DNA from: Candidatus Zixiibacteriota bacterium
Lineage (GTDB): Bacteria > Zixibacteria > MSB-5A5 > GN15 > PGXB01
DNA: 64,000 bases
Assembly (NCBI GenBank): GCA_016933955.1
Contig: JAFGTT010000008.1
Coordinates: 1-64,000 of the forward strand
Direction: 5' to 3'
In this document: one piece after another, positions 1 to 64,000 of the stretch
Layout of the letters: every line of letters begins with the position of its first letter
Numbering within the stretch: position 1 is the stretch's first letter
Made by a program: the position numbers and the translations under genes
The notes under the pieces: model-generated
Seen by the model: only the letters and a program-made list of their open reading frames with translations
The model's database searches: none
Told to the model about the DNA's origin: nothing

Positions 1-68
1 AAAAATAGAAATAATAAGGAGTGCAAGGCTTTGAGCTACTCAGCCATGCATTTTGTTAAATCAAACGG

Positions 69-88
69 GGCAGACGAAGGCGTCTGCC
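69..88. repeat. Intergenic hairpin repeat, copy 1
   Basis: Perfect inverted repeat: arms GGCAGACG and CGTCTGCC around an AAGG loop. The same 20 bases recur at 344-363, and the flanking GG before and GCC after are also shared. Confidence 0.7.
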
Positions 89-343
89 GCCGACAATATG
101 GTTCAAAGTCCCCTCTCGAGAGGGGATTTGGGGGCGTGTAAAGCGGGTTGGATAACACACCCCGTCTCCGCCTGCGGCATAAATGCCTCCGGCGGATCCA
201 CCCCTCTCAAGAGGGGATAATTAAGATGGATTCCCGATCGGGTCGGGAATGACATGAAAAGAAGCGGGAATGACAGGTTTTTTCCGGAATGACAAAAAAC
301 CGAATGTTAATGATATGAAAGGGGTGGGAATGATTCAATGCCG

Positions 344-363
344 GGCAGACGAAGGCGTCTGCC
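344..363. repeat. Intergenic hairpin repeat, copy 2
   Basis: Identical to the hairpin at 69-88 (arms GGCAGACG / CGTCTGCC, loop AAGG), in the same orientation, 275 bp away. Confidence 0.7.
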
Positions 364-567
364 GCCCGCGAAATTGGAGACAGGCGAATTTGCAAGTAAT
401 TAATAGTCAGGAGCGCGGGGCGCATTACCTATCATTACCTACTCGGCGGCCACTCACGAAATCAGTCTCGGCGAACAGGCTCGCACCCCAAGGGGTGCGC
501 CACCGGAATATTTTATTTATCTGAAAAAGAAGCCGCTCTTTGTTTGATCAGGATCGATAATACAAGC

Positions 568-599
568 AACCCCCCGGGCCGGGGAGGCCCGGAGGGTTT
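568..599 (-). terminator. Putative rho-independent terminator of the propeller lipoprotein gene
   Basis: A very GC-rich stem (CCGGGCC paired with GGCCCGG, extended by C-rich and G-rich flanks) lies about 40 bp beyond the stop of the minus-strand lipoprotein gene. The T-run on the minus strand is short (GGGTTGCTTG), so termination strength is uncertain. Confidence 0.5.
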
Positions 600-640
600 T
601 CGGTAAGTAAGAATCCCCCCCAGTGAGTGAGTTGAGTGAA

Positions 641-1714
641 TCAGTTGTTAAACATGGTGAAAGCCTCATCGGCCGGCCGGACCGGCTCATCGCCCCCATC
701 ATTCGGCCCCACCAGTGTTTTCAGAAAAGCCCCCGATTTCATGAGAAGCCCCTCGCTGTCTGTCCCAACGATCAGTTTTCCATGAAATTTTTGCACGCTG
801 TTGACGACTTTATCCTCGAGCCTGCGGGCCGGCATGAAATCCCCGTTGTAATAGGCGATCACCCCGGCCTCGGTGGCGACATAGATCACCCAGCCCGAAG
901 CATCGATATCACGGATGGTGTTCGACGGCAAACCGTCTTCGATAGTCAGGGTTTCCCAGGCGCCGCCATCGAAGATATACAGCGCCTCATCGGTCCCGAC
1001 ATAAACATAGCCGTTGTTGAAGTCGAGAGTGTTGACCTTGTCGAAGATGGTGCTGTCACGAAGCAGGAATCTCTTTTTGAATTGGCCGCCTTCCATCCGG
1101 TACATGCTCTGGCCATTGGTACCGACCCACAGCCCGCTTTCATCGGTCACCATGGCGCGGACGTCGATATCCTCGCGGACGACATCGTAGTTGTCGGCGG
1201 AACGGACATACAATCCCTGGCCGGTGCCGATCATCAACTGCCCGTTGAAAGAGTGGAGGGCCTTGATTTCGGATTCGAACTTGAGTGCCACCGTTTCGAG
1301 GCCGTTATCATGAACGATAAACAGGTTTTTACCGCCGACATAGATCTGCCCGTCATGCATGGCGATGGCGTTGATTTTTTCGCCGCTACTGATGGTCTGG
1401 AAAGTGTCGATTTTGAAATCATAAACGATCAAGCCGCCATCGAACACGGCATAGGCGACCGAATCGACAATCAGCAGATCAGCGATATCCATGATGGCGC
1501 CCTGGTGCTTCCCGGAGAGCAGGGTTGGTTCGGGAACGGCCGAGGCAAAAGCGGCATCGACCACTTTCTCGGCGATGGAATCGGAAATATCGGCCACAAC
1601 CTGGTTGACGGCCGAGGTTTTGATGTTGTCATCATCGCCGCTACATCCGATAAAAGCGGCGGCGGTCAGGATCAAAAGACCCGTGATGGCGGTTTTGAAA
1701 ATTTTGTGTGACAT
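641..1714 (-). CDS. Secreted lipoprotein with two-component-regulator-type beta-propeller repeats
   Basis: A 357-aa protein. I start it at the ATG at 1714 because GGAGG sits 5 bases upstream and an N-terminal lipoprotein signal follows directly (basic MSHKIFK, hydrophobic core, lipobox FIGC around residue 20, then an acidic stretch). The mature part consists of repeating blade-like units with motifs such as GLWVGTNG, YVGTDEALYIFDG, IYVATEAGVIAYYNGD and GLPSNTIRDI, typical of the propeller repeats (Reg_prop type) found in sensor ectodomains. It is probably a periplasmic or surface-anchored binding or scaffold protein, with no attached kinase. It is transcribed divergently from the NtrYX-like operon and shares a regulatory region holding two palindromes. 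Function beyond propeller lipoprotein is not recognisable. Confidence 0.8.
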   Translation of the reverse strand: MSHKIFKTAITGLLILTAAAFIGCSGDDDNIKTSAVNQVVADISDSIAEKVVDAAFASAVPEPTLLSGKHQGAIMDIADLLIVDSVAYAVFDGGLIVYDFKIDTFQTISSGEKINAIAMHDGQIYVGGKNLFIVHDNGLETVALKFESEIKALHSFNGQLMIGTGQGLYVRSADNYDVVREDIDVRAMVTDESGLWVGTNGQSMYRMEGGQFKKRFLLRDSTIFDKVNTLDFNNGYVYVGTDEALYIFDGGAWETLTIEDGLPSNTIRDIDASGWVIYVATEAGVIAYYNGDFMPARRLEDKVVNSVQKFHGKLIVGTDSEGLLMKSGAFLKTLVGPNDGGDEPVRPADEAFTMFNN

Positions 1715-1856
1715 GGTGTCCTCCTTTAATTTTAAGGTTTTTTCCGGTTTTTCATTTCTTCCGGTTTGATTACATATCAAGGGCCATGCCATCTTTATTA
1801 TCTTGTTGTCGTGTAATAATATAACTGGCTTATGGCGGGTTTTTCAAATGCCTTTT

Positions 1857-1938
1857 TGTGTCAATTTTGACACAGATTTCAGATTGAATTAAGAGAGGCT
1901 ATGAAAATCAACGGGTTAAATGTGTCATTTTTGACACA
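1857..1938. promoter_or_regulatory. Pair of 18-bp palindromic operators in a divergent intergenic region
   Basis: Two near-identical dyads: TGTGTCAA-TT-TTGACACA at 1857-1874 and TGTGTCA-TTTT-TGACACA at 1921-1938. Their starts are 64 bp apart, about six helical turns, so a dimer at each could face the same side. They lie between the minus-strand lipoprotein gene and the plus-strand signalling operon. A TATAAT at 1966-1971 follows, with no good -35 at the matching distance, consistent with an activated promoter. The likeliest binder is the Fis-type response regulator encoded at 4928, but that is inference. Confidence 0.6.
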
Positions 1939-2008
1939 TAAGGGCCGATAATCAAAAAAGGCTTGTATAATATTATGCGGCCGAGTTAATTGTATAATCC
2001 GGTGAATT

Positions 2009-3301
2009 ATGATGCGACATCCGAATATATATATAATAGTATACGGCCTGATTCTGGTCGGGCTTCTGGCGGCCTTCGGGACAGCCGAGGTGATCGGCCC
2101 GATTTTGCAGTATAAGCTGGACCGTCTTTATTTCCCCTATGGCGAGGAGGCGGATCTTTATCCCGGCCATCTTTTTTTGATCTATAAGGGTGACAGCCTG
2201 ATTTACCGGGGATTGATCGAGCATTCCATGATCGGCGTTTCTTACAGCTATCCGACCGGGGGGATATTCGATACGGTCGAGATCGGGCTATGCCGGGCGG
2301 TGATCGAGACCGCCGAGATCGATACCGGCGCGACCATTACGATCGGGATCAGCGAATTTCCGAAATTGTACGGCGGGGACAAATTCCCGATGCTGTTTCC
2401 GCCGGATTCATCGGCGGCCGATTCTACGATTTCAGCAACCAATTCCGGCAACCGTCTGGTTATAAAGAAGTACGGCAATTACACCGAGATGCTGATCGCT
2501 TTCGAGACCGGGGAGATCGAGGCTTTCGTGTCGTACCGCAACTATGATGCACCCGGGAAGAGATATAAAGCAATCAGCGCCCCGGCGCCTTATATTGCGG
2601 TCCTGGCCCCGGATATTTCCAGGGCGGCCAATGACAAGGGCTTGCTGACGACTTCATTGTACTATCGGTATAACCCGAAGAATCCGGAGATACTATTCGA
2701 CGGTGACGGGCTGGAGCCGTGCAACTGCCTGTATCCTTCGGATTCCGGATGCGACCGTTTTTACGAGTATGACCCGGAAAAGGGAGAGGTTCTTCTGACG
2801 GTCCTGGACAAACGCCCCCGGAAACTGAAAATCGCGGCGGCCGATCCGAAACTGCTTAAGACAGCGGAGTATTTCGCCGATGTTTTGTCCCGCGACCGGA
2901 TTAAAACCGAGATCGCATTCGGGCGTGATGATTACGATATGATCGTGATGTTTATTCCGATGCTGAGCGGGAAAAGCGAATCGGGGATGCAATCGGCACT
3001 GGGACTAATCGGGGCAGGCGGAATCTCGGATAAAACATCAAAGGAGAATATCAAGGTTATCGGCAATTATATCGAGCTGGGCCGTCTGGCCAACAGCCAA
3101 TCGGGGCGGGAGTATTATTTTCATCTGGCTGACCGGGGATTCAAAGAGGATTTCGGTCTTTTCCCGCTGTACCGTCCGTCGTTATATTTTGTGGGTCAGG
3201 ATTATCTTAAGGGAGGACGATTCGATGAAGACGGATCTATTGACTTGCGGCCGCTGTACCTGATCAAACCGATGGCGAACCAGAAAGAGAGACAGCCATG
3301 A
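2009..3301 (+). CDS. Periplasmic solute-binding-like protein, putative sensor partner of the kinase
   Basis: A 430-aa protein with one N-terminal hydrophobic segment (residues about 7-28), then a soluble domain. The pattern of the later half (ISAPAPYIAVLAPD, RKLKIAAADPKLLKTAEYFADVLS, DDYDMIVMFIPML) resembles the two-lobed extracellular solute-binding proteins of peptide/nickel ABC systems (SBP_bac_5), though divergent. There is no ABC permease or ATPase beside it. Its stop overlaps the start of the histidine kinase by four bases (ATGA), so it is probably a ligand-sensing subunit for that kinase rather than a transport component. ATGs at 2009 and 2012 are both possible; a weak GGTGA lies just upstream. 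Confident as a gene, moderate for the fold. Confidence 0.7.
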   Translation: MMRHPNIYIIVYGLILVGLLAAFGTAEVIGPILQYKLDRLYFPYGEEADLYPGHLFLIYKGDSLIYRGLIEHSMIGVSYSYPTGGIFDTVEIGLCRAVIETAEIDTGATITIGISEFPKLYGGDKFPMLFPPDSSAADSTISATNSGNRLVIKKYGNYTEMLIAFETGEIEAFVSYRNYDAPGKRYKAISAPAPYIAVLAPDISRAANDKGLLTTSLYYRYNPKNPEILFDGDGLEPCNCLYPSDSGCDRFYEYDPEKGEVLLTVLDKRPRKLKIAAADPKLLKTAEYFADVLSRDRIKTEIAFGRDDYDMIVMFIPMLSGKSESGMQSALGLIGAGGISDKTSKENIKVIGNYIELGRLANSQSGREYYFHLADRGFKEDFGLFPLYRPSLYFVGQDYLKGGRFDEDGSIDLRPLYLIKPMANQKERQP

Positions 3302-4935
3302 CCTTCACCGGCCGTATCCGCATTTACCTGATATTAATCGCGCTGGTTCCGCCGCTTTTAATCATGTCGGTCATCTATTTTCGTTCCGTTCGGCAACTGG
3401 AATCGGCTGATCAGAATACCGCCGCAGGGGCCCTGGAACGGTCGTCTCGTTTCATGGACGCCTTCGGCCGGGAATTCGAGGATCGGGTGATTGATCTGGG
3501 ACAATCGGAGTTTATTAAAAAGGCGGCTGTCATGATCAAATCGAACCGGGCTTCGCGGGCCGATATCACCACCGGAATGACCGGTTTCGATTTTCTGGAG
3601 ATGATCGATTCCAACGGCGTGGTGCTGGCCAGCGCTCATCGACCGGGGCTTTTGGGACGACCGGTGCATGAAAATAACCGGATTGACAGCGGCCTGGCGG
3701 AAACGGTGGAATACGATATCAGCGGGGTTCATGCGGCGCTGGCTTATATATTGCCGATCGATAAAAATATCCTGATGTATACCGGACGGTATCTTGACGA
3801 GGAATTCCGCAATCTGGCGGGAGGGTTGATGCCGGGTGAGGTTAGGCTGTATTTCGAGGATGAGGAAATGCCGGCAGTTATGGGATTTGGGAGTATGGAC
3901 AAAGGCCGCTTGTATGAAAAGGATGGTGCCTATTATTTTTTAATGGCGGGCGGTGGCAACTCGGGATTTTTTCTGGTGCATACTCTCAAATTCGGCGGAG
4001 AACGGCCGCTGGTCAGTTCGCTTTTAACCGCTACCGGGCTGGTAGCCCTGGGAGCGGTCGTGATCGCGATCCTTCTGGGAATGTATATCACCGGGCGGGC
4101 CAAGCGGGAGATAGATAATCTGATAACAGCCACAGCGCGAGCGGCCCGGGGGGATTTTACCACACCGGTGATGGCGTACGAGGAAGGGGAATTTTCGGAA
4201 CTGGCCGATTCGATCAGTACCATGATGGCCAATCTCAAAAATCTCAGGAGAGAGCTGGCCGTTACCGAGAAAATCGCCGCCTGGAAAACAATGGGCCAGA
4301 AAGTGGCTCACGAGATAAAAAATCCGCTGACCCCGATTGAAATCTCGGTTGATGATCTCCGGCGATCGTACCATGAGAAATTACCCGATTTCGACCGAAC
4401 TCTTGAGGAGACGACGGCAACTATCAAGAATGAAATACACCGCCTGATAAAACTTTTAAACGAATTTGTCGATTTTGCGCGGATGAGCGCTCCGGCGATA
4501 AAAGATGTCCGGGTGAACAAACTTATCGAAAGCCTGGAGAAATTATATCAGCATGATATTGAATCCCGGCGTTTGACTATCCATAATGAAGTCGGAAATA
4601 AGGCCTGCCGCTTTGACCCGGAGGCTATCCGGCAGGTTCTGGTCAATTTGATCAAGAACGGACTGGAGAGCGGTCCGGAAACGAACGTGACGGTCACTAT
4701 TACCGATAACGGGGAAGGAATCGTTTTCAGGGTCGAGGATAGCGGACCCGGTTTCGGCGATAAAATTCTCGCCCAGAATTTTCAGCCGTACGTGTCCACC
4801 AAAAAAGATGGTTCGGGATTGGGACTGGTGATTTGCCAGAGAATTGTGCACGATCACGGCGGCCGGATCGAAATTTACAGCCGGGCGGAAGGAGGGGCCG
4901 GGGTATTAATTGAACTGCCCCGAAACGATGGCTAA
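3298..4935 (+). CDS. NtrY-like membrane sensor histidine kinase
   Basis: A 545-aa kinase. Order: transmembrane helix 1 (about 8-27), periplasmic sensor region (about 28-235), transmembrane helix 2 (about 238-263), HAMP (about 264-318), HisKA with phospho-acceptor His338 in KVAHEIKNPLTPIEIS, then a HATPase domain with N box (VNLIKNGLES), DNGEGIVFRVEDSGPG and GSGLGLVICQRIV. The H-box continuing into PLTPIEIS is characteristic of NtrY-type kinases. It overlaps the upstream binding protein by 4 bp and the downstream regulator by 8 bp, so the three form a translationally coupled operon. The expected partner is the sigma-54 activator at 4928. Confidence 0.9.
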   Translation: MTFTGRIRIYLILIALVPPLLIMSVIYFRSVRQLESADQNTAAGALERSSRFMDAFGREFEDRVIDLGQSEFIKKAAVMIKSNRASRADITTGMTGFDFLEMIDSNGVVLASAHRPGLLGRPVHENNRIDSGLAETVEYDISGVHAALAYILPIDKNILMYTGRYLDEEFRNLAGGLMPGEVRLYFEDEEMPAVMGFGSMDKGRLYEKDGAYYFLMAGGGNSGFFLVHTLKFGGERPLVSSLLTATGLVALGAVVIAILLGMYITGRAKREIDNLITATARAARGDFTTPVMAYEEGEFSELADSISTMMANLKNLRRELAVTEKIAAWKTMGQKVAHEIKNPLTPIEISVDDLRRSYHEKLPDFDRTLEETTATIKNEIHRLIKLLNEFVDFARMSAPAIKDVRVNKLIESLEKLYQHDIESRRLTIHNEVGNKACRFDPEAIRQVLVNLIKNGLESGPETNVTVTITDNGEGIVFRVEDSGPGFGDKILAQNFQPYVSTKKDGSGLGLVICQRIVHDHGGRIEIYSRAEGGAGVLIELPRNDG

Positions 4936-6247
4936 GATATTGATTATCGACGATGAGCCGGGGATTCGCTCCTCGCTCAAGGCGGCCCTGGAAAGACGAG
5001 GGCATGAGACAGTCACGGCCGAAAATTATACTGAGGGGAAGAAGTTTTATACTGCTGAATTCGATCTGATCCTGCTTGATGTGATGCTGCCCGATGGTAA
5101 CGGAATCGATCTTCTCAAGGAAATCAGGCCGCAGAGACAAAATCAGGCGGTGGTTATGATTTCGGGGCAGGCCGACATCGATATGGCGGTCGAGGCCATC
5201 CGGGCCGGAGCTTATGATTTTATCGAAAAACCGCTATCGCTTGACCGGGTCCTGATCACCATTGACAATGTCGGCCGGTCCATGATTCTCAGGAATGAGA
5301 AAGATCGTCTCAGCCTGCGGGTGTACGGCGAATTTATCGGAGAGTCGACGGCGATCAGGAAATTGAAAGAGGAGATTACTTTATCGGCCCCGAAAGCATC
5401 GCGTTTTTTAATCCTGGGGGAGAACGGAACCGGCAAAGAACTGGTGGCTCATTTGATTCACCGCCATGGACGACATCCTGATGGTCCCTTTGTGGCGGTC
5501 AATTGCGCCGCCTTGCCGTCCGAACTGGTCGAATCGGAACTTTTCGGGCATATCAAGGGGGCTTATACCGGGGCCGGAAAACCGCGCAAGGGCCGTTTTC
5601 TGGAGGCTTCCGGGGGCTCGATTTTCCTGGATGAGATAAGTGAGATGTCGCCCGAGGCCCAGGCCAAAATCCTCCGGGCTATCGAAACCGGCGAAATAAC
5701 CCCGGTCGGAGCCGATAAACCACTCGTTTTCGACTGCAATATAATCGCCGCTTCCAATAAGGATCTCGATAAGCTGGTGGCTGAGGATAAATTCCGTCAG
5801 GATTTACTTTATCGGCTTAATGTGGTTCAATTTCGGATTGTTCCACTTAGAGAACGGCGCAACGATATTCCGCTTCTGGCCGGCTATTTCCTTGATAAAT
5901 TCGCTTCCGAAACCGGGTCGGCAAAAAAGGAAGTGTCCGATTCGGCACTGCAACTTCTTATGGGATTTCCTTTTCCGGGTAACATCCGGGAATTGAAAAA
6001 CCTGATGGAGCGGATTAATATTTATTGTCCCCGGTCGTTAATCGAGGCTAAGGATATTTCGCCGCTTTTACCGCATTACCGGGAGGATCGTCCGATGACC
6101 CTAAAAGAGGCGGCAGCTGATTTTGAACGGGATTTTATTCAATCGGCAATCGAGCGTCACGGCGGTAATATAACTGAGGCCGCCCGTCGTCTGGGATTGG
6201 AGAGATCACATCTTTACAAAAAAATGAAAAAATATCAGAACGAGTAG
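4928..6247 (+). CDS. NtrC/NtrX-family sigma-54-dependent response regulator
   Basis: A 439-aa activator. Receiver domain (1-120) with phospho-acceptor Asp51 in LILLDVMLPDG; AAA+ central domain with Walker A GENGTGKE at 164-171, the sigma-54 contact loop as GAYTGA (about 211-216) and Walker B GGSIFLDEI; C-terminal Fis-type helix-turn-helix (GGNITEAARRLGLERSHLYK). The start is the ATG at 4928, directly before AKILIIDDEPG, overlapping the kinase stop by 8 bp; an upstream in-frame ATG at 4910 would only add a shadow of the kinase. It should activate sigma-54 promoters when phosphorylated by the neighbouring kinase. The two palindromes at 1857-1938 are plausible targets. Confidence 0.93.
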   Translation: MAKILIIDDEPGIRSSLKAALERRGHETVTAENYTEGKKFYTAEFDLILLDVMLPDGNGIDLLKEIRPQRQNQAVVMISGQADIDMAVEAIRAGAYDFIEKPLSLDRVLITIDNVGRSMILRNEKDRLSLRVYGEFIGESTAIRKLKEEITLSAPKASRFLILGENGTGKELVAHLIHRHGRHPDGPFVAVNCAALPSELVESELFGHIKGAYTGAGKPRKGRFLEASGGSIFLDEISEMSPEAQAKILRAIETGEITPVGADKPLVFDCNIIAASNKDLDKLVAEDKFRQDLLYRLNVVQFRIVPLRERRNDIPLLAGYFLDKFASETGSAKKEVSDSALQLLMGFPFPGNIRELKNLMERINIYCPRSLIEAKDISPLLPHYREDRPMTLKEAAADFERDFIQSAIERHGGNITEAARRLGLERSHLYKKMKKYQNE

Positions 6248-6343
6248 CCCCGTCTTCCGCGCCAGCCTATCTTGTTGTCCAAATGTATATTACAAGACAC
6301 ATGAATTTCCGGCCGTATCCTGTTTAAACAACAATTTCCCTGG

Positions 6344-6378
6344 ATTCAGACAAAAGGGCCGGATGTCTGAATTTTTTC
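6344..6378 (+). terminator. Rho-independent terminator after the NtrYX-like operon
   Basis: Nine-base perfect stem ATTCAGACA / TGTCTGAAT with an 11-base loop followed by a T-run, about 100 bp past the stop of the response regulator. Confidence 0.8.
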
Positions 6379-6937
6379 AGTTTTCTTGTATTTTATCGGG
6401 ACGCTATTGGTCATAGTGGTGGAGGTCACAAAGGCATTGAGTTGTATCAGGAAGCGACTTGGACAGGGGGGGCAGAGGAGCAAGGGGGCGGGGGAGGTAG
6501 TTAATTTCCGTATTTTGAAGAAATTTCACTATAGTCACATCCTGTTTATTAATCCATTGTGATCTGTAAAATGTTTTGTGGGCCGTTGGGTGCGGGTGTA
6601 GACGAACAATCGGAATTTTCGGCGGTTACGAGTATATGATTATCAATTTTCGAGATAATTCGATTTTGGCCGAAAACTTGATTGAGTGTGCTAAAAGCGG
6701 ATATTAATTATTGCGGGCAGAATATGGAAATAATAATAAATTGGTCGATTTTACGAAATAACACCGGCATCCAAAGGATGTCTTAAGGCAGAGAGGTGAT
6801 TGATTGTAAAAGCAGGTGATTGATATCTTCGGGCCATCGGTAGAAGCCGGGTGGAATCGGGACCGGATCGGGCTTATGGCAGAGGAGGTATCCCCCAAAC
6901 CGAATCAATCCAAACGATTTATTTTGCGCATAACCAA
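6379..6937 (+). promoter_or_regulatory. Long leader of the first sigma/CHAT module, with a direct repeat
   Basis: About 560 bases without a gene. The middle is AT-rich (around 6700-6770). The clearest structure is a direct repeat GGTGATTGAT at 6795-6804 and 6815-6824, period exactly 20 bp, that is two helical turns on one face of the DNA, about 115 bp before the sigma-factor start. A protein-binding role is inferred. I do not see a convincing sigma-70 hexamer pair or an ECF-type GGAAC/GTC pair. The second module at 59005 also has an unusually long upstream gap. Confidence 0.4.
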
Positions 6938-7552
6938 GTGAGTAAGAACAGCATCATTGATTTAGCATCATTGGTTAGACGATGTCAGGATGGCGACGAA
7001 CAGGCCTGGATAAAACTAATTGATCGAGTCCATCTTGAGGTTTTTCTGATCTGCCGGAAGATGAAATTATCTCATCAGGAGATTTTTGAGATTTACGGAC
7101 AGGTCAGTCTGAAACTTCTGGATAATCTGAAAAATATCAGGTCACCGGAGAAAATAATGAGTTATGTCGCTTCGATAACCAGAAATGAAATCCTGTCATT
7201 ATATCGGAAGGAGCGGTTATTCAAGCGTTTGGTAAATCCGGTGGCGTATGAATTATATGATTCCCGACGGGATCAGCCCGACGAGATACTGGAAGCCAAG
7301 CTGGACAGCGATGCTTTGTGGGAGGCGATAGTGACTCTGCCGGATCAGGAATTCCGGCTAATCCAGCTTTTATTTTTTGACCGGCGCAAGCTCGATTACC
7401 GGGAGATTTCCCGGACGCTCGGGATTCCCAAATCATCGATCGGCCCGATGCGGGGCCGGATAATTGCCCGTCTTCGCGGAATGCTAAAACAGCGGGGGAT
7501 AATTGACGGTGAAGGATCGGGGGACAGATTAAGCAGTAATACGGGGGATTGA
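6938..7552 (+). CDS. ECF-family sigma factor of the first CHAT module
   Basis: A 204-aa sigma-70 family protein with region 2 (about 8-80; FLICRKMKLSHQEIFEIYGQ, VASITRNEILSLYRKER) and region 4 (about 135-195; LDYREISRTLGIPKSSIGPM). I choose the GTG at 6938: from there it aligns residue for residue with the paralogue at 59005 (VSKN...LASLVRRC against MDKN...LSSLVGRC), and the extra N-terminus from the ATG at 6851 has no counterpart. There is no strong ribosome site before the GTG. It is one base from the next gene, so probably co-transcribed with the putative anti-sigma and the TPR-CHAT protease. It presumably directs RNA polymerase to a small regulon, most simply its own operon. Confidence 0.85.
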   Translation: MSKNSIIDLASLVRRCQDGDEQAWIKLIDRVHLEVFLICRKMKLSHQEIFEIYGQVSLKLLDNLKNIRSPEKIMSYVASITRNEILSLYRKERLFKRLVNPVAYELYDSRRDQPDEILEAKLDSDALWEAIVTLPDQEFRLIQLLFFDRRKLDYREISRTLGIPKSSIGPMRGRIIARLRGMLKQRGIIDGEGSGDRLSSNTGD

Positions 7553-7553
7553 A

Positions 7554-8144
7554 ATGCAGAATGATTATATGAATGATGAGGTTCTCTACAAGTATCTGGC
7601 CGGGGAACTTTCCGCCTCGGAAGAAGACGATCTTTGCAGGCGACTGGCATCCGATAAGTGCCTGAAAGAGACTTTTGATATTATCCGGGAGCTTCACTCC
7701 GAGGGAAGCGGGACGGATTGGAGCCAGATTCGGGTTTCGGCCCTGGAACTGGCCAGAAGAGTTTTCAATGATTATCGCCGTAGTCTGAAGGAAAAGACCT
7801 TCAGTTATGGAATTAATGTTTATGATTCCAAAGTTCTCCCTCTCCCCCAGGGAGTCAGACCGGCCAGGATTGATAATCGCAGGTTAACATACAAGGTCGG
7901 TCGATTTGATCTTGATATATCTCTTTACCCGGTAACAACCGATTCATATGAACTAATCGGTCAGATAACCGGATCGGAAGAAAGCCGGGTGACCGGAGTG
8001 AAACTTAAATCAAAAAAGGCGGTTATTGAATCAGAGGCCGATCGGTACAACCTCTTTCGTTTCGCGCGGATACCGATCGGGAATTATACTCTCAATTTAA
8101 TGTCCGGCGATAAGAAAATCGGCGCTGTAACATTCGAATTATGA
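7554..8144 (+). CDS. Putative anti-sigma/adaptor protein between sigma factor and TPR-CHAT
   Basis: A soluble 196-aa protein with no transmembrane helix or signal. Residues 8-40 (VLYKYLAGELSASEEDDL) look like the N-terminal helices of anti-sigma factors of the FecR/zinc-finger class, without the zinc His/Cys residues. A linker (about 45-95) leads to a conserved beta-rich C-terminal domain (about 97-196) with LPLPQGVRPARIDNRRL, LYPVTTDSYELIGQI and NLFRFARIPIGNYTLNL, similar to carboxypeptidase-regulatory-like modules. The paralogue at 59627 shares both parts. Its position, 1 base after the sigma gene and overlapping the protease start by 4 bp, suggests it holds the sigma factor and may be the protease substrate. 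That is inference; no named family is recognised. Confidence 0.7.
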   Translation: MQNDYMNDEVLYKYLAGELSASEEDDLCRRLASDKCLKETFDIIRELHSEGSGTDWSQIRVSALELARRVFNDYRRSLKEKTFSYGINVYDSKVLPLPQGVRPARIDNRRLTYKVGRFDLDISLYPVTTDSYELIGQITGSEESRVTGVKLKSKKAVIESEADRYNLFRFARIPIGNYTLNLMSGDKKIGAVTFEL

Positions 8145-10903
8145 TAAGTATCGGGCAGTTTCACAAATTCAGAAACAGGCAGGTCCTGGAGCGTTATATC
8201 ACCAGGAAACATGGCGGTGATATCGCCAAATTTCTGACTGACGTTGATATCAGCCTTAATCACATTATCAAGGCTGATATGAAAAAGATGGGTGAGTGTG
8301 TGGATGATGCCAAACAGATTTTTAAGTACCTGCCGCAGCAATACAAACCGCGGTTATATCAGATAATCGGGCGGTACAATAATTTCAAAGCCAATTACCG
8401 GGCGGCCCTGAAATATTACCTCCGGGCCCGGGAGATGCATGAGAAAGCGGGCAATACGGAAGCCGTGGCGCGGCTCAACAAGGGATTGATCGATGTTTAC
8501 AATTATCTGGGGCAGTATGACGAATCTCTGAGAATCGGGCGGATGGCCCTGCGGTTCTTTCGACGGAAGAGATTTATTGAAGACGCCGGGCAGGTTTTGG
8601 TCAATATCGGAAATATTTATCATCGCATGGATAACAATCCCATGGCACTCAGGTATTACAACCGGGCCAGGAAAATTTTCGTTAAAACCGGCGGGTATCA
8701 GCTGGCCATAACCGAGTTCAATCGGGCCAATGTTTATGCCAACCTGAACCAGATCAGAAAAGCCGAAACATTATACCGGTGTGCCGCGGCGTTGTATCAT
8801 GAAGCAGGTATGGAAATTTCCGTATTAAGGGCGGAATCGGCCCTGGCCTACCTATTGTATCTGGGAAATCGCTACACCGAGTCTTTGACCATGTTCGAGC
8901 GAACCAACGATCGCATGGAGCAGCTTGGTTCAGTCCGGCCATCGGTGATTTTACTTCTCGACCTGGTTGAAATAAACGCCAAATTGAATCAGTATGGTTC
9001 GGCTATACTTCTGGCCGAGACGTTGATCCCCCGCTTGAAGAAGTATGGTATGCCCTATGAAATGGCCAAGACATATTATTTCGCGGCCGACGCCCTGATC
9101 CGGGTGGGCGATTATGATCGGGCTTCCCGGATGTTGAAACAGGCTGTCAGGGTTTTTGAGGAAGAGCGAAATGTGTTATGGCTGGGGATGGTCAGTATTG
9201 CCGAAAGTCGTCTTTATCAGGCCGAGGGGAAGTATGGTCCGGCCATCAAGTCGGCGACGGAAGCCAGGAGTTATTTTCGGAGGAGTGGTGACGAGGTAAG
9301 GCGGATAGACGCCGAGATCACGATGGTCGAGGCGTATCAATGCTCCGGCGATATGGCCCGGGCAGATCGGGTGTCGAAACGTCTTCTGAAAATGCGTCTG
9401 TTGAGTTACCAGAAATACAATCTCTATTATCCGCTCGGCCAGGGCTATTATACCGCCGGTCAATATGATAAGGCATATGCCATGTTTAAAAAGGCCATAA
9501 CGGAGGTGGAGAAAATGTTATCCGGCCTTTACCCCGATGAAATTCGATTTTTCTTCATGACAGACAAATATGATTGTTACCGAATGGCGGTCGAATGTCT
9601 TTTGCGGCTGGGACGGACGCGCGAATCGTTCATTACCAGTCTGAAGGGGATCGAGCTGGTCAATCAAAAATCGGCTTTTGAAAAAAAGATTCAGGCGGAG
9701 GTTCCCGCTGAACTCCTGGAGAAACGCGATCGGCTCCGGGCCGCCCTGAAACGGCTCAGTCAAACCGCGCCCGGTGAACAACGCAGTTCCGGAAATATGG
9801 CCACCTACTATTCAATCGAACAGAAATTGTGGTATAACGAGCGTAAAATAAGAGCCAGTCTGTATCCCGATGAAAAAAAGGTCAGGCGGAAGACATCCGC
9901 GGAATTTGATCCCCGCCGGTTATTGCAGAAAGACGAGACAATGGTCAGTTTCTTTTCTTCGGGAGCGATGTCGGGGGCTTTTTGCGCCGCAGCCGATAAG
10001 ATCGATTTTGTCAGGTTCGATATCACTCGTGAGGAATTGGAAGTAATGCTTCGCAAGCTTCATTTCATTTTTGAGAAATCGGTTTTTGGATTACGAGATG
10101 TCGATCGCACCCGGCAGATTGCCGATTATTATCTGGAGTTGCTTTATCGCAGGATATTCCGACCGGTAGAGTCTTATCTTTCCGGCCGCAAAGTAATCGC
10201 TATTACCGACAGCAGTTTCGGGCAAATTCCGCTGATTGCCCTGCGGGATGAGGCCGGGATTTATTTAAAAGACAAATATGATATCCGGATTCTCGTGAAT
10301 CCGGGGGATTTGAAACGTCGGCTGGTTTCCGATGATCGGATGGTAAAGACCAGGAATGCCATTTTTGCGGTATCATCCGATTCACTGCCGTCGATTGACA
10401 GGGAAGCAAACGAGATCAACAAATTGTTTGAGAAATCCCGGCTGTATTTAGACAAGACGGCCAGCTGTCATAATTTATCGGAGGAATTGAAGGAGGTTGA
10501 TGGTTTTGTGCACATAGCCGCGCACGCCTCGCGATCATCGGAGAATCCGTTGTTTTCGATGATTCTGATGGGTGACGGGCCGTTTTATCCGTTCGATTTA
10601 TTTGAATCTGGTGTACGGGCCAGGTTGGTCACTTTGTCGGGATGTCAGACAGCCGCCCCCGGTCTTTACTACGGCAATTCTTTCAGTCTCGCCAAGGCAT
10701 TTTACCAGGCCGGAAGTCAACACGTTCTGGCATCGTTATGGCCGGTCTCTGATAAGCTGAGTATGCTCTTTATGATAGAGTTCTATAAGACTCTGGCTAA
10801 AGTGGGGAATGTTTACAGTGCTTATCAAAATGCGGTCAACAGGATCATTGATATCACCGATAATCCCGCGTTTTGGAGTTCATTCGTTTTGCTTGGCATT
10901 TAG
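8141..10903 (+). CDS. TPR-CHAT caspase-like protease, first copy
   Basis: A 920-aa cytoplasmic protein. Residues about 50-520 are tandem tetratricopeptide repeats (for example LKYYLRAREMHEKAGNTEAV, LVNIGNIYHRMDNNPMALRY). The C-terminal part (about 580-920) is a CHAT domain of the caspase/separase clan, with predicted catalytic His795 in HIAAHAS and Cys835 in LVTLSGCQTAAPG, followed by the usual ASLWPVSD and DNPAFWSSFVLLG. Both catalytic residues are intact. The start overlaps the adaptor stop as ATGA. Known relatives include Csx29, the TPR-CHAT protease of type III-E CRISPR systems that cleaves an inhibitor of a sigma factor; here a sigma factor and small partner are encoded immediately upstream but no CRISPR genes are present. 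The paralogue at 60217 has exactly the same length. Confidence 0.9.
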   Translation: MISIGQFHKFRNRQVLERYITRKHGGDIAKFLTDVDISLNHIIKADMKKMGECVDDAKQIFKYLPQQYKPRLYQIIGRYNNFKANYRAALKYYLRAREMHEKAGNTEAVARLNKGLIDVYNYLGQYDESLRIGRMALRFFRRKRFIEDAGQVLVNIGNIYHRMDNNPMALRYYNRARKIFVKTGGYQLAITEFNRANVYANLNQIRKAETLYRCAAALYHEAGMEISVLRAESALAYLLYLGNRYTESLTMFERTNDRMEQLGSVRPSVILLLDLVEINAKLNQYGSAILLAETLIPRLKKYGMPYEMAKTYYFAADALIRVGDYDRASRMLKQAVRVFEEERNVLWLGMVSIAESRLYQAEGKYGPAIKSATEARSYFRRSGDEVRRIDAEITMVEAYQCSGDMARADRVSKRLLKMRLLSYQKYNLYYPLGQGYYTAGQYDKAYAMFKKAITEVEKMLSGLYPDEIRFFFMTDKYDCYRMAVECLLRLGRTRESFITSLKGIELVNQKSAFEKKIQAEVPAELLEKRDRLRAALKRLSQTAPGEQRSSGNMATYYSIEQKLWYNERKIRASLYPDEKKVRRKTSAEFDPRRLLQKDETMVSFFSSGAMSGAFCAAADKIDFVRFDITREELEVMLRKLHFIFEKSVFGLRDVDRTRQIADYYLELLYRRIFRPVESYLSGRKVIAITDSSFGQIPLIALRDEAGIYLKDKYDIRILVNPGDLKRRLVSDDRMVKTRNAIFAVSSDSLPSIDREANEINKLFEKSRLYLDKTASCHNLSEELKEVDGFVHIAAHASRSSENPLFSMILMGDGPFYPFDLFESGVRARLVTLSGCQTAAPGLYYGNSFSLAKAFYQAGSQHVLASLWPVSDKLSMLFMIEFYKTLAKVGNVYSAYQNAVNRIIDITDNPAFWSSFVLLGI

Positions 10904-10919
10904 CAGGGAGAGTCTAATC

Positions 10920-12404
10920 ATGAGCAATATCAAATTTTCGGCTTTGGGGGTGTTGTTATTTTTATTCGTATCTCTGGTCGCCTTTCCGTGGCATAACGGG
11001 GAGGCCGGCCAAAGAGATGTAATCCAGATTCATCCGGCGGCCATTCCCGGTCAAGCGATTGTGAATCTTGAAGCCGCCAAGTCGGTACATGATCTGGCAG
11101 GTGATATTGACGGCCGGGTACTGAAGAGCGATCCATGTAAGAAAAATATATATCTCATCTCGTTTCCCCGTGATTATACATTTGATGAAATCAGGGATGC
11201 CCTGAAGCATAATTCCGGGGTTATATCGGTCCGGCCCAATTACCGGGTAGCATTACCCGAAGTAAACCAGGGAAGTGATATTTTTCCCGATCAGAGCAAT
11301 CCCATTTACCTGGAAGGATCCAGTCCGAGTGCTTATTATGAGCAACAGAGTGAGGGCAATGTCGGATCGGATTCGGCCAATATGCTGGCAACCGGGCGGG
11401 ATGTGGTGGTCGGGATTATCGATAACGGGGTTGAGTATTACCATCCGTTGTTTATCTATATCGACAGTATTACTTCCGATACGACCCTGGACAGTACATT
11501 TGCCGACATGGGATACGATTATGTCGATGATGACAGCAGTGCGGCCGAGGAAACGGGTGACGCTTATGGACACGGGACATTCGTAACCGGAATCATCAGG
11601 CTGGTGGCCCCGAATTGCCGGGTTATACCGTATCGTGCTTTCGATGACGACGGTGTCGGAAGCAGTTTCGATGTATCATCGGCCATTTACCAGGCGATTG
11701 AAGACGGTGTCGATGTGCTTAATATGAGTTTCGGTTTATACTCCAGCGACACCTCAATAGCTGATGCGGTGGGCGAGGCGTACGAAGCAGGAATTGCCAT
11801 GGTGGCTTCATGCGGCAATGATAACACCGCCACACCGTTCTATCCGGCCTCATACACCGGAGTGATTGCGGTCTCGGCCATTGACAGCCTGGATTACCCG
11901 GCGGATTTCTCCAATCACGGAGCATATATCGATTATTGCGCACCGGGAGTCAACGTGTACAGCTCCCTGGCCGGTGAGTACAAGTGGGGGATCTGGAGCG
12001 GGACCTCGTTCGCGGCGCCGCAGGTGACGGGGATATGTGCCTTGATCCTCGAATGGAAACCGGCCTATTCCAGTTTGCAGGTCGACAGCCTGATTCGCAA
12101 GACAGCCGACACTTCGCTGGCCTGGGGTTCTTTTACGCCTCATGATTCATCGTACGGTTACGGCCGGGCCGACGCCTATGAGGTGGCCCTATGTCTGCGT
12201 CGAGGCGATGTGGATAATTCAGGAACCATTGATTCGTCGGATATCGTTTATTTGAACAGCTACCTGACAACGAGCGGTCCGCCCCCGGTACCGATCTTGA
12301 AACTGGGGGATGTCAACTGCTCCGGGATAATTAATACTCTGGATGTGGCGTATTTGATCAATTATCTCAACAGCGGGGGACCGGCTCCATGCTGTGGGGA
12401 ATAG
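10920..12404 (+). CDS. Secreted subtilisin-like serine protease with C-terminal dockerin repeats
   Basis: A 494-aa protein from the ATG at 10920, which has a GGGAGAG ribosome site and begins a signal peptide (about 1-29). Residues about 40-115 resemble an inhibitor_I9-type propeptide. The S8 catalytic domain has Asp168 (GIIDNG), His218 (GHGTFVTG), oxyanion Asn300 and Ser363 (GTSFAAPQ). Residues 428-488 form a two-repeat type I dockerin (GDVDNSGTIDSSD and GDVNCSGIINTLDVAYLINYL region). It lies 16 bp after the TPR-CHAT gene and ends before a strong terminator, so it is the last gene of the module. A homologue with the same propeptide and catalytic core follows the second TPR-CHAT gene. The dockerin suggests docking to a cohesin on a cell-surface scaffold encoded elsewhere. 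Confidence 0.9.
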   Translation: MSNIKFSALGVLLFLFVSLVAFPWHNGEAGQRDVIQIHPAAIPGQAIVNLEAAKSVHDLAGDIDGRVLKSDPCKKNIYLISFPRDYTFDEIRDALKHNSGVISVRPNYRVALPEVNQGSDIFPDQSNPIYLEGSSPSAYYEQQSEGNVGSDSANMLATGRDVVVGIIDNGVEYYHPLFIYIDSITSDTTLDSTFADMGYDYVDDDSSAAEETGDAYGHGTFVTGIIRLVAPNCRVIPYRAFDDDGVGSSFDVSSAIYQAIEDGVDVLNMSFGLYSSDTSIADAVGEAYEAGIAMVASCGNDNTATPFYPASYTGVIAVSAIDSLDYPADFSNHGAYIDYCAPGVNVYSSLAGEYKWGIWSGTSFAAPQVTGICALILEWKPAYSSLQVDSLIRKTADTSLAWGSFTPHDSSYGYGRADAYEVALCLRRGDVDNSGTIDSSDIVYLNSYLTTSGPPPVPILKLGDVNCSGIINTLDVAYLINYLNSGGPAPCCGE

Positions 12405-12443
12405 ATCTATATTGGGGTTAGCAAGGGTATTTTCATTCCAAAG

Positions 12444-12473
12444 AAAAGCCTCCGCAAAACGGAGGCTTTTTTT
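12444..12473 (+). terminator. Rho-independent terminator of the first sigma/CHAT/subtilase module
   Basis: Strong hairpin AAAGCCTCCG / CGGAGGCTTT with a 5-base CAAAA loop and a run of seven T, 40 bp after the subtilase stop. Confidence 0.92.
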
Positions 12474-12541
12474 GATAAATGTGATTGACAAATCCTTGTT
12501 ATGGTTATATCAAATTTTCATATCTATTACGGGAGAGGCCT

Positions 12542-13369
12542 ATGCACCTGGACGAAATCGGCCCATGGTCCGAAATGAAATTGAAAATAGTCAAGGATTA
12601 TGCAAAGGTATACTCCACTATACTCAAAAAATACCCCAGACTCAAATACTATTATATTGATGCCTTTTCCGGGCCGGGCATTCACAAACGTAAGAAAACC
12701 GGTGAATTTATACCGGGTAGTCCGCTTAATGTATTGTCAGTCAGACTGAATTTCCATGGGTATTATTTCATGGATAAGGATTGTGAGAAAATAGGATTTT
12801 TAAAGAAATTGATAGGGCCAAATGAAAACATAAAATATATATGTGGTGATTCCAATGTGCTATTGATTAAGGAAGTCTTTCCAGAAATTAAATATGAGGA
12901 TTATAAAAGAGCATTATGTTTTCTTGATCCTTATGGGTTACATCTGGATTGGAAGGTCGTGGAATTCGCAGGTAAAATGAAGACAATTGAGGTGTTCATT
13001 CTTTTTCCCTTGGAGGACATGAATCGGAATATTTTGCATAAAAACCCAGTGGATGTTAAGAAGAATCAAAAGATAAGAATGAACGCTTTCTGGGGTGATG
13101 AGTCGTGGTTTGAATATACATATGAAGAGGATTTGCCGGATTTATTTGGCGAGCCCACTCGATTTAAGGATAAGATTGATATCCTGTTGAAGGCATATAA
13201 GAAGCGCCTAAAGAATATTGCTAATTTTCAATATGTACCAGATCCTATTCCTTTTAGGAATAAGAAAAACGCCATAATATATTATATTTATTTTGCCACC
13301 CAGAAAAAGACTGCGTATGATGTGGTAAATTATATATTGAAGAAGTACAGTAAAACGGGCAGGATATAG
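12542..13369 (+). CDS. tcmP: Three-Cys-motif partner protein TcmP
   Basis: A 275-aa protein matching the TcmP family by its opening (HLDEIGPWSEMKLKIVKDY), the YYYIDAFSGPG segment, and the CFLDPYGLHLDWKVVEF block; the layout is reminiscent of a Rossmann methyltransferase-like fold. The ATG at 12542 is preceded by GGGAGAGG at a good distance; an upstream in-frame ATG at 12485 lies before this site. TcmP proteins are defined by their constant pairing with a three-Cys-motif protein, and that partner follows here with a one-base TAGTG overlap. The biochemical role of the pair is not established. The gene is clearly richer in A+T and AAA/AAT codons than the flanking genes, suggesting acquisition by transfer. 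Confidence 0.85.
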   Translation: MHLDEIGPWSEMKLKIVKDYAKVYSTILKKYPRLKYYYIDAFSGPGIHKRKKTGEFIPGSPLNVLSVRLNFHGYYFMDKDCEKIGFLKKLIGPNENIKYICGDSNVLLIKEVFPEIKYEDYKRALCFLDPYGLHLDWKVVEFAGKMKTIEVFILFPLEDMNRNILHKNPVDVKKNQKIRMNAFWGDESWFEYTYEEDLPDLFGEPTRFKDKIDILLKAYKKRLKNIANFQYVPDPIPFRNKKNAIIYYIYFATQKKTAYDVVNYILKKYSKTGRI

Positions 13370-14097
13370 TGGCCATTAAATCAGCCATAGAATGGACCGA
13401 TTCAACCTGGAATCCAATCACAGGTTGTACCAAAATCAGTCCCGGGTGTCGCTTCTGTTATGCGGAGAGAATGGCGAATCGATTGAGGGCAATGGGTCAA
13501 AAGAATTATGCCAGAGGGTTTGATGTCGTGCTTCATGATGATGTCCTGGACTATCCGCTTCAATGGAAAAAAGCGCAGAATATATTTGTAAATTCCATGA
13601 GCGATCTTTTTCATGAACAGGTGCCTGTCCCATTTATACAAAAGATTTTCGGGGTAATGCATAGAGCTCATTGGCATCGTTTTCAGATTCTCACAAAAAG
13701 ATCCGGGCGCTTGAAAGACCTGTCCGACTTATTGCACTGGACTCCAAACATATGGATGGGAGTCAGTATCGAAAACAGCAGGTACAAGTTTAGAATCGAT
13801 GATTTGAGAGAAACAAAAGCAACCATTAAATTTCTTTCTATTGAACCACTCATTGGCCGAATCGGAAGAATAAACTTAAGGAATGTGGATTGGGTAATAG
13901 CAGGGGGAGAATCCGGTCCCGGGGCAAGGCCCATCCGGCAGGATTGGGTTACTGAAATACGTGACCAATGTCTTGAAGCCGATGTTCCCTTTTTTTTCAA
14001 ACAATGGGGTGGTGTTAATAAGAAGAAAAACGGCCGAATTCTGGAAGGGAGAACGTGGGATGAAATGCCGGCCATAATGTCCCCGGCAGGAATCTAA
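13369..14097 (+). CDS. Three-Cys-motif protein (phage Gp37/Gp68, DUF5131 family)
   Basis: A 242-aa protein with the family signature near its N-terminus: IEWTDSTWNPITGC, then SPGCRFCYAERMA, giving a Cys-x6-Cys-x2-Cys arrangement at about residues 20-30 as in iron-sulfur, radical-SAM-like proteins. Further family blocks are NIFVNSMSDLFHE, ILTKR, WMGVSIE and VIAGGESGPGARP. It starts with GTG overlapping the TcmP stop by one base. Homologues occur in phages, plasmids and genomic islands. The activity is unknown; the pair is likely a mobile accessory cassette. Codon use is AT-rich like TcmP. Confidence 0.87.
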   Translation: MAIKSAIEWTDSTWNPITGCTKISPGCRFCYAERMANRLRAMGQKNYARGFDVVLHDDVLDYPLQWKKAQNIFVNSMSDLFHEQVPVPFIQKIFGVMHRAHWHRFQILTKRSGRLKDLSDLLHWTPNIWMGVSIENSRYKFRIDDLRETKATIKFLSIEPLIGRIGRINLRNVDWVIAGGESGPGARPIRQDWVTEIRDQCLEADVPFFFKQWGGVNKKKNGRILEGRTWDEMPAIMSPAGI

Positions 14098-14105
14098 TCT
14101 CATCT

Positions 14106-15059
14106 ATGTCAGCCAAAATTAATATCGCCGTGGTCGGCTATGGTTCGCAGGGACGAGCCTGGGCCCTTAATCTGAGGGATTCAGGGATGCCCGTCACTAT
14201 CGGTATCCCGGCCGGGGATGCCTCGCGCAAGACCGCCCTTAAGGATGGTTTCAAAGATATTACTTCTGTCGGCCGGGCGGTCGAATCATCGCATATCATC
14301 GTTTTCGCTTTTCCCGATCATCTTCACGGACGCGCTTTTAAGAAAGCCATAGAGCCGTATCTGCGGCCGAAAAGCGCCCTGGTGTTTTTGCATGGCTATT
14401 CAATTCATTTCGGGACGGTGATCCCTCCGAAAATCACCGATATTATTCTCCTGGCGCCGCTTGGACCGGGAACGGCGGTCCGGGAGAAATATCTGGCCGG
14501 GGAATCAATCGGGTATTTTTATGCCGTTCACCATAATGCAACCGGCCGGGCGCGCCGCGTTCTGGATTACCTGGTCAGGGGCCTGAAGATCGATCGCCGG
14601 ACGATGATAAAAACGACCTTTGCCGATGAAGCTATCGGCGACCTGTTCGGAGAACAAGCAGTTCTTTGCGGCGGGCTGTCGCAGTTAATAAAGATGGGTT
14701 TCGAGACCCTCGTGGAATCCGGAATTGCTCCGGATAAGGCCTACCTGGAGGTGGCTTACCAGCTCGATTTAATTGTCGGTCTCATAAAGGACCACGGCAT
14801 CGAGGGAATGTTCCATCGGATTTCGGTCGCGGCGCGGTATGGATCGCTTTTAAACGGACCGCGGATAATCGGACCGCAGGCTAAAAGCGGTATGAAAAAA
14901 ATTCTGGCCGAGATAAAATCCGGCCAATTTGCCAAAAAACTGAATTCCTTATCTCCGGCTGAGGTTAAAAAACTGGATACCGAATTAAGGGGTTTGACTG
15001 ATCCATTACTGGAAAAATCAGCCCGCAAATTCAGTCCGATCAAATCCAAAAAGAAATAA
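14106..15059 (+). CDS. Divergent ketol-acid reductoisomerase (IlvC) homologue
   Basis: A 317-aa class I KARI-like protein: NADPH-binding Rossmann N-terminus (AVVGYGSQGRAWALNLRDSG), HGYSIHFG, ATTF-like linker and DLFGEQAVLCGG (about 179-190). Metal ligands Asp179, Glu183 and Glu215 are present, as is substrate Ser240. However, two residues that are nearly invariant in KARI are changed: the Lys of APKGPG is Leu119 (APLGPG), and the Glu of the second metal pair (E-x3-E) is Gln219 (EVAYQ). The RISVAARYGS block also departs from the usual SISNTAEYGD. There is no ilvB, ilvN or ilvD next to it. It may reduce a different substrate, or act as a reductase without the isomerase step. It begins 8 bp after the three-Cys gene but has the base composition of the host. 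Confidence 0.8.
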   Translation: MSAKINIAVVGYGSQGRAWALNLRDSGMPVTIGIPAGDASRKTALKDGFKDITSVGRAVESSHIIVFAFPDHLHGRAFKKAIEPYLRPKSALVFLHGYSIHFGTVIPPKITDIILLAPLGPGTAVREKYLAGESIGYFYAVHHNATGRARRVLDYLVRGLKIDRRTMIKTTFADEAIGDLFGEQAVLCGGLSQLIKMGFETLVESGIAPDKAYLEVAYQLDLIVGLIKDHGIEGMFHRISVAARYGSLLNGPRIIGPQAKSGMKKILAEIKSGQFAKKLNSLSPAEVKKLDTELRGLTDPLLEKSARKFSPIKSKKK

Positions 15060-15190
15060 CGATTTCATCCCGACTGAAGACTACCACCTGTCTTAGCGGG
15101 ACCGGTTTTTTTGTTGATTCCAATCGAATACCGGGCAATCTTTCAATAATAAATTCCTGAATCGACCATAAAAATATAAGGTAGCAGGGT

Positions 15191-17188
15191 ATGAAAAAAA
15201 TCGTTTGGGCTTCATTACTGCTGATTATCATCATCGGCGTTATTGCCGTAATATATCTGGATATATTCAATCTAAGTAACAGCACCGAGACCAAAATAGC
15301 TTCGATTATTGCCGCCGAGGACACCCGCCGCGTGGATGTTTCGGTGGTCAGGGGGTTGACCGATCTGGATCCCAAAGTCCGGGTCAAAGCCGCACTGGCA
15401 GTGGGACGAATCGGTGATACGGAAACAGCCGGCAAGCTTTTTGATATGCTCGAGGATTCGGTGGCCGAAGTAGCCACAACCGCCGCATTGGCTCTTGGTC
15501 TGACCGGAGATAAAAGCTTTGCTTCGCGCCTGCTTGATCTTGCGGATAATCCCGACCCGGAAATAACTGCCGCCATTGTCAGGGCGGCCGGATATTTATC
15601 CGATTCTTCGATGGTTGATATCAATACGCAGATAGCTTCGTTTCTGGACCATGTCGATCATCGGGTCCGGGAACAGGCGGCGTATGCCCTGTTCCGGGCC
15701 GGAGCGCGTGATGAAAGCGGGCGGTTGATCAATACCGGCCGCAACGATGCTGTCCGGCCGGTCCAGATCGCCGCGCTGTATTCTCTGACCCGGCTGGGTG
15801 CGGCCGAGGCGGCGGAATTTTACGCCGAGTGGCTGCCCGATGCCGAACCATTTATCCGCTCGCTGGCCCTGAAGGGACTGACTCTGGGGCACGATGAAAC
15901 CCGGGTGCCGATTATTGCGGGGTCGCTCAACGACCGGGATAACAATGTTGTTTCCCAGGCCGTCGGATCGCTGGTCTCAATCGGGTCGGTTCGCGCCATC
16001 CGCTATCTTAAAGACCGGTATGCCAATGAGACCGATGAAAAATTGAAAGTCCAGTTACTCGAAGCCTTCACGCAAATTAAGCAGGGAGATATCGAGGAAT
16101 TCGTTCTCGACGATCTTGGCGAGGATACGACAACGGTGAATGTCTGGGCGGCCGGGATAGTTTATCTGGCCGCGATACAGGGCGAGAAAGCGATCCCGCT
16201 GATCGACAGTCTGCTGGATGTGGAGCAATCATACCTGATGACTAAAATCGCTGAAGCCCTCGGGAAAATAGGCGGCGAGGCGGTTCTGCCGCGATTGAAC
16301 TCGCTCTACAACGACAGCCTAGCCGATATCCGGATGGCGGCTTTCGAGCAGTTGTGTACAGTCGATCCCGGCAATATCGATTACTATCTGAAGACTTCGC
16401 TTCATGATAATGACCCGATCGTAGCGGCGGTGGCAATTGACCGGATCGGGCAATATCAAAGGAACCAGTTCCTGCCGCAGTTGATGACCATGATGAAGAT
16501 GCGGGAGATGGCGGATATCAATGTGAGACGCTCGATTGCTCAGGCGGCCGGGCAGTTTCTCGGAACGGAGTCGGATTCGCTGGCCGAAAGTCTGCTGTAC
16601 CATTGCCTGCTGGATAAAGACTATGTTGTCAGCCGCGAAGCGGCTCTGATTTATAAGAAAAAACTGGATCAGGATAAATCGGCTTTTATCAGCCCGCCGA
16701 CCGGACTGTACGGTGAAAGAAATATCAAGTCGTTGTACAACCGTTACCGCCGTAACCCGGCGGCAGTCATCACTACCAACCGCGGAACATTCGAAATGGA
16801 ACTCTATTTCGATATCGCTCCGTTGACCGTGGCCAATTTTATCGAGCTTGCCGAAAATGAGTTTTATAACGGTTTGCATTTTCACCGGGTGGTGCCCGGT
16901 TTCGTGATCCAGGGCGGTGACCCGCTCGGCAACGGCTGGGGCGGGCCGGGGTATATGATCCGCGATGAGTACAGCGATCTGACTATCCGGCGCGGAGCGG
17001 TCGGAATTGCCACCTCGGGCAAGGATACCGGCGGATCGCAGTTCTTTGTCTGCCTCATGCCGCAACCCCATCTTGACTCCCGCTACACCCTGTTCGGGCA
17101 GGTGATTAAGGGGATGGAGGTGGTCGACCGGATTGTCCGGGGGGATATCATCGAAAAGATCGTAATAACCACGGCGCCGCGGGAATAG
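15191..17188 (+). CDS. Membrane-anchored HEAT-repeat protein fused to a cyclophilin-type peptidyl-prolyl isomerase
   Basis: A 665-aa fusion. Residues about 4-26 form a hydrophobic anchor, likely leaving the rest in the periplasm. Residues about 40-490 are HEAT/PBS-type helical repeats (DLDPKVRVKAALAVGRIGD, EVATTAALALGL, HRVREQAAYALFRAGA). The last about 150 residues are a cyclophilin: TNRGTFEMELYFDIAPLTV, the active-site FHRVVPGFVIQGGD and GSQFFVCLMPQPHLDSRYTLFG. The active-site Arg of FHR and the Gln of IQGGD are present, so proline isomerisation is expected. The HEAT array is probably a client-binding solenoid for folding exported proteins, which fits the many secreted proteins around. GGTAGCAGG precedes the start. 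Confidence 0.9.
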   Translation: MKKIVWASLLLIIIIGVIAVIYLDIFNLSNSTETKIASIIAAEDTRRVDVSVVRGLTDLDPKVRVKAALAVGRIGDTETAGKLFDMLEDSVAEVATTAALALGLTGDKSFASRLLDLADNPDPEITAAIVRAAGYLSDSSMVDINTQIASFLDHVDHRVREQAAYALFRAGARDESGRLINTGRNDAVRPVQIAALYSLTRLGAAEAAEFYAEWLPDAEPFIRSLALKGLTLGHDETRVPIIAGSLNDRDNNVVSQAVGSLVSIGSVRAIRYLKDRYANETDEKLKVQLLEAFTQIKQGDIEEFVLDDLGEDTTTVNVWAAGIVYLAAIQGEKAIPLIDSLLDVEQSYLMTKIAEALGKIGGEAVLPRLNSLYNDSLADIRMAAFEQLCTVDPGNIDYYLKTSLHDNDPIVAAVAIDRIGQYQRNQFLPQLMTMMKMREMADINVRRSIAQAAGQFLGTESDSLAESLLYHCLLDKDYVVSREAALIYKKKLDQDKSAFISPPTGLYGERNIKSLYNRYRRNPAAVITTNRGTFEMELYFDIAPLTVANFIELAENEFYNGLHFHRVVPGFVIQGGDPLGNGWGGPGYMIRDEYSDLTIRRGAVGIATSGKDTGGSQFFVCLMPQPHLDSRYTLFGQVIKGMEVVDRIVRGDIIEKIVITTAPRE

Positions 17189-17253
17189 AGTTTTAATTAT
17201 GCCGGTCGGAAATCAATGCCGGTGAGGATATGAGATTAACTGATGGAGGATAA

Positions 17254-17736
17254 ATGAAAACCAAATTGATCGACATCAAGATTGCCCCGGATCAGAACAT
17301 GATTTTCGGGATGTCACATTTTATCAAGACGGTCGAGGATTTGTACGAGGCCATGATAACCGGTGCGACCGGGGTGGAGTTCGGGATTGCTTTCTGCGAG
17401 GCCTCGCAGGACCGACTGGTGCGGTCCGACGGCAATAATGCCGAACTGATCGAGCTGGCCGAGAAAACGGCCTTCGATATCGCCTGCGGGCACACCTTTG
17501 TTATTTTCATGCGCAACGCGTACCCGATCAATTTCCTGCCTCGGATCAAAGAGGTTCCGGAGGTCTGCCGGATTTTCTGCGCCACCTCCAACCCGGTCCA
17601 GGTGGTTGTGGCCGAGACCGACCAGGGGCGCGGGGTGATGGGAGTGGTTGACGGGCAGATGCCGATCGGAATCGAGGATGAAGGTCACCGGCAGGAACGC
17701 CACAAATTCCTAAGAATTATCGGGTATAAGAGGTAA
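17254..17736 (+). CDS. Adenosine-specific kinase (DUF355 family)
   Basis: A 160-aa protein matching the small adenosine-specific kinase family described from archaea along its whole length: KIAPDQNMIFGMSHFIKTVED, GVEFGIAFCEASQDRLVR, GHTFVIFMRNAYPINFL, VCRIFCATSNPVQVVVA and GRGVMGVVDG. By family knowledge it phosphorylates adenosine to AMP. GGAGGATAAATG gives a clear ribosome site. It stands alone, 65 bp after the HEAT-cyclophilin gene. A 7-bp stem TAGCTTA/TAAGCTA at 17774-17790 lies downstream but lacks a T-run. Confidence 0.85.
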   Translation: MKTKLIDIKIAPDQNMIFGMSHFIKTVEDLYEAMITGATGVEFGIAFCEASQDRLVRSDGNNAELIELAEKTAFDIACGHTFVIFMRNAYPINFLPRIKEVPEVCRIFCATSNPVQVVVAETDQGRGVMGVVDGQMPIGIEDEGHRQERHKFLRIIGYKR

Positions 17737-17867
17737 GGGATAGAGTTACTGATGGTATAAGGTACGGCAGGTTTAGCTTAGAATAAGCTATCAAATGTAT
17801 AATATAACCAGTTATTGCACCAAATGATCTGGATTGCCATATCTTATATAGATATTGCCATACTTTA

Positions 17868-18284
17868 CTATTCGCTTATTGAATATATCATCAGGCTGTC
17901 TATGATGTCACCTTGTTTCTTAATCTGAATCGTCGTGTCTTGCGTAATATAGCCTTCTTTTTCAAACCGCAGCAATATGTCATATTGATTTTGAAAGCAT
18001 CCAAATTGCTCGCATATATTGCAACCACTAAATCGTGCCAATCGATAAAAACCAGTGGAATCCGTCAAATAGCAGGCTGAATCATATTCATCTTGAAAAA
18101 TGGTGACGTAGACGCTGTCCAAGGGTAGTTGGGAATCATTGCCAACCACATATCCACTTATTAGATAGAGAAGGTGTTCACTATCTGTGACCGTGTATTT
18201 AGTACATCCAGAAATAAAACAGGTAATAATTAATAAACTTGATATTAGAAGCAATACTAATATTTGCTTTTTTCTGGCATTCAC
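17868..18284 (-). CDS. Small lipoprotein with a carboxypeptidase-regulatory-like domain
   Basis: A 138-aa protein starting at the GTG at 18284, chosen because GGGAGG lies 6 bases upstream and the lipoprotein signal (NARKKQILVLLL, lipobox FISGC) follows at once; the longer in-frame start at 18350 adds an odd hydrophilic/isoleucine-rich leader. The mature part (SGYVVGNDSQLPLDSVYVTI, CYLTDSTGFYRLARF, EKEGYITQDTTI) resembles a carboxypeptidase-regulatory-like beta-sandwich. Probably anchored to the outer membrane. No specific function recognised. One copy of the 130-bp repeat lies about 110 bp upstream. Confidence 0.65.
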   Translation of the reverse strand: MNARKKQILVLLLISSLLIITCFISGCTKYTVTDSEHLLYLISGYVVGNDSQLPLDSVYVTIFQDEYDSACYLTDSTGFYRLARFSGCNICEQFGCFQNQYDILLRFEKEGYITQDTTIQIKKQGDIIDSLMIYSISE

Positions 18285-18395
18285 TGCCGACCTCCCATGA
18301 TCTATTATTATTATTATGTTAAACACATCCTCGAATTCAGATATACCCAATATAATAGACTATTCTATAGCCGCAATTGTTTATTTATTTTTTCT

Positions 18396-18525
18396 CCTTT
18401 CGTATATTAAGAGTCGTGTTTTGGGGGGGAGGAGTCCTTCGATGGTTCTATCACCATATAGAACCGGGGTTGTCGAAACAGATTCTTCCCCTCTGTGTTT
18501 TCATCGAATCAGCAGGGAACAAACC
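18396..18525. repeat. 130-bp dispersed repeat, copy 1
   Basis: Nearly the same sequence recurs at 22505-22636 in the same orientation. Both run from CCTTTCGTATATTAAGAG through a G-run, AGGAGTCCTTCGATGG, a hairpin and GATTCTTCCCCTCTGTG to AGCAGGGAACAAACC. The internal hairpin has identical 8-bp arms (GGTTCTAT/ATAGAACC) in both copies but different 6-base loops (CACCAT here). Each copy lies about 85-110 bp upstream of a minus-strand lipoprotein gene. Confidence 0.85.
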
Positions 18526-18616
18526 CCTCAGTGATTCTTCCCGCCTCTATTCCGATTCTTTTAATTGGACAGTAATGGCAGATCCAAATACGCCTTGTGA
18601 TCGCAAAATTACTTTT

Positions 18617-18990
18617 TCATTTCATCATGATAATTTTCTTTGTGCAGGTGAAATCCCCGGCAATAAATCTCGCAAAATATATCCCGCTGGTAACCAATCG
18701 TCCCTTGCAGTCATAGCCATCCCAGGTCAACTGGTGGTCGCCAGCCGGAATCGGGCTATCCACCAGAGTTATTACCCGTTGACCAAGAACATTATAGATG
18801 TTCAGACTGACAGCCGTTTCCTGCGGCAATGAAAAGGCAAACATTGTGGTCGGATTAAATGGGTTGGGATAATTACGAAAAGTAATTTCCAGTGGCTGTT
18901 CTTCTAGAATGGTTCCATCATCATTGTTTTTCGTTGCACTTTCGGGGCAGACATTCGTACTGCCGGTGCTGACATTTCTGGATATCCGGG
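18617..18990 (-). pseudogene. C-terminal sorting domain (FlgD/por-like) detached from the upstream subtilase by a frameshift
   Basis: In the frame one base off from the subtilase, the translation continues as a linker (STGSTNVCPESATKNNDDG) and a complete FlgD-like/type IX-like sorting domain (EITFRNYPNPFNPTTMFAFS, LNIYNVLGQRVITLVD, AGDHQLTWDGYD, GIYFARF, ending TKKIIMMK). No start codon or ribosome site belongs to this piece. Removing one base, for example in the GGG at 18988-18990, would join it to the subtilase at 18921. It is therefore either a real inactivating frameshift or a sequence error. Confidence 0.8.
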
Positions 18991-21356
18991 AGAGAGGTAT
19001 CGCCAATTGAGGATATACCATAAACATAGACGCTATAGGTGGAGTTGGCATCGACCGGGCAAATATAAAAACAGGTGTCCGGGCCGACATCGTATATATC
19101 CCCCATGGTGACATGTGGGTGCGATAATCTGATAAAGTATTTGACAATGGGATATTTCTGATGGGGTGAGGGTATCCATCGGGCGGTAATATCGTTTCCG
19201 TAAAGCAAATGCCAGTTTTCGTCTTCCTCCGAAATCAACTCCGGGGCTCCGGCTATATCTTTGGCGGCAGATATTAAATCCGTATTAATTTTAAGGGGAA
19301 CATCGCCGCATCCCGTAACGGTCGGGACGCCATAGCTGAAATCGGTGGCATAAACAGCAATATCCTCGGCCCGGTGCGGCCGGGTCGTTACCGTGGCTTC
19401 ATCAGAATACGGTGCATTTTGCTGATCGGCGGTATACGGTTTTACGCGGTAAGTGTAGGTTTCCCCCCCAATCGGGTAGTAATCGTCATAATAAACATAA
19501 TCATAATCATTATTGGGAATGGTATCAATCACTTTCCAGACCGGGACCGTGGCGCTTTTACGTTCCAGTATCCAGCCTTCTTCATAGGGATTGGGATCAC
19601 TCCAGCACACACGAACGGCCTGATGCTCAAAATGATTATTAACATTGAAATAGGCGGGCTTTTGAACCTCATATTCCCCTAAAACGGTATAGGCAAATTT
19701 GACATCTTCCGGGGCGCATGGTTTCCAGCCCACATAGGTGCCGCTCACTGTCCAGATTTCGTAAACCCATGTTCGGAATACACAACTGGTTTCGGTTACG
19801 GATTCAGGAATAACACCCGCGTAATTCATTCCGAAATTTGGATTTGCGGCGGAATAACCCCTGGCCGCGACACCACGACCCCAGGCATGAGGAGATTCTA
19901 AATATGAATGCGGAAATGTCACCGATTTACGGACTTCATACCTTTTGGCGATATACACACCGTCGGCCATATTCGGAATATCAAAAAACACCATGGTCAT
20001 TGCACTCGTATTGGAATATTGATTTCCGCCATCAGCCTCCAGATGGGCCAGCATGTTGGGTAATTGGAGAATATCAAAGGCGGCCTTGGCATTAAGATTC
20101 CCCCATCCGGTATAATCATCATAGCCGATAACAGCAGGGTCTTCTTTATTATCTTTAGCCGTTAGGTTAATAATATTTTCAATATCATCATTGTACAGGG
20201 TATTGTCATAGCTTTTCAGCAATGCCGCCACACCTGCCGCATGCGGGGCGGCGGCTGAAGTTCCACCAAAATATCTTGTCCAATCATCCTGACTCCCAGC
20301 GTCTAATGAAGTTATAAAATCACCCGGGGCCACGATATCAATACCATTACCTATATTCGAAAATTTTGCGCGACGTCCATCGGTTCCATAGGCACCAACG
20401 CTTATAATACCCTGGCCATAATCCGAGGGATAATGCGGTTCGGATGAATCATCATTACCTTTTGCACAAACAACAATTCGGTTCATTTTATAAGCATAGG
20501 CCATAGAGCTTCTTACCGATATAATAAATTGATCAGCCGGATCGAAGGCCCAACTATTATTCAAAATGCCCGCTCCAATATCGACTGCAACGACGATTTT
20601 ATCTGCGACTTCGGAATAATCCAATTCATAAATACATCCTGAGTATATTTTTGAATTACCGCTTAAGCCGGATATTAGATTAATATTATTTGTGGATGCG
20701 CCTATTATTCCTGCAACTTTAGTACCATGACCACCGGCGAATTCATTATCGCCAAACACACGCGGATACAGATCCGAATGATCATTTCGGACGCCTTCAT
20801 CAATAACCGCCACAATAAGATTTGGGTCCCCAAAAGTATATTTCCATGCACCTTCAGCATTGATGCCATATACTGTATCATCATGAAAATTCCATTGCCG
20901 GTAATATAGCGTATCATTTGTAAATATATTATCAGTCTTAATTGTGCCGTTTTTATAAATATCAATATATTCACCGGCTTCCAACAGGTTTCGATACGTA
21001 TTATTACGAAAAGTTGAATCGCTAAAAATGATTTTATAATAAGACTCAAATCGAGGCCTTAAAACGGTATCTCCAAATTCATTAATTGAAATGCTATCGG
21101 TAAGATTTTTATTTTTAAATGCTCTCACAATGCATTTAAAACTGGAATTTATCAGGATTTTACCGGAAATGCTCTCTTTTAGAATAATACCTTCCTTTCC
21201 TACCGTATCAATCCCGGGTTGAATCTCGATTATATTTTTATCGAATTTCACAACCAATTCTTTACTCGTTTCATTTAACGATTTCGAGAATAATTCCATA
21301 TTGAATATTCCGTATATAGACAATAATAGCACAAATAATTTTATGATATTATTCAT
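18921..21356 (-). CDS. Secreted subtilisin-like protease with fibronectin-like domains, frameshifted near its end
   Basis: An 811-aa reading frame: signal peptide (about 1-24), long N-terminal prodomain-like region (about 30-165), S8 catalytic domain with Asp186 (AVIDEG), His210 (GGHGTKVAG), oxyanion Asn301 and Ser367 (GGTSAAAPHAAG), then beta-sandwich regions including fibronectin-III-like segments (EEGWILERKSATVPVWKVID, YTYRVKPYTADQQNAPYSD). The frame runs into an unnatural tail (KCQHRQYECLPRKCNEKQ) while the expected sorting domain lies in the neighbouring frame at 18617-18990. The full product would be about 910 aa. As it stands the protease would lack its surface-sorting signal. Base composition is AT-richer than the subtilases of the CHAT modules, to which it is only distantly similar. 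Confidence 0.85.
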   Translation of the reverse strand: MNNIIKLFVLLLSIYGIFNMELFSKSLNETSKELVVKFDKNIIEIQPGIDTVGKEGIILKESISGKILINSSFKCIVRAFKNKNLTDSISINEFGDTVLRPRFESYYKIIFSDSTFRNNTYRNLLEAGEYIDIYKNGTIKTDNIFTNDTLYYRQWNFHDDTVYGINAEGAWKYTFGDPNLIVAVIDEGVRNDHSDLYPRVFGDNEFAGGHGTKVAGIIGASTNNINLISGLSGNSKIYSGCIYELDYSEVADKIVVAVDIGAGILNNSWAFDPADQFIISVRSSMAYAYKMNRIVVCAKGNDDSSEPHYPSDYGQGIISVGAYGTDGRRAKFSNIGNGIDIVAPGDFITSLDAGSQDDWTRYFGGTSAAAPHAAGVAALLKSYDNTLYNDDIENIINLTAKDNKEDPAVIGYDDYTGWGNLNAKAAFDILQLPNMLAHLEADGGNQYSNTSAMTMVFFDIPNMADGVYIAKRYEVRKSVTFPHSYLESPHAWGRGVAARGYSAANPNFGMNYAGVIPESVTETSCVFRTWVYEIWTVSGTYVGWKPCAPEDVKFAYTVLGEYEVQKPAYFNVNNHFEHQAVRVCWSDPNPYEEGWILERKSATVPVWKVIDTIPNNDYDYVYYDDYYPIGGETYTYRVKPYTADQQNAPYSDEATVTTRPHRAEDIAVYATDFSYGVPTVTGCGDVPLKINTDLISAAKDIAGAPELISEEDENWHLLYGNDITARWIPSPHQKYPIVKYFIRLSHPHVTMGDIYDVGPDTCFYICPVDANSTYSVYVYGISSIGDTSLPDIQKCQHRQYECLPRKCNEKQ

Positions 21357-21457
21357 AACTTCTCCTTTGGATTTGACTGGATATGATATTATGTTACCAA
21401 AAAGATACCAATTGGCTTTTGCCCGGTAATAGTATCGAGAAATGGCAATATTGATAT

Positions 21458-22420
21458 CTATTGATGCTTCTGAGAATTGCTACATACAGATAATTCTACG
21501 AAATCAACAAGAATATGATTTTCGCCGCCATCAGACCGCATAATTCTGAGTGGTCCGCTTATGGCCTCAAAATCAGGCTCTCCCGACTCACAATACACAA
21601 TATATTCACCATTCGGCGACCAACTCGGTTGCACTCCTGAATTGGTTGTCAGGGTAGTGATATGTTTATCGATTGTATTCAGTATTCTGATATCATCATC
21701 GAGACTAAAGACTATATTGTTGCCGTCCGGTGAAACATCAGGATCGTAATATGTTGTATAAGGTTTACCCTTTTCCCATTTGTATATCAATCTCTCCGTT
21801 GAATCAGAAACCGATATGAAATTCATCCTACTGGAATCCAAATGGTTCCAATCCAAAAATGTTATATAGAAAAGACTGTCTCCATTTGTGAAATCAAAAT
21901 GACTGCCATATTCAATAAAACACCTTTTATTCGATCCCGATGGGTCCATCAGCCATATTCCGCCGCTATCGTTACTAATCCTATTATATGCAATAAGCGA
22001 ATCGGAATAAGACCAATCACATGTATATATATCGCCGGAATATGTAAGTTGAGTAAGGTTATCGCCATTGGATCTTATTTTAAAAACGTTTCCCCCATAG
22101 CCCGGGGCCGTGAAAACCAGCCAATTGCAATCGTGAGACCATGCTAAATCCACTAAGATATAATATTGATTCAATATTAATATGGGCTGAAGATCACTGC
22201 CATCCGGCCTGATTTTGTGTATACCATTGGGTAATATATCCGGATAACCATTCCAGATAAAGGCAATCCATTCCCCATCCGGTGACCAACGAGGATAGGC
22301 TCTTGAGGGTCGAATTGGCTTTGGCGTAGCAATAGTGTCATCATTCTTATCGCATGAATATAATAACATGGTAACTGATAAAAACGGGATAATTATGAAT
22401 AATATTTTACGAACATCCAT
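21458..22420 (-). CDS. TolB-like beta-propeller lipoprotein
   Basis: A 320-aa protein with a lipoprotein signal (lipobox LYSC at about residues 20-23) and repeated PD40/TolB propeller blades: YPRWSPDGEWIAFIWNG, LAWSHDCNWLVFTAP, CDWSYSDSLIAYNR, DPDVSPDGNNIVFSLD, PSWSPNGEYIVYCESG. Each blade ends with a turn such as GIHKIRPDGSDL or IWLMDPSGSNK. Likely a periplasmic, membrane-anchored binding protein; no TolB partners (Pal, TolA) are near. It lies upstream of the subtilase on the same strand with about a 100-bp gap. Gene certain, role unknown. Confidence 0.8.
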   Translation of the reverse strand: MDVRKILFIIIPFLSVTMLLYSCDKNDDTIATPKPIRPSRAYPRWSPDGEWIAFIWNGYPDILPNGIHKIRPDGSDLQPILILNQYYILVDLAWSHDCNWLVFTAPGYGGNVFKIRSNGDNLTQLTYSGDIYTCDWSYSDSLIAYNRISNDSGGIWLMDPSGSNKRCFIEYGSHFDFTNGDSLFYITFLDWNHLDSSRMNFISVSDSTERLIYKWEKGKPYTTYYDPDVSPDGNNIVFSLDDDIRILNTIDKHITTLTTNSGVQPSWSPNGEYIVYCESGEPDFEAISGPLRIMRSDGGENHILVDFVELSVCSNSQKHQ

Positions 22421-22504
22421 TTTATCTTATAAATCTTATTCTATGATTCCATTTAATATTATATTAAACTCAAAAGCATCAGTAAACATTTATTTGATCC
22501 TTCC

Positions 22505-22636
22505 CCTTTCGTATATTAAGAGCCAATGTTTATGGGGGGGAGGAGTCCTTCGATGGTTCTATCATCCCATAGAACCGGGGTTGTCGAAACGGATTCTTCC
22601 CCTCTGTGTTTTCATCGATTCAGCAGGGAACAAACC
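22505..22636. repeat. 130-bp dispersed repeat, copy 2
   Basis: Same element as 18396-18525, same orientation. The hairpin arms GGTTCTAT/ATAGAACC are conserved and the loop is CATCCC. It lies 85 bp upstream of the minus-strand TolB-like gene. The two copies bracket the subtilase and TolB-like genes. Confidence 0.85.
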
Positions 22637-23156
22637 TTTTACAGCCTTTCCCACCTCCTTTCGGATATATGTTGTTGATTGGACAATTGATTTGTTGGTG
22701 CTCTTTCTCATTTCCTCCTTTCGGTTGTCTATTTTCCCGGGCCGGAGCCGGTTGGAACCGGCATACTGGAAACCCCCGAGTTTCATCCGGCCCGGTTTTC
22801 CGCCTCAACAGTAACCACTATCCGCCAGTGGTATCGAGGGCTATAAACAGGACATGAATATGTGTAGACAAAAATCATGCCAATCTTGACTGAAGAAGCC
22901 TGAAACTCGTAAGTGAGTGATATAAAATATGATATGGGAATCCATGAAGAATATAAATAGCTCGATTATCGGTTCAAAACTCGTAGACTACGAGTCGGCC
23001 TTCGTAGTCTTCGAATGCTGATAAGATTGGAGATGATGGGACAGTTGGTTTAAAAGAGGATTAAGGGTATCGTAAATGTCGGCTATTTCGGAGGTTTCGG
23101 TAATAACAGGATGTCGAAACCGCCGGGGTTTCGATCTGCCCGGACTATCAGCCAGT
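22637..23156. other. Non-coding stretch
   Basis: No gene recognised. It holds a perfect dyad ACTCGTAG-A-CTACGAGT at 22979-22995 with related CGTAGTCTTCG just after. Short open frames in both directions look like random sequence. Confidence 0.5.
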
Positions 23157-23291
23157 TTAGAAATCCAATACCCAGCTGAATATCTCCTTGAAATACCTTT
23201 TCCAGGTCCAGCCGGAAAATATTCTGCAAAATAATCCGCCTAATAAAAGAACACCGATAATAGCCAAAATGGTTATTACAACCCATGTCAT
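23157..23291 (-). CDS. Possible small single-pass membrane protein
   Basis: A 44-aa frame starting at the ATG at 23291, preceded by AAGGAAGG about 10 bases upstream. Residues 2-24 are a clean hydrophobic helix (WVVITILAIIGVLLLGGLFC) followed by an aromatic, basic amphipathic tail (WTWKRYFKEIFSWVLDF). The composition is protein-like, but there is no homologue I recognise and no operon support. It could be chance. Confidence 0.35.
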   Translation of the reverse strand: MTWVVITILAIIGVLLLGGLFCRIFSGWTWKRYFKEIFSWVLDF

Positions 23292-23469
23292 ATACAAGCA
23301 TCCTTCCTTCATGTGATTTCTTTCATCCGTCTTATTTAACGGCATTAATCCAATGGCGGCTATTGATCAGCTGTCAGCCGTAGTTTGATAATTATGTATG
23401 CGGCTGAAAAAACTGCACCGGTTTTCTATGGTACCCCAATAAATTAAGGTCGCCAGTCATTCATCTTCA

Positions 23470-23571
23470 TTACAGCATGGCGGGGGTGGTGTCGTCGACC
23501 GGTCTGCCGGCACGATTGCAAACCTTCTCGATATTGAAACCGTATCGCAACAGCACTTCGGATCCGGGCGC
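23470..23571 (-). pseudogene. Decayed duplicate of the transketolase 3' end
   Basis: Minus-strand translation gives APGSEVLLRYGFNIEKVCNR and then AGRPVDDTTPAML-stop, matching the last about 33 residues of the intact transketolase ([20 protein letters not shown], then [13 protein letters not shown]-stop). An in-frame stop lies shortly before the match, so only the 3' end is present. It is in the same orientation and 2.4 kb beyond the intact 3' end at 25861, with two membrane-protein genes between. It looks like a footprint of a duplication or insertion at the transketolase end. Confidence 0.85.
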
Positions 23572-23636
23572 TAAAGTTTGAATCTATCCGAACTTCCCGA
23601 TGCATTCACCGTGACACCGGTCTGCCATTATTTTCA

Positions 23637-24995
23637 TTATGACTCTGAAGGTATTTTTTCTTTTCCGCCGATACATATCAGGTTCTTCAGCAATATTATT
23701 AAATCATAAAAGAATAAAATAGCCGCACTGACCAGTATTGATTGGGCGATAATGGCCGGATAGAATATACGCGAACCCTGCCAGAATGTAACCCCCGTTA
23801 TAATTGCAAAATAAAACATGATTAAAAACAGGATTATGGCATACCGTAAGTTGCATCTGGCAAGAACCACAAAGCCAATCAGGGAGAAAATCAGCACCAC
23901 CGAACTGTTGGCACCTTTGTAAACATATCTTTCGATTTTCTTAAAGAATTCTTCGTACCGGGGTATTTGATGATAGTGTAGAGCCGAGACGGCGGTAACA
24001 TTGTCCAGAACCGCGGACAGGTAATTCGTCAGGAAAATGGCGGGATACTTCTTGAATGTCTCGATTACATAATCCTGGGCATCAAGATAGTATTTCTCGG
24101 CATCGGCGCTATTGATTTCGGGTAAGGTAGTATTGTAGAGGGAATCCTTGACTCTTTTAAATTCCCATTGAGGACGATTTTCCGCATTGAAATTAACAAG
24201 CATCGTCAGATAAGCCCTGGCGGCTCCAATACCTGTTCCCGAAATTATAAATGTATCGTATTTCGATAAATTACGCGCCGACCAGATAACCGGCATTGCC
24301 GCCATAATAAGGGCCGTTATGATGCTGCTTTTAATTATCCGTTTACGGTTTTCCGATGGTTCCGCAAGCGGTACAATCAGAGCGATTATCAGGAGTATCA
24401 ACGGAAAGAAAAGAATGTTCGAGCGAATTAAAACGGCCGCACCGCCAAGTAACCCGGAGTATATATAAAGCGCTATACGATTCTCCGTCACGGCCTTAAA
24501 ATAAAGGTGCAGTGATACCATAAAAAGAAAAAGGAAGGTCGTCTCGGAAAGAATGCTGTTCGCCAATTCGATTGATGTAATTGAAAATGCCACCAATAAG
24601 CCGGAGGTCAAAGATAAATATTCGTTTTTGAATAAACGATGGGCGAGCATGTAGACAAGGCAGCATGTCAGACTACTAAGTACAATCTGTACCAACAGAA
24701 TGGGAAGGACCGAATTCCCGAATAATACCCTTAACAGCCCGACTATGGAAGGATAACCGGGACCGACCAGGAATAATCCGAATTCTCCATCCTCGCTGAA
24801 TCCAAAAAGATTATCAGCGGCTTTAACATATGTAATCGAATCGGGAAATAATCTGCCAATGGACGAGGAATCGATGGAAACCAGCATCACAGCCAGAAAT
24901 ATTAACCGCAATATAATGGCATTACAGAAGATAATAACGGGATACCGATTATTCGAATCTACCAGACCGGTTTTAATTTTGTCTATTAAATCCAT
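23637..24995 (-). CDS. GT39/ArnT-like multi-pass membrane glycosyltransferase
   Basis: A 452-aa protein with about 10-12 hydrophobic segments. The first extracytoplasmic loop contains the acidic DSITYVKAADN region typical of dolichyl/undecaprenyl-phosphate-sugar mannosyltransferases (PMT_2, GT39), followed by GPGYPSIVGLLRVLFG and the SSLTCCLVYMLAHRLF helix. A soluble periplasmic insert occupies about 265-350. It probably transfers a sugar from a polyprenyl phosphate to a protein or envelope glycan at the outer face of the inner membrane; the acceptor is unknown. It follows the next upstream gene by 8 bp, so they are likely co-transcribed. AT-rich like the rest of the stretch. Confidence 0.75.
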   Translation of the reverse strand: MDLIDKIKTGLVDSNNRYPVIIFCNAIILRLIFLAVMLVSIDSSSIGRLFPDSITYVKAADNLFGFSEDGEFGLFLVGPGYPSIVGLLRVLFGNSVLPILLVQIVLSSLTCCLVYMLAHRLFKNEYLSLTSGLLVAFSITSIELANSILSETTFLFLFMVSLHLYFKAVTENRIALYIYSGLLGGAAVLIRSNILFFPLILLIIALIVPLAEPSENRKRIIKSSIITALIMAAMPVIWSARNLSKYDTFIISGTGIGAARAYLTMLVNFNAENRPQWEFKRVKDSLYNTTLPEINSADAEKYYLDAQDYVIETFKKYPAIFLTNYLSAVLDNVTAVSALHYHQIPRYEEFFKKIERYVYKGANSSVVLIFSLIGFVVLARCNLRYAIILFLIMFYFAIITGVTFWQGSRIFYPAIIAQSILVSAAILFFYDLIILLKNLICIGGKEKIPSES

Positions 24996-25003
24996 AATTT
25001 ATA

Positions 25004-25642
25004 TCATCCGGATCGATACTGAGAAGAATCGATTTCTCCAAAATTATAGGAGGTGATAAATATCAAAGCAATTATCATGATTAATATAATCAGCAAAATC
25101 AGTAAAAATCTGTGGGACGGTTTATATATGGGTAATGGGGTAGTTTTTAATGAATAAATATGAGGAAAATCTTCTTTCTTGAGTGACAGGATCACGATAG
25201 CCATGAAACAAAAAAAGACAAGTTGAAAAAAAACCGTTGAACGAGACGAAATCGAGGTGATAAAAATAGTCATACGGCGCGAGGCCGGTCGGTCGGAAGC
25301 GGAGGAAACGGATTCCACCGCCGTAATTTTATAAATAATCCTGGAAAAAAGCCAGAATTTGGCTGATTGTCCTGTAATCTCCCAGATTGGGATATCTTTT
25401 CCAAGGCGGTATTCTACGATTACATACATTGAATTTTTGTCATACCTGTTTCGAATTTCGGAAATAATTGTCTCGGGATTAAAATTGCTGGCCCCGGCCA
25501 ATGGTTGTGAATGAATCCTATAGTCAAGCTCCGCTATCTCTTTCATATCCGCGCCACGCAAATAAAATCCGATAAGCGTCAGCAGGACAATCATTGATAT
25601 CGATATATAAATTGAAGCGATCGTGCGTTTTGAAAGCGGCAT
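25004..25642 (-). CDS. Membrane protein of unknown function next to the glycosyltransferase
   Basis: A 212-aa protein with transmembrane segments at about 8-28, 134-153 and 180-202, and a roughly 100-residue extracytoplasmic region between the first two (IAELDYRIHSQPLAG, SMYVIVEYRLGKDIPIWEI). It ends with a short tail. It precedes the GT39-like gene by 8 bp on the same strand, so it may be an accessory subunit or substrate-presenting partner. No family recognised. Confidence 0.65.
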   Translation of the reverse strand: MPLSKRTIASIYISISMIVLLTLIGFYLRGADMKEIAELDYRIHSQPLAGASNFNPETIISEIRNRYDKNSMYVIVEYRLGKDIPIWEITGQSAKFWLFSRIIYKITAVESVSSASDRPASRRMTIFITSISSRSTVFFQLVFFCFMAIVILSLKKEDFPHIYSLKTTPLPIYKPSHRFLLILLIILIMIIALIFITSYNFGEIDSSQYRSG

Positions 25643-25860
25643 GGACCGTTCTCCGGAATATTTCCACCACTTCAGTCAAATTAAAAACAAGATCTTTATC
25701 ATATCAAGTTTTAAAAACCGCTAATTGCGAATTTTTATCAACCCATTAGTGCATAATTTAATAAAACGGGCATAAACGGCATTCTGGAGCCGGGCGAATA
25801 CCAGGAATAAATAAAAAACCCAAATGACGGAGCAATGATCCGCCTTGTCTTTGAAACGGG

Positions 25861-27882
25861 TTAAAGCATGGCGCGGGTGGTGTCGTTGACCAGTTTGCGG
25901 GCGCGGCTGTAAATATTCTCGATATTGAAACCGTACCGCGACAGGACTTCCGATCCGGGAGCCGAAGCCCCGAAAGTATCCACCCCGATCACCTCGGTCT
26001 TCGGACCAACATAAGCCTTCCACCCCAGCGAGCGTCCGGCTTCAATCACCAGAAGCGGCAGATCGGGGGAGATGATCCGGTTACGGTACTCTTCGGTTTG
26101 TTCCGCGAACAATTCCAGGCAGGGCAGGCTAACGACCCGAACCTGAATATCATCGGCGGCCAGTTTTTCGCGCGCCTCGAGAGCCAGATGCACTTCGGAC
26201 CCGGTGGCCGCGATGGTCAGGCCGGGTCGGTCGGAATCGGCCAGGATGTACCCTCCCCGGACCACCCCCTCGGCCAGTTGCGGATAGAGAGACAGGTCGA
26301 GCACCGGGAGTTTCTGGCGGGTAAGCGCCAGAGCGGCCGGACGGCTGGTTTGAGTCATGGCCATTTTCCAGACGGCGGAGGTTTCATTGGCATCGGCCGG
26401 GCGGAATACCAGCAGGTTGGGAATGGCCCGCAGACTGAGAAGCTGTTCGACCGGCTGATGGGTCGGGCCATCCTCGCCCACTCCGAGGCTGTCGTGCGTG
26501 AAGACGTATTTGACCGGCAGTTTGCTGAGGGCGGCCATACGAATCGCAGGACGCATGTAATCACTGAATATCAGAAAAGTCCCGCAGTACGGAATGACTC
26601 CTCCATGCAGGGCCAAACCATTGACAACCGCGCCCATGGCATGTTCACGGACGCCGAACCGCAAATTGCGGCCCAGGCGGTTTTCCGGGCTGTAATCGGA
26701 ATTGTCGTTGATAAGAGTTTTATTGCTGGGGGCAAGATCGGCCGAGCCGCCGACCATCTCGGGCAAACAGGCGGCGAGAGCGTTGAGAATTTTTCCCGAG
26801 GCCGCCCGGGTGGCGATCTTGCCCGATTCGGCAGTGAACACGGAAAGATCATGGTCCCACTGATTCGTAAGATTATGATCTATCACCCGTTTGAACTCAC
26901 GCCCGAGATCCGGGAATTGGGTAGTGTACTTATCGAACAGAATTTGCCATTCCTTCTGATATTTTCCTCCGCGTTCGACAGAGGCACGGAAATGCACCCG
27001 GACTTCATCGGGGATATAAAACATTTTATCAGCCGGCCATCCGAGCTTTTCTTTGGTCAGGCGGAGTTCCTCCTCGCCCAGCGGTTCGCCGTGGGCCGAG
27101 GCTGTATCCTGTTTATGGGGACTGCCGTAACCGATATGAGTCTTTATTTCAATCAGGGTCGGCCGGGCGGAATCCTGACGGGCCTGTTCGATGGCATCGG
27201 CGATCAGATCAATCCGGTTGCCGTCATTAACCTTGATGGTCCGCCATCCGAAAGATTCAAAACGACCGATGACGTTTTCGGTGAAGGTCAGGCCGGTGGT
27301 ACCCTCGATGGTGATATTATTACTGTCGTAGAGAACGACCAGTTTACCCAGTTTCAGATGACCGGCCAGCGAGGCCGCCTCGGAAGCGATTCCCTCCATC
27401 AGGTCACCATCCCCGGCCAGAACATAGGTATGGTGCTTGACAATCTCAAATTCGGGCCGGTTGAACCTGGCGGCCAGCATGGTTTCGGCGATGGCCATCC
27501 CCACGGCGTTGGCCAGTCCCTGGCCAAGAGGCCCGGTGGTGGCTTCGACGCCGGGAGTCAGTCCGTATTCCGGGTGACCGGGAGTGCGGCTTCCCCACTG
27601 GCGGAAATTTTTTAATTCTTCTAAAGAAAGGTCATACCCGGTCAAATGCAGGAGAGAATACAGCAGGGCCGAGCCATGACCGGCCGAGAGAACGAACCGG
27701 TCCCGGTCGGGCCAGTGCGGATCAGCCGGATTGAATTTCAGAAAACGGTTCCAGAGAGTGTAGGCCGGGGCGGCGGCTCCCATCGGCAGGCCGGGATGGC
27801 CCGAATTGGCTTTCTGAACGGCATCCGCGGAAAGAAAGCGGATGGTGTTGACGCAAAGATCATCCAGGTTGTTGCGTGACAC
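25861..27882 (-). CDS. tkt: Transketolase
   Basis: A full-length 673-aa thiamine-diphosphate enzyme transferring two-carbon ketol units in the pentose phosphate and Calvin-type pathways. Visible landmarks: [29 protein letters not shown], the ThDP/Mg motif GDGDLMEG ending in [21 protein letters not shown], the pyrimidine-domain FGVREHAMG and [19 protein letters not shown], and the C-terminal domain [15 protein letters not shown]. It starts with GTG at 27882, preceded by GGGGAGA. It is monocistronic. The 3' end has a decayed second copy at 23470-23571. A GC-rich dyad followed by a T-rich tract lies beyond the stop (about 25795-25860), possibly its terminator. Confidence 0.97.
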
Positions 27883-28383
27883 GATTTCTCCCCTTACATT
27901 TTATAAATTTAAGACCCGCAGGTTTAAAGTAGAATGGAATGATTGCCATGGTTTATATATAACAAAATCCAGGGATAAAGGTGAGCAAAAATTTCTCACA
28001 AATAGAATTTACGGGACATATATCAACCGGCGTCAGTCAGGAAATAAATATCCTGACGGCCCGGCATTGTTTGTTTTGTGATAAGAATTTTGAAATTAAT
28101 AAGTTGCCGTAATATCCGGCAATTCAGGCAAAAAGGAGTTATCCTTTTAAAAGGGGCATGGATTATTCGTTTGGTTGGAGTGCCGGCCGTACTCGGGACC
28201 GGCGGTCGTTAAATGACAAGGGATTGGTCGCGGCTTTTACCGAACAGGTTATCACCCGGTAATAACAAATCGACCATACCCGGAAATTCCCTGGCCATAT
28301 ATTAACGACATCGAAATCCCATATCAATGATTCCTTTAAAAGTGGAATTATCTTTCCGGGATTCCGGCGCGGCGTTTTTTTCC
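27883..28383. other. Intergenic region between transketolase and the hydrogenase operon
   Basis: Divergent promoter region with no gene. It includes a small hairpin AAAAGGA-GTTA-TCCTTTT at 28131-28148 and an AT-rich TTTATATATAA at about 27953-27963, 70 bp upstream of the transketolase start. Nothing else stands out. Confidence 0.5.
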
Positions 28384-28412
28384 TTGACAAAAGGGATGGG
28401 GGTTGCTATATT
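28384..28412 (+). promoter_or_regulatory. Sigma-70-type promoter of the hydrogenase operon
   Basis: TTGACA at 28384-28389 is an exact -35 consensus. It is separated by exactly 17 bp from TATATT at 28407-28412 (one mismatch to the -10 consensus), 40 bp upstream of hydB. Transcription would start near 28419. Confidence 0.8.
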
Positions 28413-28420
28413 CAAATAGT

Positions 28421-28438
28421 TTGTGAAATTAATCACAA
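28421..28438. promoter_or_regulatory. CRP/FNR-family operator at the hydrogenase transcription start
   Basis: TTGTGA-N6-TCACAA, perfect arms in the CRP-type TGTGA/TCACA form. It spans roughly +2 to +20 relative to the predicted start, a place where a bound regulator would normally block transcription. The only CRP-like protein of the operon (29608) lacks a DNA-binding domain, so the binder is likely encoded elsewhere. Confidence 0.7.
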
Positions 28439-28451
28439 GGTGCGAGGCCGA

Positions 28452-29570
28452 ATGCCAGAAAATAAATATATTATTATTGAACGTGGGGACTTCGGTTCCC
28501 TTTTTGAAGTACTGAAGAAGAAAGGGTACACCCTTACCGGACCGACCGTAAGAAGCAATGCGGTTGTTTACGATGATCTTTCATCGGTCGATGATCTTCC
28601 GATCGGGTGGACAGATAAACAGGATGGGGGGTATTACCGGCTGGTCAGGGATAAGCATGACCTTTTGTTCGGTTATGTGGTCGGACCTCAAAGCTGGAAG
28701 AAATTTATCTATCCGCCGCGCCGGTTGCTCTACGAGGCTAAAAAAGCCGGGCATCGTTATAATCCGCTTCCGATGGAGGAAATCCAGGTTACCCGGCGGG
28801 CGCTGATCGGGGTCCGCCCGTGTGAACTCCAGGCTCTGGCCATCAACGATAAAGTATTGACCCAAGGACCCTATGCCGACCCGTACTACCAGAAACAGCG
28901 GGCCAACCTGTTTATCGTGGCGGTCAACTGCGTCCGCCCGGGCGGGACATGTTTCTGCGCCTCAATGGGAACCGGTCCGAAAGCCGAATCCGGTTATGAC
29001 CTGGTGTTGACGGAAGTGTTTGACTCCGGGAAGCATTATTTTTTGGCCGAGGCGGGCAGTAATTCCGGGCGCGGTCTGTTGAATGATATTACCGGGCGGC
29101 CGGCTGACGAGAGCGAAATCAGTCAGGCCGAGCAGGCTGTGGCCGAGGCGGTCAACCGGATGGGTCGCAAGGTCGACACCCGGGATTTGAAAACGGTGCT
29201 GGAAAATAATTTCGATCATCCCCACTGGGAGGAGATCACCAAGCGGTGTTTGACCTGCGGAAACTGCACTTCGGTCTGCCCGACTTGTTTCTGCGTCAAT
29301 GTCGAGGATACAACCAGTCTCGGCGGGGAGACGGCGCAACGCTGGCGCCGTTGGGATTCGTGCTATAATGTTGATTTTTCCTATATTCACGGAGGCAGTA
29401 TTCGCGCCACGGAAACTTCGCGTCACCGCCAATGGGTGATGCATAAAATGTCCTACTGGCATGACCAGTTCGGGACATCGGGCTGTGTCGGTTGCGGGCG
29501 GTGTATCACCTGGTGCCCGGTTGGAATCGATATCACCGAGGAAGTCCGCAAAATCCTCGGCGGGGAGTGA
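28452..29570 (+). CDS. hydB: Group 3b [NiFe] hydrogenase (sulfhydrogenase) beta subunit, iron-sulfur protein
   Basis: A 372-aa cytoplasmic iron-sulfur protein of the HydB/anaerobic sulfite reductase A family. It carries two ferredoxin-like [4Fe-4S] motifs: [12 protein letters not shown] (Cys266 onward, with further Cys in PTCFC) and [12 protein letters not shown] (about Cys345 onward), between them [15 protein letters not shown]. An upstream part has [16 protein letters not shown], usual for the family. It should pass electrons between the NAD(P)-binding gamma subunit and the hydrogenase delta/alpha dimer. The ATG at 28452 is chosen; an in-frame GTG at 28440 would overlap the operator region. 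First gene of the operon. Confidence 0.9.
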
Positions 29571-29607
29571 AAACGGAATTATCATAAAATATTATGAGGA
29601 TATGACT

Positions 29608-30075
29608 ATGGAAAATCTGGAACGAATCCTGTCCGAGCATCCCTTTCTCGAGGGGATGAGCCAGAAACATATTGAGCTTCTGGTAGGCTGTGCTTCCAAT
29701 GTGGTTTTCAAGGCCGGCGAATTCATATTCCGCGAGGGAGAGCCGGCGGACAATTTTTATTTCATCCGTCACGGACGGGTGCTGGTAGAAACCCATGTTC
29801 CCCAGAAGGGTCCGATTGTCATACGGTCCCGCGCCGAGGGCGAGATCTTCGGGTGGTCGTGGATGGTGCCGCCGTACAAATGGCATTTCGATGCCCGCGC
29901 GACGGAACTAACCCGGGCAATTACCCTTGACGGCAAATGCCTGCGGACCAAATGCGAAGAGGATCATGATCTGGGATACGAAATAATGAAGCGGTTTGCC
30001 CTGGTTATCGCCGAACGGCTCGAGGCAACCCGCCTGCAACTTATGGATATTTACGGCAATGGCCTCAAAAAGTGA
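29608..30075 (+). CDS. Cyclic-nucleotide-binding-domain protein without a DNA-binding domain
   Basis: A 155-aa protein made almost entirely of a CRP-type cNMP-binding beta-roll (residues about 8-125: [62 protein letters not shown]), then a single helix ([19 protein letters not shown]). No helix-turn-helix follows, so it cannot act as a normal CRP/FNR transcription factor. It is embedded between hydB and hydG, overlapping hydG by 17 bp. By position it may be a regulatory or assembly subunit of the hydrogenase. The ATG at 29608 has GAGGA 7 bases upstream; the ATG at 29602 is too close to that site. Confidence 0.85.
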
Positions 30076-30922
30076 AAAACTGATAGAAGTGGTTTCCGAT
30101 GACCCGATGCTGGCCAGACCCTTTACAATCCGACGGGTTATCAAGGAATCGCACGATACCTTTTCGATGGAGCTGGAGAAACCATCCGGGCGGAAAGATT
30201 TCAATTTTCTGCCGGGGCAGTTCAATATGCTCTATGTGTATGGAATCGGCGAAGTTCCGATCTCGATCAGCGGCGATCCTACCATGCCCAGGACGCTGGT
30301 GCATACCACCCGGGCGGTGGGAACGGTGACCAAGGCTATGTGGAATTTGAAGGTCGGTGAGAGTATCGGCGTTCGGGGCCCGTACGGGACGGCCTGGCCG
30401 GCGGCGGAATCGGAGGGCAGTGATGTCGTTTTGATCACCGGCGGGATCGGCCTGGCGCCGCTTCGTCCGGTCATATACTATCTCCTGGCCAACCGCGGGA
30501 AGTACGGCAAGATCGTGCTTCTTTACGGCGCCCGGACCCCGGAAGACATCCTGTATGTGAAGCAGCTCGAGAAATGGCGCGCCCGTTTCGATCTTGAAAT
30601 CCATCTTACGGTCGATCGGGCCACCGGTGCATGGCATGGTAATGTCGGGGTCGTGACCCAGTTGATCAAACGGTCGCCGTTCGATCCGCTCAACTGCGTG
30701 GCCATGGTGTGCGGACCGGAGGTCATGATGCGTTTCACGGTCATGGAGTTGGAAAAGCGGGGAGTAACGGAGGATCGGATTTATATTTCCATGGAAAGAA
30801 ATATGAAATGCGGGATCGGCCTGTGCGGGCACTGCCAGCTGGGTTCATCGTTCGTCTGCAAGGACGGTCCGGTGTATCGATTCACCGACATCAAAGACAA
30901 ATTCACCAAGCGGGAAATGTGA
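30059..30922 (+). CDS. hydG: Group 3b hydrogenase gamma subunit, FAD/NAD(P)-binding oxidoreductase
   Basis: A 287-aa protein of the ferredoxin reductase/dihydroorotate dehydrogenase electron-transfer family: FAD domain (about 15-110, [27 protein letters not shown]), NAD(P) domain (about 115-235, [40 protein letters not shown]), and a C-terminal Cys cluster for [2Fe-2S] ([20 protein letters not shown]). It exchanges electrons with NADP(H), linking H2 turnover to pyridine nucleotides. It begins inside the preceding gene (17-bp overlap) and ends 1 base before hydD. Confidence 0.93.
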
Positions 30923-30923
30923 T

Positions 30924-31703
30924 ATGGCCAGGATAAAGAAACCAAAAATAGCGGTCTGGAAATTCGCTTCGTGCGATGGCTGTCAATTATCCCTGCTGGA
31001 ATGCGAGGAAGAACTCCTGGCCATCAGCGAAGCGGTTATTATAGCCTATTTCCCCGAGGCCACGCGGGCGATTATGAAAGGGCCGTATGATATCTCGCTG
31101 GTGGAAGGGTCGATCACGACGCCTCACGATGCCGAGCGGATACATAAAATCCGGCGAATTTCGAAAACTCTGATTACCATCGGCGCCTGCGCCACGGCCG
31201 GGGGTATCCAAGCCATCCGGAATTTCAAAGATGTGAAGCAGTTTATTGCGGCGGTTTATGCCCATCCTGAATATATCGAAACACTTAACAAATCAACTCC
31301 GATCGCCGATCACGTCTTTGTGGATTTCGAACTACGCGGCTGCCCGATCAGTAAATTTCAACTGGTTGAGGTCATCAACGCTTACCTGAACGGCCGCAAG
31401 CCCAATATCCCCAATTACAGTGTCTGTATGGAGTGCAAGCGGAAGGGCAATGTCTGTGTCATGGTGGCAACCGGCCAGCCCTGCCTTGGTCCGGTGACGC
31501 AGGCCGGGTGCGGGGCGATCTGCCCATCCTATGACAGGGGTTGTTACAGCTGTTTCGGCCCCAAAGAAACGCCCAATACCGCTTCACTGGCCCAATGGTT
31601 CGAAAAACTGAATCTTTCCCGGAAGGATATTGTCCGGGCATTCCGCGGATTCAATGCCTTCGCCGAACCATTCCGGAAAGAGAGCGAGACTTATGAAAAG
31701 TAA
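30924..31703 (+). CDS. hydD: Group 3b hydrogenase delta (small) subunit
   Basis: A 259-aa [NiFe] hydrogenase small subunit without a Tat signal, so cytoplasmic. Proximal-cluster ligands sit in [14 protein letters not shown] at the N-terminus, with [14 protein letters not shown] and [11 protein letters not shown] in the middle; the C-terminal Cys pairs [33 protein letters not shown] and GCYSCFG hold further clusters. It forms the electron-transfer core with the large subunit. It overlaps hydA by 11 bp. Confidence 0.94.
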
Positions 31704-32982
31704 GATAATCAAAGTCGATTACCTGGCCCGGGTCGAGGGAGAGGGTCGGTTTTTTGTCAAGATAAAGAACGATGCCGTGGCCGATGTCAAATTCTCGATC
31801 TTCGAACCACCGCGTTTTTTCGAGGCTTTTCTGCGCGACCGGAGATTTACCGAGGCTCCCGATATTACGGCCCGGATATGCGGAATCTGTCCTATCGCCT
31901 ACCAGATGAGTTCGGTGCACGCCATGGAAATGGCCTGCGGCGTGAAAGTTGATGGACCGCTAAGGCAGTTGCGGCGGCTGATTTACTGCGGCGAGTGGAT
32001 CGAATCGCACGCCCTGCATGTGTACATGCTTCACGCCCCCGATTTCCTGGGGTACGAAGACGCCATCCAGATGGCCAAAGATTACCCCGACCTTGTCAAG
32101 CAGGGTCTAAAACTCAAAAAAATCGGTAATGATCTGGTAATCCTGCTCGGTGGACGGGAAATCCATCCCATTAGTGTCCGGGTTGGGGGTTTTTACAGGG
32201 TCCCGACCAAAAAAGAATTAAGGACGATGGTCGAGCCGCTCAAATGGGCGCTCGAGGCCGCCCTGGAAACGGTCAAAGTTACCGCTACCCTGACTTTCCC
32301 CGATCTGGAGCGGGATTACGAGTTTGTTTCCCTGAGTCATCCCGATGAGTACCCCTTCAACGAGGGGCGGGTGGTTTCGAGTAAGGGGATCGATATCGAG
32401 GTGAGCGAATTCCTCAATCATTTCGAAGAGATTCATGTGGAACATTCGACATCGCTCCAGGGCAAGGTAATCGAGCGCGATGATTACCTGGCGGGTCCGA
32501 TGGCGAGGTATTCCAACAATTTCGAGAAACTGACGCCAAAGGCCAAAAAGGCGGCCAAGGAATCCGGACTGGGCAAGGTTTGCAATAATCCGTTCAAGAG
32601 CATTATCGTCCGGGCGGTGGAAATGGTTTTCGCCTGCGAGGAGGCCTTACGGATTATCAAGCAGTACGAAATGCCGGAAAAGCCGTATATCGAGGTGCCG
32701 CCGCGCGAGGGAATCGGGCACGGGTGTTCCGAGGCGCCGCGCGGGTTATTGTACCATCGCTATAAAATAGACGACGGCGGTAATATTCTGGAGGCCCGGA
32801 TCATACCGCCGACCTCGCAGAATCAGAAAGCTATCGAGAAAGATCTGTGCGCCTTCGTGGAAAAGAACCTGCATCTTTCCGATGAGAAACTGACCTGGCA
32901 CTGCGAACAGGCCATCCGCAATTATGATCCCTGCATCTCCTGCTCCTGTCATTTTCTGAAATTGAAAATCGACCGAAGCTGA
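31693..32982 (+). CDS. hydA: Group 3b [NiFe] hydrogenase alpha (large) subunit
   Basis: A 429-aa catalytic subunit. L1 motif RICGIC (Cys63, Cys66) and L2 motif DPCISCSCH (Cys414, Cys417, His420) supply the four cysteines that ligate the Ni-Fe centre. Nine residues follow His420 (FLKLKIDRS); in this family such a tail is removed after metal insertion, which fits the endopeptidase gene immediately downstream. The start at 31693 precedes [19 protein letters not shown], the typical N-terminus, and overlaps hydD. Confidence 0.96.
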
Positions 32983-32995
32983 AGGCGGGGTGATA

Positions 32996-33469
32996 ATGAA
33001 AAGTCCTGCGCCCGTGGTTGTTATCGGAATCGGGAATGATTTCCGTTCCGATGATGTCGCGGGGCTTTTTATTGCCCGAAAAATCCGTGAATCGGCACTT
33101 GAAGGGGTCCGGGTGATTGAAGGGGTCAGCGATGGCACCTCACTCATCGACGCCTGGAACGAAGCCAAAACGGCAGTGGTTATTGATTGCGTTGTATCGG
33201 GGGCCAAGCCGGGTCATATTTACCGATTTGAACCTCTCCACGAGGATCTTCCCGCAGAATATTTCATCGGCTATTCGACCCATGCTTTCAGCGTGGCCGA
33301 GAGTATCAAACTGGCGCGCGCGCTGGGACAATTGCCGAACCGGCTGGTTGTCTATGGAATCGAGGGCGGTGTATTTAAGACCGGAAGCGGGATGTCGGCC
33401 GAGGTGGCAGAGGCGGCCGACAATCTGGTAAAGCAAATCGCCTCGGAAATCGAGAATTTTAAAACCTAG
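32996..33469 (+). CDS. Hydrogenase maturation endopeptidase (HycI/HyaD/HoxW family)
   Basis: A 157-aa nickel-dependent protease that trims the C-terminal tail of the large subunit once nickel is in place. Family features: VVIGIGNDFRSDDVAG at the N-terminus (acidic ligand), AVVIDCVVSGAKPGHIYRF (second Asp) and GYSTHAFSVAESIKLARAL (His ligand), then VYGIEGGVFKTGSGMS. The usual DDGxG is DDVAG here. The ATG at 32996 is 13 bp past hydA with GGGGTG just before it. Its substrate is almost certainly HydA. Confidence 0.9.
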   Translation: MKSPAPVVVIGIGNDFRSDDVAGLFIARKIRESALEGVRVIEGVSDGTSLIDAWNEAKTAVVIDCVVSGAKPGHIYRFEPLHEDLPAEYFIGYSTHAFSVAESIKLARALGQLPNRLVVYGIEGGVFKTGSGMSAEVAEAADNLVKQIASEIENFKT

Positions 33470-33514
33470 CGTCCGGTTATAGTAGTAAATTCGCTAAAAC
33501 GGCCGGCTTTGGAA

Positions 33515-35845
33515 ATGGACGAATACCGAAAAAGCAGTATCGGGGCTGAGGTGGACAATCGGGTAGTTGTACGACTGGGGCTGGATATCAAGGGAATTGT
33601 CCAGGGAGTCGGCTTTCGGCCGTTCGTGTACCGCCTGGCGACCGACATGGGTCTCGGCGGCCGGGTCAATAATTCCCCCCGGGGAGTGAGAATCGAGATT
33701 GAGGGTTCCCGGTCGATCCTGGATAAGTTCATACACCGGCTCAAAACCGAGCATCCGATCCATGCCGCAATCGAAACCATCGACACGGCAGAAATACCTT
33801 CCAACGGCGAGACGGCTTTCAGTGTCAGGGAAAGCGACGAATCCGGTTCTCGGACGGCCCTGGTTCTTCCCGATCTGGCAATCTGCCCCGATTGCCTGAA
33901 AGACATATTCGACCCTGATAACCGGCGGTACCATTACCCGTTCACTAACTGCACCAACTGCGGTCCGCGGTACAGCATTATCGAAACCCTGCCGTACGAC
34001 CGCGCCCGGACGACGATGAAAGTTTTTCCGATGTGCGAGGAATGCCGGAAGGAGTACGAAAACCCATCGGACCGGCGATTCCACGCCCAGCCGAATGCCT
34101 GTCCCAAATGCGGACCGCATCTGGAACTATGGGATCGGGGCGGGCATATTCTGGAAACCGGGCATGATTGCCTGACCGCCGCCGCGGCGGCTATTGCCGA
34201 CGGGCAGATTGTGGCATTAAAAGGACTGGGAGGATTTCAGCTTCTGGCCGATGCCTCGAAGGAGCCTGCGGTGGCGGAATTACGACGGCGAAAGGGCCGC
34301 CAGCAAAAACCGCTGGCTTTGATGTGTCCTGATTTCGAGACGATCGGGGAAATATGCGAGGTGTCGGAGATAGAGGAAAAATTACTGCGTTCATACCGGG
34401 CGCCGATTGTTCTGCTGAAGCGAACGATCGGTGCTGAATCGACGGTCATTGCCGCATCCGTGGCCCCGGATAATCCTTATCTGGGCGTGATGCTTCCCTA
34501 CACGCCGCTGCACCATCTTCTCATGGCGGAACTCGGGATACCGGTGGTGGCTACCAGCGGCAACCTGTCCGAAGAGCCGATCTGTATCGACGAACATGAA
34601 GCGCTGGTGCGTCTCGGCTCCATTGGCGATCTGTTCATCATGCACAACCGACCGATTGCCCGGCAGGTCGATGATTCGGTGGTTCGGGTGATGGCGGGCG
34701 TGGAAACAGTCATCCGCAATGCCCGGGGATATGCTCCGACCAGCATCCGGCTGTCGGGACCGGCCCGGTCGATTCTGGCGGTGGGAGCGCATCTGAAGAA
34801 CAGCATTGCCCTGAGTGATGGAAACCGCGTGTATTTAAGCCAGCATATCGGTGATCTGTCGTCCCGCGCCGCATATGAGGCCATGACCGGCACCATTGCC
34901 TCGCTGGCCCGGATATATGATCTGAAACCGAAACAGACGGTGTGCGATTTGCATCCCGATTACCTCTCCTCGCAGTACGCTCTTTCTCTCAACCTGGAGC
35001 ATCATAAGGTCCAGCATCACTATGCCCATGTCCTTGCGTGTATGATCGATAACGAACTGGAAGGAAAAGTCCTGGGCGTATCCTGGGACGGAACCGGGCT
35101 GGGCAGTGACGGCACGGTCTGGGGCGGAGAATTTCTCCGGGCCGACCGGGAGGGATTCATTCGAGTTGCCCATCTGAAGACAATTCGTTTACCTGGCGGC
35201 GACCGGGCCGCCATAGAACCGCGCCGGTCAGCGCTGGGGGCGCTGTATGAAATTTACGGCGAGCGGCTGTTCGAAATGACCGGGACGATTCCGCTCGGGG
35301 AATTCGATGAAGCCGACCGCGTTATTTTAAGGAAAATGCTATCCGGGCGGATCAATTCGCCCCTGACTTCAAGCGCCGGACGGTTGTTCGATGCCGTCTC
35401 CTCGCTTCTGGGTATCTGCCAGATCAACAATTACGAGGGGCAGGCGGCCATGATGCTGGAATATATTACCGCGGAGGTGACCGAATCGGGCGTATATCCT
35501 TTTGAAGTTTCCGGGTCAGAAGAACCATACATCATTGACTGGCGGCCGAGTCTGGTTTCTCTTCTTAATGATCTGGCCAAGGCGGTGCCGAGACCGGTGA
35601 TCGCCGCCCGGTTTCATAACACTCTGGCGGGTATGATTGTCGATGTTGCCAAATTATGCGGGGAGAATAATATTATCTTGACCGGCGGCTGTTTTCAGAA
35701 TAAATACCTGTTGGAGAAAACGGTGGATCAACTGGAAATCGAGGGGTTTAAGGTTTTCCGACATCGGCGGATCCCACCCAATGACGGCGGTATCGCCGCC
35801 GGGCAAATTCTGGCGGCCATAAAAAGCAAACCGGAGAATAAATAA
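33515..35845 (+). CDS. hypF: Carbamoyltransferase HypF
   Basis: A 776-aa hydrogenase maturation protein making the thiocarbamate donor on HypE from carbamoyl phosphate. Domains in order: acylphosphatase (about 12-100, GIVQGVGFRPFVYRLA), double zinc-finger region (CPDCLKDIFDPDNRRYHYPF, NCTNCGPR, CEECRKEYENPSDRRFHAQP, CPKCGP), YrdC-like domain (about 215-400, LKGLGGFQLLADA, KPLALM, ATSGNLSEEP), and the Kae1-like domain (HHYAHVLACMIDN, GVSWDGTGLG, LTGGCFQN). Full length for the family. The ATG at 33515 is taken; a TTG two codons earlier is possible. Confidence 0.96.
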   Translation: MDEYRKSSIGAEVDNRVVVRLGLDIKGIVQGVGFRPFVYRLATDMGLGGRVNNSPRGVRIEIEGSRSILDKFIHRLKTEHPIHAAIETIDTAEIPSNGETAFSVRESDESGSRTALVLPDLAICPDCLKDIFDPDNRRYHYPFTNCTNCGPRYSIIETLPYDRARTTMKVFPMCEECRKEYENPSDRRFHAQPNACPKCGPHLELWDRGGHILETGHDCLTAAAAAIADGQIVALKGLGGFQLLADASKEPAVAELRRRKGRQQKPLALMCPDFETIGEICEVSEIEEKLLRSYRAPIVLLKRTIGAESTVIAASVAPDNPYLGVMLPYTPLHHLLMAELGIPVVATSGNLSEEPICIDEHEALVRLGSIGDLFIMHNRPIARQVDDSVVRVMAGVETVIRNARGYAPTSIRLSGPARSILAVGAHLKNSIALSDGNRVYLSQHIGDLSSRAAYEAMTGTIASLARIYDLKPKQTVCDLHPDYLSSQYALSLNLEHHKVQHHYAHVLACMIDNELEGKVLGVSWDGTGLGSDGTVWGGEFLRADREGFIRVAHLKTIRLPGGDRAAIEPRRSALGALYEIYGERLFEMTGTIPLGEFDEADRVILRKMLSGRINSPLTSSAGRLFDAVSSLLGICQINNYEGQAAMMLEYITAEVTESGVYPFEVSGSEEPYIIDWRPSLVSLLNDLAKAVPRPVIAARFHNTLAGMIVDVAKLCGENNIILTGGCFQNKYLLEKTVDQLEIEGFKVFRHRRIPPNDGGIAAGQILAAIKSKPENK

Positions 35846-35846
35846 A

Positions 35847-36101
35847 ATGTGCCTGGCAATTCCTGGAAGAATAATCAGTCTCGATAACTTAGAAGGTATG
35901 ATGCGGTCCGGCCGGGTCGATTTCGGAGGGATTGTCAAACAGATCAATCTGGCCTTCGTGCCGGAGGCCGGAATAAATGATTATGTTATTGTCCATGCCG
36001 GTTTCGCCATCTCGGTTCTCGACGAGGAGGAGGCGGCTCGAACTCTGGAATATATCGCGGAGATAAAGCGAGCGGAAGAGTCCGGGGACGGCGAAGGATG
36101 A
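35847..36101 (+). CDS. hypC: Hydrogenase assembly chaperone HypC
   Basis: An 84-aa HypC/HybG-family chaperone with the defining MCLAIPGRI start (Cys2 binds iron and the hydrogenase precursor) and a beta-barrel body ([36 protein letters not shown]). It works with HypD to build the Fe(CN)2CO unit. One base separates it from hypF, and it overlaps hypD by 4 bp. Confidence 0.95.
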
Positions 36102-37216
36102 AATATCTCGATGAATTTCGCGACCCCATCGCGGCCCGGGCCATGCTGGAGAAAATATCGGTTGCGGCCTCGCGGGAATGGACAATAATGGAAGTATGCG
36201 GCGGCCAGACTCATTCCATCCTGAAAAACGGCCTGGACCGGCTTCTGCCCCGCCGGATCAATATCCTGCACGGTCCGGGTTGCCCGGTTTGTGTGACTCC
36301 GATCGAGATGATCGACCGGGCGATCGAGATCGCTCAGCGGCCCGGGGTCATTCTTTGTTCTTTCGGCGATATGCTTCGGGTTCCCGGCAGTCGGCGCGAC
36401 CTGCTTTCGGTCAAGGCCGAGGGAGGACAGGTACGGACGGTATATTCACCGCTCGATGCCCTGGAGATGGCCCGGAAAAACCGCGATCTCGAGATTGTCT
36501 TTTTCGCCATCGGATTCGAAACGACCGCCCCGGTTAATGCCGCCGCGGTTTATCAGGCGGCAACCGAACACCTCGATAATTTTTCCATCCTCTCGGCCCA
36601 AGTGCTGGTCCCGCCGGCAATCGAGGTTATCTTGAATTCGGAGGACTGCCGGGTCAATGGATTTTTGGCGGCGGGGCATGTGTGCGCCATTACCGGATAC
36701 TCCGATTATGAAGAACTGGTCGAGAATTACCATACCCCGTTTGTCATCACCGGGTTCGAACCGCTGGATATTCTCCAGGGAATTTATATGACGGTGGTCA
36801 TGCTCGAAGAAGGACGACCGGCGGTAAATAATCAGTATCGCCGAGTGGTCAGAAGGGATGGCAACCCGGAGGCCAAAAGACTGATGGGGAAGGTATTCGA
36901 AAGAGTGGATCGAAAATGGCGCGGGCTGGGGAATATTCCCGGAAGCGGGCTGGGACTCAGGGCCGAATACGCCGCCTTTGACGCCGCCCGCAAATTCGGA
37001 CTGGAGCAGTACGAAAAAGAGGAAGCCGGGGAATGTATAAGCGGGTTGATTCTGCAGGGATTGAAGAAACCATTCGACTGTCCGGCTTTCTCCGAGCGAT
37101 GCACCCCGGAACATCCCCTCGGAGCAACCATGGTTTCATCGGAAGGTGCCTGCGCCGCGTATTACCATTACTCACTGACAGAATTCCAGCGAATCAAGAA
37201 AAACCGAAACGAATGA
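36098..37216 (+). CDS. hypD: Hydrogenase Fe-cyanide assembly protein HypD
   Basis: A 372-aa HypD with the conserved [27 protein letters not shown] and [13 protein letters not shown] motifs and the C-terminal [4Fe-4S] cysteines ([34 protein letters not shown]). It receives cyanide from HypE and assembles the iron ligands with HypC. ATGA overlaps at both ends tie it to hypC and hypE. Confidence 0.96.
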
Positions 37217-38268
37217 CGATGGCCGAGGAAAACAATAAAGCGACCGGATGCCCGTTGCCTTTGAGCAATTACCCCAGAATCCTTCTGGCCCATGGCGGAG
37301 GCGGGCGGCTGATGCACCAGTTGATCGATGAAATTTTTCGCGCCTCTTTTGATAATCCTGATCTGGAAACCGGTCATGACGGGGCCATTCTGGGTTGGTC
37401 GGGTAACAAGCTGGTGTTCACGACCGATTCATATGTGGTTGATCCATTATTTTTCCCCGGCGGTGATATCGGGATGCTGGCCGTTTACGGCACAGTCAAC
37501 GATCTGGCCATGTGCGGGGCCCGCCCGCGCTATCTGAGTGCTTCCTTTATAATCGAGGAAGGCCTTCCGGTCGAAACACTTCGGATGGTGGCCGAGTCGA
37601 TGCATCGGGCCGCGGTCGAGGCCGGGATCGCGATTGTTACCGGCGATACCAAGGTAGTGGAACACGGTCATGGACACGGGGTATTCATCAACACGGCCGG
37701 GGCGGGAAGTCTTGAGCATGATCGGTACATACATCCATCGAAAGTCGTTCCCGGTGATGTTGTAATTATCAACGGGGATATCGGCCGTCATGGAATCGCG
37801 GTCATGTCGGCCCGAGAGGGGATGCAATTTGAAACCGAGATCGAAAGCGATCTGGCGCCGCTGGCCGCGACGGTGGCACGATTGATGGAAAATGGGGTTG
37901 AGATTCATTGCCTCCGGGATTTGACCCGGGGCGGGCTGGCCACCGGGTTGATTGAAATCGCACAGACCGGTAAAGTCTCAGTGGTTATTGAGGAAAAATC
38001 GATTCCGGTTTCGGGACCGGTCCGGGGTGCGTGCGAGATGCTGGGCTATGATCCGTTGTATATCGCCAACGAGGGACGGTTTGTCTGTCTGGTCCCGGAG
38101 AAGGATTCCGGCAGGACAATCGAGATTATGCGCTCCCTGTCATGGCCGGCAACCATCATCGGCCGGGTTGGTGAGGGGCAACTGGGGCTGGTGACGATGA
38201 TCGGCGCCATCGGGGCGGAACGGATAATCGATATGCTCAGCGGGGAACAGTTGCCGCGCATCTGCTAA
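37213..38268 (+). CDS. hypE: Hydrogenase expression/formation protein HypE
   Basis: A 351-aa PurM/AIR-synthase-like ATPase that dehydrates the thiocarbamate to thiocyanate on its C-terminal Cys; the required ending PRIC is present. Other landmarks: [63 protein letters not shown] and [16 protein letters not shown]. The ATG at 37213 overlaps the hypD stop (ATGA). Last gene of the operon. No hypA or hypB follows, so nickel insertion factors must be elsewhere. Confidence 0.96.
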
Positions 38269-38443
38269 AACACCGACTTTAAAAAATCTCTAACCGTCGC
38301 TCGGCAATTTCTTTCGAAAAGATTCTTCAATCCCCCAAACCATCATCACGGGGTCAATAAAAATCGCACTAATTTATTTTTGATATAAGTATTATAGTCA
38401 ATAAAATTGACTTGAAACGTCTGAAAGGGCCAGAGGGTCTGGA

Positions 38444-40099
38444 TTAATTTTCAACGACAATGGGAAAGCGGAGAGTGATGGTGGTGCCTTTACCGACTAC
38501 CGAATCGATCTTGATCTCACCATTGTGGTTCTGGATAATTTTGGCGCAGGTCACCAGACCATAGCCATGACCGTTTTTCTTGGTGGTCAGGTGCGCCTTG
38601 AAAAGACGGTCTTTGACTTCGGGATTGACGCCGATACCATTATCGCTGACCGACAAATCCACGGAATTGTCGATTTTGACGGTTTTGACGGTTATCTGGC
38701 CCATCTCTCTTTTGGCCTCGTTGATAGCATCGGCGGCATTGTTGAGAAAATTCAAAAGGAGTTGGGCGATCTGGTCGGAATCGATAGCAAATTCCGGCAG
38801 AGCGGCATCGAAATCAGTGCTGATATTGATATGGCGGAATTTTTTCTGGGCCGATACGAACGAAAGGACATTACCGATTATGGAATTGAGGTTATCGGAA
38901 TCTTTAGCGGTATTCATCCGAGTATAATCCATCAAGCCGGCCGTAAAGCGTTCCATCTGGCTGACCGTCCCTTTAATTCTTTCGAGCGTGCTGTCGGCTT
39001 TTTCCCGATTATCCCGTTCCAGGGATAACTGGGTCATTTCCACACCACCGAGGATCAGGGCCAGAAAATTGTTGAGTTCGTGGGCAATCGATGAAGCCAT
39101 AACACCTTTTTCGGCGAATTTTTCCAGATCGAACAGGCGCAGTTCGTTTTCCTTCTGCAAGGTGACATCATCAAGGGTGATAATCAGGTCGGTCTCTTTT
39201 TCCAATCCGCCCGCGATGGTACTGATCCGGACATTGTAAATCCGTTCGATCTCGCCGCTTTTGGCTTTCAGGTTTTCAAAGATGCGGCCATGTTTTTTAA
39301 GACTGGTGGTTTTAAGCAACCTGGTCCAGTTGCGGAAAATGCCGTCGGGGAAAATCAGATCGATCGGGACATGATAGAGCGCATCGATATTCTGCAGATC
39401 GGGTTTGAAAGTTTTCAGGATCTTGAAACCGGTAGCATTGACTTTCTTGAGGGCATTGTGGCTGTCGAAGACGAAAACCCCCTGTTTGACATTATCGAGA
39501 ATATTGAGATACCATTCACTCAGATTGGCCATTTCCAGAAACAGGAAAGAATTGGCCACGAAGGGGGTGATGGTGTTGACGATGGTGGCCAGCAAATCCA
39601 CCTCGGCATCATCGAACGGTTTCCGGTTGACTTTCTCTCCCAGACCGACAATACCGATCAGGCGGTTGCCGTGTATCAGGGGGGCCACCAGGCGGACATC
39701 GCACTCATTCAGGATATAGGTCAGATTGGCCGAACGTCCCGGCAATTTGAGTTCCGCGATACGGTGCGGAAGGTTATTCTCGAAAAAATAATTATTATGT
39801 TCTTGGCTTAAAACAAGGGATGATAGCAGGTCATTTTTCTTGAAACGACCGGAAGCGAAGAAGAACTGATTTTTGAGATGTATCCCCGGCTGCTGGAAAA
39901 GAGCAAAGGCATTGGCCACCGAGAACTGCCCGCACATGGTCAGAAGCAGGACATCGATAATCCGTTCGAATTGCGGCTGGCTGGAAAACTGTTTGGCCAG
40001 TTTAGAGAGAGCATCCAGAGCCAGAACCTGTTTGTCCGAATCCTGCTGAACACTCAATGAGAGCTTACCGGTATCGAGAAGGTGATCGTGCTTATTCAT
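38444..40099 (-). CDS. GAF-domain sensor histidine kinase
   Basis: A 551-aa soluble kinase. A GAF domain occupies about 30-190 (FERIIDVLLLTMCGQFSVAN, VRLVAPLIHGNRLIGIVGLG), a PAS-like domain about 205-315 (WYLNILDNVKQGVFVFDS, IYNVRISTI), then HisKA with His340 in MASSIAHELNNFLALI and a HATPase domain (LLNFLNNAADAINEA, SVSDNGIGVNPEV, TTKKNGHGYGLVTCAKII). There is no transmembrane helix. It is the last gene of the partner-switching operon; the ATG at 40099 follows the STAS gene stop by one base. No response regulator is adjacent. Confidence 0.88.
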   Translation of the reverse strand: MNKHDHLLDTGKLSLSVQQDSDKQVLALDALSKLAKQFSSQPQFERIIDVLLLTMCGQFSVANAFALFQQPGIHLKNQFFFASGRFKKNDLLSSLVLSQEHNNYFFENNLPHRIAELKLPGRSANLTYILNECDVRLVAPLIHGNRLIGIVGLGEKVNRKPFDDAEVDLLATIVNTITPFVANSFLFLEMANLSEWYLNILDNVKQGVFVFDSHNALKKVNATGFKILKTFKPDLQNIDALYHVPIDLIFPDGIFRNWTRLLKTTSLKKHGRIFENLKAKSGEIERIYNVRISTIAGGLEKETDLIITLDDVTLQKENELRLFDLEKFAEKGVMASSIAHELNNFLALILGGVEMTQLSLERDNREKADSTLERIKGTVSQMERFTAGLMDYTRMNTAKDSDNLNSIIGNVLSFVSAQKKFRHINISTDFDAALPEFAIDSDQIAQLLLNFLNNAADAINEAKREMGQITVKTVKIDNSVDLSVSDNGIGVNPEVKDRLFKAHLTTKKNGHGYGLVTCAKIIQNHNGEIKIDSVVGKGTTITLRFPIVVEN

Positions 40100-40100
40100 T

Positions 40101-40463
40101 TTATCCCTGATGACCGACCTGGCAGGTTTTAAGTGCCTCATCCCGATCGGGCTTAATCGTCAGATAATCGAAAAGATCGAGAACACTGAAAACATGCAGG
40201 ATGGTTTCGGCGGCGTTACAGATAATGATATCGCCGTCGCTCTCCCGCATGGTCTCGACCGATCCGAGAATCGATCCGACCCCGGCCGAGGAGATAAATT
40301 CCAGCTGGTCCATATTAATGATAATATATTTGTATCCCCGGGACTGAGCCTCGCTGATAGCCATAGCCATCTCATGGGCATTGCTGTTGTCAAGCATTTT
40401 CCCCGGATTCAATTCGACGGTATCGCCGTTAACGCGAGTGGAGGCGATTTTCATTTCATCCAT
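40101..40463 (-). CDS. STAS-domain anti-sigma factor antagonist (RsbV/SpoIIAA-like)
   Basis: A 120-aa single STAS domain with the phospho-site region MDQLEFISSAGVGSILG. By family knowledge, a Ser/Thr kinase inactivates it by phosphorylation and a PP2C phosphatase reactivates it; both enzymes are encoded immediately upstream. GGAGGT precedes the ATG at 40463 well. Four bases separate it from the kinase gene. Confidence 0.93.
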   Translation of the reverse strand: MDEMKIASTRVNGDTVELNPGKMLDNSNAHEMAMAISEAQSRGYKYIIINMDQLEFISSAGVGSILGSVETMRESDGDIIICNAAETILHVFSVLDLFDYLTIKPDRDEALKTCQVGHQG

Positions 40464-40467
40464 GACT

Positions 40468-41232
40468 CTACCTCCATTTCTTTTCCAGGGTCAGGACATT
40501 GACCGTGTTATCACGGTGTTCATACTTCAGGTTGTCCATCATTCTGTTGATTAACATCAATCCGTAACCGCGTTTCTGCTGGCTTTTGATGGCGGTTTCG
40601 GGATGGAAATCCGGAAGATTCTTTTTCGGGTCGAATTTTATACCGGGATAGACGAATTCCATCCTGATCTTTTCGGAGGACGGGGTGGCGCTGAAGCGAA
40701 TGGCGTTTTCCTTTCCGATGTGGCTGTGCTGGCGGATGTTGCTGGCGACTTCGTAAAAAACAGTTTCCAGTTCGAAGATGAGAATTTCCGGCAGGTTGAT
40801 TTTTTTCAGGAAACCGCGGAATTCATGCCGACGCTTCACGATAGCTCCGTCATCGGGTTTGAATTCCAGAATTATACCGTGGTCGGCACCATCAAGGTTG
40901 ACCGCCACTTTCGGCGCCGGGGCGGTTTTCTCTCCGGTCCGGTCAATGACCATCAGCTCATAAAGATCGAGGACCTTCAGGATACGCTCCAGGTTAGACG
41001 AGACTTTCACCAGGAGGGTCTCGATGCGGGCCTCACGGAATCTGAGAATACTTCTCCAGAGGATATAAATATTGCTCGAAGTGGCATGATCGAGGCGGGA
41101 ACAGTCCAGGACAACCTCCCGGCCGCTTCCCTTAATATAATTATCGACTCGTTCATAGAAGCGCTCGACGGCTTTCCCGATTATTTCGGACGGGACAATC
41201 AGCGTATTTTCTTTAATAATTTCAACCGGCAT
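40468..41232 (-). CDS. STAS-HATPase fusion, RsbW/SpoIIAB-like anti-sigma kinase
   Basis: A 254-aa protein with an N-terminal STAS-like half (about 1-105: LIVPSEIIGKAVERFYERVD, VVLDCSRLDHATSSNIYILW, LKVLDLYELM) and a C-terminal GHKL ATPase of the RsbW type (about 145-254: ELETVFYEVASNIRQHSHIG, RMEFVYPGIKFDPK, KRGYGLMLINRMMDNLKY). The fused domains suggest a kinase carrying its own antagonist-like domain. I start it at the ATG at 41232; the in-frame ATG at 41280 lies deep in the preceding gene. It overlaps the phosphatase gene by 11 bp. Confidence 0.85.
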   Translation of the reverse strand: MPVEIIKENTLIVPSEIIGKAVERFYERVDNYIKGSGREVVLDCSRLDHATSSNIYILWRSILRFREARIETLLVKVSSNLERILKVLDLYELMVIDRTGEKTAPAPKVAVNLDGADHGIILEFKPDDGAIVKRRHEFRGFLKKINLPEILIFELETVFYEVASNIRQHSHIGKENAIRFSATPSSEKIRMEFVYPGIKFDPKKNLPDFHPETAIKSQQKRGYGLMLINRMMDNLKYEHRDNTVNVLTLEKKWR

Positions 41233-42820
41233 GTGAATATTCTCTATTTCTTTTATTGTTCTTATCGGCATCCATTCCATTCCATTTCATGACCATCAGG
41301 GTAATATCATCGAATTGATCGGCCGTCCCGACAAAGGCTTCGTGACGATTCATGGTTCGTTCGATCAGGTCGGCGGGATAGGCGGACATATTTTCCTTCA
41401 AAATTCCGGTAAAACGATCCATCCCGAACTCTTCGCCCCCCGGATTAACGGCTTCGTTGATACCATCGGTGTATTGCACCAGCCAGTCATCGTTCTGCAA
41501 CATTATCCGGCCTTTTTCGATTCTTTTATCGAAGGCTTCGGCCGGCATCATGCCCAGTGGAAAACCTTTGGTTTTGAGCTGTTCTATCTTGCCGGTGCGG
41601 CTATTCATTTTTATCAGGGGATTGTGGCCGGCGGAGGCGAAGGTGAATTCCCCGGTGGTTTTATTCAGCAGGCCGAAAAACATGGTAACGAACATGCCCT
41701 TCTTGATATTTTTAAGCAGTTCCCGGTTGACCCCGCTCAAGATCAGAGACGGTTCCATGATATTTCTCGTCAGCCGTTTGATGATATCGCGGGTGAGAAG
41801 CATCACCAGCATACCCGGCAGCGACTTCCCGGAAACGTCGGCGACCAGGAAGGCCATGTACATATCGTTGAAGTCGATAAAATCGTAATAATCGCCGCCG
41901 ACCTCGCGGGCGCTGCGGTAAGCCCCGGCGAATTCAAAAGCGGCGGCAGAGGGGTATCCGGTCGGGAGGATATTGGTCTGGATTTCGCGGGCGATCTCCA
42001 GTTCGCGGGCAATCCGTTCTTTCTCGATTATATCTTTTTGGGCGGCGTTCAGCCGGGTCCCCATTACCCGCAGCGTTTCCGATAGATATCCGAATTCGTT
42101 ACGGCTGTGATGGGGAATATCGATGATGATATTATCGAAATCGATCTTTTTCAGGCTGTCGGTGATCAGGCTGAGCGGTCGTAATTTGCGGTGCAGGATA
42201 ATCATGGTGACCGGGATCCCCAGAAGAATCATCACGATCGTAATCGATATTACCGTGACCAGGGAGCGGTTGCGGGCCTCGATAATCTGCCGGGCGGAGG
42301 CCGCCACCCCCAGATAGCCGACCAGGATATTATTTTCCATTACCGGGATGGCGATAAAAAGCGAGTCGCCGCGCCGATCGAAGGCCTCGCCTTCACGCGG
42401 GATATCCCGAAATCCTTCATTGGCTGGCGGAGTCATCCGGGCTCCCGAAATAACTTCTTTGATATTGGTATGGGCCAGAAAAACATAGTCTTTGTCGGTG
42501 ATTCCGACCCAGTGGATATCGGAATTATCGGCGGCGAGTTTGTTACAGATGTTGTTCAAGAGCAGGGCATCGGGACCGTTGGCGGCGATAATCAGTTTGC
42601 CGGTCGAGCCGGAATATGAACGAGCCTGGATTAACACTTTATCGATGGTGTTGCGGGTGACGGTTTTCACATAGCGGTCGGTGATGAAGTACCCCGTGGC
42701 CAGCATCAACACCAGGATGATACCCGACATATAAAGAGAGAACTCGAACCGGATGGAATTTTTAAACTGCCGGGCCTCGGGCCATCCCCGGGATATGGTA
42801 TCGGTCGCTTTATCGTCCAT
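41222..42820 (-). CDS. Membrane PP2C phosphatase of the RsbU/SpoIIE family
   Basis: A 532-aa protein: transmembrane helix at about 30-49, extracytoplasmic sensor (about 50-185), second helix (about 187-210), HAMP (about 211-265), a short coiled segment (EKERIARELEIAREIQTNIL) and a PP2C catalytic domain (about 290-525: AREVGGDYYDFIDF, FLVADVSGKSLPGMLVMLL, FGLLNKTTGEFTFASAGHNP, WLVQYTDGINEAVN). Metal-binding Asp residues in GGDYYD and VADVSGK are intact. It would dephosphorylate the STAS antagonist in response to an envelope signal. It overlaps the upstream PorV-like gene by 11 bp. Confidence 0.92.
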   Translation of the reverse strand: MDDKATDTISRGWPEARQFKNSIRFEFSLYMSGIILVLMLATGYFITDRYVKTVTRNTIDKVLIQARSYSGSTGKLIIAANGPDALLLNNICNKLAADNSDIHWVGITDKDYVFLAHTNIKEVISGARMTPPANEGFRDIPREGEAFDRRGDSLFIAIPVMENNILVGYLGVAASARQIIEARNRSLVTVISITIVMILLGIPVTMIILHRKLRPLSLITDSLKKIDFDNIIIDIPHHSRNEFGYLSETLRVMGTRLNAAQKDIIEKERIARELEIAREIQTNILPTGYPSAAAFEFAGAYRSAREVGGDYYDFIDFNDMYMAFLVADVSGKSLPGMLVMLLTRDIIKRLTRNIMEPSLILSGVNRELLKNIKKGMFVTMFFGLLNKTTGEFTFASAGHNPLIKMNSRTGKIEQLKTKGFPLGMMPAEAFDKRIEKGRIMLQNDDWLVQYTDGINEAVNPGGEEFGMDRFTGILKENMSAYPADLIERTMNRHEAFVGTADQFDDITLMVMKWNGMDADKNNKRNREYSHAG

Positions 42821-44822
42821 AGGATAATTCTTCCAGCTTTCTGATTTCGCTTTCGGAGCGTTTGATATAATCTTTTATTTCTTCGTTTTCGGGATCGATC
42901 AGAGCCGCTTTCTTCCAGATATCGATGGCTTCCTGCAGGCGGCTTTGACCGTACAATTCAACCCCGACAAATTTGTAAGCCTTAACCAGATAATCCCGGA
43001 CCGACTGATAGTCCGGCGCCAGTCGTTCGACCTCTTCCCATTTTTCGATGGCCTTTTCCAGATCACCCTGCTCGAACATTTTTCGAGCCGTACGATATGC
43101 GGATTCGACTTCCCTGAGCAGTTCCGTACTCAGGACCGGGGCTTCGCCCCGGCCGGCCGGAGGCGTTTGTCTGGCCGGTTGATTGAGTTCCCGGACCGCC
43201 CGGTCCCGCATCTCCAGGCACCAGCGATGTTCCGGGAAGAGAACCAGAGCGCTGTCGAGAGCGGCGATGGTTTCCCGGTGATCTCCTCTATCGAAGGCCG
43301 TTACGGCCTTTTCCCTGAAAATCTGGAAAGAGACTCGCCGCATGGCCTGATTTACCCTCGGATTATCGGGGGCATACTGCCTGAGGGTATTGATTTCAAC
43401 TGCGGCGCGGTCGAGCTGTCCGTAGCTGAGCAGTGAGTCGATAACCAAAAGCCGGCTGTCGATCATTTCTTTTTCCGAGGCGATCCGCTCAATGGCCCGG
43501 TCGGCTTCGCTGATCAGATTGCGGGCATCGGAGGAATTATCTATTTCGCCAAGGGCCAGTTGACCGAAATAGCGGGCGGCCAGATAATCACCGATATTCA
43601 TCTTGGCCTGGGCCGAATCCATATACTGGGAGTAGCGCATCTTAATGGTTACCTCCTGCAACCGATCATGAATTTCCTTTGCCATCCGGCGGATGGCAGT
43701 GGTGTCGATTCCAGCTGTCCGGGCCAGGAACAGGGCCCGGTCATAAAAATCGGCGGCCTCGACCAGACGGCCCTCATCATAGCTTTGTTTCCCTGACTGC
43801 TCCAGATCGGAAACTATCCGGTTGTTCCGGTCATTGAGATGAGTATTCATCATAGTATTGAAATCCGCCTCGCGGCGTTCAGCTCGTATTCTTTCCCGAT
43901 CACTGATGGTTTTGCCGATAGCCATCGAGATACTGAACATATGCAGATTGCCGAGATCGCGATCAACCAGGGCGTAATCGAAATCAAATCCTTTGTAACT
44001 CAGGCCGCCGCCCACCGAAAGTCTGCCATCGCGCACTCCGCCCCGGAGATGAACCAGGTCGTGAAGACTGTATTCCAATCCGGCGGCAAAACGGGCCGAT
44101 ACGGATTCCGCTTTGGTCAGCCGTCCTGAGAGAGTGGTTTTATGGTTTTCATTATTGAAGGGGACCGCACCCAGAGCGACCGCCAGATCAAAAGCGGTGG
44201 GGTAATTGATACTCTGCTCGGACAACTGCAGGCCGGGTTGGACTAGGTTCCGGAGATTTACGGCCAGGTTCAGTTCTCTCAGGCGTCCCGATCCGAGATT
44301 GAGCCGTCGACCTATGGAAAGATTCAATCCGGGTGACGAGGTGGCGCTGTACTCATCGAGGGACTGGTGCTCGAATGTCACCGCCGCGCCGATATCATAA
44401 CCGGCCAGATTACGGCCATAGGCCAGGTAATAAGCCATCCGGCTGTCATTGAATTCGCCCAGCAGGAGATTGTCGGCATCACGTTTTTCGATCCCATCGA
44501 TTCCCAGCCGAAACACTCCCAAACCGATCGTTCCCCAATCCAGAATCGGCAGAACCAGCCCGAAATACTGGTAAGCGGTCTGATCGTCGTACAGCCGGCT
44601 GTGGAATCCCGATAAAACCATCCGCTCGGTGCGAGCCATCCCGGCCGGATTCCAGAAGGGAGCGGTGGCCGAGGTGTTATCGGCCTGATTGGCCCCGCCC
44701 AGCGAGAGATCACCCGCCCCGGCGCCCATAACGAAAGGTGATTCGGTTCCGCCGTCGTCCGCGGCGAAGGCGGAAAGCGGCAACAGGAGGGCCGACAATA
44801 TGTATACCAGAATTCGTCTCAT
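42810..44822 (-). CDS. PorV/PorQ-like outer-membrane barrel fused to TPR repeats
   Basis: A 670-aa exported protein. Residues 1-20 are a signal peptide (ILVYILSALLLPLSAFA). Residues about 25-310 carry the PorV/UPF0164 pattern: GAGAGDLSLGGANQA, ATAPFWNPAGMA, then regularly spaced amphipathic strands. The C-terminal half (about 330-670) is helical with TPR units (EGRLVEAADFYDRALFLAR, EQGDLEKAIEKWEEVERLAP, RLQEAIDIWKKAALIDPENE). PorV-type barrels shuttle sorting-domain proteins to the surface in type IX-like secretion; the giant protein immediately upstream has such a domain and overlaps this start by 4 bp (ATGA). Confidence 0.82.
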   Translation of the reverse strand: MRRILVYILSALLLPLSAFAADDGGTESPFVMGAGAGDLSLGGANQADNTSATAPFWNPAGMARTERMVLSGFHSRLYDDQTAYQYFGLVLPILDWGTIGLGVFRLGIDGIEKRDADNLLLGEFNDSRMAYYLAYGRNLAGYDIGAAVTFEHQSLDEYSATSSPGLNLSIGRRLNLGSGRLRELNLAVNLRNLVQPGLQLSEQSINYPTAFDLAVALGAVPFNNENHKTTLSGRLTKAESVSARFAAGLEYSLHDLVHLRGGVRDGRLSVGGGLSYKGFDFDYALVDRDLGNLHMFSISMAIGKTISDRERIRAERREADFNTMMNTHLNDRNNRIVSDLEQSGKQSYDEGRLVEAADFYDRALFLARTAGIDTTAIRRMAKEIHDRLQEVTIKMRYSQYMDSAQAKMNIGDYLAARYFGQLALGEIDNSSDARNLISEADRAIERIASEKEMIDSRLLVIDSLLSYGQLDRAAVEINTLRQYAPDNPRVNQAMRRVSFQIFREKAVTAFDRGDHRETIAALDSALVLFPEHRWCLEMRDRAVRELNQPARQTPPAGRGEAPVLSTELLREVESAYRTARKMFEQGDLEKAIEKWEEVERLAPDYQSVRDYLVKAYKFVGVELYGQSRLQEAIDIWKKAALIDPENEEIKDYIKRSESEIRKLEELSYGR

Positions 44823-47800
44823 CGTATCACCGCGATTTTTCTTCGATATTCCTCGGTTCCGCCCGAGACATACCGGGCTGTTATCCGGCAAAAATAGGTC
44901 CCCGGAAGGACATCGAAATTGCCATCGTTGCGGCCCATCCAGATATCTTCGCGATGCGGACCCGCGGCCCGGAAGGCATTATCAGCGACCCGTTTGATCA
45001 TTTCCCCGGTAATGGTGAAAATTTCGATATCGACCTGAGCCGCCTCGGGCAGATTGTAACCGATAACGGTCGGCTCGTGGGCTGGATTGAACGGATTGGT
45101 GAAATTACTGAAAGACGAGCCCAGATTTTCCGCGGCCAGGGAAATCTCCGAAGCGTACAGTGGATATGATCCATTATCCAGTATTATGTAGCATGGCGTT
45201 TCCAGATTATGATCAGCAATAGCCATGAAGGATGAATCACCGAATCTAAAAGTGTAATTTCCCGGCGCGGCGGCGCTGTCGATCTCACAGCGCAATTCCA
45301 TCTCCAGGTTGCTTCCGATCCGGATAATCAATTCCTCATCAAGCACCAGCGACAGGCTGTCCCCGACAATCTGGCTGTCGACCGCCACGACATTATCGTT
45401 AATAATCAGGGAAACCGATCGGAATACATCGGATTCAGGGGATACATAACCGGAGGCAGTACGCTGAAGAAATTTTCCGCTGACCGATGACAGGGCCAGA
45501 TCTCCCAGAGGTGAGGGATTATCATAACGAAGATGACCGGATAACACCACGGCATCAGCCTGTCCCGGATAAGCCAGCAGGGTCGGTTGCCGTCTCAGTT
45601 GCAGGGCGGGCCGTCCGGCCGGAAGGAAAATACTCGAGACACCGGTCTGGAAAGGCATCTCGAAGGCGCAACCCGCCTCTATCTGAGGGGTATGGGCGGT
45701 ATCATTGGCATCCCGGATATTAATGGCCTGGAATGAGGGGATTTCCAAAACGAAATTGTCATAAAGAGCATCACTCTCGATATCGGCGACCAGTTCCAGA
45801 GTAAGAGTGTCACCGGGAGTGACCATGATGGCGCTGTCATCGAGATCAAAAACCGTATAGCCGCTCTGAAGCCGGATAAATGACTGATAATATATATTAC
45901 CGCCCGATATACGGTACCCGATCCGATCAAACAGGTGATCGGGGTCGAGGGGAATACCGAGGGTATCCAGTACCGTCAGCCGGATATCCTGGATATCCAG
46001 CGAGGCGAATCCGGAGTCGGCCGGGTATTCGATAAAAATATCAAACAAAGGCAGGGCATCGACACCGCCGACGACCGATTCCGGCAGGCGGGAAACCAGG
46101 CACAACTCGGGAGGAATGGCCGGATATTCAAATCCGGCGAAACTGGAATTGATCGGAAAGATCGATTCCGAGGCCAGGGTATAATTGGTATCGGTAACAG
46201 CCTGGAGAAGCGACCCGGAACTGAGATCGCGAATCACAAAGGCGGTACTGTCGGCGATGTGCAGGGCAAATCCCGAATAGGCGGGCATATTCCCGATCAT
46301 TACCTGGATTTTCAAAGAGTCAATTTCCCCGGGACTCAGAGTGATAGGGGAATTGAGCTGGATATCAAGCGATCCGGCGCCGATTTCGAAATCGTAGACC
46401 GAAGCGATGACTGTCGACTGGCGCACCAGGCGGACTTCATCTAACAACTGAGGAATAACCAGGGTATCGCCGAAATTATCGACGAACGCCATCGAGAGAC
46501 CGGTCAATTGAATCTGGGAACTGCCCGATTCTCCGGGATGGAACAGACGCAACCGGAGGACATCGACATTATACTGGCCGAAATTGACAGCCGGCGGCAG
46601 GAGCGATTCATACGAAAGGGCCATGGTCTGCGAGGGATCATCGATCCGGCAGGAAGCGGTCCGCATCGGAAAAGGAGTGGCCGGACTGATGGTGACCGGC
46701 TGATCGGCATTTTGATCGACGATGACAATGGCTTGTTCATCGGTAATTGCCAGAGCGAAATTATCGGCCAGAGCCAGGCTGTCAATGTCCACCAGCAGGG
46801 TGAACTGGTACTGCTGACCGGAGGTTATTATAATCGGTTCGGAAAAATCCATTAATATTTCGGGCTGGTCCGGGATATTGTCGATGATGCATAGATTGGT
46901 GTAGCCGGTGGCCAGGACCATCCGGGAAAGAGCCTCGGAGGCATTCATCGGCTGGCCGGAACCATTCTCGATCACGATCCGCAGACTGTCAAGTCTCAGT
47001 GAAGCCAGCGAGGAGGAAGTATCGGGTTGGAGAATTCTCACGCTGAACGGGAAAACATTGGTCTGTCCCCGGGTGACGGAGGTCGGGATAGTATTAATCA
47101 TTTGCACGACAACGCTGTCCGGAGCGATCTGTATGGTTATCGGTTCGGTTTCAACCAGGGCCGAGGTATCATTGATATCATTGGCCACCGCCCGCATTCT
47201 CCACAGGACCATTCCGGCCGAATCGGCCGTGAAATGGAAGGTGAAGGTTGTGGTTTCGTCGACGGCCAGGTTTACCGGCCCGGCCTCGGTCGAATCCAAG
47301 GTTACCAGCGAGGAATCGGAGATATAGGTGATTTCGCCGGTGATATTATCGATGGGATTCAGGCTGATATTGGTCACATTCATCCTGACGGCGATTTCCT
47401 GGCCGACGGAATAGGTTTCATTCAAAGGTTGTACTGCCAACGCCAGACCGGAGGTTGAGACAGTGAAAATTTCCGCGGCAACCAGCACCCGGTCGAGCGG
47501 ACCATCATTGAGAGAACTGTAATGGCAGCCGTTCAGCGGCAATTTGGCGCGGAAGGCGGTTCCCGGGGTGGCACTCAGGGAAACATCTCCGAGGACGAAT
47601 AGAATCGGAGCCGGATCGATAATTTCCAGGTTCAGCCCATCGGTCTGCCACAGACTGTCAACATAATTGAAAACGGCCAAAAGGGAATCGGTTTCCTGCC
47701 AGGTACTGTCATGATTGAGATCTATCCAGAGTTCCAGCGGCTCAATATCGGAGCTGTCGGCATCGAAAAGATTGTCAATGACAATGGTTTCGAGAGTGTC

Positions 47801-50800
47801 CGGTTGGTCGCCGTTCAGGGCCGGAATGAAGGCAAACAGGGTGACCGAGGTATCGCCGGGAGCCAGGGTCCGTGATTCCAGCGGCAGAGTCTTGTACTGC
47901 TGATAAACCGAACCATCGACCACCAGGTAACCGCCATTGGTCAGGGGCAGATTGCCGTTGACATTAACCGGTTCGAGGAAACTGAAATCGGTCGGGGCAT
48001 TGATGGAGACAGCCAGGCTGTCGGAATCGATTATGTCCGGAGGCACATCAATGACGACAAAAAAGTATGAAAGCGATTCGGCCGGGAGAGCGACATTCAA
48101 CCCGGTCAGGCTGAGTTTGCCGTCGGAGAAATAGCCGGTGGCAATCAGGGAATCGCGCTGGTAGGTCCGGTTTCGATCGGCATCATAGTACAACGCCACC
48201 TGGCCCAGCTCATGATCGGCAAAGTCCAGATCCGAGCGGCTGTGCGAAATATTGGTGAAAGTTATACTCCGAAGAGTCTGATCCCGGTCAAGATATCCAT
48301 TGTAAAGGGCAAAACTCAGGGCCATGTTGTTTTTCGAACCGGGATATATGATTGTGCTGGAGGCCGGGATGGCGATGGCCGTGACCCGGTTGGAGGGGAT
48401 AATCAGATGCGAGGCGGAACTCACCGCCGCCTTATCGTCAGGACCGATCAGATCGGATTTATACCGGGCGCCCGCCACCGGGATGCCGAACCGCAGAGTC
48501 CCGCCGTTAAATTGGGTATTGGCGATATCGATAGTGACATAAAAGGCGGCCCCGGTTGAAGGAACCGGGTAATTCAGATTGGTGATTTCCCAGTAGCTGT
48601 TGAAAAAACCGAATTGACCGAGTGAGGCATCACCGACCGAAATTCCGTCCTGGCCATCATCGGCCCAGAGCTTGACCGTAATCGGGGCATCATTAAGGCC
48701 CTGCCCGTCGGCATTAATCAGTTGCAGGGTCGACAGAATATCGTCGGCATAACCATTCCCCGGAAGGGTGAAACTGAAAACCATCTGGTTGACCTGTCCC
48801 CCGACAAGGGTTTTGCCGGGTATGGCGTCGATAACGATTCGTTCCGCCTGATAAGCATTTATGGTAAAGGACTCGGTGTTCCGAAGCGGGAAGGAACCTT
48901 CAATAACAGTTGTTTCGCTGAAATAGATATCCGATGAATCGGCCGGGCCGATATTAAGAGTATTGCCGTTTTTGCCATTCTCCGCATCAAGGGCCAGAGT
49001 TACAGCCAGGTCGATCGTCCCGCCGTTGGAGGACAGCACCAGATTGCCGGTGGTCAACATACAGGTCCCGTCAACCAGAACAGCCGTGGCCAGCAGGGAA
49101 TCGGTATCGCCGATATTTTCAATATCATCATCCCGATCAAGATAAATCAGAACACTGTCGATCTGGCTGTCGAGCAGGGCTTGTTCGACTTCTTCAATAT
49201 CTTCGGCGTACAGGGTCAGCCGAAGGCTGTCGATTGTCCTTTGATTGTTATAGCCGTTGATTATCTGCAGGCCCAGAATCGGAGGTGTTTCATATCCGGG
49301 AATCACTTCATCAGATTTAATATCATATGTCTTGATGGCTACCGCTTCCGAAGTCTGGATGGTGATGGTGTCCAGGGGGGTGGTGGCGCTGTCGATCGGG
49401 CCATCATTATTGGAGCTGACGTTAAGGCCATTTTGAGGGATATTGAAAGATATCGTGGCGCCGTTATCGGGGTAGTCGGCCAGAAAGGCCCCAACATAAA
49501 AGCGTTGCAGGGGATGAGTCATGGCGGCTTTAAAGCCGCTGACCACCCAGCGATTGCCGGTAAAGACCAGGCGGCCGAGCCGGATTTCGGCACCCGAACC
49601 ATTCCAGATATTATTGGCATTGTCCTGGTACAGCACCAGCGAATCGAAATCGGATTCGGCGGCTGTTTCGGTATTGACAATACTGAACAGATTCAAAGTA
49701 TCTTTATCATAGCCGTTGCAGGGAATATCTACTGCAAAAACATTATAAGCCGAAGCAATGGGGCTGATTTCCGTCAGCCCGGTGCTGATTTGAACCAGTT
49801 GCTCGGCCACGAGACCGTCGATGACGGCAACTCCGAGCGAATTAACCGTGGCCGGACCGGTCACCGGAGTTCCATCGAAGGTTTCGATATCGGCGGCCGG
49901 GTGAATGAGGACATCGAGAGTATCACCATCGCACGGATACAGATCAATATTCGCACCGACCAGAAAGGTCCGGCCCTCATCGGGCGGGATGACGACCGAA
50001 GCGAATTCGAAACTGGTGGTGGTTGAAACGCTGTAATCTTCGATGGCGATCAGGCTATCGACATCGGTCAACAGCGAATCATTATCAATATCCAGATAAA
50101 GACCGGCCGAATCGACATTGGTGATAAGCTGGGGCTGGTTGCCCGAACCGCGGGAATTATCATTCAGTGTCAGCCCGGTAATACCTTTATTATTATCATA
50201 ATAATTTTCAATACGGAAGGCCAGGATGGCGTTTTGGGGTTGTCCGGGATGGACCGTTTTATTGCCGATGGCAATCCCGGTTAAGTACAATTCCTCGACA
50301 TCGATAAAACCGGTGGTATCGGCCAGATTATTAAAACTGCTGACGGCGGTAACTTTAGCCTTTCCCGGGGCCGTCGCGATAAACCTGCCGGTACTGTCAA
50401 TATCTCCGATTCGCCCGAGGGCTTTCCAGGTGATATCTCCCGGCGCCGTGATATTCATTTCGGAGTCATATCCGGTGACGGAAAAGCTGATGGTATCGCC
50501 AATATTAATATCAGCCGAATCGGGCGAGATGACAATCTGGTTCAATTCACCGGAAACGACGGTGATCTGACCGGAAGTGTCGGTCAGGCCGTATCCGGTG
50601 GCGACAATATATCCGGTTCCCGAAGTGGCGGGGCTGAAAAGACCGCCGCTATCAATAGTCCCGATTCCGCCGAGAACCGACCAGTCGGCCATGACACCGG
50701 GATCGCTCTCATTACCATCGGCATCGAGAAATATATGGCTGAAAAGGATAGTACTGTCCGCCGAAACGGTGACGGTATCGGGCGAGATAATCAATTGCGC

Positions 50801-53800
50801 CGGAACACCGGCCAGGCAGGTAATTATCCCGGTGGTATCGGCCGCGCTGTCGGAATAGACCGCCCGTATCCGTCCTGTCCCGGGCCCGGTCAAAGTCAGG
50901 TCGGTCGAGGAATTCGGACCAACCGATACGGTCCCGATTGAATCAACACCGAGAATTGTCCAGGTGGCGGAAACATCGCCGACTAAACCGCCCCCGGCCG
51001 AATATCCCCGGCAGTACAACATGGTGCTGTCGTCATCGGTGCATAAAGTAGTATCATCGAAAGGCGTCCCATCGAACCATTCAATCCGGATTGATTCGGC
51101 TTCCGATTCCCGGGCACCCATTTCCGGAGCGGTGCCGAAATACGGAAAACCGAGATCCAGCCCGGCATTGAGCGCCGGCGAACCGTACTGGAGATAGAAA
51201 TTCGCGGCGGCGGTATCGATAAATTGCGGATCGGCCGAAATACCTCCAGCCGAATCGGACACCCCGCCCAGATAATTACCATCGCTGTTATTCCAGACAT
51301 CATTAAAACCACAGATGTTGCCGGACGCTCCGCGAATACCCTCGAGATTGCCGATAAAAATATTATTAAAGACACGGGCCGTCCCGATCGTATTGGTGAT
51401 TTGAATACCGCTTGAGGCACAGTCGTAGGCGGTATTATTGTAATATTTATTATTGTCGCCATTGTAATTAAAAAAACCCCGCTGGCCGCAGGTATGAGAA
51501 ATATTACGGATAATCAGATTGTCGTCGCCATCCACCCTTATTCCCGACCAACCGATGTTATACATATAGCAGTCGCTCACCCGGCAGGAATCGCCGGTCA
51601 CATAAATGCCCTGACATCCGGCGTCGATAACCTGTACCGAACGCAGTTCGACATGATTAGCGGTCACGCTTATTCCCGCCCAGGATGCTCCGCCGTTATT
51701 GATAACGACATCGCCGTCGCCATACTTGGTATAGACAACCGGTTCCGACTCGGTTCCCCAAGTGGCCAGGTACAGGGTGCTGTCGGTCTCATAGAGGCCC
51801 GGCAGAATCCGGATAATATCGCCGGGACCGAGAAGCCCTTTTAAATCGCCGTTATCGATCGAAAGCCAAGCCGATGATGGTGTCAGGCCATCGTGGTCGT
51901 CATCACCGGCGGTGGAAACATAGTAGATACTGGAACCGGGGCCGCTGGTATCGGCGACATTGATGACAACCTTTTCGCTGTCAACCGCCAGGGAATCATC
52001 GGCGGCATAGAAAGTTACATAATATACACCCGATTGAACGAAACCGGGCGTCCAGTCGAAAGTCCCGGTCCCGTCACCGTGATCGGCCAGTGAGGCCCCG
52101 CCGGGCAGGGCGGAGGCGCTCAGGGCCGGGATCGATTCGATATCGGCGGCGGCTATATCAAAATTAAGATTGACGTTTTCTGTGGTCGCCTTGCCGCCGA
52201 TCGGAGTTAGAACCGGTAACCGGTTGCCGGCTTCGGCCACTGTAATTGTCACCGTTTCGCTGTCAGCCTCAAGAAAATCATCGGTGGCATAAAAGGTGAT
52301 ATCGTAAAGACCCGACTGAAGGTAAGTGGGAGTCCAGTCAAAAGTCCCGGTACCGTCCCCATGATCGATAAAAGAGGCCCCGTCCGGCAACACGGTTGTG
52401 GTCAGAACCGGAATAGAGGCATCGTCAAAGGCGGCAACCTCGAAATTAAGATTGATATTTTCGGTCACACTCCTGGAGCCGATCAGGCTTAAAACCGGGG
52501 CAGTGTTGGACATCTCAACCGCGCCCATATCGGGTGCCGAACCATAGTACGGATACCCCAGATCAAGAGCGGTATTCAAGCAGGGCGACAAAGCCTGCAG
52601 GCTGTAATCATCCGTGGCGGCATCGACAAAAAGCGGATTGGCCGAGATACCGCCGGCCGAATCACTTATGCCGCTGTAATCGTTACTGCTGTTTCCCCAG
52701 ACATCATTGAAGCCGCAAATATTTCCGGCATTGCCTTTCAGGCCGGTTATATTATTGGCCAGAATACAGTTAAAAACACGGGCGGTGGATTCTTTTAAAT
52801 CCATTCCATCAGCCGCACTGCCATAGATGGTGTTATGGTAATGAAGACCATAATCGCCGGAGCCCTCGTTTCTGATGCCATCATCATCGGTCCGGGCGAT
52901 GATATTGCGCATGGTCAGCGCATAAGTTCCCTCCACCCGGATGCCGTATTTGCCGATATCATGAATGAAACACCCGGCCACGGTACAGTGATCGCCCGTG
53001 ATATGCACGGCATTGTCTTCGGTGTTGGTCAGTTCTGCACCATGCAGAGCAGTATAATCCCCTTCAAGAACGAAGATAATCTTGCTTGCACCGCCGGCAT
53101 CGAAAACGGCCGGAGATTCGCCGTAGGCGGCGTAAAGGATCGGGTCATCGGAAGTCCCCGAAGTTTGTAATTCGATTTCCGCAGTCAGCGAATATAAACC
53201 GGGTAGAATATTGATCGTGTCCCCCGGCTGAATCAGGCCTTTGGTGTCGCCGTTATCGACCGAGGCCCAGGCCGAAGTGGAATCAAGGCCGTCGTTATCG
53301 TCATCGCCGGTCGGTGAGACCCAGTATACACTGCCGCCGGTCTGAATAAATTCGAGTGCTCCCAGATCCGGTTTGGAACCGATATATAGATACCCGAGAT
53401 CAAGCCCGGTATCGATAGCCGGAGAGCCGGCCTGCAATGAGAAATCGCCTCCGGCCGGATTAGTCAAAAGCGGATTGGCCGAGATACCGCCCGCGGAATC
53501 GGCGACACCGTTGATATAATTGGACGTGCTGTTGTTCCAGACATCATTGAAACCGCAGATACTGCCGGAATGGCCGTTGATACCATACATGTTATTGATT
53601 ATGATATTGTTGAACAGGCGTTCGGTGATCGCTGAATTATTGAGCATGACGCCGTTCTGGCCGCAATTGGAAATGGTGTTGTTATGGATTAGATTGTACT
53701 GCGCGACATCGAGGACATGAATGCCATCTATTGAAATTTGGTAAATCGTATTCCTCAGGAGCAGATTGCTGTCCCCTTCAAGAAAAACGGCGTGCATTCC

Positions 53801-54235
53801 TAAATCATGCAGATAGCAATCCAAAATAAGGCAGTTGTTTCCTTTCAGATGGATACCATATATCTGGGAATTGGCGATTTCGAGATCATGCAATTCGACA
53901 TAATCGCCTTCTGCCAAAGCGATCACATTACTCTGGTTCCCGGCCGTAATGAGAACTGCTCCTCCGTAAGCTCGATAAACAATCGGAGCGGAGGCATTGC
54001 CATCGGTTTTAAATTGAATCTGGGATATGACCGAATATGTTCCCGGCAGGATATTGATCGTATCGCCGGCCGCGATAAAACCTTTCTGCTCACCATTATC
54101 GATGTCGGCCCAGGCTGAACCGACACTGAGGCCATCACTATTATTATTGCCGGTAGGCGAAACATAATAGACCTCAGCCTGGGAGACTGTCAGGGCTCCG
54201 AGCGCAAATACAATGATGAATAATATGGCTCGCAT
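44819..54235 (-). CDS. Giant modular surface protein with beta-helix, Ig-like and C-terminal sorting domains
   Basis: A 3138-aa protein with a signal peptide (1-20). Three parallel beta-helix/DUF1565-type modules begin at about residues 21, 302 and 768, each opening with YYVSPTGNNNSDGL-like and GDTINILPGLY motifs, containing NDVWNNS and ADSAGGISANPLF, and closing with a GSAPDMGA-type phrase. Two He_PIG-type Ig domains (about 577-765) share GDGTGTFDWTP. Big-type Ig domains cover about 1048-1350 (ITWKALGRIGDIDSTG). A long array of related beta-sandwich repeats (about 1350-3030) follows, with recurring LYLDIDNDS- or LYYDADRNR-type phrases. The C-terminus (about 3043-3138) is a FlgD-like sorting domain (FTNPFNPAHEPTVIGYNLP, GTYFCRITARYVS). 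Probably exported and anchored on the surface by the PorV-like partner encoded next. Confidence 0.88.
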   Translation of the reverse strand: MRAILFIIVFALGALTVSQAEVYYVSPTGNNNSDGLSVGSAWADIDNGEQKGFIAAGDTINILPGTYSVISQIQFKTDGNASAPIVYRAYGGAVLITAGNQSNVIALAEGDYVELHDLEIANSQIYGIHLKGNNCLILDCYLHDLGMHAVFLEGDSNLLLRNTIYQISIDGIHVLDVAQYNLIHNNTISNCGQNGVMLNNSAITERLFNNIIINNMYGINGHSGSICGFNDVWNNSTSNYINGVADSAGGISANPLLTNPAGGDFSLQAGSPAIDTGLDLGYLYIGSKPDLGALEFIQTGGSVYWVSPTGDDDNDGLDSTSAWASVDNGDTKGLIQPGDTINILPGLYSLTAEIELQTSGTSDDPILYAAYGESPAVFDAGGASKIIFVLEGDYTALHGAELTNTEDNAVHITGDHCTVAGCFIHDIGKYGIRVEGTYALTMRNIIARTDDDGIRNEGSGDYGLHYHNTIYGSAADGMDLKESTARVFNCILANNITGLKGNAGNICGFNDVWGNSSNDYSGISDSAGGISANPLFVDAATDDYSLQALSPCLNTALDLGYPYYGSAPDMGAVEMSNTAPVLSLIGSRSVTENINLNFEVAAFDDASIPVLTTTVLPDGASFIDHGDGTGTFDWTPTYLQSGLYDITFYATDDFLEADSETVTITVAEAGNRLPVLTPIGGKATTENVNLNFDIAAADIESIPALSASALPGGASLADHGDGTGTFDWTPGFVQSGVYYVTFYAADDSLAVDSEKVVINVADTSGPGSSIYYVSTAGDDDHDGLTPSSAWLSIDNGDLKGLLGPGDIIRILPGLYETDSTLYLATWGTESEPVVYTKYGDGDVVINNGGASWAGISVTANHVELRSVQVIDAGCQGIYVTGDSCRVSDCYMYNIGWSGIRVDGDDNLIIRNISHTCGQRGFFNYNGDNNKYYNNTAYDCASSGIQITNTIGTARVFNNIFIGNLEGIRGASGNICGFNDVWNNSDGNYLGGVSDSAGGISADPQFIDTAAANFYLQYGSPALNAGLDLGFPYFGTAPEMGARESEAESIRIEWFDGTPFDDTTLCTDDDSTMLYCRGYSAGGGLVGDVSATWTILGVDSIGTVSVGPNSSTDLTLTGPGTGRIRAVYSDSAADTTGIITCLAGVPAQLIISPDTVTVSADSTILFSHIFLDADGNESDPGVMADWSVLGGIGTIDSGGLFSPATSGTGYIVATGYGLTDTSGQITVVSGELNQIVISPDSADINIGDTISFSVTGYDSEMNITAPGDITWKALGRIGDIDSTGRFIATAPGKAKVTAVSSFNNLADTTGFIDVEELYLTGIAIGNKTVHPGQPQNAILAFRIENYYDNNKGITGLTLNDNSRGSGNQPQLITNVDSAGLYLDIDNDSLLTDVDSLIAIEDYSVSTTTSFEFASVVIPPDEGRTFLVGANIDLYPCDGDTLDVLIHPAADIETFDGTPVTGPATVNSLGVAVIDGLVAEQLVQISTGLTEISPIASAYNVFAVDIPCNGYDKDTLNLFSIVNTETAAESDFDSLVLYQDNANNIWNGSGAEIRLGRLVFTGNRWVVSGFKAAMTHPLQRFYVGAFLADYPDNGATISFNIPQNGLNVSSNNDGPIDSATTPLDTITIQTSEAVAIKTYDIKSDEVIPGYETPPILGLQIINGYNNQRTIDSLRLTLYAEDIEEVEQALLDSQIDSVLIYLDRDDDIENIGDTDSLLATAVLVDGTCMLTTGNLVLSSNGGTIDLAVTLALDAENGKNGNTLNIGPADSSDIYFSETTVIEGSFPLRNTESFTINAYQAERIVIDAIPGKTLVGGQVNQMVFSFTLPGNGYADDILSTLQLINADGQGLNDAPITVKLWADDGQDGISVGDASLGQFGFFNSYWEITNLNYPVPSTGAAFYVTIDIANTQFNGGTLRFGIPVAGARYKSDLIGPDDKAAVSSASHLIIPSNRVTAIAIPASSTIIYPGSKNNMALSFALYNGYLDRDQTLRSITFTNISHSRSDLDFADHELGQVALYYDADRNRTYQRDSLIATGYFSDGKLSLTGLNVALPAESLSYFFVVIDVPPDIIDSDSLAVSINAPTDFSFLEPVNVNGNLPLTNGGYLVVDGSVYQQYKTLPLESRTLAPGDTSVTLFAFIPALNGDQPDTLETIVIDNLFDADSSDIEPLELWIDLNHDSTWQETDSLLAVFNYVDSLWQTDGLNLEIIDPAPILFVLGDVSLSATPGTAFRAKLPLNGCHYSSLNDGPLDRVLVAAEIFTVSTSGLALAVQPLNETYSVGQEIAVRMNVTNISLNPIDNITGEITYISDSSLVTLDSTEAGPVNLAVDETTTFTFHFTADSAGMVLWRMRAVANDINDTSALVETEPITIQIAPDSVVVQMINTIPTSVTRGQTNVFPFSVRILQPDTSSSLASLRLDSLRIVIENGSGQPMNASEALSRMVLATGYTNLCIIDNIPDQPEILMDFSEPIIITSGQQYQFTLLVDIDSLALADNFALAITDEQAIVIVDQNADQPVTISPATPFPMRTASCRIDDPSQTMALSYESLLPPAVNFGQYNVDVLRLRLFHPGESGSSQIQLTGLSMAFVDNFGDTLVIPQLLDEVRLVRQSTVIASVYDFEIGAGSLDIQLNSPITLSPGEIDSLKIQVMIGNMPAYSGFALHIADSTAFVIRDLSSGSLLQAVTDTNYTLASESIFPINSSFAGFEYPAIPPELCLVSRLPESVVGGVDALPLFDIFIEYPADSGFASLDIQDIRLTVLDTLGIPLDPDHLFDRIGYRISGGNIYYQSFIRLQSGYTVFDLDDSAIMVTPGDTLTLELVADIESDALYDNFVLEIPSFQAINIRDANDTAHTPQIEAGCAFEMPFQTGVSSIFLPAGRPALQLRRQPTLLAYPGQADAVVLSGHLRYDNPSPLGDLALSSVSGKFLQRTASGYVSPESDVFRSVSLIINDNVVAVDSQIVGDSLSLVLDEELIIRIGSNLEMELRCEIDSAAAPGNYTFRFGDSSFMAIADHNLETPCYIILDNGSYPLYASEISLAAENLGSSFSNFTNPFNPAHEPTVIGYNLPEAAQVDIEIFTITGEMIKRVADNAFRAAGPHREDIWMGRNDGNFDVLPGTYFCRITARYVSGGTEEYRRKIAVIR

Positions 54236-54690
54236 AAAATATTTTTATTCAAATGGTTATTATGGTTTATTTCGGCTTTTTCAGGAGAAAACTTGACCTG
54301 GCCTTCGGACATGAAATGGTATCAGAAATTCCCTGTTTCGGCGTATTTTGGACAAAACACCCTGCCGGACAATAAATAGCTATTGCAACAGAGGGATGGG
54401 ACGCGGCGATCAATGGACTTATATGAAAATCAACGGATTACAAAGTCGTCCTGATAATTTAATGGCGGCTGTCTCGGTCTCTGATTTTTTGGCTCAAGCT
54501 GTATCCCGATTCGGTCGATTGAGATTAATAAGTCGTCGTCATGACGGCCAGGGGGTGAAAGCGGCGGACAAGGAGGTCGGCCGCTCACTCGCTTTTCTCT
54601 TAATTATCTATTTTAATGGTGGAATAATGTTCAGGAATCAGGCGAAATAAATGGCCTTGGGGAGGCAATGAAATCATTGACGGCGGCCAG
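54236..54690. other. Intergenic region upstream of the giant-protein operon
   Basis: About 450 bases with no convincing gene. It must contain the promoter of the giant-protein operon (minus strand); I see no unmistakable hexamers. Confidence 0.4.
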
Positions 54691-54730
54691 GAAAACAGCC
54701 CGGTTTATCGGATACAGGCAAAACCGGGCC
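54691..54730 (-). terminator. Rho-independent terminator of the phosphorelay operon
   Basis: On the minus strand, CCCGGTTT and AAACCGGG pair around a 14-base loop and are followed by CTGTTTTCC, about 10 bp beyond the stop of the receiver-CBS gene. Confidence 0.6.
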
Positions 54731-54738
54731 GGGTAATT

Positions 54739-55620
54739 TTAGACGGAACCAAGGCAATCGGCCACCTCGAGGATGATATCCCGTCCCCGGAGAACACCGA
54801 CCAGTTCATTATCCCGCATCACGGCGATATTGATCAGGTGGTGCTCATCCATCAGATGAATGGCCTCCATCAGCGACGCATCGACCGCCACCATGGCCTG
54901 GTCATCGACCAGATCCCCGATAAACCTCTGGCCGATGACCTTGCACTGCGCCAGAAACATCCCGGTGAAGAAGGAAGCGTATGGTGAATGGCTGATTGAG
55001 GGCGGGATAAGCAGTTTGAGAAGATCGTTGAACCGGATAATCCCGCGGAATTCTCCTTTGCGGCTGAAGACCAGAGCCGAACGGACCTGACCGGAGCGAA
55101 CGCCCTCGGGAACTGGCCGATAAAAAGCTTTCCGCAGTTCCTCGAGAACCGAGGTCATTGGTTCATCATCATAGACTCGCGGGTAAAAGGCGGGCGGCAC
55201 CATCAATTCGAAGATGGTTCTTTCGCGCAGGGTTTTATTTCGTCCCCGGTCGAGCATGACGCGGATTTTATCGCCGAGCTGTTCCATATCGACCGGTTTC
55301 TGGAGAAAATCGACAATCTCCAGCTTGATTCCGGCCATAGCCGAATCGAAATCGCCATGCCCGGTCAGAATCAGAACCGGCAGGTTTTCCTCGAACTCGC
55401 GCAGTTTCTGCAAGGTTTCGATCCCGCTCATCCCGGGCATCTTGAGATCCAGAACGACAATATCGGGCCGGGCCTGTTTGACCCGTCCCAGAGCCTCCTG
55501 GCCGTCAGCCGCCTCGGTCACAATGAAACCGCGTCGTCCCAGAGTCCGCGCCGCGGCCTGACGGAAATCGTCCTCATCATCGACAAAAAGCAGCTTAATT
55601 TGGGGTTTTTTATTTTCCAT
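54739..55620 (-). CDS. Response regulator with receiver domain fused to a CBS pair
   Basis: A 293-aa protein: receiver domain (about 6-125) with phospho-acceptor Asp58 in IVVLDLKMPGMSG and conserved Lys in FLQKPVD; then two CBS motifs (about 140-290: MTSVLEELRKAFYRPVPEG, SALVFSRKGEFRGIIRFNDL, DASLMEAIHLMDEHHLINIA, NELVGVLRGRDIILEV). There is no DNA-binding or enzymatic output, so phosphorylation probably changes ligand (adenine-nucleotide) or partner binding by the CBS pair. The ATG at 55620 is preferred, 6 bases after GGAG. It lies last in a three-gene operon with a double-receiver protein and a Cache kinase. Confidence 0.88.
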   Translation of the reverse strand: MENKKPQIKLLFVDDEDDFRQAAARTLGRRGFIVTEAADGQEALGRVKQARPDIVVLDLKMPGMSGIETLQKLREFEENLPVLILTGHGDFDSAMAGIKLEIVDFLQKPVDMEQLGDKIRVMLDRGRNKTLRERTIFELMVPPAFYPRVYDDEPMTSVLEELRKAFYRPVPEGVRSGQVRSALVFSRKGEFRGIIRFNDLLKLLIPPSISHSPYASFFTGMFLAQCKVIGQRFIGDLVDDQAMVAVDASLMEAIHLMDEHHLINIAVMRDNELVGVLRGRDIILEVADCLGSV

Positions 55621-55665
55621 ATTCATCTCCTTTGGCCGCCGTCTCGCGGTGCAGCCGGTCGTGAC

Positions 55666-56523
55666 TCAATCCGGGTAACGCTGCCGGATTTCTTCGATCA
55701 ATTCCTGCTGCCTGATCTCCAGGGCTTCCCGGCGGCGATTGAAAACTTTGTTAATGGCCGTTATCAGCGCCTGAACATCGGTCGGTTTCATGAGGTATTC
55801 ACTGGCGCCCATCTTGATGCCATTGACGGCATCATCGACCGAAGGATGCCCCGACAGGAGAATCACCTCGATGGCCGGCATCTCTTTTTTTATCCGTTTC
55901 AGCACTTCCAGCCCGTCCATCCCCGGCATCCTGACATCCAGAACGACCACATCAATCGGGATTTCGTCGAGAATCCGAAGGGCTTTGTCGCCGCTGTCGG
56001 CCGTCACGACCCGCATTTTCCGCCGCTCCAGGGTGTTTTTCAGCGATTCGAATAATTCAATTTCATCATCGACCAGAAGCACCTGGATCGGACCGATTCG
56101 GGTTTCGTCGGGTTTCTCCCCTCCGGCGGTTTTCTCTCCGGCCGATTCCTTTGCGGCCGCCCGGCGGAGTTTATCGGCCAGTTCGTCCATATCGCACGGT
56201 TTGGCGACATAATCGGCGATCCCCTCTCTGGATGTCTGAAAAGCCTGCGCGATGGTACCATGGCCGGTCAGGATAACGACTGCCATATTGGGGCGTTCTT
56301 TGCGAAATCGCCGAAAAACCTCAACTCCGTCAAGACCCGGCATTTTAACATCAAGCAGAGCCACATCGTACTCCTCGGATTGGATCATATCCAGGGCGGC
56401 GACACCGTCGCGGGCAATCGCCACCTCAAACCCCCGCCGTTCCAGAGCCCGGGATGACGATTCCAGGAATTCCACCTCATCATCCACCATCAGGAGTTTT
56501 AATTTTTTTCCGGATTCATTCAT
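55666..56523 (-). CDS. Double-receiver (REC-REC) response regulator without output domain
   Basis: A 285-aa protein with two complete receiver domains: 1-125 with Asp58 (VALLDVKMPGLDG) and Lys108 (VAKPCD), and about 147-262 with Asp196 (VVVLDVRMPGMDG) and Lys in LMKPTD. A hydrophilic linker joins them and a charged helix (RRREALEIRQQELIEEIRQR) ends the protein. It probably acts as a phosphate relay or sink between the Cache kinase upstream and the receiver-CBS protein downstream. The ATG at 56523 has AGGTGAGG before it; 7 bp from the kinase stop. Confidence 0.9.
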   Translation of the reverse strand: MNESGKKLKLLMVDDEVEFLESSSRALERRGFEVAIARDGVAALDMIQSEEYDVALLDVKMPGLDGVEVFRRFRKERPNMAVVILTGHGTIAQAFQTSREGIADYVAKPCDMDELADKLRRAAAKESAGEKTAGGEKPDETRIGPIQVLLVDDEIELFESLKNTLERRKMRVVTADSGDKALRILDEIPIDVVVLDVRMPGMDGLEVLKRIKKEMPAIEVILLSGHPSVDDAVNGIKMGASEYLMKPTDVQALITAINKVFNRRREALEIRQQELIEEIRQRYPD

Positions 56524-56530
56524 TTGAGCC

Positions 56531-58219
56531 TCACCTGTCCTTGAACTTACGTTTATCGGTGACCGGCGGCAGAGCAATATGCATCGTCGTTCCTGTATTC
56601 AGGGCGCTCTCGGCCCGGATGCGGCCGCCCCAGGAATGCACGATACCATAGCAGACCGAAAGCCCCAGGCCGGTTCCTTTGCCTACCGGTTTGGTGGTGA
56701 AAAACGGCTCGAAAATGCGCTCCAGATTTTCCGGGGCGATACCCGAGCCGGTGTCTTTTATTTCCAGATGAATTTGGTTATCCCCGCTAAAGGCCCTGAT
56801 AGTAATCTCGCCGCCGTCGTGCATGGCATCGAGGGCATTGTTGATCAGGTTGACAATAACCTGCTCGAATTCCACCGGATCGGCCAGGGCCGGGGGTAAA
56901 TCATTATCGATCTCAATTTTAATTTCCACATTACGGATGGCCGCCTGGCGGCGGAGAAGATTGACGATTTCCTCGAGACGCGGAACAATATCGGTCGGCT
57001 CCAGAGAAGTTTCCCGCTGACGTCCGAACTGAAGCATCTTGCGGGTAATATTGGCACATCGCTGAATCTGTTTTTTGGCCCGTTCCACCGACTGAAGAAT
57101 TTGTTCACCCGGAGCCGGATTTTCATTCAGCTCCGCGACCAGATCGGAGATGTTGGTTTGCTCGGCGTTGATTATGGCCAGGGGGTTGTTGATTTCATGG
57201 GCCAGTCCGGTGGCCAGTTCCCCAATCGAGGCCAGCTTGGCCGAACGCATAAAGGCTTGTGTCATCTTCTCCCGCTGGGCATTGGCCCGATCGATCTGGC
57301 CGATCAAGTGCCAGGTGGCCAGAAAAGTGGTCACTACCAGCAGTCCGACCGCCATCGCCACCACCAGGGCTCCTTTGGCAATGGCCTCGTTGACCGGGGC
57401 CTGAACCGCCGCCAGCCCGCGTTCGACCACCAGCATCCAGCGGTCGTCATTGATCCACGTAGTTACCCGGATTTTAACCGAATCGGCCACCATCACCCGG
57501 CTGTCGCGGACACCGCGATGAAAGGTGAGACTGTCGATCGGGGCTTTTTCCAGCAAAGCCCCTACCCGGGGCCGGGTCTGATAGAGCCCCTGGCGGTTGA
57601 CCAGGTAGGCATCGCTGTTATCCCCCAGATCACCGCTGGTCACCAGGGCATCGAACTGGTCGCTGTTGATGGTCGCCCGAAGTATCCATGGCCGCCCGGA
57701 ATCCTCGGCTTTTACGGCGATAATACAATGGGGAACTCGGCGGAATCCGAGGAAAACATCGCTGATATAAACACCCCGGGACATAACTTCTTTAAACCAA
57801 TCGGTCTCGAGGTAGTTGCGGTCCTGCAAATCATAAGGCCCGACATAGGCCAGATGCCGCCCCTTCTCATCAATGACACCCAGGTCGACAAAGCTTTCGC
57901 CGCTGGAATGATTCAACTCCTCGAGATAGAGTCGTAATCGAACAGGATCACTGATATCTTTTTTGGTCCGGGAGACCACCAGGATCTGGAGAAGATGGAC
58001 CCGCTCGGCCAGATTGGCCTCGATCGCCCGGGCATGGCTCTGGACCTCGGTCCGCATCTGTTCCAGGGCCTTTTGTTCAAGGAGATTGCCGAATACGATC
58101 CAGGCCCCGAAGGCGGCGATGGCCAGGGGTAAAAAAGCCGCCACCAGCAGAACAATAATGATCCGCCAGCGTAAAGCCGGCCCGCGAAGTACAAAACCAC
58201 TCAGCCTGGCGCCGGGCAT
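56531..58219 (-). CDS. Cache-type membrane sensor histidine kinase
   Basis: A 562-aa kinase: transmembrane helix at about 18-44, periplasmic double-Cache-like sensor (about 45-280; [57 protein letters not shown]), second helix (about 284-312), HisKA with His341 in [17 protein letters not shown], and HATPase ([50 protein letters not shown]). The sensor pattern fits small-molecule detection in the periplasm. First gene of the phosphorelay operon; GGAAGGA precedes its start. Confidence 0.92.
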
Positions 58220-59004
58220 AGAGACGTCCTTCCCATATATCGCGGCAAAACCGGACGGCGGCGGATTACCAATCGATCCGGGCTACGAAATCTCGCGACC
58301 GTCACCGGCATAAACGCTGTTTCAAGCTGACCCTGCAACGATATCAATTCCCGAAACGATATTTATCCACCGGCCGTTTTTCAATCAGTCTCTGTCTTCC
58401 ATATACAAACAATATGGCGAATGAAATCTATCGGTTATGTGGATTCGGCGCAACAGATTAATTTGACCGACCGGATTATTTTGAGGGAATATCTCCTCTG
58501 TTTTGAAAGGCTTCTTATCACAATATAAGTGCCCGGTATCCTGTAATTGGATTACCCGCAAATTGGAATATGGGTTGCTGAAATAGAAAAGGACCTGACC
58601 CATAAGTCCCATCTCCTTATTCCGCCGGAACTGGATACTGTAACAGCGAAGTCCGGAGGATAAAAAAACGCGGCTTTTGGCAAATTTTATGTATTTTTTC
58701 GATCTTTTGATCTCTCAATCCATATAAGAAAGGCAGAATATACGACAATCAAGTTTTAATAAGCACAACTGCTTAATAAAAGCCTCTCTTTTATGTGGTT
58801 AGTTGCAGGAGCTGGGCCGCCAGGTTCATCTCCTGTTTTATTTATTCCGATGGAAGGCGGGCGCAGATAGATAATTTCTCTGTATTCGAAACCATGGTGA
58901 GATCGGACCTATCCCGGATTTCATGGCGGATGTTCCACCCCTGTATAAAGGATTTTGTATATGAAGGGGGTAGCGTTATCGAAAATTATCGATAAATTGA
59001 AGAC
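58220..59004 (+). promoter_or_regulatory. Long upstream region of the second sigma/CHAT module
   Basis: 785 bases between the divergent Cache kinase and the second sigma gene, with no gene recognised. Structured elements: an imperfect dyad with 12-base arms TTTTAATAAGCA / TGCTTAATAAAA and a 4-base loop at 58754-58781 (one mismatch pair), and a direct repeat TTATCGA at 58976-58982 and 58986-58992, exactly 10 bp apart, ending 12 bp before the sigma GTG. The in-frame TAA at 58993 fixes the sigma start. No strong ribosome site is visible. Confidence 0.5.
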
Positions 59005-59589
59005 GTGGACAAAAACGATAGTAATTATCTTTCATCGCTGGTAGGCCGGTGTCTGGCCGATGACAGGAATGCCTGGACCGAACTGGTGGAGCGCATCACC
59101 CCGCTGGTTTTTTCAATATGCCGCAGGATGAAATTATCGCGCGAGGACAGTTTTGATATTTATGGTCAGGTGTCGTTTTTACTCTGGAAAAATCTGGATA
59201 GATTACAGACGCCGGCCAAATTGCTGTCTTACGTAACAACCATAACCCGTCGGGTTGTCTATGCTCATCAAAAGAAATCCAGGATACTGGAGCGGGTGGA
59301 AGAGGCCATCAAGTTGGAAACCGGCGATTTGTCGGCGGAAACACCCGAGGAAGTTTACGCCGTGCGGGAGAGAAGCGAGATATTATTAAAAGCCCTGGCC
59401 CGTCTTCCCAGACGAGATTATCAGCTAATTCGGGCGTTGTTTTTTAACCGGAGCAATCCCACCTATGAGGAAATTGCCCGGCAACTGGGCATACCAGTCT
59501 CGTCGATCGGGCCATCGCGCGAGCGTTGCTTTAAAAAACTGTATCGCCTGCTGAAGAAAAACGAGCGATTTTTTAGGTATTTTTTATGA
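59005..59589 (+). CDS. ECF-family sigma factor of the second CHAT module
   Basis: A 194-aa sigma factor, paralogue of the one at 6938: region 2 (FSICRRMKLSREDSFDIYGQ, YVTTITRRVVYAHQKK) and region 4 (YEEIARQLGIPVSSIGPSRE). The SSIGP turn in region 4 is shared by both copies. The start must be the GTG at 59005, because an in-frame TAA lies four codons upstream; this also confirms the GTG choice for the first copy. It is the first gene of the module; 37 bp separate it from the adaptor gene. Its target promoters are unknown, probably including its own operon. Confidence 0.88.
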   Translation: MDKNDSNYLSSLVGRCLADDRNAWTELVERITPLVFSICRRMKLSREDSFDIYGQVSFLLWKNLDRLQTPAKLLSYVTTITRRVVYAHQKKSRILERVEEAIKLETGDLSAETPEEVYAVRERSEILLKALARLPRRDYQLIRALFFNRSNPTYEEIARQLGIPVSSIGPSRERCFKKLYRLLKKNERFFRYFL

Positions 59590-59626
59590 AAATTTGTCTC
59601 TCTATCATGTATGGAGGAGGGTAGGA

Positions 59627-60214
59627 ATGAAAAACGACCCAAACAAACTTGAACTCCTGCTGGAACTTGCCCGGGGCGGGTTGTCGGGCAACCGGAAAGT
59701 AAAAATCGAGTCCGAACTGGCCGCCGACGGAGAGTTACGTGATCTTTATAATATCGCAAAAAGCCTTCAGGAAGAAGGTTCAAGGACTGACCGGGACCAG
59801 CTTTACCGGTCGGCTATTGACATGTCGGGCAGGATGTTCGATGATATCCTGGAGGCTCGCCGGACAGGTCGCCCGAATAAAGGTATTGCCATTTTCGATT
59901 CCGGTTTTGTCCCTCTGCCGGAGGGGGTCCGGCCAGCCGCAATTGATACCCGGAAATTGAGGTACGCTTTTGAAAATTACGAGCTGGAATTGACTTTGTA
60001 TCCGGTTTCATCAGATTCTTTTGAAATAATCGGGCGGCTTTCAGGATCCGATCAGGAGCCTGACAAAATCACTCTTCGCCGGGGAAAAACCGTTTACACC
60101 GTCGAGACCGACCCGTTTCGCCTATTTCGATTCGCCCGGGTGCCATCTCTTGATTACACCCTGGAAATATCTCGCGGCGGCGAGGTTATCGGGCAGATCG
60201 ATTTGAACCTGTAA
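59627..60214 (+). CDS. Putative anti-sigma/adaptor protein, second copy
   Basis: A 195-aa paralogue of the protein at 7554, beginning at the ATG at 59627 after GGAGGAGGG. The N-terminal helical part (LELLLELARGGLSGNRKVKI) is more diverged than in the first copy, while the C-terminal beta domain is clearly conserved: IFDSGFVPLPEGVRPAAIDT, LYPVSSDSFEIIGRLSG, PFRLFRFARVPSLDYTLEI. The stronger conservation of the C-terminal domain suggests it is the part that meets the conserved protease, while the N-terminus matches its own sigma factor. No transmembrane segment. Two bases separate it from the TPR-CHAT gene. Confidence 0.7.
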   Translation: MKNDPNKLELLLELARGGLSGNRKVKIESELAADGELRDLYNIAKSLQEEGSRTDRDQLYRSAIDMSGRMFDDILEARRTGRPNKGIAIFDSGFVPLPEGVRPAAIDTRKLRYAFENYELELTLYPVSSDSFEIIGRLSGSDQEPDKITLRRGKTVYTVETDPFRLFRFARVPSLDYTLEISRGGEVIGQIDLNL

Positions 60215-60216
60215 TT

Positions 60217-62979
60217 ATGATTGACTTGTCACACATACAGGATCTCAATAGTCGATCCGCGGTCGAGGCGTTTATTTCCGACCGCTACGATGACAATGTT
60301 CTCGATTTTTTGCACGACTTGGATCGGGGTATCAACCGTCTGATCCGGACCGATCTGAAAAAATCGGCCCGTTATCTGGAAGCTGTAAAAAGGATTTTCA
60401 GGTATTTGCCGCCCAACCTGAAACCGCGTCTTTTTGCCATCCAGGGCCGATTTCACCATTGGACCGGTCAATATGGATCGGCCTTACGGTATTATCGTAT
60501 GGCCTTGAGGGAATTCCGGCGGAGGAGGAATACCGAAGCGGTGGCCCGGCTGGGCAAGGGGTTGATGGATGTTTACATGTATCTGGGGCGATACCGGGAG
60601 GCGCTTAATATCGGCCGAGATTCGCTGAATTTCTTCCGCAGAAACCGGTTTCAGACCGACGCCGGGCAGATTCTTAATAATATCGGTAATGTCTATCATC
60701 GGATGGATAATAATCATCAGGCTCTTTCCCATTACAACCGGGCTCTGGAAATATTCGGTGAGGAGGATAGTGTTTCGCGGGCGATTGTGCAATACAACCG
60801 GGCCAATGTTTACACCAATCTCAATCAACTTCGGAAAGCCGAGGAGTTGTACCGATCGGCGGCCGAGCTGTATCGCCGGTCCGGGATGGAGATCGCCGAA
60901 ACCCAGGCGGAGTACTCCCTGGCTTATCTTTATTTTCTTGAGGATCGCTACACCGAGGCGGCCACGGTGTTTGAAGCCGTTTACAATAAGTTTAACGCCC
61001 TGGGCGATGTTAAATCGGCGACCAATGCCCGGCTTGATATGGTCGAGATCGATATCCAGCTTAACCAGTACGGGTCGGCGATTATGGCCGCTGATGAAAT
61101 CATTCCCGAATTCGGCCGGCTGGGAATGCGCTATGAGCAGGCCAAAGCCTGTTTCTTTGCCGCCGAGGCCCGGATCAAGCTGGGAGATTATGTCCTGGCT
61201 TCACGCCGGTTGCGAACGGCCGAATCACTTTTTGTCAGGGAAGACAACAATCACTGGCTGGGTATGATTCATATTACCAAGAGCCGTCTGATGATCGCCC
61301 GGAGGCGGTTTGCGGACACTCTCAGGGAGACTGACCGGGCTATCGAAAGATTTGTGCGAAGCGGCAATGAACGGCGGCGGATCGATGCCGAGATAATAAA
61401 AATCGAGGCTATGATGCAGAAGGGTGATATCCGGGGCGCCTTGAAACTGGCCGGGACCTTTACCGATGAAAAACTGGTCAGCTACCAGTTGTACAACTTG
61501 CACTGTGTTATCGGGCAGTGCTATTACAATCTCCGGGAATATGATGTGGCTCTGGATAAGTTCCGTGAAGCGGTATGGATTGTCGAAAAAATGCTGGAAG
61601 GTCTCTATCCCGATGAAATTAGCTATTTTTTCGTAATCGATAAATATTACAGCTACAAAATGGTGGTCGATTGCCTTTTAAAACTGGGACGCATACAGGA
61701 TTCCTTCATCTCCAATCTTAAGGCCCTGGAAATTATCAACCGCAAGGCCGCCTCCGAACGACATCTGGAAAAAGAGGTTCCTCAGGAACTGGTAAACCGG
61801 CGCGATGAACTTCGGGCGGCGCTGAAAAAGATGAACCAGTCGCCCCGGGACAGCCAGCGACAGGCTTACAGCTATGCCCGATATTTTGCGCTGGAACAGG
61901 AACTCTGGGCCAACGAGCGCAAGATTCGAGCTTGCCTCTATCCCGACCGGATCAAGAAAGACAACGGCTTAGGGGCGAACGACGATATTATCGGATTACT
62001 GCGCCCGGATGAAACCATCGTCAATTTCATCACCACCGGGGCAATTACCGGGGTCTTTTGTGTCAACCGCAATAAAACGGAATTTGCTCAGCTGGAATTG
62101 AATCATGATGTGCTGGAATCGCTTCTCAGGCGATTACATTTTGTCTTTGAATCGGTGGTTTCGGGATATAAATATATTGATGAAGCGGGATTGGCGGCCG
62201 AAACCTATCTTAAGGAGATTTATCGGCTGGTTTTCAAACCGATCCGATCCCATCTTACCGGCGACAGAATAATAATCATGGCCGACGGCAGTTTCGGCCA
62301 GATTCCCTTCAATGCCCTCAAGGATGAAAACAATCATTATCTGATGGAAGATTTCCGTCTCAGTTACGCGGTCAATCCCGATGATCTTCGGGACAGAACC
62401 GAACTGGCCGGACTGAGCGAATGGAAAAACAATGCCATTTTCGCCATTTCGGGTGATTTACTGCCTTCGATTGAAATCGAGGCCCGCCGGATAAAAGATA
62501 TTTTCGGTCAATCGAAAGTATATTATGACCAGGCCGCTGACCGTCAGTCGCTGTTGAAAGAAATTGGGCGGGCCGATGGTTTTCTGCATATTGCCGCCCA
62601 TGCCTCACGATCATCGGAAAACCCCCTGTTTTCCCGGATTTTAATGGGTGACGGCCCATTTTATCCCTTTGATCTCTTCGAAACAGGTATAAGAGCAAAG
62701 CTGGTAACGCTTTCCGGTTGCCAAACGGCCGCTCCCGGATTATATTACGGTAATTCTTTCAGTCTCGCCAAAGCCTTTTATCAGGCGGGGGGAAGATTCG
62801 TCCTGGCGACATTATGGCCGGTGGCCGATAAGGTCAGCATGCTGTTTATGATACGATTTTATCAGGCACTGGCCGAGAAAGAAAATATACATGAGGCGTA
62901 CTGGAAAACGGTCAGGTCGATGATCGACGTCACCGATAATCCGGCTTTCTGGAGTTCATTTGTGTTATTGGGAATATAG
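60217..62979 (+). CDS. TPR-CHAT caspase-like protease, second copy
   Basis: A 920-aa protein, the same length as the copy at 8141 and similar throughout, including the TPR solenoid (about 50-520: SALRYYRMALREFRRRRNTE, ILNNIGNVYHRMDNNHQAL) and the CHAT domain (His795 in HIAAHAS, Cys835 in LVTLSGCQTAAPG, FVLATLWPVADK, DNPAFWSSFVLLGI). The stretch around both catalytic residues (RSSENPLFS, MGDGPFYPFDLFE) is almost unchanged between copies, so activity is probably maintained in both. The extreme N-terminus (1-40) is the most diverged part and may give specificity. Confidence 0.9.
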   Translation: MIDLSHIQDLNSRSAVEAFISDRYDDNVLDFLHDLDRGINRLIRTDLKKSARYLEAVKRIFRYLPPNLKPRLFAIQGRFHHWTGQYGSALRYYRMALREFRRRRNTEAVARLGKGLMDVYMYLGRYREALNIGRDSLNFFRRNRFQTDAGQILNNIGNVYHRMDNNHQALSHYNRALEIFGEEDSVSRAIVQYNRANVYTNLNQLRKAEELYRSAAELYRRSGMEIAETQAEYSLAYLYFLEDRYTEAATVFEAVYNKFNALGDVKSATNARLDMVEIDIQLNQYGSAIMAADEIIPEFGRLGMRYEQAKACFFAAEARIKLGDYVLASRRLRTAESLFVREDNNHWLGMIHITKSRLMIARRRFADTLRETDRAIERFVRSGNERRRIDAEIIKIEAMMQKGDIRGALKLAGTFTDEKLVSYQLYNLHCVIGQCYYNLREYDVALDKFREAVWIVEKMLEGLYPDEISYFFVIDKYYSYKMVVDCLLKLGRIQDSFISNLKALEIINRKAASERHLEKEVPQELVNRRDELRAALKKMNQSPRDSQRQAYSYARYFALEQELWANERKIRACLYPDRIKKDNGLGANDDIIGLLRPDETIVNFITTGAITGVFCVNRNKTEFAQLELNHDVLESLLRRLHFVFESVVSGYKYIDEAGLAAETYLKEIYRLVFKPIRSHLTGDRIIIMADGSFGQIPFNALKDENNHYLMEDFRLSYAVNPDDLRDRTELAGLSEWKNNAIFAISGDLLPSIEIEARRIKDIFGQSKVYYDQAADRQSLLKEIGRADGFLHIAAHASRSSENPLFSRILMGDGPFYPFDLFETGIRAKLVTLSGCQTAAPGLYYGNSFSLAKAFYQAGGRFVLATLWPVADKVSMLFMIRFYQALAEKENIHEAYWKTVRSMIDVTDNPAFWSSFVLLGI

Positions 62980-62993
62980 ATCAGGATGGGCAT

Positions 62994-64000
62994 ATGATAC
63001 GATTTAAAAACATTCGGCGTGTTTTAGCGGTCTTTTTATCGATAATATCTATACTGCTGGTGTCGCAACCGGAGTTGTGGGCACTTGACAGAATGGCGGA
63101 TCAGGCAATTGTCCGAGTCCGTGGGAATGTCAATATTAATTCCGTCATAGGTGACATCAACGGTATGCCGATCGATTCCATCAATCAGAGCAACACCTAC
63201 CTGGTGACATTCCCCGGCACGATTCCGGTTGATTCCGCCGTCAACAGACTTCGCCCTGAAAACGGGGTTCTACATGCCCAGCCCAATTTTATCTGGACGT
63301 TACCGGAAGTCGAGCAGATCAGCCAATCATTTCCCGATGAAAATCGCCCGGTTTTCACTATGGGAATCAGCCCGATACAATACTACGATACGGCCCTGGT
63401 GTATGATATCAATTCCGATACGGCCAACACGTTTTCCACCGGTGCCGGGGTGGTGGTCGCGGTGATCGATAATGGTATCAGGGCCGATCATCCGCTTTTT
63501 GTCAATTCACTGGCCGGACCCGGTTATGATTTTGTCGATGCCGATGATGATCCTTCGGAAGTGCCCGGCGAGGTTTTCGGCCACGGGACATTCGTGGCGG
63601 GAATAATCAAGCGAATCGCCCCGGATTGTCAGATTTTACCGATCCGGGCTTTCGATGCCGACGGCTACGGCAATTCCTTCACTGCCGCCAAGGCTATTTA
63701 TTACGCACTGGAGCATGGTGCCGATGTTATTAATATGAGTTTCAGCATGAATGAATCGAACCTGGTCATGGGCACGGTCATCCAGGAGGTTCTGCGCGGC
63801 GGTCCCGTAATGGCGGCGGCTTCCGGCAATGACGGCCTGGAAATGGTTACCTATCCTTCCGGCTACAGCGGTGTTATTGCGGTTTCGGCCATCGATACAG
63901 CCGATTATATTGCCGATTTTTCCAATTTCGGTTATTATCTCGATGTTTGTGCTCCCGGGGTTAATATTTACAGTTCCCTGGCCGGCGAATACGAATGGGG
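62994..64000 (+). CDS. Secreted subtilisin-like protease of the second CHAT module (runs off the window)
   Basis: The first 335 residues are in the window. Signal peptide about 1-30; propeptide about 35-105 (QAIVRVRGNVNINSVIGDI, NTYLVTFPGTIPVDSA); S8 core with Asp159 (AVIDNG) and His198 (GHGTFVAG), oxyanion region AAASGNDG, and CAPGVNIYSSLAGEYEWG, just before the expected catalytic Ser. It closely parallels the subtilase at 10920 up to the cut. Its start is 14 bp after the TPR-CHAT stop with AGGATGGG upstream. Whether it ends in dockerin repeats cannot be seen. Confidence 0.9.
   Translation, partial: MIRFKNIRRVLAVFLSIISILLVSQPELWALDRMADQAIVRVRGNVNINSVIGDINGMPIDSINQSNTYLVTFPGTIPVDSAVNRLRPENGVLHAQPNFIWTLPEVEQISQSFPDENRPVFTMGISPIQYYDTALVYDINSDTANTFSTGAGVVVAVIDNGIRADHPLFVNSLAGPGYDFVDADDDPSEVPGEVFGHGTFVAGIIKRIAPDCQILPIRAFDADGYGNSFTAAKAIYYALEHGADVINMSFSMNESNLVMGTVIQEVLRGGPVMAAASGNDGLEMVTYPSGYSGVIAVSAIDTADYIADFSNFGYYLDVCAPGVNIYSSLAGEYEW

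Follow-up and report, generated by a model that had tools for sequence, protein, structure and literature searches.

A conserved four-gene cassette for an ECF sigma factor, a predicted anti-sigma factor, a TPR-CHAT protease and a subtilase in Zixiibacteriota and other phyla

Two paralogous cassettes in one window

The window, by which we mean the whole stretch of 64,000 nucleotides analysed from a Candidatus Zixiibacteriota bacterium, carries four genes on the forward strand that we refer to as cassette A. The first (6938..7552, +) encodes an ECF sigma factor, which matches TIGR02937 with 64.5 bits (cut-off 42.9); its open frame extends from 6851, and its start was assigned to the GTG at 6938, backed by a family alignment of 26 members (A3). 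The second (7554..8144, +) encodes a protein of 196 residues, here called the adaptor, for which a family profile (A7) and relatives with HxxxCxxC point to an anti-sigma factor. It is followed by the gene of a TPR-CHAT protease of 920 residues (8141..10903, +), with TPRs and a CHAT domain matching PF12770 with 138 bits, and by that of an exported-type S8 subtilase of 494 residues (10920..12404, +), with matches to Peptidase_S8 (149 bits) and Dockerin_1 (38.9 bits).

A previous, sequence-only reading of this DNA had described a tightly spaced co-directional operon closed by a strong terminator, and both features hold: the recomputed spacings are a 1-bp gap, a 4-bp overlap and a 16-bp gap, and an intrinsic terminator hairpin lies at 12441..12473 (+) with a dG of -20.5 kcal/mol (z -5.1 versus shuffles). 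The identities it had given to the ECF sigma factor, the TPR-CHAT protein and the subtilase agree with the TIGR02937, PF12770 and Peptidase_S8 matches. Directly past the terminator (12485-14097, +), an ORF of 294 amino acids with no Pfam match and a DUF5131 gene lie end to start.

In the TPR-CHAT protein, the proposed catalytic pair was found at the residues named earlier, His795 (codon 10523..10525, +) and Cys835 (codon 10643..10645, +), and is invariant in all 28 full-length type I relatives and in 17 of 17 sequences of the broad alignment A5. In the structural model of the protein (pLDDT 87), the TPR, pseudo-caspase and caspase regions match those of human separase and Csx29, with a Foldseek E-value of ~1e-14 and, for Csx29 complexes, a VIA Z of ~25; a separase protease structure is superimposed on the model over 308 residues at 3.1 A (Z 22). 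The NCBIfam model of Csx29 gives only 17 of 300 bits, far below its cut-off. Judged by its intact His/Cys pair and its architecture, then, the protein is a predicted protease similar to Csx29 and separase. The TPR part also resembles the MalT and Rap/NprR sensors, from which no ligand can be deduced, since TPR arrays generally match one another.

The subtilase of cassette A has a signal-peptide-like N-terminus, a prodomain and a C-terminal type I dockerin, and its triad D168/H218/S363 is invariant in 20 sequences. Most subtilases of the module in other genomes also look exported or membrane-bound, with lipoprotein-like starts in other phyla, as judged from hydrophobicity only and with some starts uncertain; no export-type start was seen in the actinomycete copy. 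The subtilase is probably the extracytoplasmic output of the module.

A second, diverged paralogous cassette (cassette B), absent from the sequence-only reading, was identified at 59005-63998 (+) with the gene order of cassette A. It comprises an ECF sigma factor (59005..59589, +; TIGR02937 74.3 bits, 42% identical to that of A), a predicted anti-sigma factor (59627..60214, +; 37% identical, 230 bits with the A1 profile) whose open frame begins at a TTG at 59594, a TPR-CHAT protease, again of 920 residues and aligning gap-free (60217..62979, +; 51% identical), and an exported-type subtilase (62994..63998, +; Peptidase_S8 107.6 bits, 42% identical). The subtilase continues beyond the end of the window, and its remainder, on locus L002, ends in a dockerin as in A. 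The 3.4-Mb genome holds no such cassette besides A and B.

Some other loci of the same genome are worth recording. On contig C19 (locus L068, 1473-6282), a sigma gene, a zf-HC2 anti-sigma gene with a likely membrane anchor and a TPR-CHAT gene (1098 aa) follow one another, with no S8 gene seen; this is another pairing of an anti-sigma factor with a CHAT protein. Within the window, a further S8 subtilase of 811 aa (18921-21356, -) borders a low-GC stretch (~18000-26000, GC 0.38-0.44), and one open frame of 3138 aa occupies 44819-54235 (-).

Conservation of the gene order across genomes

We searched 132 Zixiibacteriota genomes for the TPR-CHAT protein and obtained matches in 57 of them at E <= 1e-20. 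Wherever the contig was long enough, the order sigma, adaptor, CHAT, S8 was found in all parsed type I loci but one (L023), at which the sigma and adaptor genes are flipped relative to the CHAT gene; in nearly all of these loci the end of the adaptor gene and the start of the CHAT gene share 4 bp (ATGA). The order is unchanged in a second and a third class of Zixiibacteriota loci, the CHAT proteins of which are only ~25% identical. In the scored set, made up of Zixiibacteriota CHAT genes with sufficient flanking sequence to either side, all three partners are present at 23 of 25; the remaining two, both from the window's own genome, are large, unrelated CHAT genes.

In a scan of species genomes the module turned up in Eisenbacteria, candidate division TA06, many Chloroflexota and a planctomycete as well, and in variant form in Armatimonadetes. 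The assignment of the Chloroflexota sigma factors is partly tentative, because some of the sequences have diverged strongly: four were tested, of which two match TIGR02937 below its cut-off and two have no match. As a control, the adaptor-less CHAT genes of the same scan have a sigma gene upstream in 0 of 11 cases and an S8 gene downstream in 2 of 32; as this group is defined by the absence of the adaptor, all it says is that CHAT genes do not in general have sigma and S8 genes beside them. Searches of plasmid collections returned mainly cyanobacterial, proteobacterial and Streptomyces CHAT genes, and only one of the three neighbourhoods opened there, that of the actinomycete Nonomuraea, held the module, in a variant form.

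The adjacency of the four genes is thus not due to chance, and the survey of gene order that the sequence-only reading had suggested reveals a conserved unit, in Zixiibacteriota and in further phyla. It could still be argued that the genes are neighbours through the history of the lineage alone, with no common pathway, and cassette B, in which the block was duplicated as a unit, does imply that some of the linkage is inherited; but the order is held across phyla at ~25% protein identity and the control CHAT genes have sigma in 0 of 11 and S8 in 2 of 32 cases, and after the survey we regard this explanation as very unlikely. The sigma distances correlate less well with those of the other three genes (r 0.46-0.65) than the latter do with one another (0.83-0.87). 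Shared inheritance could account for the similarity of the four gene trees, which is no proof of interaction.

Several loci deviate in detail. Tandem cassettes within ~12-14 kb occur in Eisenbacteria (L058 / L143, two cassettes) and in Zixiibacteriota (L072). The TPR-CHAT gene is split into two open frames in four type I cassettes (L072 2641-5416, L074 2161-4844, L075 2578-5333 and L076 3001-5753). At two of these loci the break falls close to the border that precedes the catalytic CHAT half (~residue 650-690); the splits could reflect decay, an assembly error or real gene fission. In four others (L018, L019, L021 and L029), ~470-690 extra bases separate the CHAT gene from the matched S8 region, compared with ~20 in most cassettes; either an extended N-terminus of S8 or a small additional gene may account for them.

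The adaptor, its invariant arginine and the output of the sigma factor

Searched singly, the adaptors of the window matched no family. The model of adaptor A (pLDDT 88) is composed of four N-terminal helices (residues 2-79), a loop at ~92-108 and a beta-sandwich (109-196), with no transmembrane segment and no other obvious sensor besides the beta domain. For the latter, Foldseek and VIA-align returned generic beta-sandwich matches only (Z up to 7.8), and a weak resemblance to CarboxypepD_reg was noted. These structure searches hardly probed the helical domain, which was therefore assigned from sequence profiles. One built from 24 adaptors (A7) and run against PDB sequences matched solved anti-sigma domains over its first ~60 positions, namely those of DdvA (8rlz, 6e-5), 3hug (2e-4), which we take to be RslA, and RsiW (8e-3).

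Members of the adaptor family give the same picture. Two of them (L023 and L057) match zf-HC2 above its curated cut-off, and the zinc-ligand signature HxxxCxxC, or a variant differing by one residue, is present in adaptors of type II Zixiibacteriota, TA06, Eisenbacteria and Chloroflexota. Both window adaptors lack it, and they are therefore zinc-free derivatives of the family. Two further matches of the adaptor profile (L066 2881-4300 and L077 5056-6430) are restricted to the N-terminal helices and adjoin sigma genes with no CHAT gene nearby; they resemble ordinary sigma/anti-sigma pairs and thereby support the assignment. From this homology and the place of its gene beside the sigma gene, we infer that the adaptor is an anti-sigma factor. 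The earlier idea that it regulates the sigma factor is thus sustained as to its family, by the profiles, zf-HC2 and the relatives with HxxxCxxC, and stays a prediction as to its function.

The alignment of 69 adaptors, many of them less than 20% identical to those of the window, has one fully conserved column, Arg102 (codon 7857..7859, + in cassette A), conserved in 69 of 69 with the next best at 80%; in the A7 alignment it is the only invariant residue apart from Met1. It sits in the loop that links the anti-sigma helices to the beta domain, often within a GVRG or GVRP motif. Separase, metacaspases and paracaspases are examples of clan CD cysteine proteases that cut after arginine, and it is therefore predicted that the CHAT protease cuts or docks at Arg102. 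In type I adaptors the next residue is a proline, and a proline directly after the cut site is disfavoured by many cysteine proteases. The true cut site may differ from Arg102, which could be a structural or docking residue. We also weighed a caspase-type cut after Asp91 ('FD|S') and set it aside, as Asp91 is present in only 80% of adaptors compared with 100% for Arg102.

These features also bear on a switch that would work with no cut at all, in which the TPR-CHAT protein docks on the anti-sigma factor, or senses on its behalf, and a ligand alters the shape of the latter. The deeply conserved Arg102 could serve such docking, the proline that follows it in type I adaptors would fit, and in DdvA of Myxococcus xanthus, where anti-sigma and CHAT domains share one chain, a change of shape without cutting might occur. 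A pure scaffold, on the other hand, would not need the His/Cys pair that is invariant in 28/28 type I proteins and 17/17 of the broad set, and we hold such a switch to be rather unlikely.

We searched 34 upstream regions of sigma genes for a shared promoter by enumerating dyads. No shared ECF-type promoter was found in them: the top dyad, which is AT-rich, was counted 5 times versus 3-4 in shuffles, and sigma-70-like boxes were seen by eye in several of the regions. Induction of the operon by its own sigma factor, part of the sequence-only reading, finds no support.

The same result weighs on the explanation that the four genes form an effector operon, in which the sigma and anti-sigma factors would answer some other cue and the TPR-CHAT protein and the subtilase would be co-expressed outputs, the former acting on other cellular proteins (in immunity or cell death, for instance). 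DdvS, the sigma factor of DdvA, does control an antiphage island (PMC12288465). CHAT proteases serve in defence systems, and PADLOC gave weak matches to BovA and SAVED_CHAT. Yet the cassettes have no shared ECF promoter before them in the 34 regions, the anti-sigma factor has neither a transmembrane segment nor an obvious sensor beyond its beta domain, and its pairing with the CHAT protein is tight, with overlapping genes here and both parts fused in DdvA. We consider an effector operon of this kind unlikely.

A proposed switch and its relation to known systems

Taking together the gene order, the domain make-up, the anti-sigma domain homology, the intact active sites and the export-type N-termini, we read the cassette as a stand-alone, CRISPR-independent, protease-gated sigma/anti-sigma module, with a probability of roughly 0.6. 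The N-terminal helices of a soluble, zf-HC2/ZAS-type anti-sigma factor would, going by its homologs, keep the ECF sigma factor inactive. A protein or peptide signal bound by the TPR array would switch on the CHAT protease domain, which resembles separase and Csx29 in build, and this domain would cut the loop of the anti-sigma factor between helices and beta-sandwich, with the predicted site at or beside Arg102, and so free the sigma factor. The sigma factor would then transcribe its regulon, the output of which probably includes exported subtilases like that of the cassette. The looser correlation of the sigma distances, the proline after Arg102 in type I and the lack of a shared ECF-type promoter in the 34 upstream regions count against this reading. 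CHAT proteases are common in bacteria and few have a known substrate; the module offers a whole class of them a likely one that is genetically encoded, and as it has a single predicted key residue, three purified proteins would suffice for a test.

The best full-length fold match of the TPR-CHAT protein is separase, and in both of them helical repeats precede the pseudo-caspase and caspase domains. The two are only ~10% identical, and separase is a eukaryotic cohesin protease with an unrelated substrate.

Csx30, which inhibits CASP-sigma in type III-E CRISPR, is cleaved there by Csx29 (PMC10028731), so that the proposed chemistry is possible. Both systems have a TPR-CHAT protein with pseudo-caspase and active caspase domains, and a sigma factor with a dedicated inhibitor; the inhibitor here, in contrast, is a short ZAS-type anti-sigma factor, and an exported-type subtilase belongs to the unit. 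The sequence-only reading had seen no gRAMP (Cas7-11) gene near the operon, and this extends to the whole genome (96.6% complete), in which no RAMP match (PF03787) was found while control genomes were positive; the module is therefore not type III-E CRISPR. If the proposed switch is true, the CRISPR-linked Csx29/Csx30/sigma switch stands beside a broader CRISPR-free family. One may go further and picture widespread CRISPR-free 'bacterial separase' switches, in which TPR-CHAT proteins sense a protein or peptide ligand and cut a dedicated soluble anti-sigma factor after the invariant arginine to release ECF sigma factors, with type III-E CRISPR as an RNA-triggered offshoot of this older module; we offer this as a tentative idea, possible and still short of probable.

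DdvA is also retrieved, as a structure, by the TPR-CHAT model, and its PDB title describes a transmembrane anti-sigma factor. The adaptor profile matches its residues 7-52 and the TPR-CHAT profile its residues 836-950. Like the cassette, DdvS/DdvA combines an ECF sigma factor with an anti-sigma domain and a CHAT domain, and the union of the two domains in one protein supports their direct cooperation in the module. Unlike DdvA, which is one transmembrane chain, the parts are here two soluble proteins encoded by separate genes that overlap by 4 bp. To our knowledge, no subtilase belongs to the DdvS/DdvA system.

The closest precedent for the gene neighbourhood is that of the ECF54 sigma factors of Actinobacteria, for which a 2022 review describes carboxypeptidase, subtilase and CHAT genes in the genomic context and a proposed proteolytic control without an anti-sigma factor (PMC8999054). 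The idea is thus less new than the sequence-only reading had claimed. As in that description, an ECF sigma gene lies here near subtilase, CHAT and carboxypeptidase-like genes; unlike what was described for ECF54, however, the small counterpart protein of Zixiibacteriota, Chloroflexota and other phyla includes an anti-sigma domain. The actinomycete (Nonomuraea) locus L159, with the order S8, sigma, a 147-aa CarboxypepD_reg-like protein and CHAT, fits the ECF54 description; what is called a 'carboxypeptidase' there may thus be the beta domain of the adaptor, weak as the resemblance is. If our reading is true, it also explains the 'missing' anti-sigma factor of ECF54. As far as the literature consulted shows, the new elements are the predicted anti-sigma identity of the adaptor, its occurrence in several phyla, the second cassette and the one residue that lends itself to a test.

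Follow-up and report, generated by a model that had tools for sequence, protein, structure and literature searches.

Transcriptional control by a TPR-CHAT protease has been described for Csx29, which cleaves Csx30, an inhibitor of the sigma factor CASP-sigma (PMC10028731). The presence of carboxypeptidase, subtilase and CHAT proteins at ECF54 loci has led to the proposal that the ECF54 sigma factors are controlled by proteolysis, with no anti-sigma factor (PMC8999054). Anti-sigma domains of the ASDI type are defined by four helices, a three-helix bundle and a fourth helix, and the HX3CX2C zinc motif, which occurs in about 56% of ASDIs, is not required of them (PMC7406223). Here we analysed a 64,000-nucleotide stretch of Candidatus Zixibacteria DNA (the window) in which an ECF-type sigma factor, a small two-part protein, a TPR-CHAT protease and a subtilase are encoded side by side. 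We read the small protein as a class I anti-sigma factor, soluble and zinc-less, that holds the sigma factor until CHAT proteolysis releases it, and we give this explanation as a whole a probability of about 0.5.

A conserved four-gene operon

The window contains two copies of the gene set, both on the forward strand (Table 1). Both open reading frames that a preliminary description had assigned to the small protein are present and encode proteins of 195–196 amino acids, and the common architecture it had seen in them was confirmed; their full lengths align with one gap at 37% identity (E = 2e-46). The real start codon of the copy-1 sigma factor possibly lies further downstream than the listed start, whilst the copy-1 subtilase frame is open from 10809 and its start was chosen by the signal-peptide-like stretch. 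The copy-1 TPR-CHAT frame overlaps the stop of the anti-sigma gene by 4 nt, and the TPR-CHAT proteins of the window are 920 amino acids long. Elsewhere in the window, positions 44819–54235 of the reverse strand encode a protein of 3138 amino acids with a signal-peptide-like start and repeated segments inside.

Table 1. Positions within the window of the two gene sets and of the parts of the copy-1 small protein
Feature	Position	Strand	Basis
ECF-type sigma factor, copy 1	6851..7552	+	NCBIfam sigma70-ECF 64 bits (cut-off 42.9); Pfam Sigma70_r2/r4 weak
Putative zinc-less anti-sigma factor, copy 1 (ASDI-like helices and beta-sandwich)	7554..8144	+	
Predicted N-terminal four-helix anti-sigma domain, copy 1, residues 1-79	7554..7790	+	Helices; family matches in members; sister-group alignment
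Short linker, copy 1, residues 80-86	7791..7811	+	Low conservation; length nearly constant
Predicted C-terminal CarboxypepD_reg-like beta-sandwich, copy 1, residues 87-196	7812..8141	+	Nine strands; CarboxypepD_reg in members; NOMO2 match
Most conserved element, copy 1, residues 91-110	7824..7883	+	DSxxxPLPxGVRPAxxDTRR, mostly coil
TPR-CHAT protease, copy 1	8141..10903	+	Pfam CHAT 138 bits, and TPR; His795/Cys835 conserved
Probably exported subtilase (S8) with dockerin, copy 1	10920..12404	+	Peptidase_S8 148.7 bits; Dockerin_1; hydrophobic N-terminus
ECF-type sigma factor, copy 2	59005..59589	+	sigma70-ECF 74.3 bits; Sigma70_r2 above cut-off
Putative zinc-less anti-sigma factor, copy 2 (frame open from 59594)	59627..60214	+	37% identity with copy 1
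TPR-CHAT protease, copy 2	60217..62979	+	Pfam CHAT 150.4 bits
Probably exported subtilase, copy 2, continuing beyond the window end	62994..64000	+	473 amino acids in locus L079

A genome search recovered 39 strong members of the small-protein family in 31 of the 132 genomes of the phylum Ca. Zixibacteria, and 14 further loci, with the same operon order where the contig allows, were recovered with the family profile as a divergent sister group. A sigma factor gene adjoins 37 of the 39 family members, the remaining two lying at contig edges; a CHAT gene follows directly downstream in 38, mostly with a 4-nt overlap, and a subtilase gene lies downstream in 34. The four-gene operon of sigma factor, anti-sigma factor, TPR-CHAT protease and subtilase is conserved and does not reflect chance, and the position of the small-protein gene between its sigma and CHAT neighbours supports the earlier suggestion that its product links the two. 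At a single locus (L033:8835-12985) the CHAT gene is divergent from the sigma, anti-sigma and subtilase genes. The CHAT gene is divided between two open reading frames at L036, L047 (first copy), L053 (first copy) and L062, a frameshift attributable to decay or to assembly error.

In a separate scan, the named contigs carrying the family all belonged to Candidatus Zixibacteria, and a profile built from ten members retrieved six Zixibacteria loci. No family match was obtained in a single-protein scan of named genomes, nor in a tblastn search of plasmids with two family members as queries, and the sigma/anti-sigma/CHAT/subtilase operon was absent from the three places at which plasmid CHAT matches were inspected.

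The N-terminal domain and its sigma factor neighbour

An AF2 model built from the 38-sequence alignment (pLDDT 87.9, mostly at least 95 beyond residue 110) predicts four helices (residues 3-15, 21-33, 35-52 and 56-79) followed by nine strands within residues 87-195, and no transmembrane segment was seen in the protein. The preliminary description had considered the N-terminus anti-sigma-like and devoid of zinc ligands, a view with which the family matches of members, the sister-group alignment and the motif counts all agree. No Pfam family is matched by more of the 38 members than zf-HC2 (8), and L033 alone exceeds its cut-off (30.1 against 22.2 bits); the top NCBIfam matches are 'putative anti-sigmaE' (10/38, best 5.6e-5) and 'anti-sigma factor' (6/38), all below the curated cut-offs. 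None of these 38 main-group proteins has HX3CX2C, or even CX2C, in its N-terminal domain. The motif, which is that of the ZAS anti-sigma factors, is present in the N-terminal domain of 12 of the 13 usable sister-group proteins, and hhalign joins the sister group to the window family over residues 25-189 (probability 97.9, E = 6.4e-13). In this alignment the zinc motif falls on the stretch 'RLASDKCLKE' and covers residues 30-37 of the window protein, with R30, D34 and L37 at the ligand positions.

In the sigma factor tree, the main and sister groups form two well supported clades that together stand separate from ordinary ECF sigma factors. This distribution is more simply explained if the window group lost its zinc ligands, the direction of change being left unfixed by the sigma tree alone. 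The one sister-group member without HX3CX2C (L124:1516-2136) branches deepest within its clade of the same tree.

Six weak matches were found outside the operon, five of which (L127–L131) match the N-terminal domain and lie directly beside an ECF sigma gene; four of these five are membrane proteins of about 150 amino acids that match zf-HC2 and anti-sigma models and have no zinc ligands. At the remaining locus, L132, the match is a zf-HC2 protein resembling RsrA, encoded beside a weak sigma match. The genes of this zinc-less membrane anti-sigma family of about 150 amino acids (L127:874-1317, L128:1532-1984, L129:1793-2236 and L130:1697-2140) follow ECF sigma genes immediately, and many of the phylum's genomes have them. 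Compared with CHAT-linked zf-HC2 anti-sigma factors, the zinc-less N-terminal profile aligned in the correct register but without significance (E = 0.14).

Given the adjacent ECF sigma gene, the four predicted N-terminal helices and the sequence homology to ASDI and ZAS proteins, identification of the N-terminal domain as a zinc-less class I anti-sigma domain is well supported by sequence, and the small protein is very probably the soluble inhibitor of the neighbouring sigma factor. A match to an unrelated fold, the outcome that the preliminary description had set against its own proposal, did not occur in these sequence comparisons.

Binding of the sigma factor by this protein is only hinted at by structural modelling. 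A sigma/anti-sigma read-through fusion (locus L048, one frame), an unnatural protein used as a docking proxy with nine rows paired likewise, gave an AF2 model with pLDDT 86.7 and pTM 0.69. Helix 4 reaches pLDDT values of up to 97 in the fusion model, although comparison with helix 4 of the single-protein model spans different proteins. The sigma half matches sigma factors solved with anti-sigma partners (CnrH, SigW and RpoE among them), and among the fusion-model matches listed with ranges, known sigma factors aligned in the sigma half only. Distance correlation gave no signal between the N-terminal domain and the sigma factor, but the N-terminal distances are saturated. When the regions upstream of 36 sigma genes were searched for a common promoter dyad, the best one occurred in 5 of them, equal to shuffles, so sigma autoregulation is unsupported.

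The C-terminal sandwich, the CHAT protease and the proposed release of the sigma factor

The C-terminus had been described in advance as the more conserved part and as beta-sandwich-like, and both points hold: mean column identity is 47%, compared with 30% for the N-terminus, and the AF2 model places all nine strands there. The domain is a putative carboxypeptidase-regulatory-like sandwich, with the Pfam family CarboxypepD_reg matched by 6 of the 38 members (best 25.4 bits, 1.8e-5, against a cut-off of 32.3) and a NOMO2 chain matched by the C-terminal profile (E = 7.8e-5). Foldseek/VIA with the whole protein returned generic beta-sandwich matches only (Z up to 7.8); so widespread a fold says nothing about function.

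The preliminary description had also regarded a low-conservation linker as a natural cleavage site. The linker is poorly conserved in sequence, but it spans only about 7 residues of nearly constant length where a long, variable segment might have been looked for, and the strongest conservation begins right after it, which weakens that idea. This conserved element, residues 91-110, is retained by the sister group as FDSWxxPxPVGVRG...RRLRF, and 35 of the 38 members have the DS motif at residues 89-92. Invariant columns of the 38-sequence alignment are M1, D91, S92, R102, P126, G136 and F168, three of which (D91, S92 and R102; 38/38) belong to the element, and four more columns are nearly invariant. 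The conserved coil is more likely than the linker to be the site of docking or cleavage. Arg102 itself was considered as the cut site and dropped, since proline follows it in 30 of the 38 members and a cut exactly there is unlikely.

By sequence, the downstream neighbour is a CHAT-domain protein with a His/Cys dyad that is conserved in all covering sequences (His795 in 44/44, Cys835 in 43/43). No N-terminal signal peptide was seen in this CHAT protein and most operon subtilases have a hydrophobic N-terminus, a difference that probably puts CHAT in the cytoplasm and marks the subtilase for export; in that case the subtilase would more probably be an output of the system than be cut directly by CHAT.

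Around the conserved operon, the anti-sigma homology, the predicted sandwich and the CHAT dyad, we infer a switch in which the N-terminal helices would keep the neighbouring ECF sigma factor inactive, whilst the beta-sandwich would be offered to the co-translated cytoplasmic TPR-CHAT protein through the conserved DSxxxPLPxGVRPA loop. A signal reaching the TPR domain would lead CHAT (His795/Cys835) to cut the anti-sigma factor in or near this loop or in the short linker, and the sigma factor, once freed, would transcribe its regulon, including the exported subtilase of its own operon.

A serious rival to CHAT cleavage is release by binding alone, in which the TPR-CHAT protein or a ligand of the beta-sandwich would pull the anti-sigma factor off the sigma factor, in the manner of a ChrR-like sensor or partner switch, and CHAT would cut elsewhere. 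ChrR is one of the soluble anti-sigma factors known to sense through a C-terminal beta-domain. Here conservation is higher in the beta-sandwich than in the domain facing the sigma factor, and in the distance correlation the C-terminal distances go with those of the TPR part (partial r 0.47), not with those of the catalytic part of CHAT. Non-proteolytic release nevertheless appears rather unlikely beside a strictly conserved CHAT dyad and a direct TPR-CHAT precedent that consists of sigma-inhibitor cleavage (PMC10028731).

The protein may instead be an anti-sigma factor that serves CHAT as adaptor or inhibitor, with either the sigma factor or some other protein as the substrate that CHAT cuts. 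Such an arrangement would suit the 4-nt overlap, which suggests a coupled anti-sigma/CHAT pair, as well as the proposal in the ECF54 review that the sigma factor itself is under proteolytic control (PMC8999054); that proposal, however, assumed that no anti-sigma factor was involved, and with a putative one encoded here we consider the arrangement improbable. That the protein is no anti-sigma factor, but instead assists CHAT as chaperone or adaptor, its N-terminal helices merely resembling zf-HC2, would agree with the window copies showing no anti-sigma family match of their own and exceeding no Pfam or NCBIfam cut-off, and with a PDB sequence search whose best known anti-sigma match was only RslA (3hug, E = 1.8), yet the sister-group HX3CX2C at the aligned position, the anti-sigma family matches of members and the constant sigma neighbour make this very improbable.

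Comparison with known systems

Like the Csx30/Csx29/CASP-sigma set of type III-E CRISPR, in which the inhibitor binds the sigma factor (PMC10028731), the operon described here combines a sigma factor, a two-part putative inhibitor and a TPR-CHAT protein in one locus. In contrast, no Csx30 match was found in NCBIfam or PADLOC, libraries that possibly hold no Csx30 model, and the window CHAT matched Csx29 at domain level only (17–23 bits against a cut-off of 300). Cas7-11 (RAMP, PF03787) had no match in the 96.6% complete genome. The preliminary description had proposed a Csx30-like role without direct similarity to Csx30; the role remains supported as a proposal by analogy, and similarity was indeed not detected. 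With neither a RAMP nor a Csx30 match, the system may work like Csx30 and is not classed as a member of the Csx30 system.

ECF54-type loci, whose reference member is actinobacterial, share the gene types ECF sigma factor, carboxypeptidase, subtilase and CHAT protein with the operon, as judged from their published description (PMC8999054). Whereas those loci were reported to have no anti-sigma factor, the carboxypeptidase-regulatory-like protein found here carries a putative anti-sigma domain, a comparison likewise made with the published description. The finding points to an anti-sigma-domain protein within an ECF54-like gene set.

With the ZAS and ASDI proteins (ChrR, RsrA, RslA and zf-HC2 proteins) the family shares the four predicted N-terminal helices, the zf-HC2 match of its L033 member and, through the sister group, the zinc motif. 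It differs from them in having neither zinc ligands nor a transmembrane segment, and in a C-terminal sandwich of its own that bears a distinctive conserved loop.

Besides the two of the window, the genome encodes two CHAT proteins (L077, G000:C31; L078, G000:C19) that are large and have a signal-peptide-like start, and whose neighbours are an ECF sigma factor and a zinc-motif membrane anti-sigma factor of the zf-HC2 type, so all four CHAT proteins of the genome are linked to sigma/anti-sigma pairs. These two operons resemble those of the window in keeping sigma factor, anti-sigma factor and CHAT side by side, but their anti-sigma factor is a zinc-motif membrane protein, their CHAT is probably secreted and the set includes no subtilase.

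We advance a broader proposal tentatively and at somewhat less than even odds: in a CRISPR-independent bacterial signalling module, a TPR-CHAT protease would switch on transcription when it cleaves a zinc-less anti-sigma factor. Csx29/Csx30/CASP-sigma would be the CRISPR-linked analogue of this module, which would supply the anti-sigma factor missing from ECF54-type loci. The operon offers a CRISPR-free system for testing control of transcription by a caspase-like protease through sigma-inhibitor cleavage, and if the proposal is true, the Csx30 switch would be a single example of a more general principle in bacteria.

Follow-up and report, generated by a model that had tools for sequence, protein, structure and literature searches.

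On the minus strand of the 64,000-nucleotide stretch of DNA analyzed here (the window; contig C8, genome size 3.38 Mb), a run of six genes, overlapping or almost abutting, spans positions 54235 to 38444 (Table 1). Read 5′ to 3′, the order is GIANT, BAR, PP2C, STK, STAS, and GAF-HK. An earlier note on this DNA had described such a run of genes with their domains, and the open reading frames, Pfam, and NCBIfam agree with it. Promoter and terminator scanning of the operon revealed no convincing consensus site in the space at its head. The start of BAR is ATG 44822 rather than TTG 44891, and the resulting ATGA motif gives a 4-base overlap with GIANT. Elsewhere, 23 of the 27 giant/barrel pairs read overlap in the same way; the remaining four comprise three with an over-long TTG start like that of the window and one with a split giant. 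Judged by its fit to the ortholog profile, the STK start is probably the internal one, which leaves an 11-base overlap. A dCache histidine kinase, a double receiver, and a receiver-CBS protein are encoded 503 bases upstream of GIANT (54739 to 58219, minus strand); these genes were not seen as conserved neighbors at other loci and were excluded as module members.

Table 1. Genes and intergenic space of the minus-strand operon in the window
Feature	Coordinates	Strand	Description
GIANT	44819..54235	-	3138-aa secreted surface protein, signal peptide
BAR	42810..44822	-	PorV-like outer-membrane barrel with periplasmic TPR superhelix
PP2C	41222..42820	-	Membrane SpoIIE/PP2C phosphatase
STK	40468..41280	-	STAS domain fused to RsbW/SpoIIAB-like HATPase; likely start 41232
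STAS antagonist	40101..40463	-	120 aa
GAF-HK	38444..40141	-	GAF-PAS-HisKA-HATPase histidine kinase
Intergenic space	54236..54738	-	Operon head; sole sizeable gap; presumed promoter region

The first gene product would form a surface fiber. Its head, about residues 1 to 1100, is a right-handed beta-helix (Pfam Beta_helix, 1.6e-23) that varies among orthologs, whereas the shaft and tail are conserved. The shaft (about residues 1320 to 3045) is built of three repeats of ~315 residues and four of ~160 residues. The last ~95 residues (44819 to 45106) form a C-terminal domain (CTD) resembling those of the type IX secretion system (T9SS); the match is weak and covers, over the last ~90 residues, only the tails of the T9SS models NF052323 (2e-6) and NF033707 (6e-5) of NCBIfam. 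The FlgD_ig match in the corresponding protein of a paralogous cassette, described below, is likewise weak. SprA_N (PF14349), which marks the T9SS translocon SprA, is present in the window's own genome (G000:C15:44620-45924) and in 36 of 40 genomes searched, that genome included, compared with 0 of 14 controls.

BAR consists of a barrel (residues ~68 to 302) followed by a TPR superhelix (residues ~306 to 669; 43907 to 42813). It matches the NCBIfam PorV_fam model at an E value of 4e-19 and 69 bits, under the cut-off of 90. The AlphaFold model (pLDDT 85, pTM 0.49) shows a barrel and then a long helical superhelix, and its top two Foldseek matches are PorV chains of T9SS translocon structures (8gl6_F, 8.8e-11; 6h3i_F, 2.2e-8). 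On the predicted model, BAR is a PorV-like barrel of the FadL type, and it is probably the outer-membrane carrier of GIANT. The CTD of GIANT, the PorV-like fold of BAR, and the genomic copy of SprA suggest export of the giant through SprA, after which it would be held by its own PorV-like barrel, the product of the overlapping next gene. The type IX shuttles PorV and PorP/SprF, which have dedicated cargo (PMC12618676), resemble this pairing of a CTD-bearing giant with its own shuttle-like barrel. The likeness extends to the best fold match of BAR, the translocon PorV, and to SprA in the genome; the differences are that BAR carries a TPR arm of ~360 residues and that the operon runs on into a partner switch.

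The phosphatase PP2C is laid out as a transmembrane segment, a periplasmic Cache-like sensor, a second transmembrane segment, a HAMP/coil region, and a SpoIIE/PP2C domain (Pfam SpoIIE, 2e-40). The predicted model agrees: a long helix leads into a Cache-like region in the periplasm, followed by another membrane helix and the PP2C domain. Among solved structures, RssB and SiaA-PP2C (6k4e) are nearest to it in fold. Positions G309, D310, D328, D452, D504, and D505 were invariant in all 29 aligned orthologs, and the metal-binding residues expected of a partner-switching phosphatase are intact. Mean pairwise identity across 28 window-type sequences (the diverged copy L066 excluded) was 0.50 for the sensor versus 0.57 for the catalytic domain. 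The sensor is thus almost as conserved as the catalytic domain, as expected for a domain with a protein partner, although it could bind a small ligand instead. In the paralogous type, the corresponding values were 0.30 and 0.44 (17 sequences).

The kinase and the antagonist belong to the families of a classical partner switch. STK comprises STAS and HATPase_c_2 domains (Pfam), and its profile matches SpoIIAB and RsbW (SpoIIAB 1til at 1.3e-7). Ser68 of its STAS domain is kept in 31 of 32 aligned orthologs (alignment A2, from which L048, L050, and L066 were left out). The N and G2 boxes are kept, with Glu177, Asn181, G213, G238, and G240 present. The G1-box Asp, found in 30 of the 32 aligned sequences (window included), is replaced by Tyr211 in the window and in its sister locus L038, and the window's STK consequently lacks the full set of N, G1, and G2 boxes of a GHKL kinase. 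Because this Asp is absent, the kinase step in these two genomes may be weak or may be performed by another protein. The separate STAS protein matches Pfam STAS (4e-15) and SpoIIAA 1th8 (9e-11); its Ser59 aligns with the phosphorylated Ser of SpoIIAA and is kept in all 29 readable rows. The earlier note had called the circuit complete, which holds for the phosphatase, kinase, and STAS families but not for the Asp of the kinase G1 box. Compared with RsbU-RsbV-RsbW and SpoIIE-SpoIIAA-SpoIIAB, the same three families are present with most catalytic and phospho-acceptor residues kept; the differences are that no sigma target was found here, that the kinase is fused to a STAS domain and has lost the G1 Asp, and that the switch is locked to a surface cassette.

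The last gene had been described in the earlier note as a GAF kinase. A GAF domain and a kinase are indeed encoded, but the kinase is a histidine kinase of the HisKA type (Pfam HATPase_c, 7e-23; HisKA, 2.7e-6) and not the serine kinase of the switch. The operon contains no cognate receiver for it and ends in this histidine kinase, with no diguanylate cyclase; a GGDEF protein is encoded at the paralogous locus.

To determine how widely this arrangement occurs, we searched 98 relatives for STK and afterwards ran an STK profile against 132 genomes from the phylum Zixibacteria. STK was detected in 34 of the 132 genomes (E ≤ 1e-20), spanning six family codes, and in 19 of 78 high-quality genomes. 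Relatives bearing the operon and recorded as Candidatus Zixiibacteriota (L067 and L068) were among the matches listed. We then read 34 other loci (30 plus L177, L178, L187, and L069; in L061, the STAS gene was located by tblastn). All six genes were present in the same order and on one strand at 22 of these 34 loci, some of the end genes being cut by contig ends. At a further 11 loci, contig ends or 100-N scaffold gaps cut off at least one gene. The one remaining locus, L066 (G044:C1:3467500-3487499), is a strongly diverged second copy in its genome; it lacks the GAF kinase, in whose stead the other strand carries a kinase-like gene. Apparent losses in G004 (L037) and G076 (L053, L178) were not counted, as the breaks fall on 100-N scaffold gaps, and the apparent lack of STK in G001 reflects a contig end. 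The locus labeled Calditrichota (L069) was rejected as an extra-phylum case: its barrel match, coordinates, and score are the same as those of G070 of Zixibacteria. In a tree of PP2C, family labels clustered beyond shuffled labels (8 changes versus 12.5); most inner branches are weak, so that the tree does not distinguish losses after vertical inheritance from a degree of transfer.

When the phylum was searched for the barrel, most Zixibacteria genomes proved to encode another, more diverged one as well. At 17 such loci, the order is a CTD-bearing surface protein, a barrel-TPR protein (~609 aa), a HATPase-TM-PP2C protein, STAS (16 of 17 loci), and, in the place of the histidine kinase, a GAF-GGDEF protein (16 of 17 loci). 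The phosphatase of this paralogous cassette combines an RsbW-like HATPase, a membrane sensor, and PP2C in one chain; the fusions are thus rearranged, the HATPase being joined to PP2C here and to STAS in the window type. The paralogous locus in the window's own genome (L176) yielded Pfam matches to SpoIIE (1e-41), HATPase_c_2 (4e-23), STAS (4e-16), and GGDEF (2e-44), and a polysaccharide export protein is also encoded there. The cassette was found in 90 of 132 Zixibacteria genomes (93 at E ≤ 1e-80 minus three in which the window-type barrel was the only listed match). Among the best 30 loci of the 132 genomes searched, the barrel-TPR gene is immediately preceded by the CTD protein gene in all 30 and immediately followed by HATPase/PP2C in 29; the remaining locus has a broken barrel frame, after which HATPase/PP2C comes.

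The same string was found in metagenome-assembled genomes (MAGs) assigned to KSB1, Calditrichia, and, by label, Spirochaetes. In the phylum of the KSB1 MAG, a near-full-length barrel was detected in 48 of 59 genomes. Among the best 30 loci of those 59 genomes, both neighbors are present at 29, and the 30th begins at a contig edge inside the barrel. A long barrel was detected in 2 of 60 genomes from the phylum of the Spirochaetes-labeled MAG, both times with both neighbors. The cassette was absent from a sample of 148 Bacteroidota, in which a single match at E ≤ 1e-60 covered the barrel only. As a small control, four PorV-like barrels without TPRs were inspected: none has a CTD protein upstream, and one has a PP2C-like gene downstream. 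At L230, a single frame joining barrel and HATPase-PP2C was rejected as evidence of fusion, ~40 residues being missing at the junction, where the contig starts. Alignment A4 was made without L194 (19 of 20 rows). At L188, a ParA-like gene of 247 aa (3898 to 4641, minus strand) lies between the HATPase-PP2C gene and STAS; genes of the same length occur in L179, L181, and L182, the identity having been read in L188 only. In a deltaproteobacterial MAG (L138), a gene for a TPR lipoprotein-like product (2654 to 6016, plus strand), whose tail resembles the TPR end of the barrel protein, overlaps a PP2C gene by 4 bases and is followed by STAS and RsbW-like genes; this locus is a barrel-less version of the same logic.

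The order is therefore not unique to the window, a point on which the earlier note had staked its proposal that the genes are made together. That proposal gained support: order and overlaps are kept across Zixibacteria, and the paralogous cassette occurs in another phylum. A chance or purely local arrangement is ruled out by the 34 other loci; because the order recurs across families and, in its paralogous form, across phyla, it lies far beyond chance. As judged by gene order, the string of surface protein, PorV-TPR barrel, and partner switch exists in two diverged versions and has been conserved across at least two phyla, and co-function of the surface genes with the switch is well supported.

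The position directly after STAS is occupied by a GAF protein with a variable output half. At 4 of 28 loci, the kinase half of GAF-HK is swapped for another kinase with a receiver, the GAF-PAS half still being recognizable. Where separately alignable, the replacement halves are 46 to 57% identical to each other, and they share ~26% identity with the usual kinase (two loci giving separate alignments). At L212, a multi-GAF protein follows STAS directly. The GAF domains of window-type and paralogous outputs align with an hhalign probability of 63% (E = 7e-5), a score that any two GAF domains might reach. We expected the GAF half to be the better-conserved half; this expectation failed, the mean being 0.37 for the GAF half versus 0.48 for the kinase half. 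The gene after STAS is, from its position, the best candidate for the target of the switch, and since its product is a GAF output protein that can be swapped, the switch probably targets something other than a sigma factor.

A conventional RsbUVW switch whose sigma-factor target lies elsewhere in the genome would fit the profile matches of STK to SpoIIAB and RsbW and of STAS to SpoIIAA, and ECF-like sigma genes do lie in the window. However, no SigB, SigF, or SigG model exceeded its cut-off in any of 20 genomes, and no sigma gene was found among the six operon proteins or the ten scanned proteins of the paralogous locus. The ECF genes of the window belong to separate CHAT cassettes, and we regard such a switch as highly improbable. 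The earlier statement that no sigma factor is encoded here stands for the six genes but not for the window, which contains an ECF-like sigma gene at 59005 to 59589 (plus strand), outside the operon; the suggestion that the target may not be transcription is indirectly strengthened by the missing SigB/F/G models and by the GAF output protein.

Two paralogous cassettes elsewhere in the window (6851 to 12404 and 59005 to 62979, both plus strand) each encode an ECF-like sigma factor, a ~200-aa protein with no Pfam match, and a 920-aa TPR-CHAT protein. The two TPR-CHAT proteins are 51% identical over 920 aa, and the first cassette is followed by a subtilase with dockerin. The window seems to contain two copies of a sigma-CHAT-protease system. 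A region of low G+C content (18921 to 24995, minus strand; 0.38 to 0.44 versus about 0.52) encodes an S8 peptidase, a PD40 propeller protein, and a PMT-like glycosyltransferase, and was possibly acquired.

We consider it about an even bet (probability roughly 0.5) that the module couples a T9SS-delivered surface fiber to a partner switch acting on the neighboring GAF-domain enzyme rather than on a sigma factor. The TPR arm of BAR would reach into the periplasm and contact the periplasmic sensor of PP2C, and this contact would be set by the giant being loaded, extended, or under load. From the families present, the phosphatase would dephosphorylate the STAS proteins at Ser, with the RsbW-like kinase working against it. 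Position and output swapping suggest that unphosphorylated STAS would bind the last protein at its GAF-PAS part and alter the output, which is a histidine kinase here, whereas the paralogous cassette has a GAF-GGDEF diguanylate cyclase beside polysaccharide-export genes. Activation of the latter may be likened to that of SiaD by SiaC, whose binding is a precedent for a nontranscriptional partner-switch output (PMC8457831). SiaABCD of Pseudomonas aeruginosa shares with the present module a membrane PP2C with a periplasmic sensor, a kinase, an antagonist, and a neighboring output enzyme bound by the antagonist (SiaC-SiaD). The likeness lies in the fold match of the window's PP2C to SiaA (6k4e) and in the GGDEF protein of the paralogous cassette; the differences are that the window-type output is a histidine kinase and that the kinase here is fused to STAS. 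SiaABCD is not known to include a surface protein or outer-membrane barrel.

The arrangement suggests that the cell's own surface structure is used as a sensor or is controlled through the circuit. It is plausible that information on surface assembly or contact flows to the switch and that the switch does not govern them; we infer the direction of coupling and every contact. In the reverse direction, the Cache-like domain of PP2C would sense an external ligand and the switch would govern the making, loading, or release of the fiber, which would then be an output and not a sensor. The predicted Cache/PAS-like fold of the PP2C sensor favors this, since such folds often bind small molecules, as do the polysaccharide-export genes that follow in the paralogous locus, where surface outputs cluster with the switch. 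The window-type sensor is, however, unusually conserved for a ligand sensor, and the cytoplasmic STAS and kinase have no obvious route to the periplasm within the operon except through the phosphatase. Control from the inside out thus appears rather unlikely to us. Less likely again is co-expression alone, in which a shared promoter would serve the surface proteins and a stand-alone circuit for an attached lifestyle, with no direct contact between them. Bacterial operons often group the functions needed under one condition, and gene order cannot tell co-regulation from contact. Nonetheless, the neighbors are kept in two diverged cassettes and at least two phyla despite rearranged domain fusions, and all four TPR-less PorV-like barrels lack the full association.

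The families are known, but the combination was not found in print: in the open-license literature we found no description of a surface cassette combined with a partner switch, nor of PorV together with an anti-sigma factor antagonist. Surface-structure sensing by type IX-like secretors is little known, PorA-PorXY-SigP of Porphyromonas gingivalis being the one link found in the literature. There too, according to PMC7712824, which treats the interaction of the PorA CTD with PorV, a CTD-bearing surface protein feeds an intracellular regulator; that regulator differs in being a two-component system with an ECF sigma factor, without STAS or PP2C. No PorX/PorY pair with an ECF sigma factor is encoded within the present operon.

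The coupling of fiber to switch would make this module a candidate sensor defined by gene order, with a predicted contact between TPR arm and phosphatase sensor and a predicted output through STAS and a GAF enzyme. More tentatively, and at somewhat less than even odds, the two cassettes may represent a multiphylum family working from the outside in, in which a type IX-delivered fiber and its PorV-TPR anchor together form the receptor that feeds a partner switch, and in which the GAF-domain output is exchangeable: a histidine kinase, a hybrid kinase-receiver, or a diguanylate cyclase with polysaccharide export. If so, the cell would gauge whether its own fiber is built, loaded, or pulled, and partner switching would act as an envelope sensor whose output is exchangeable between phosphorelay and c-di-GMP.
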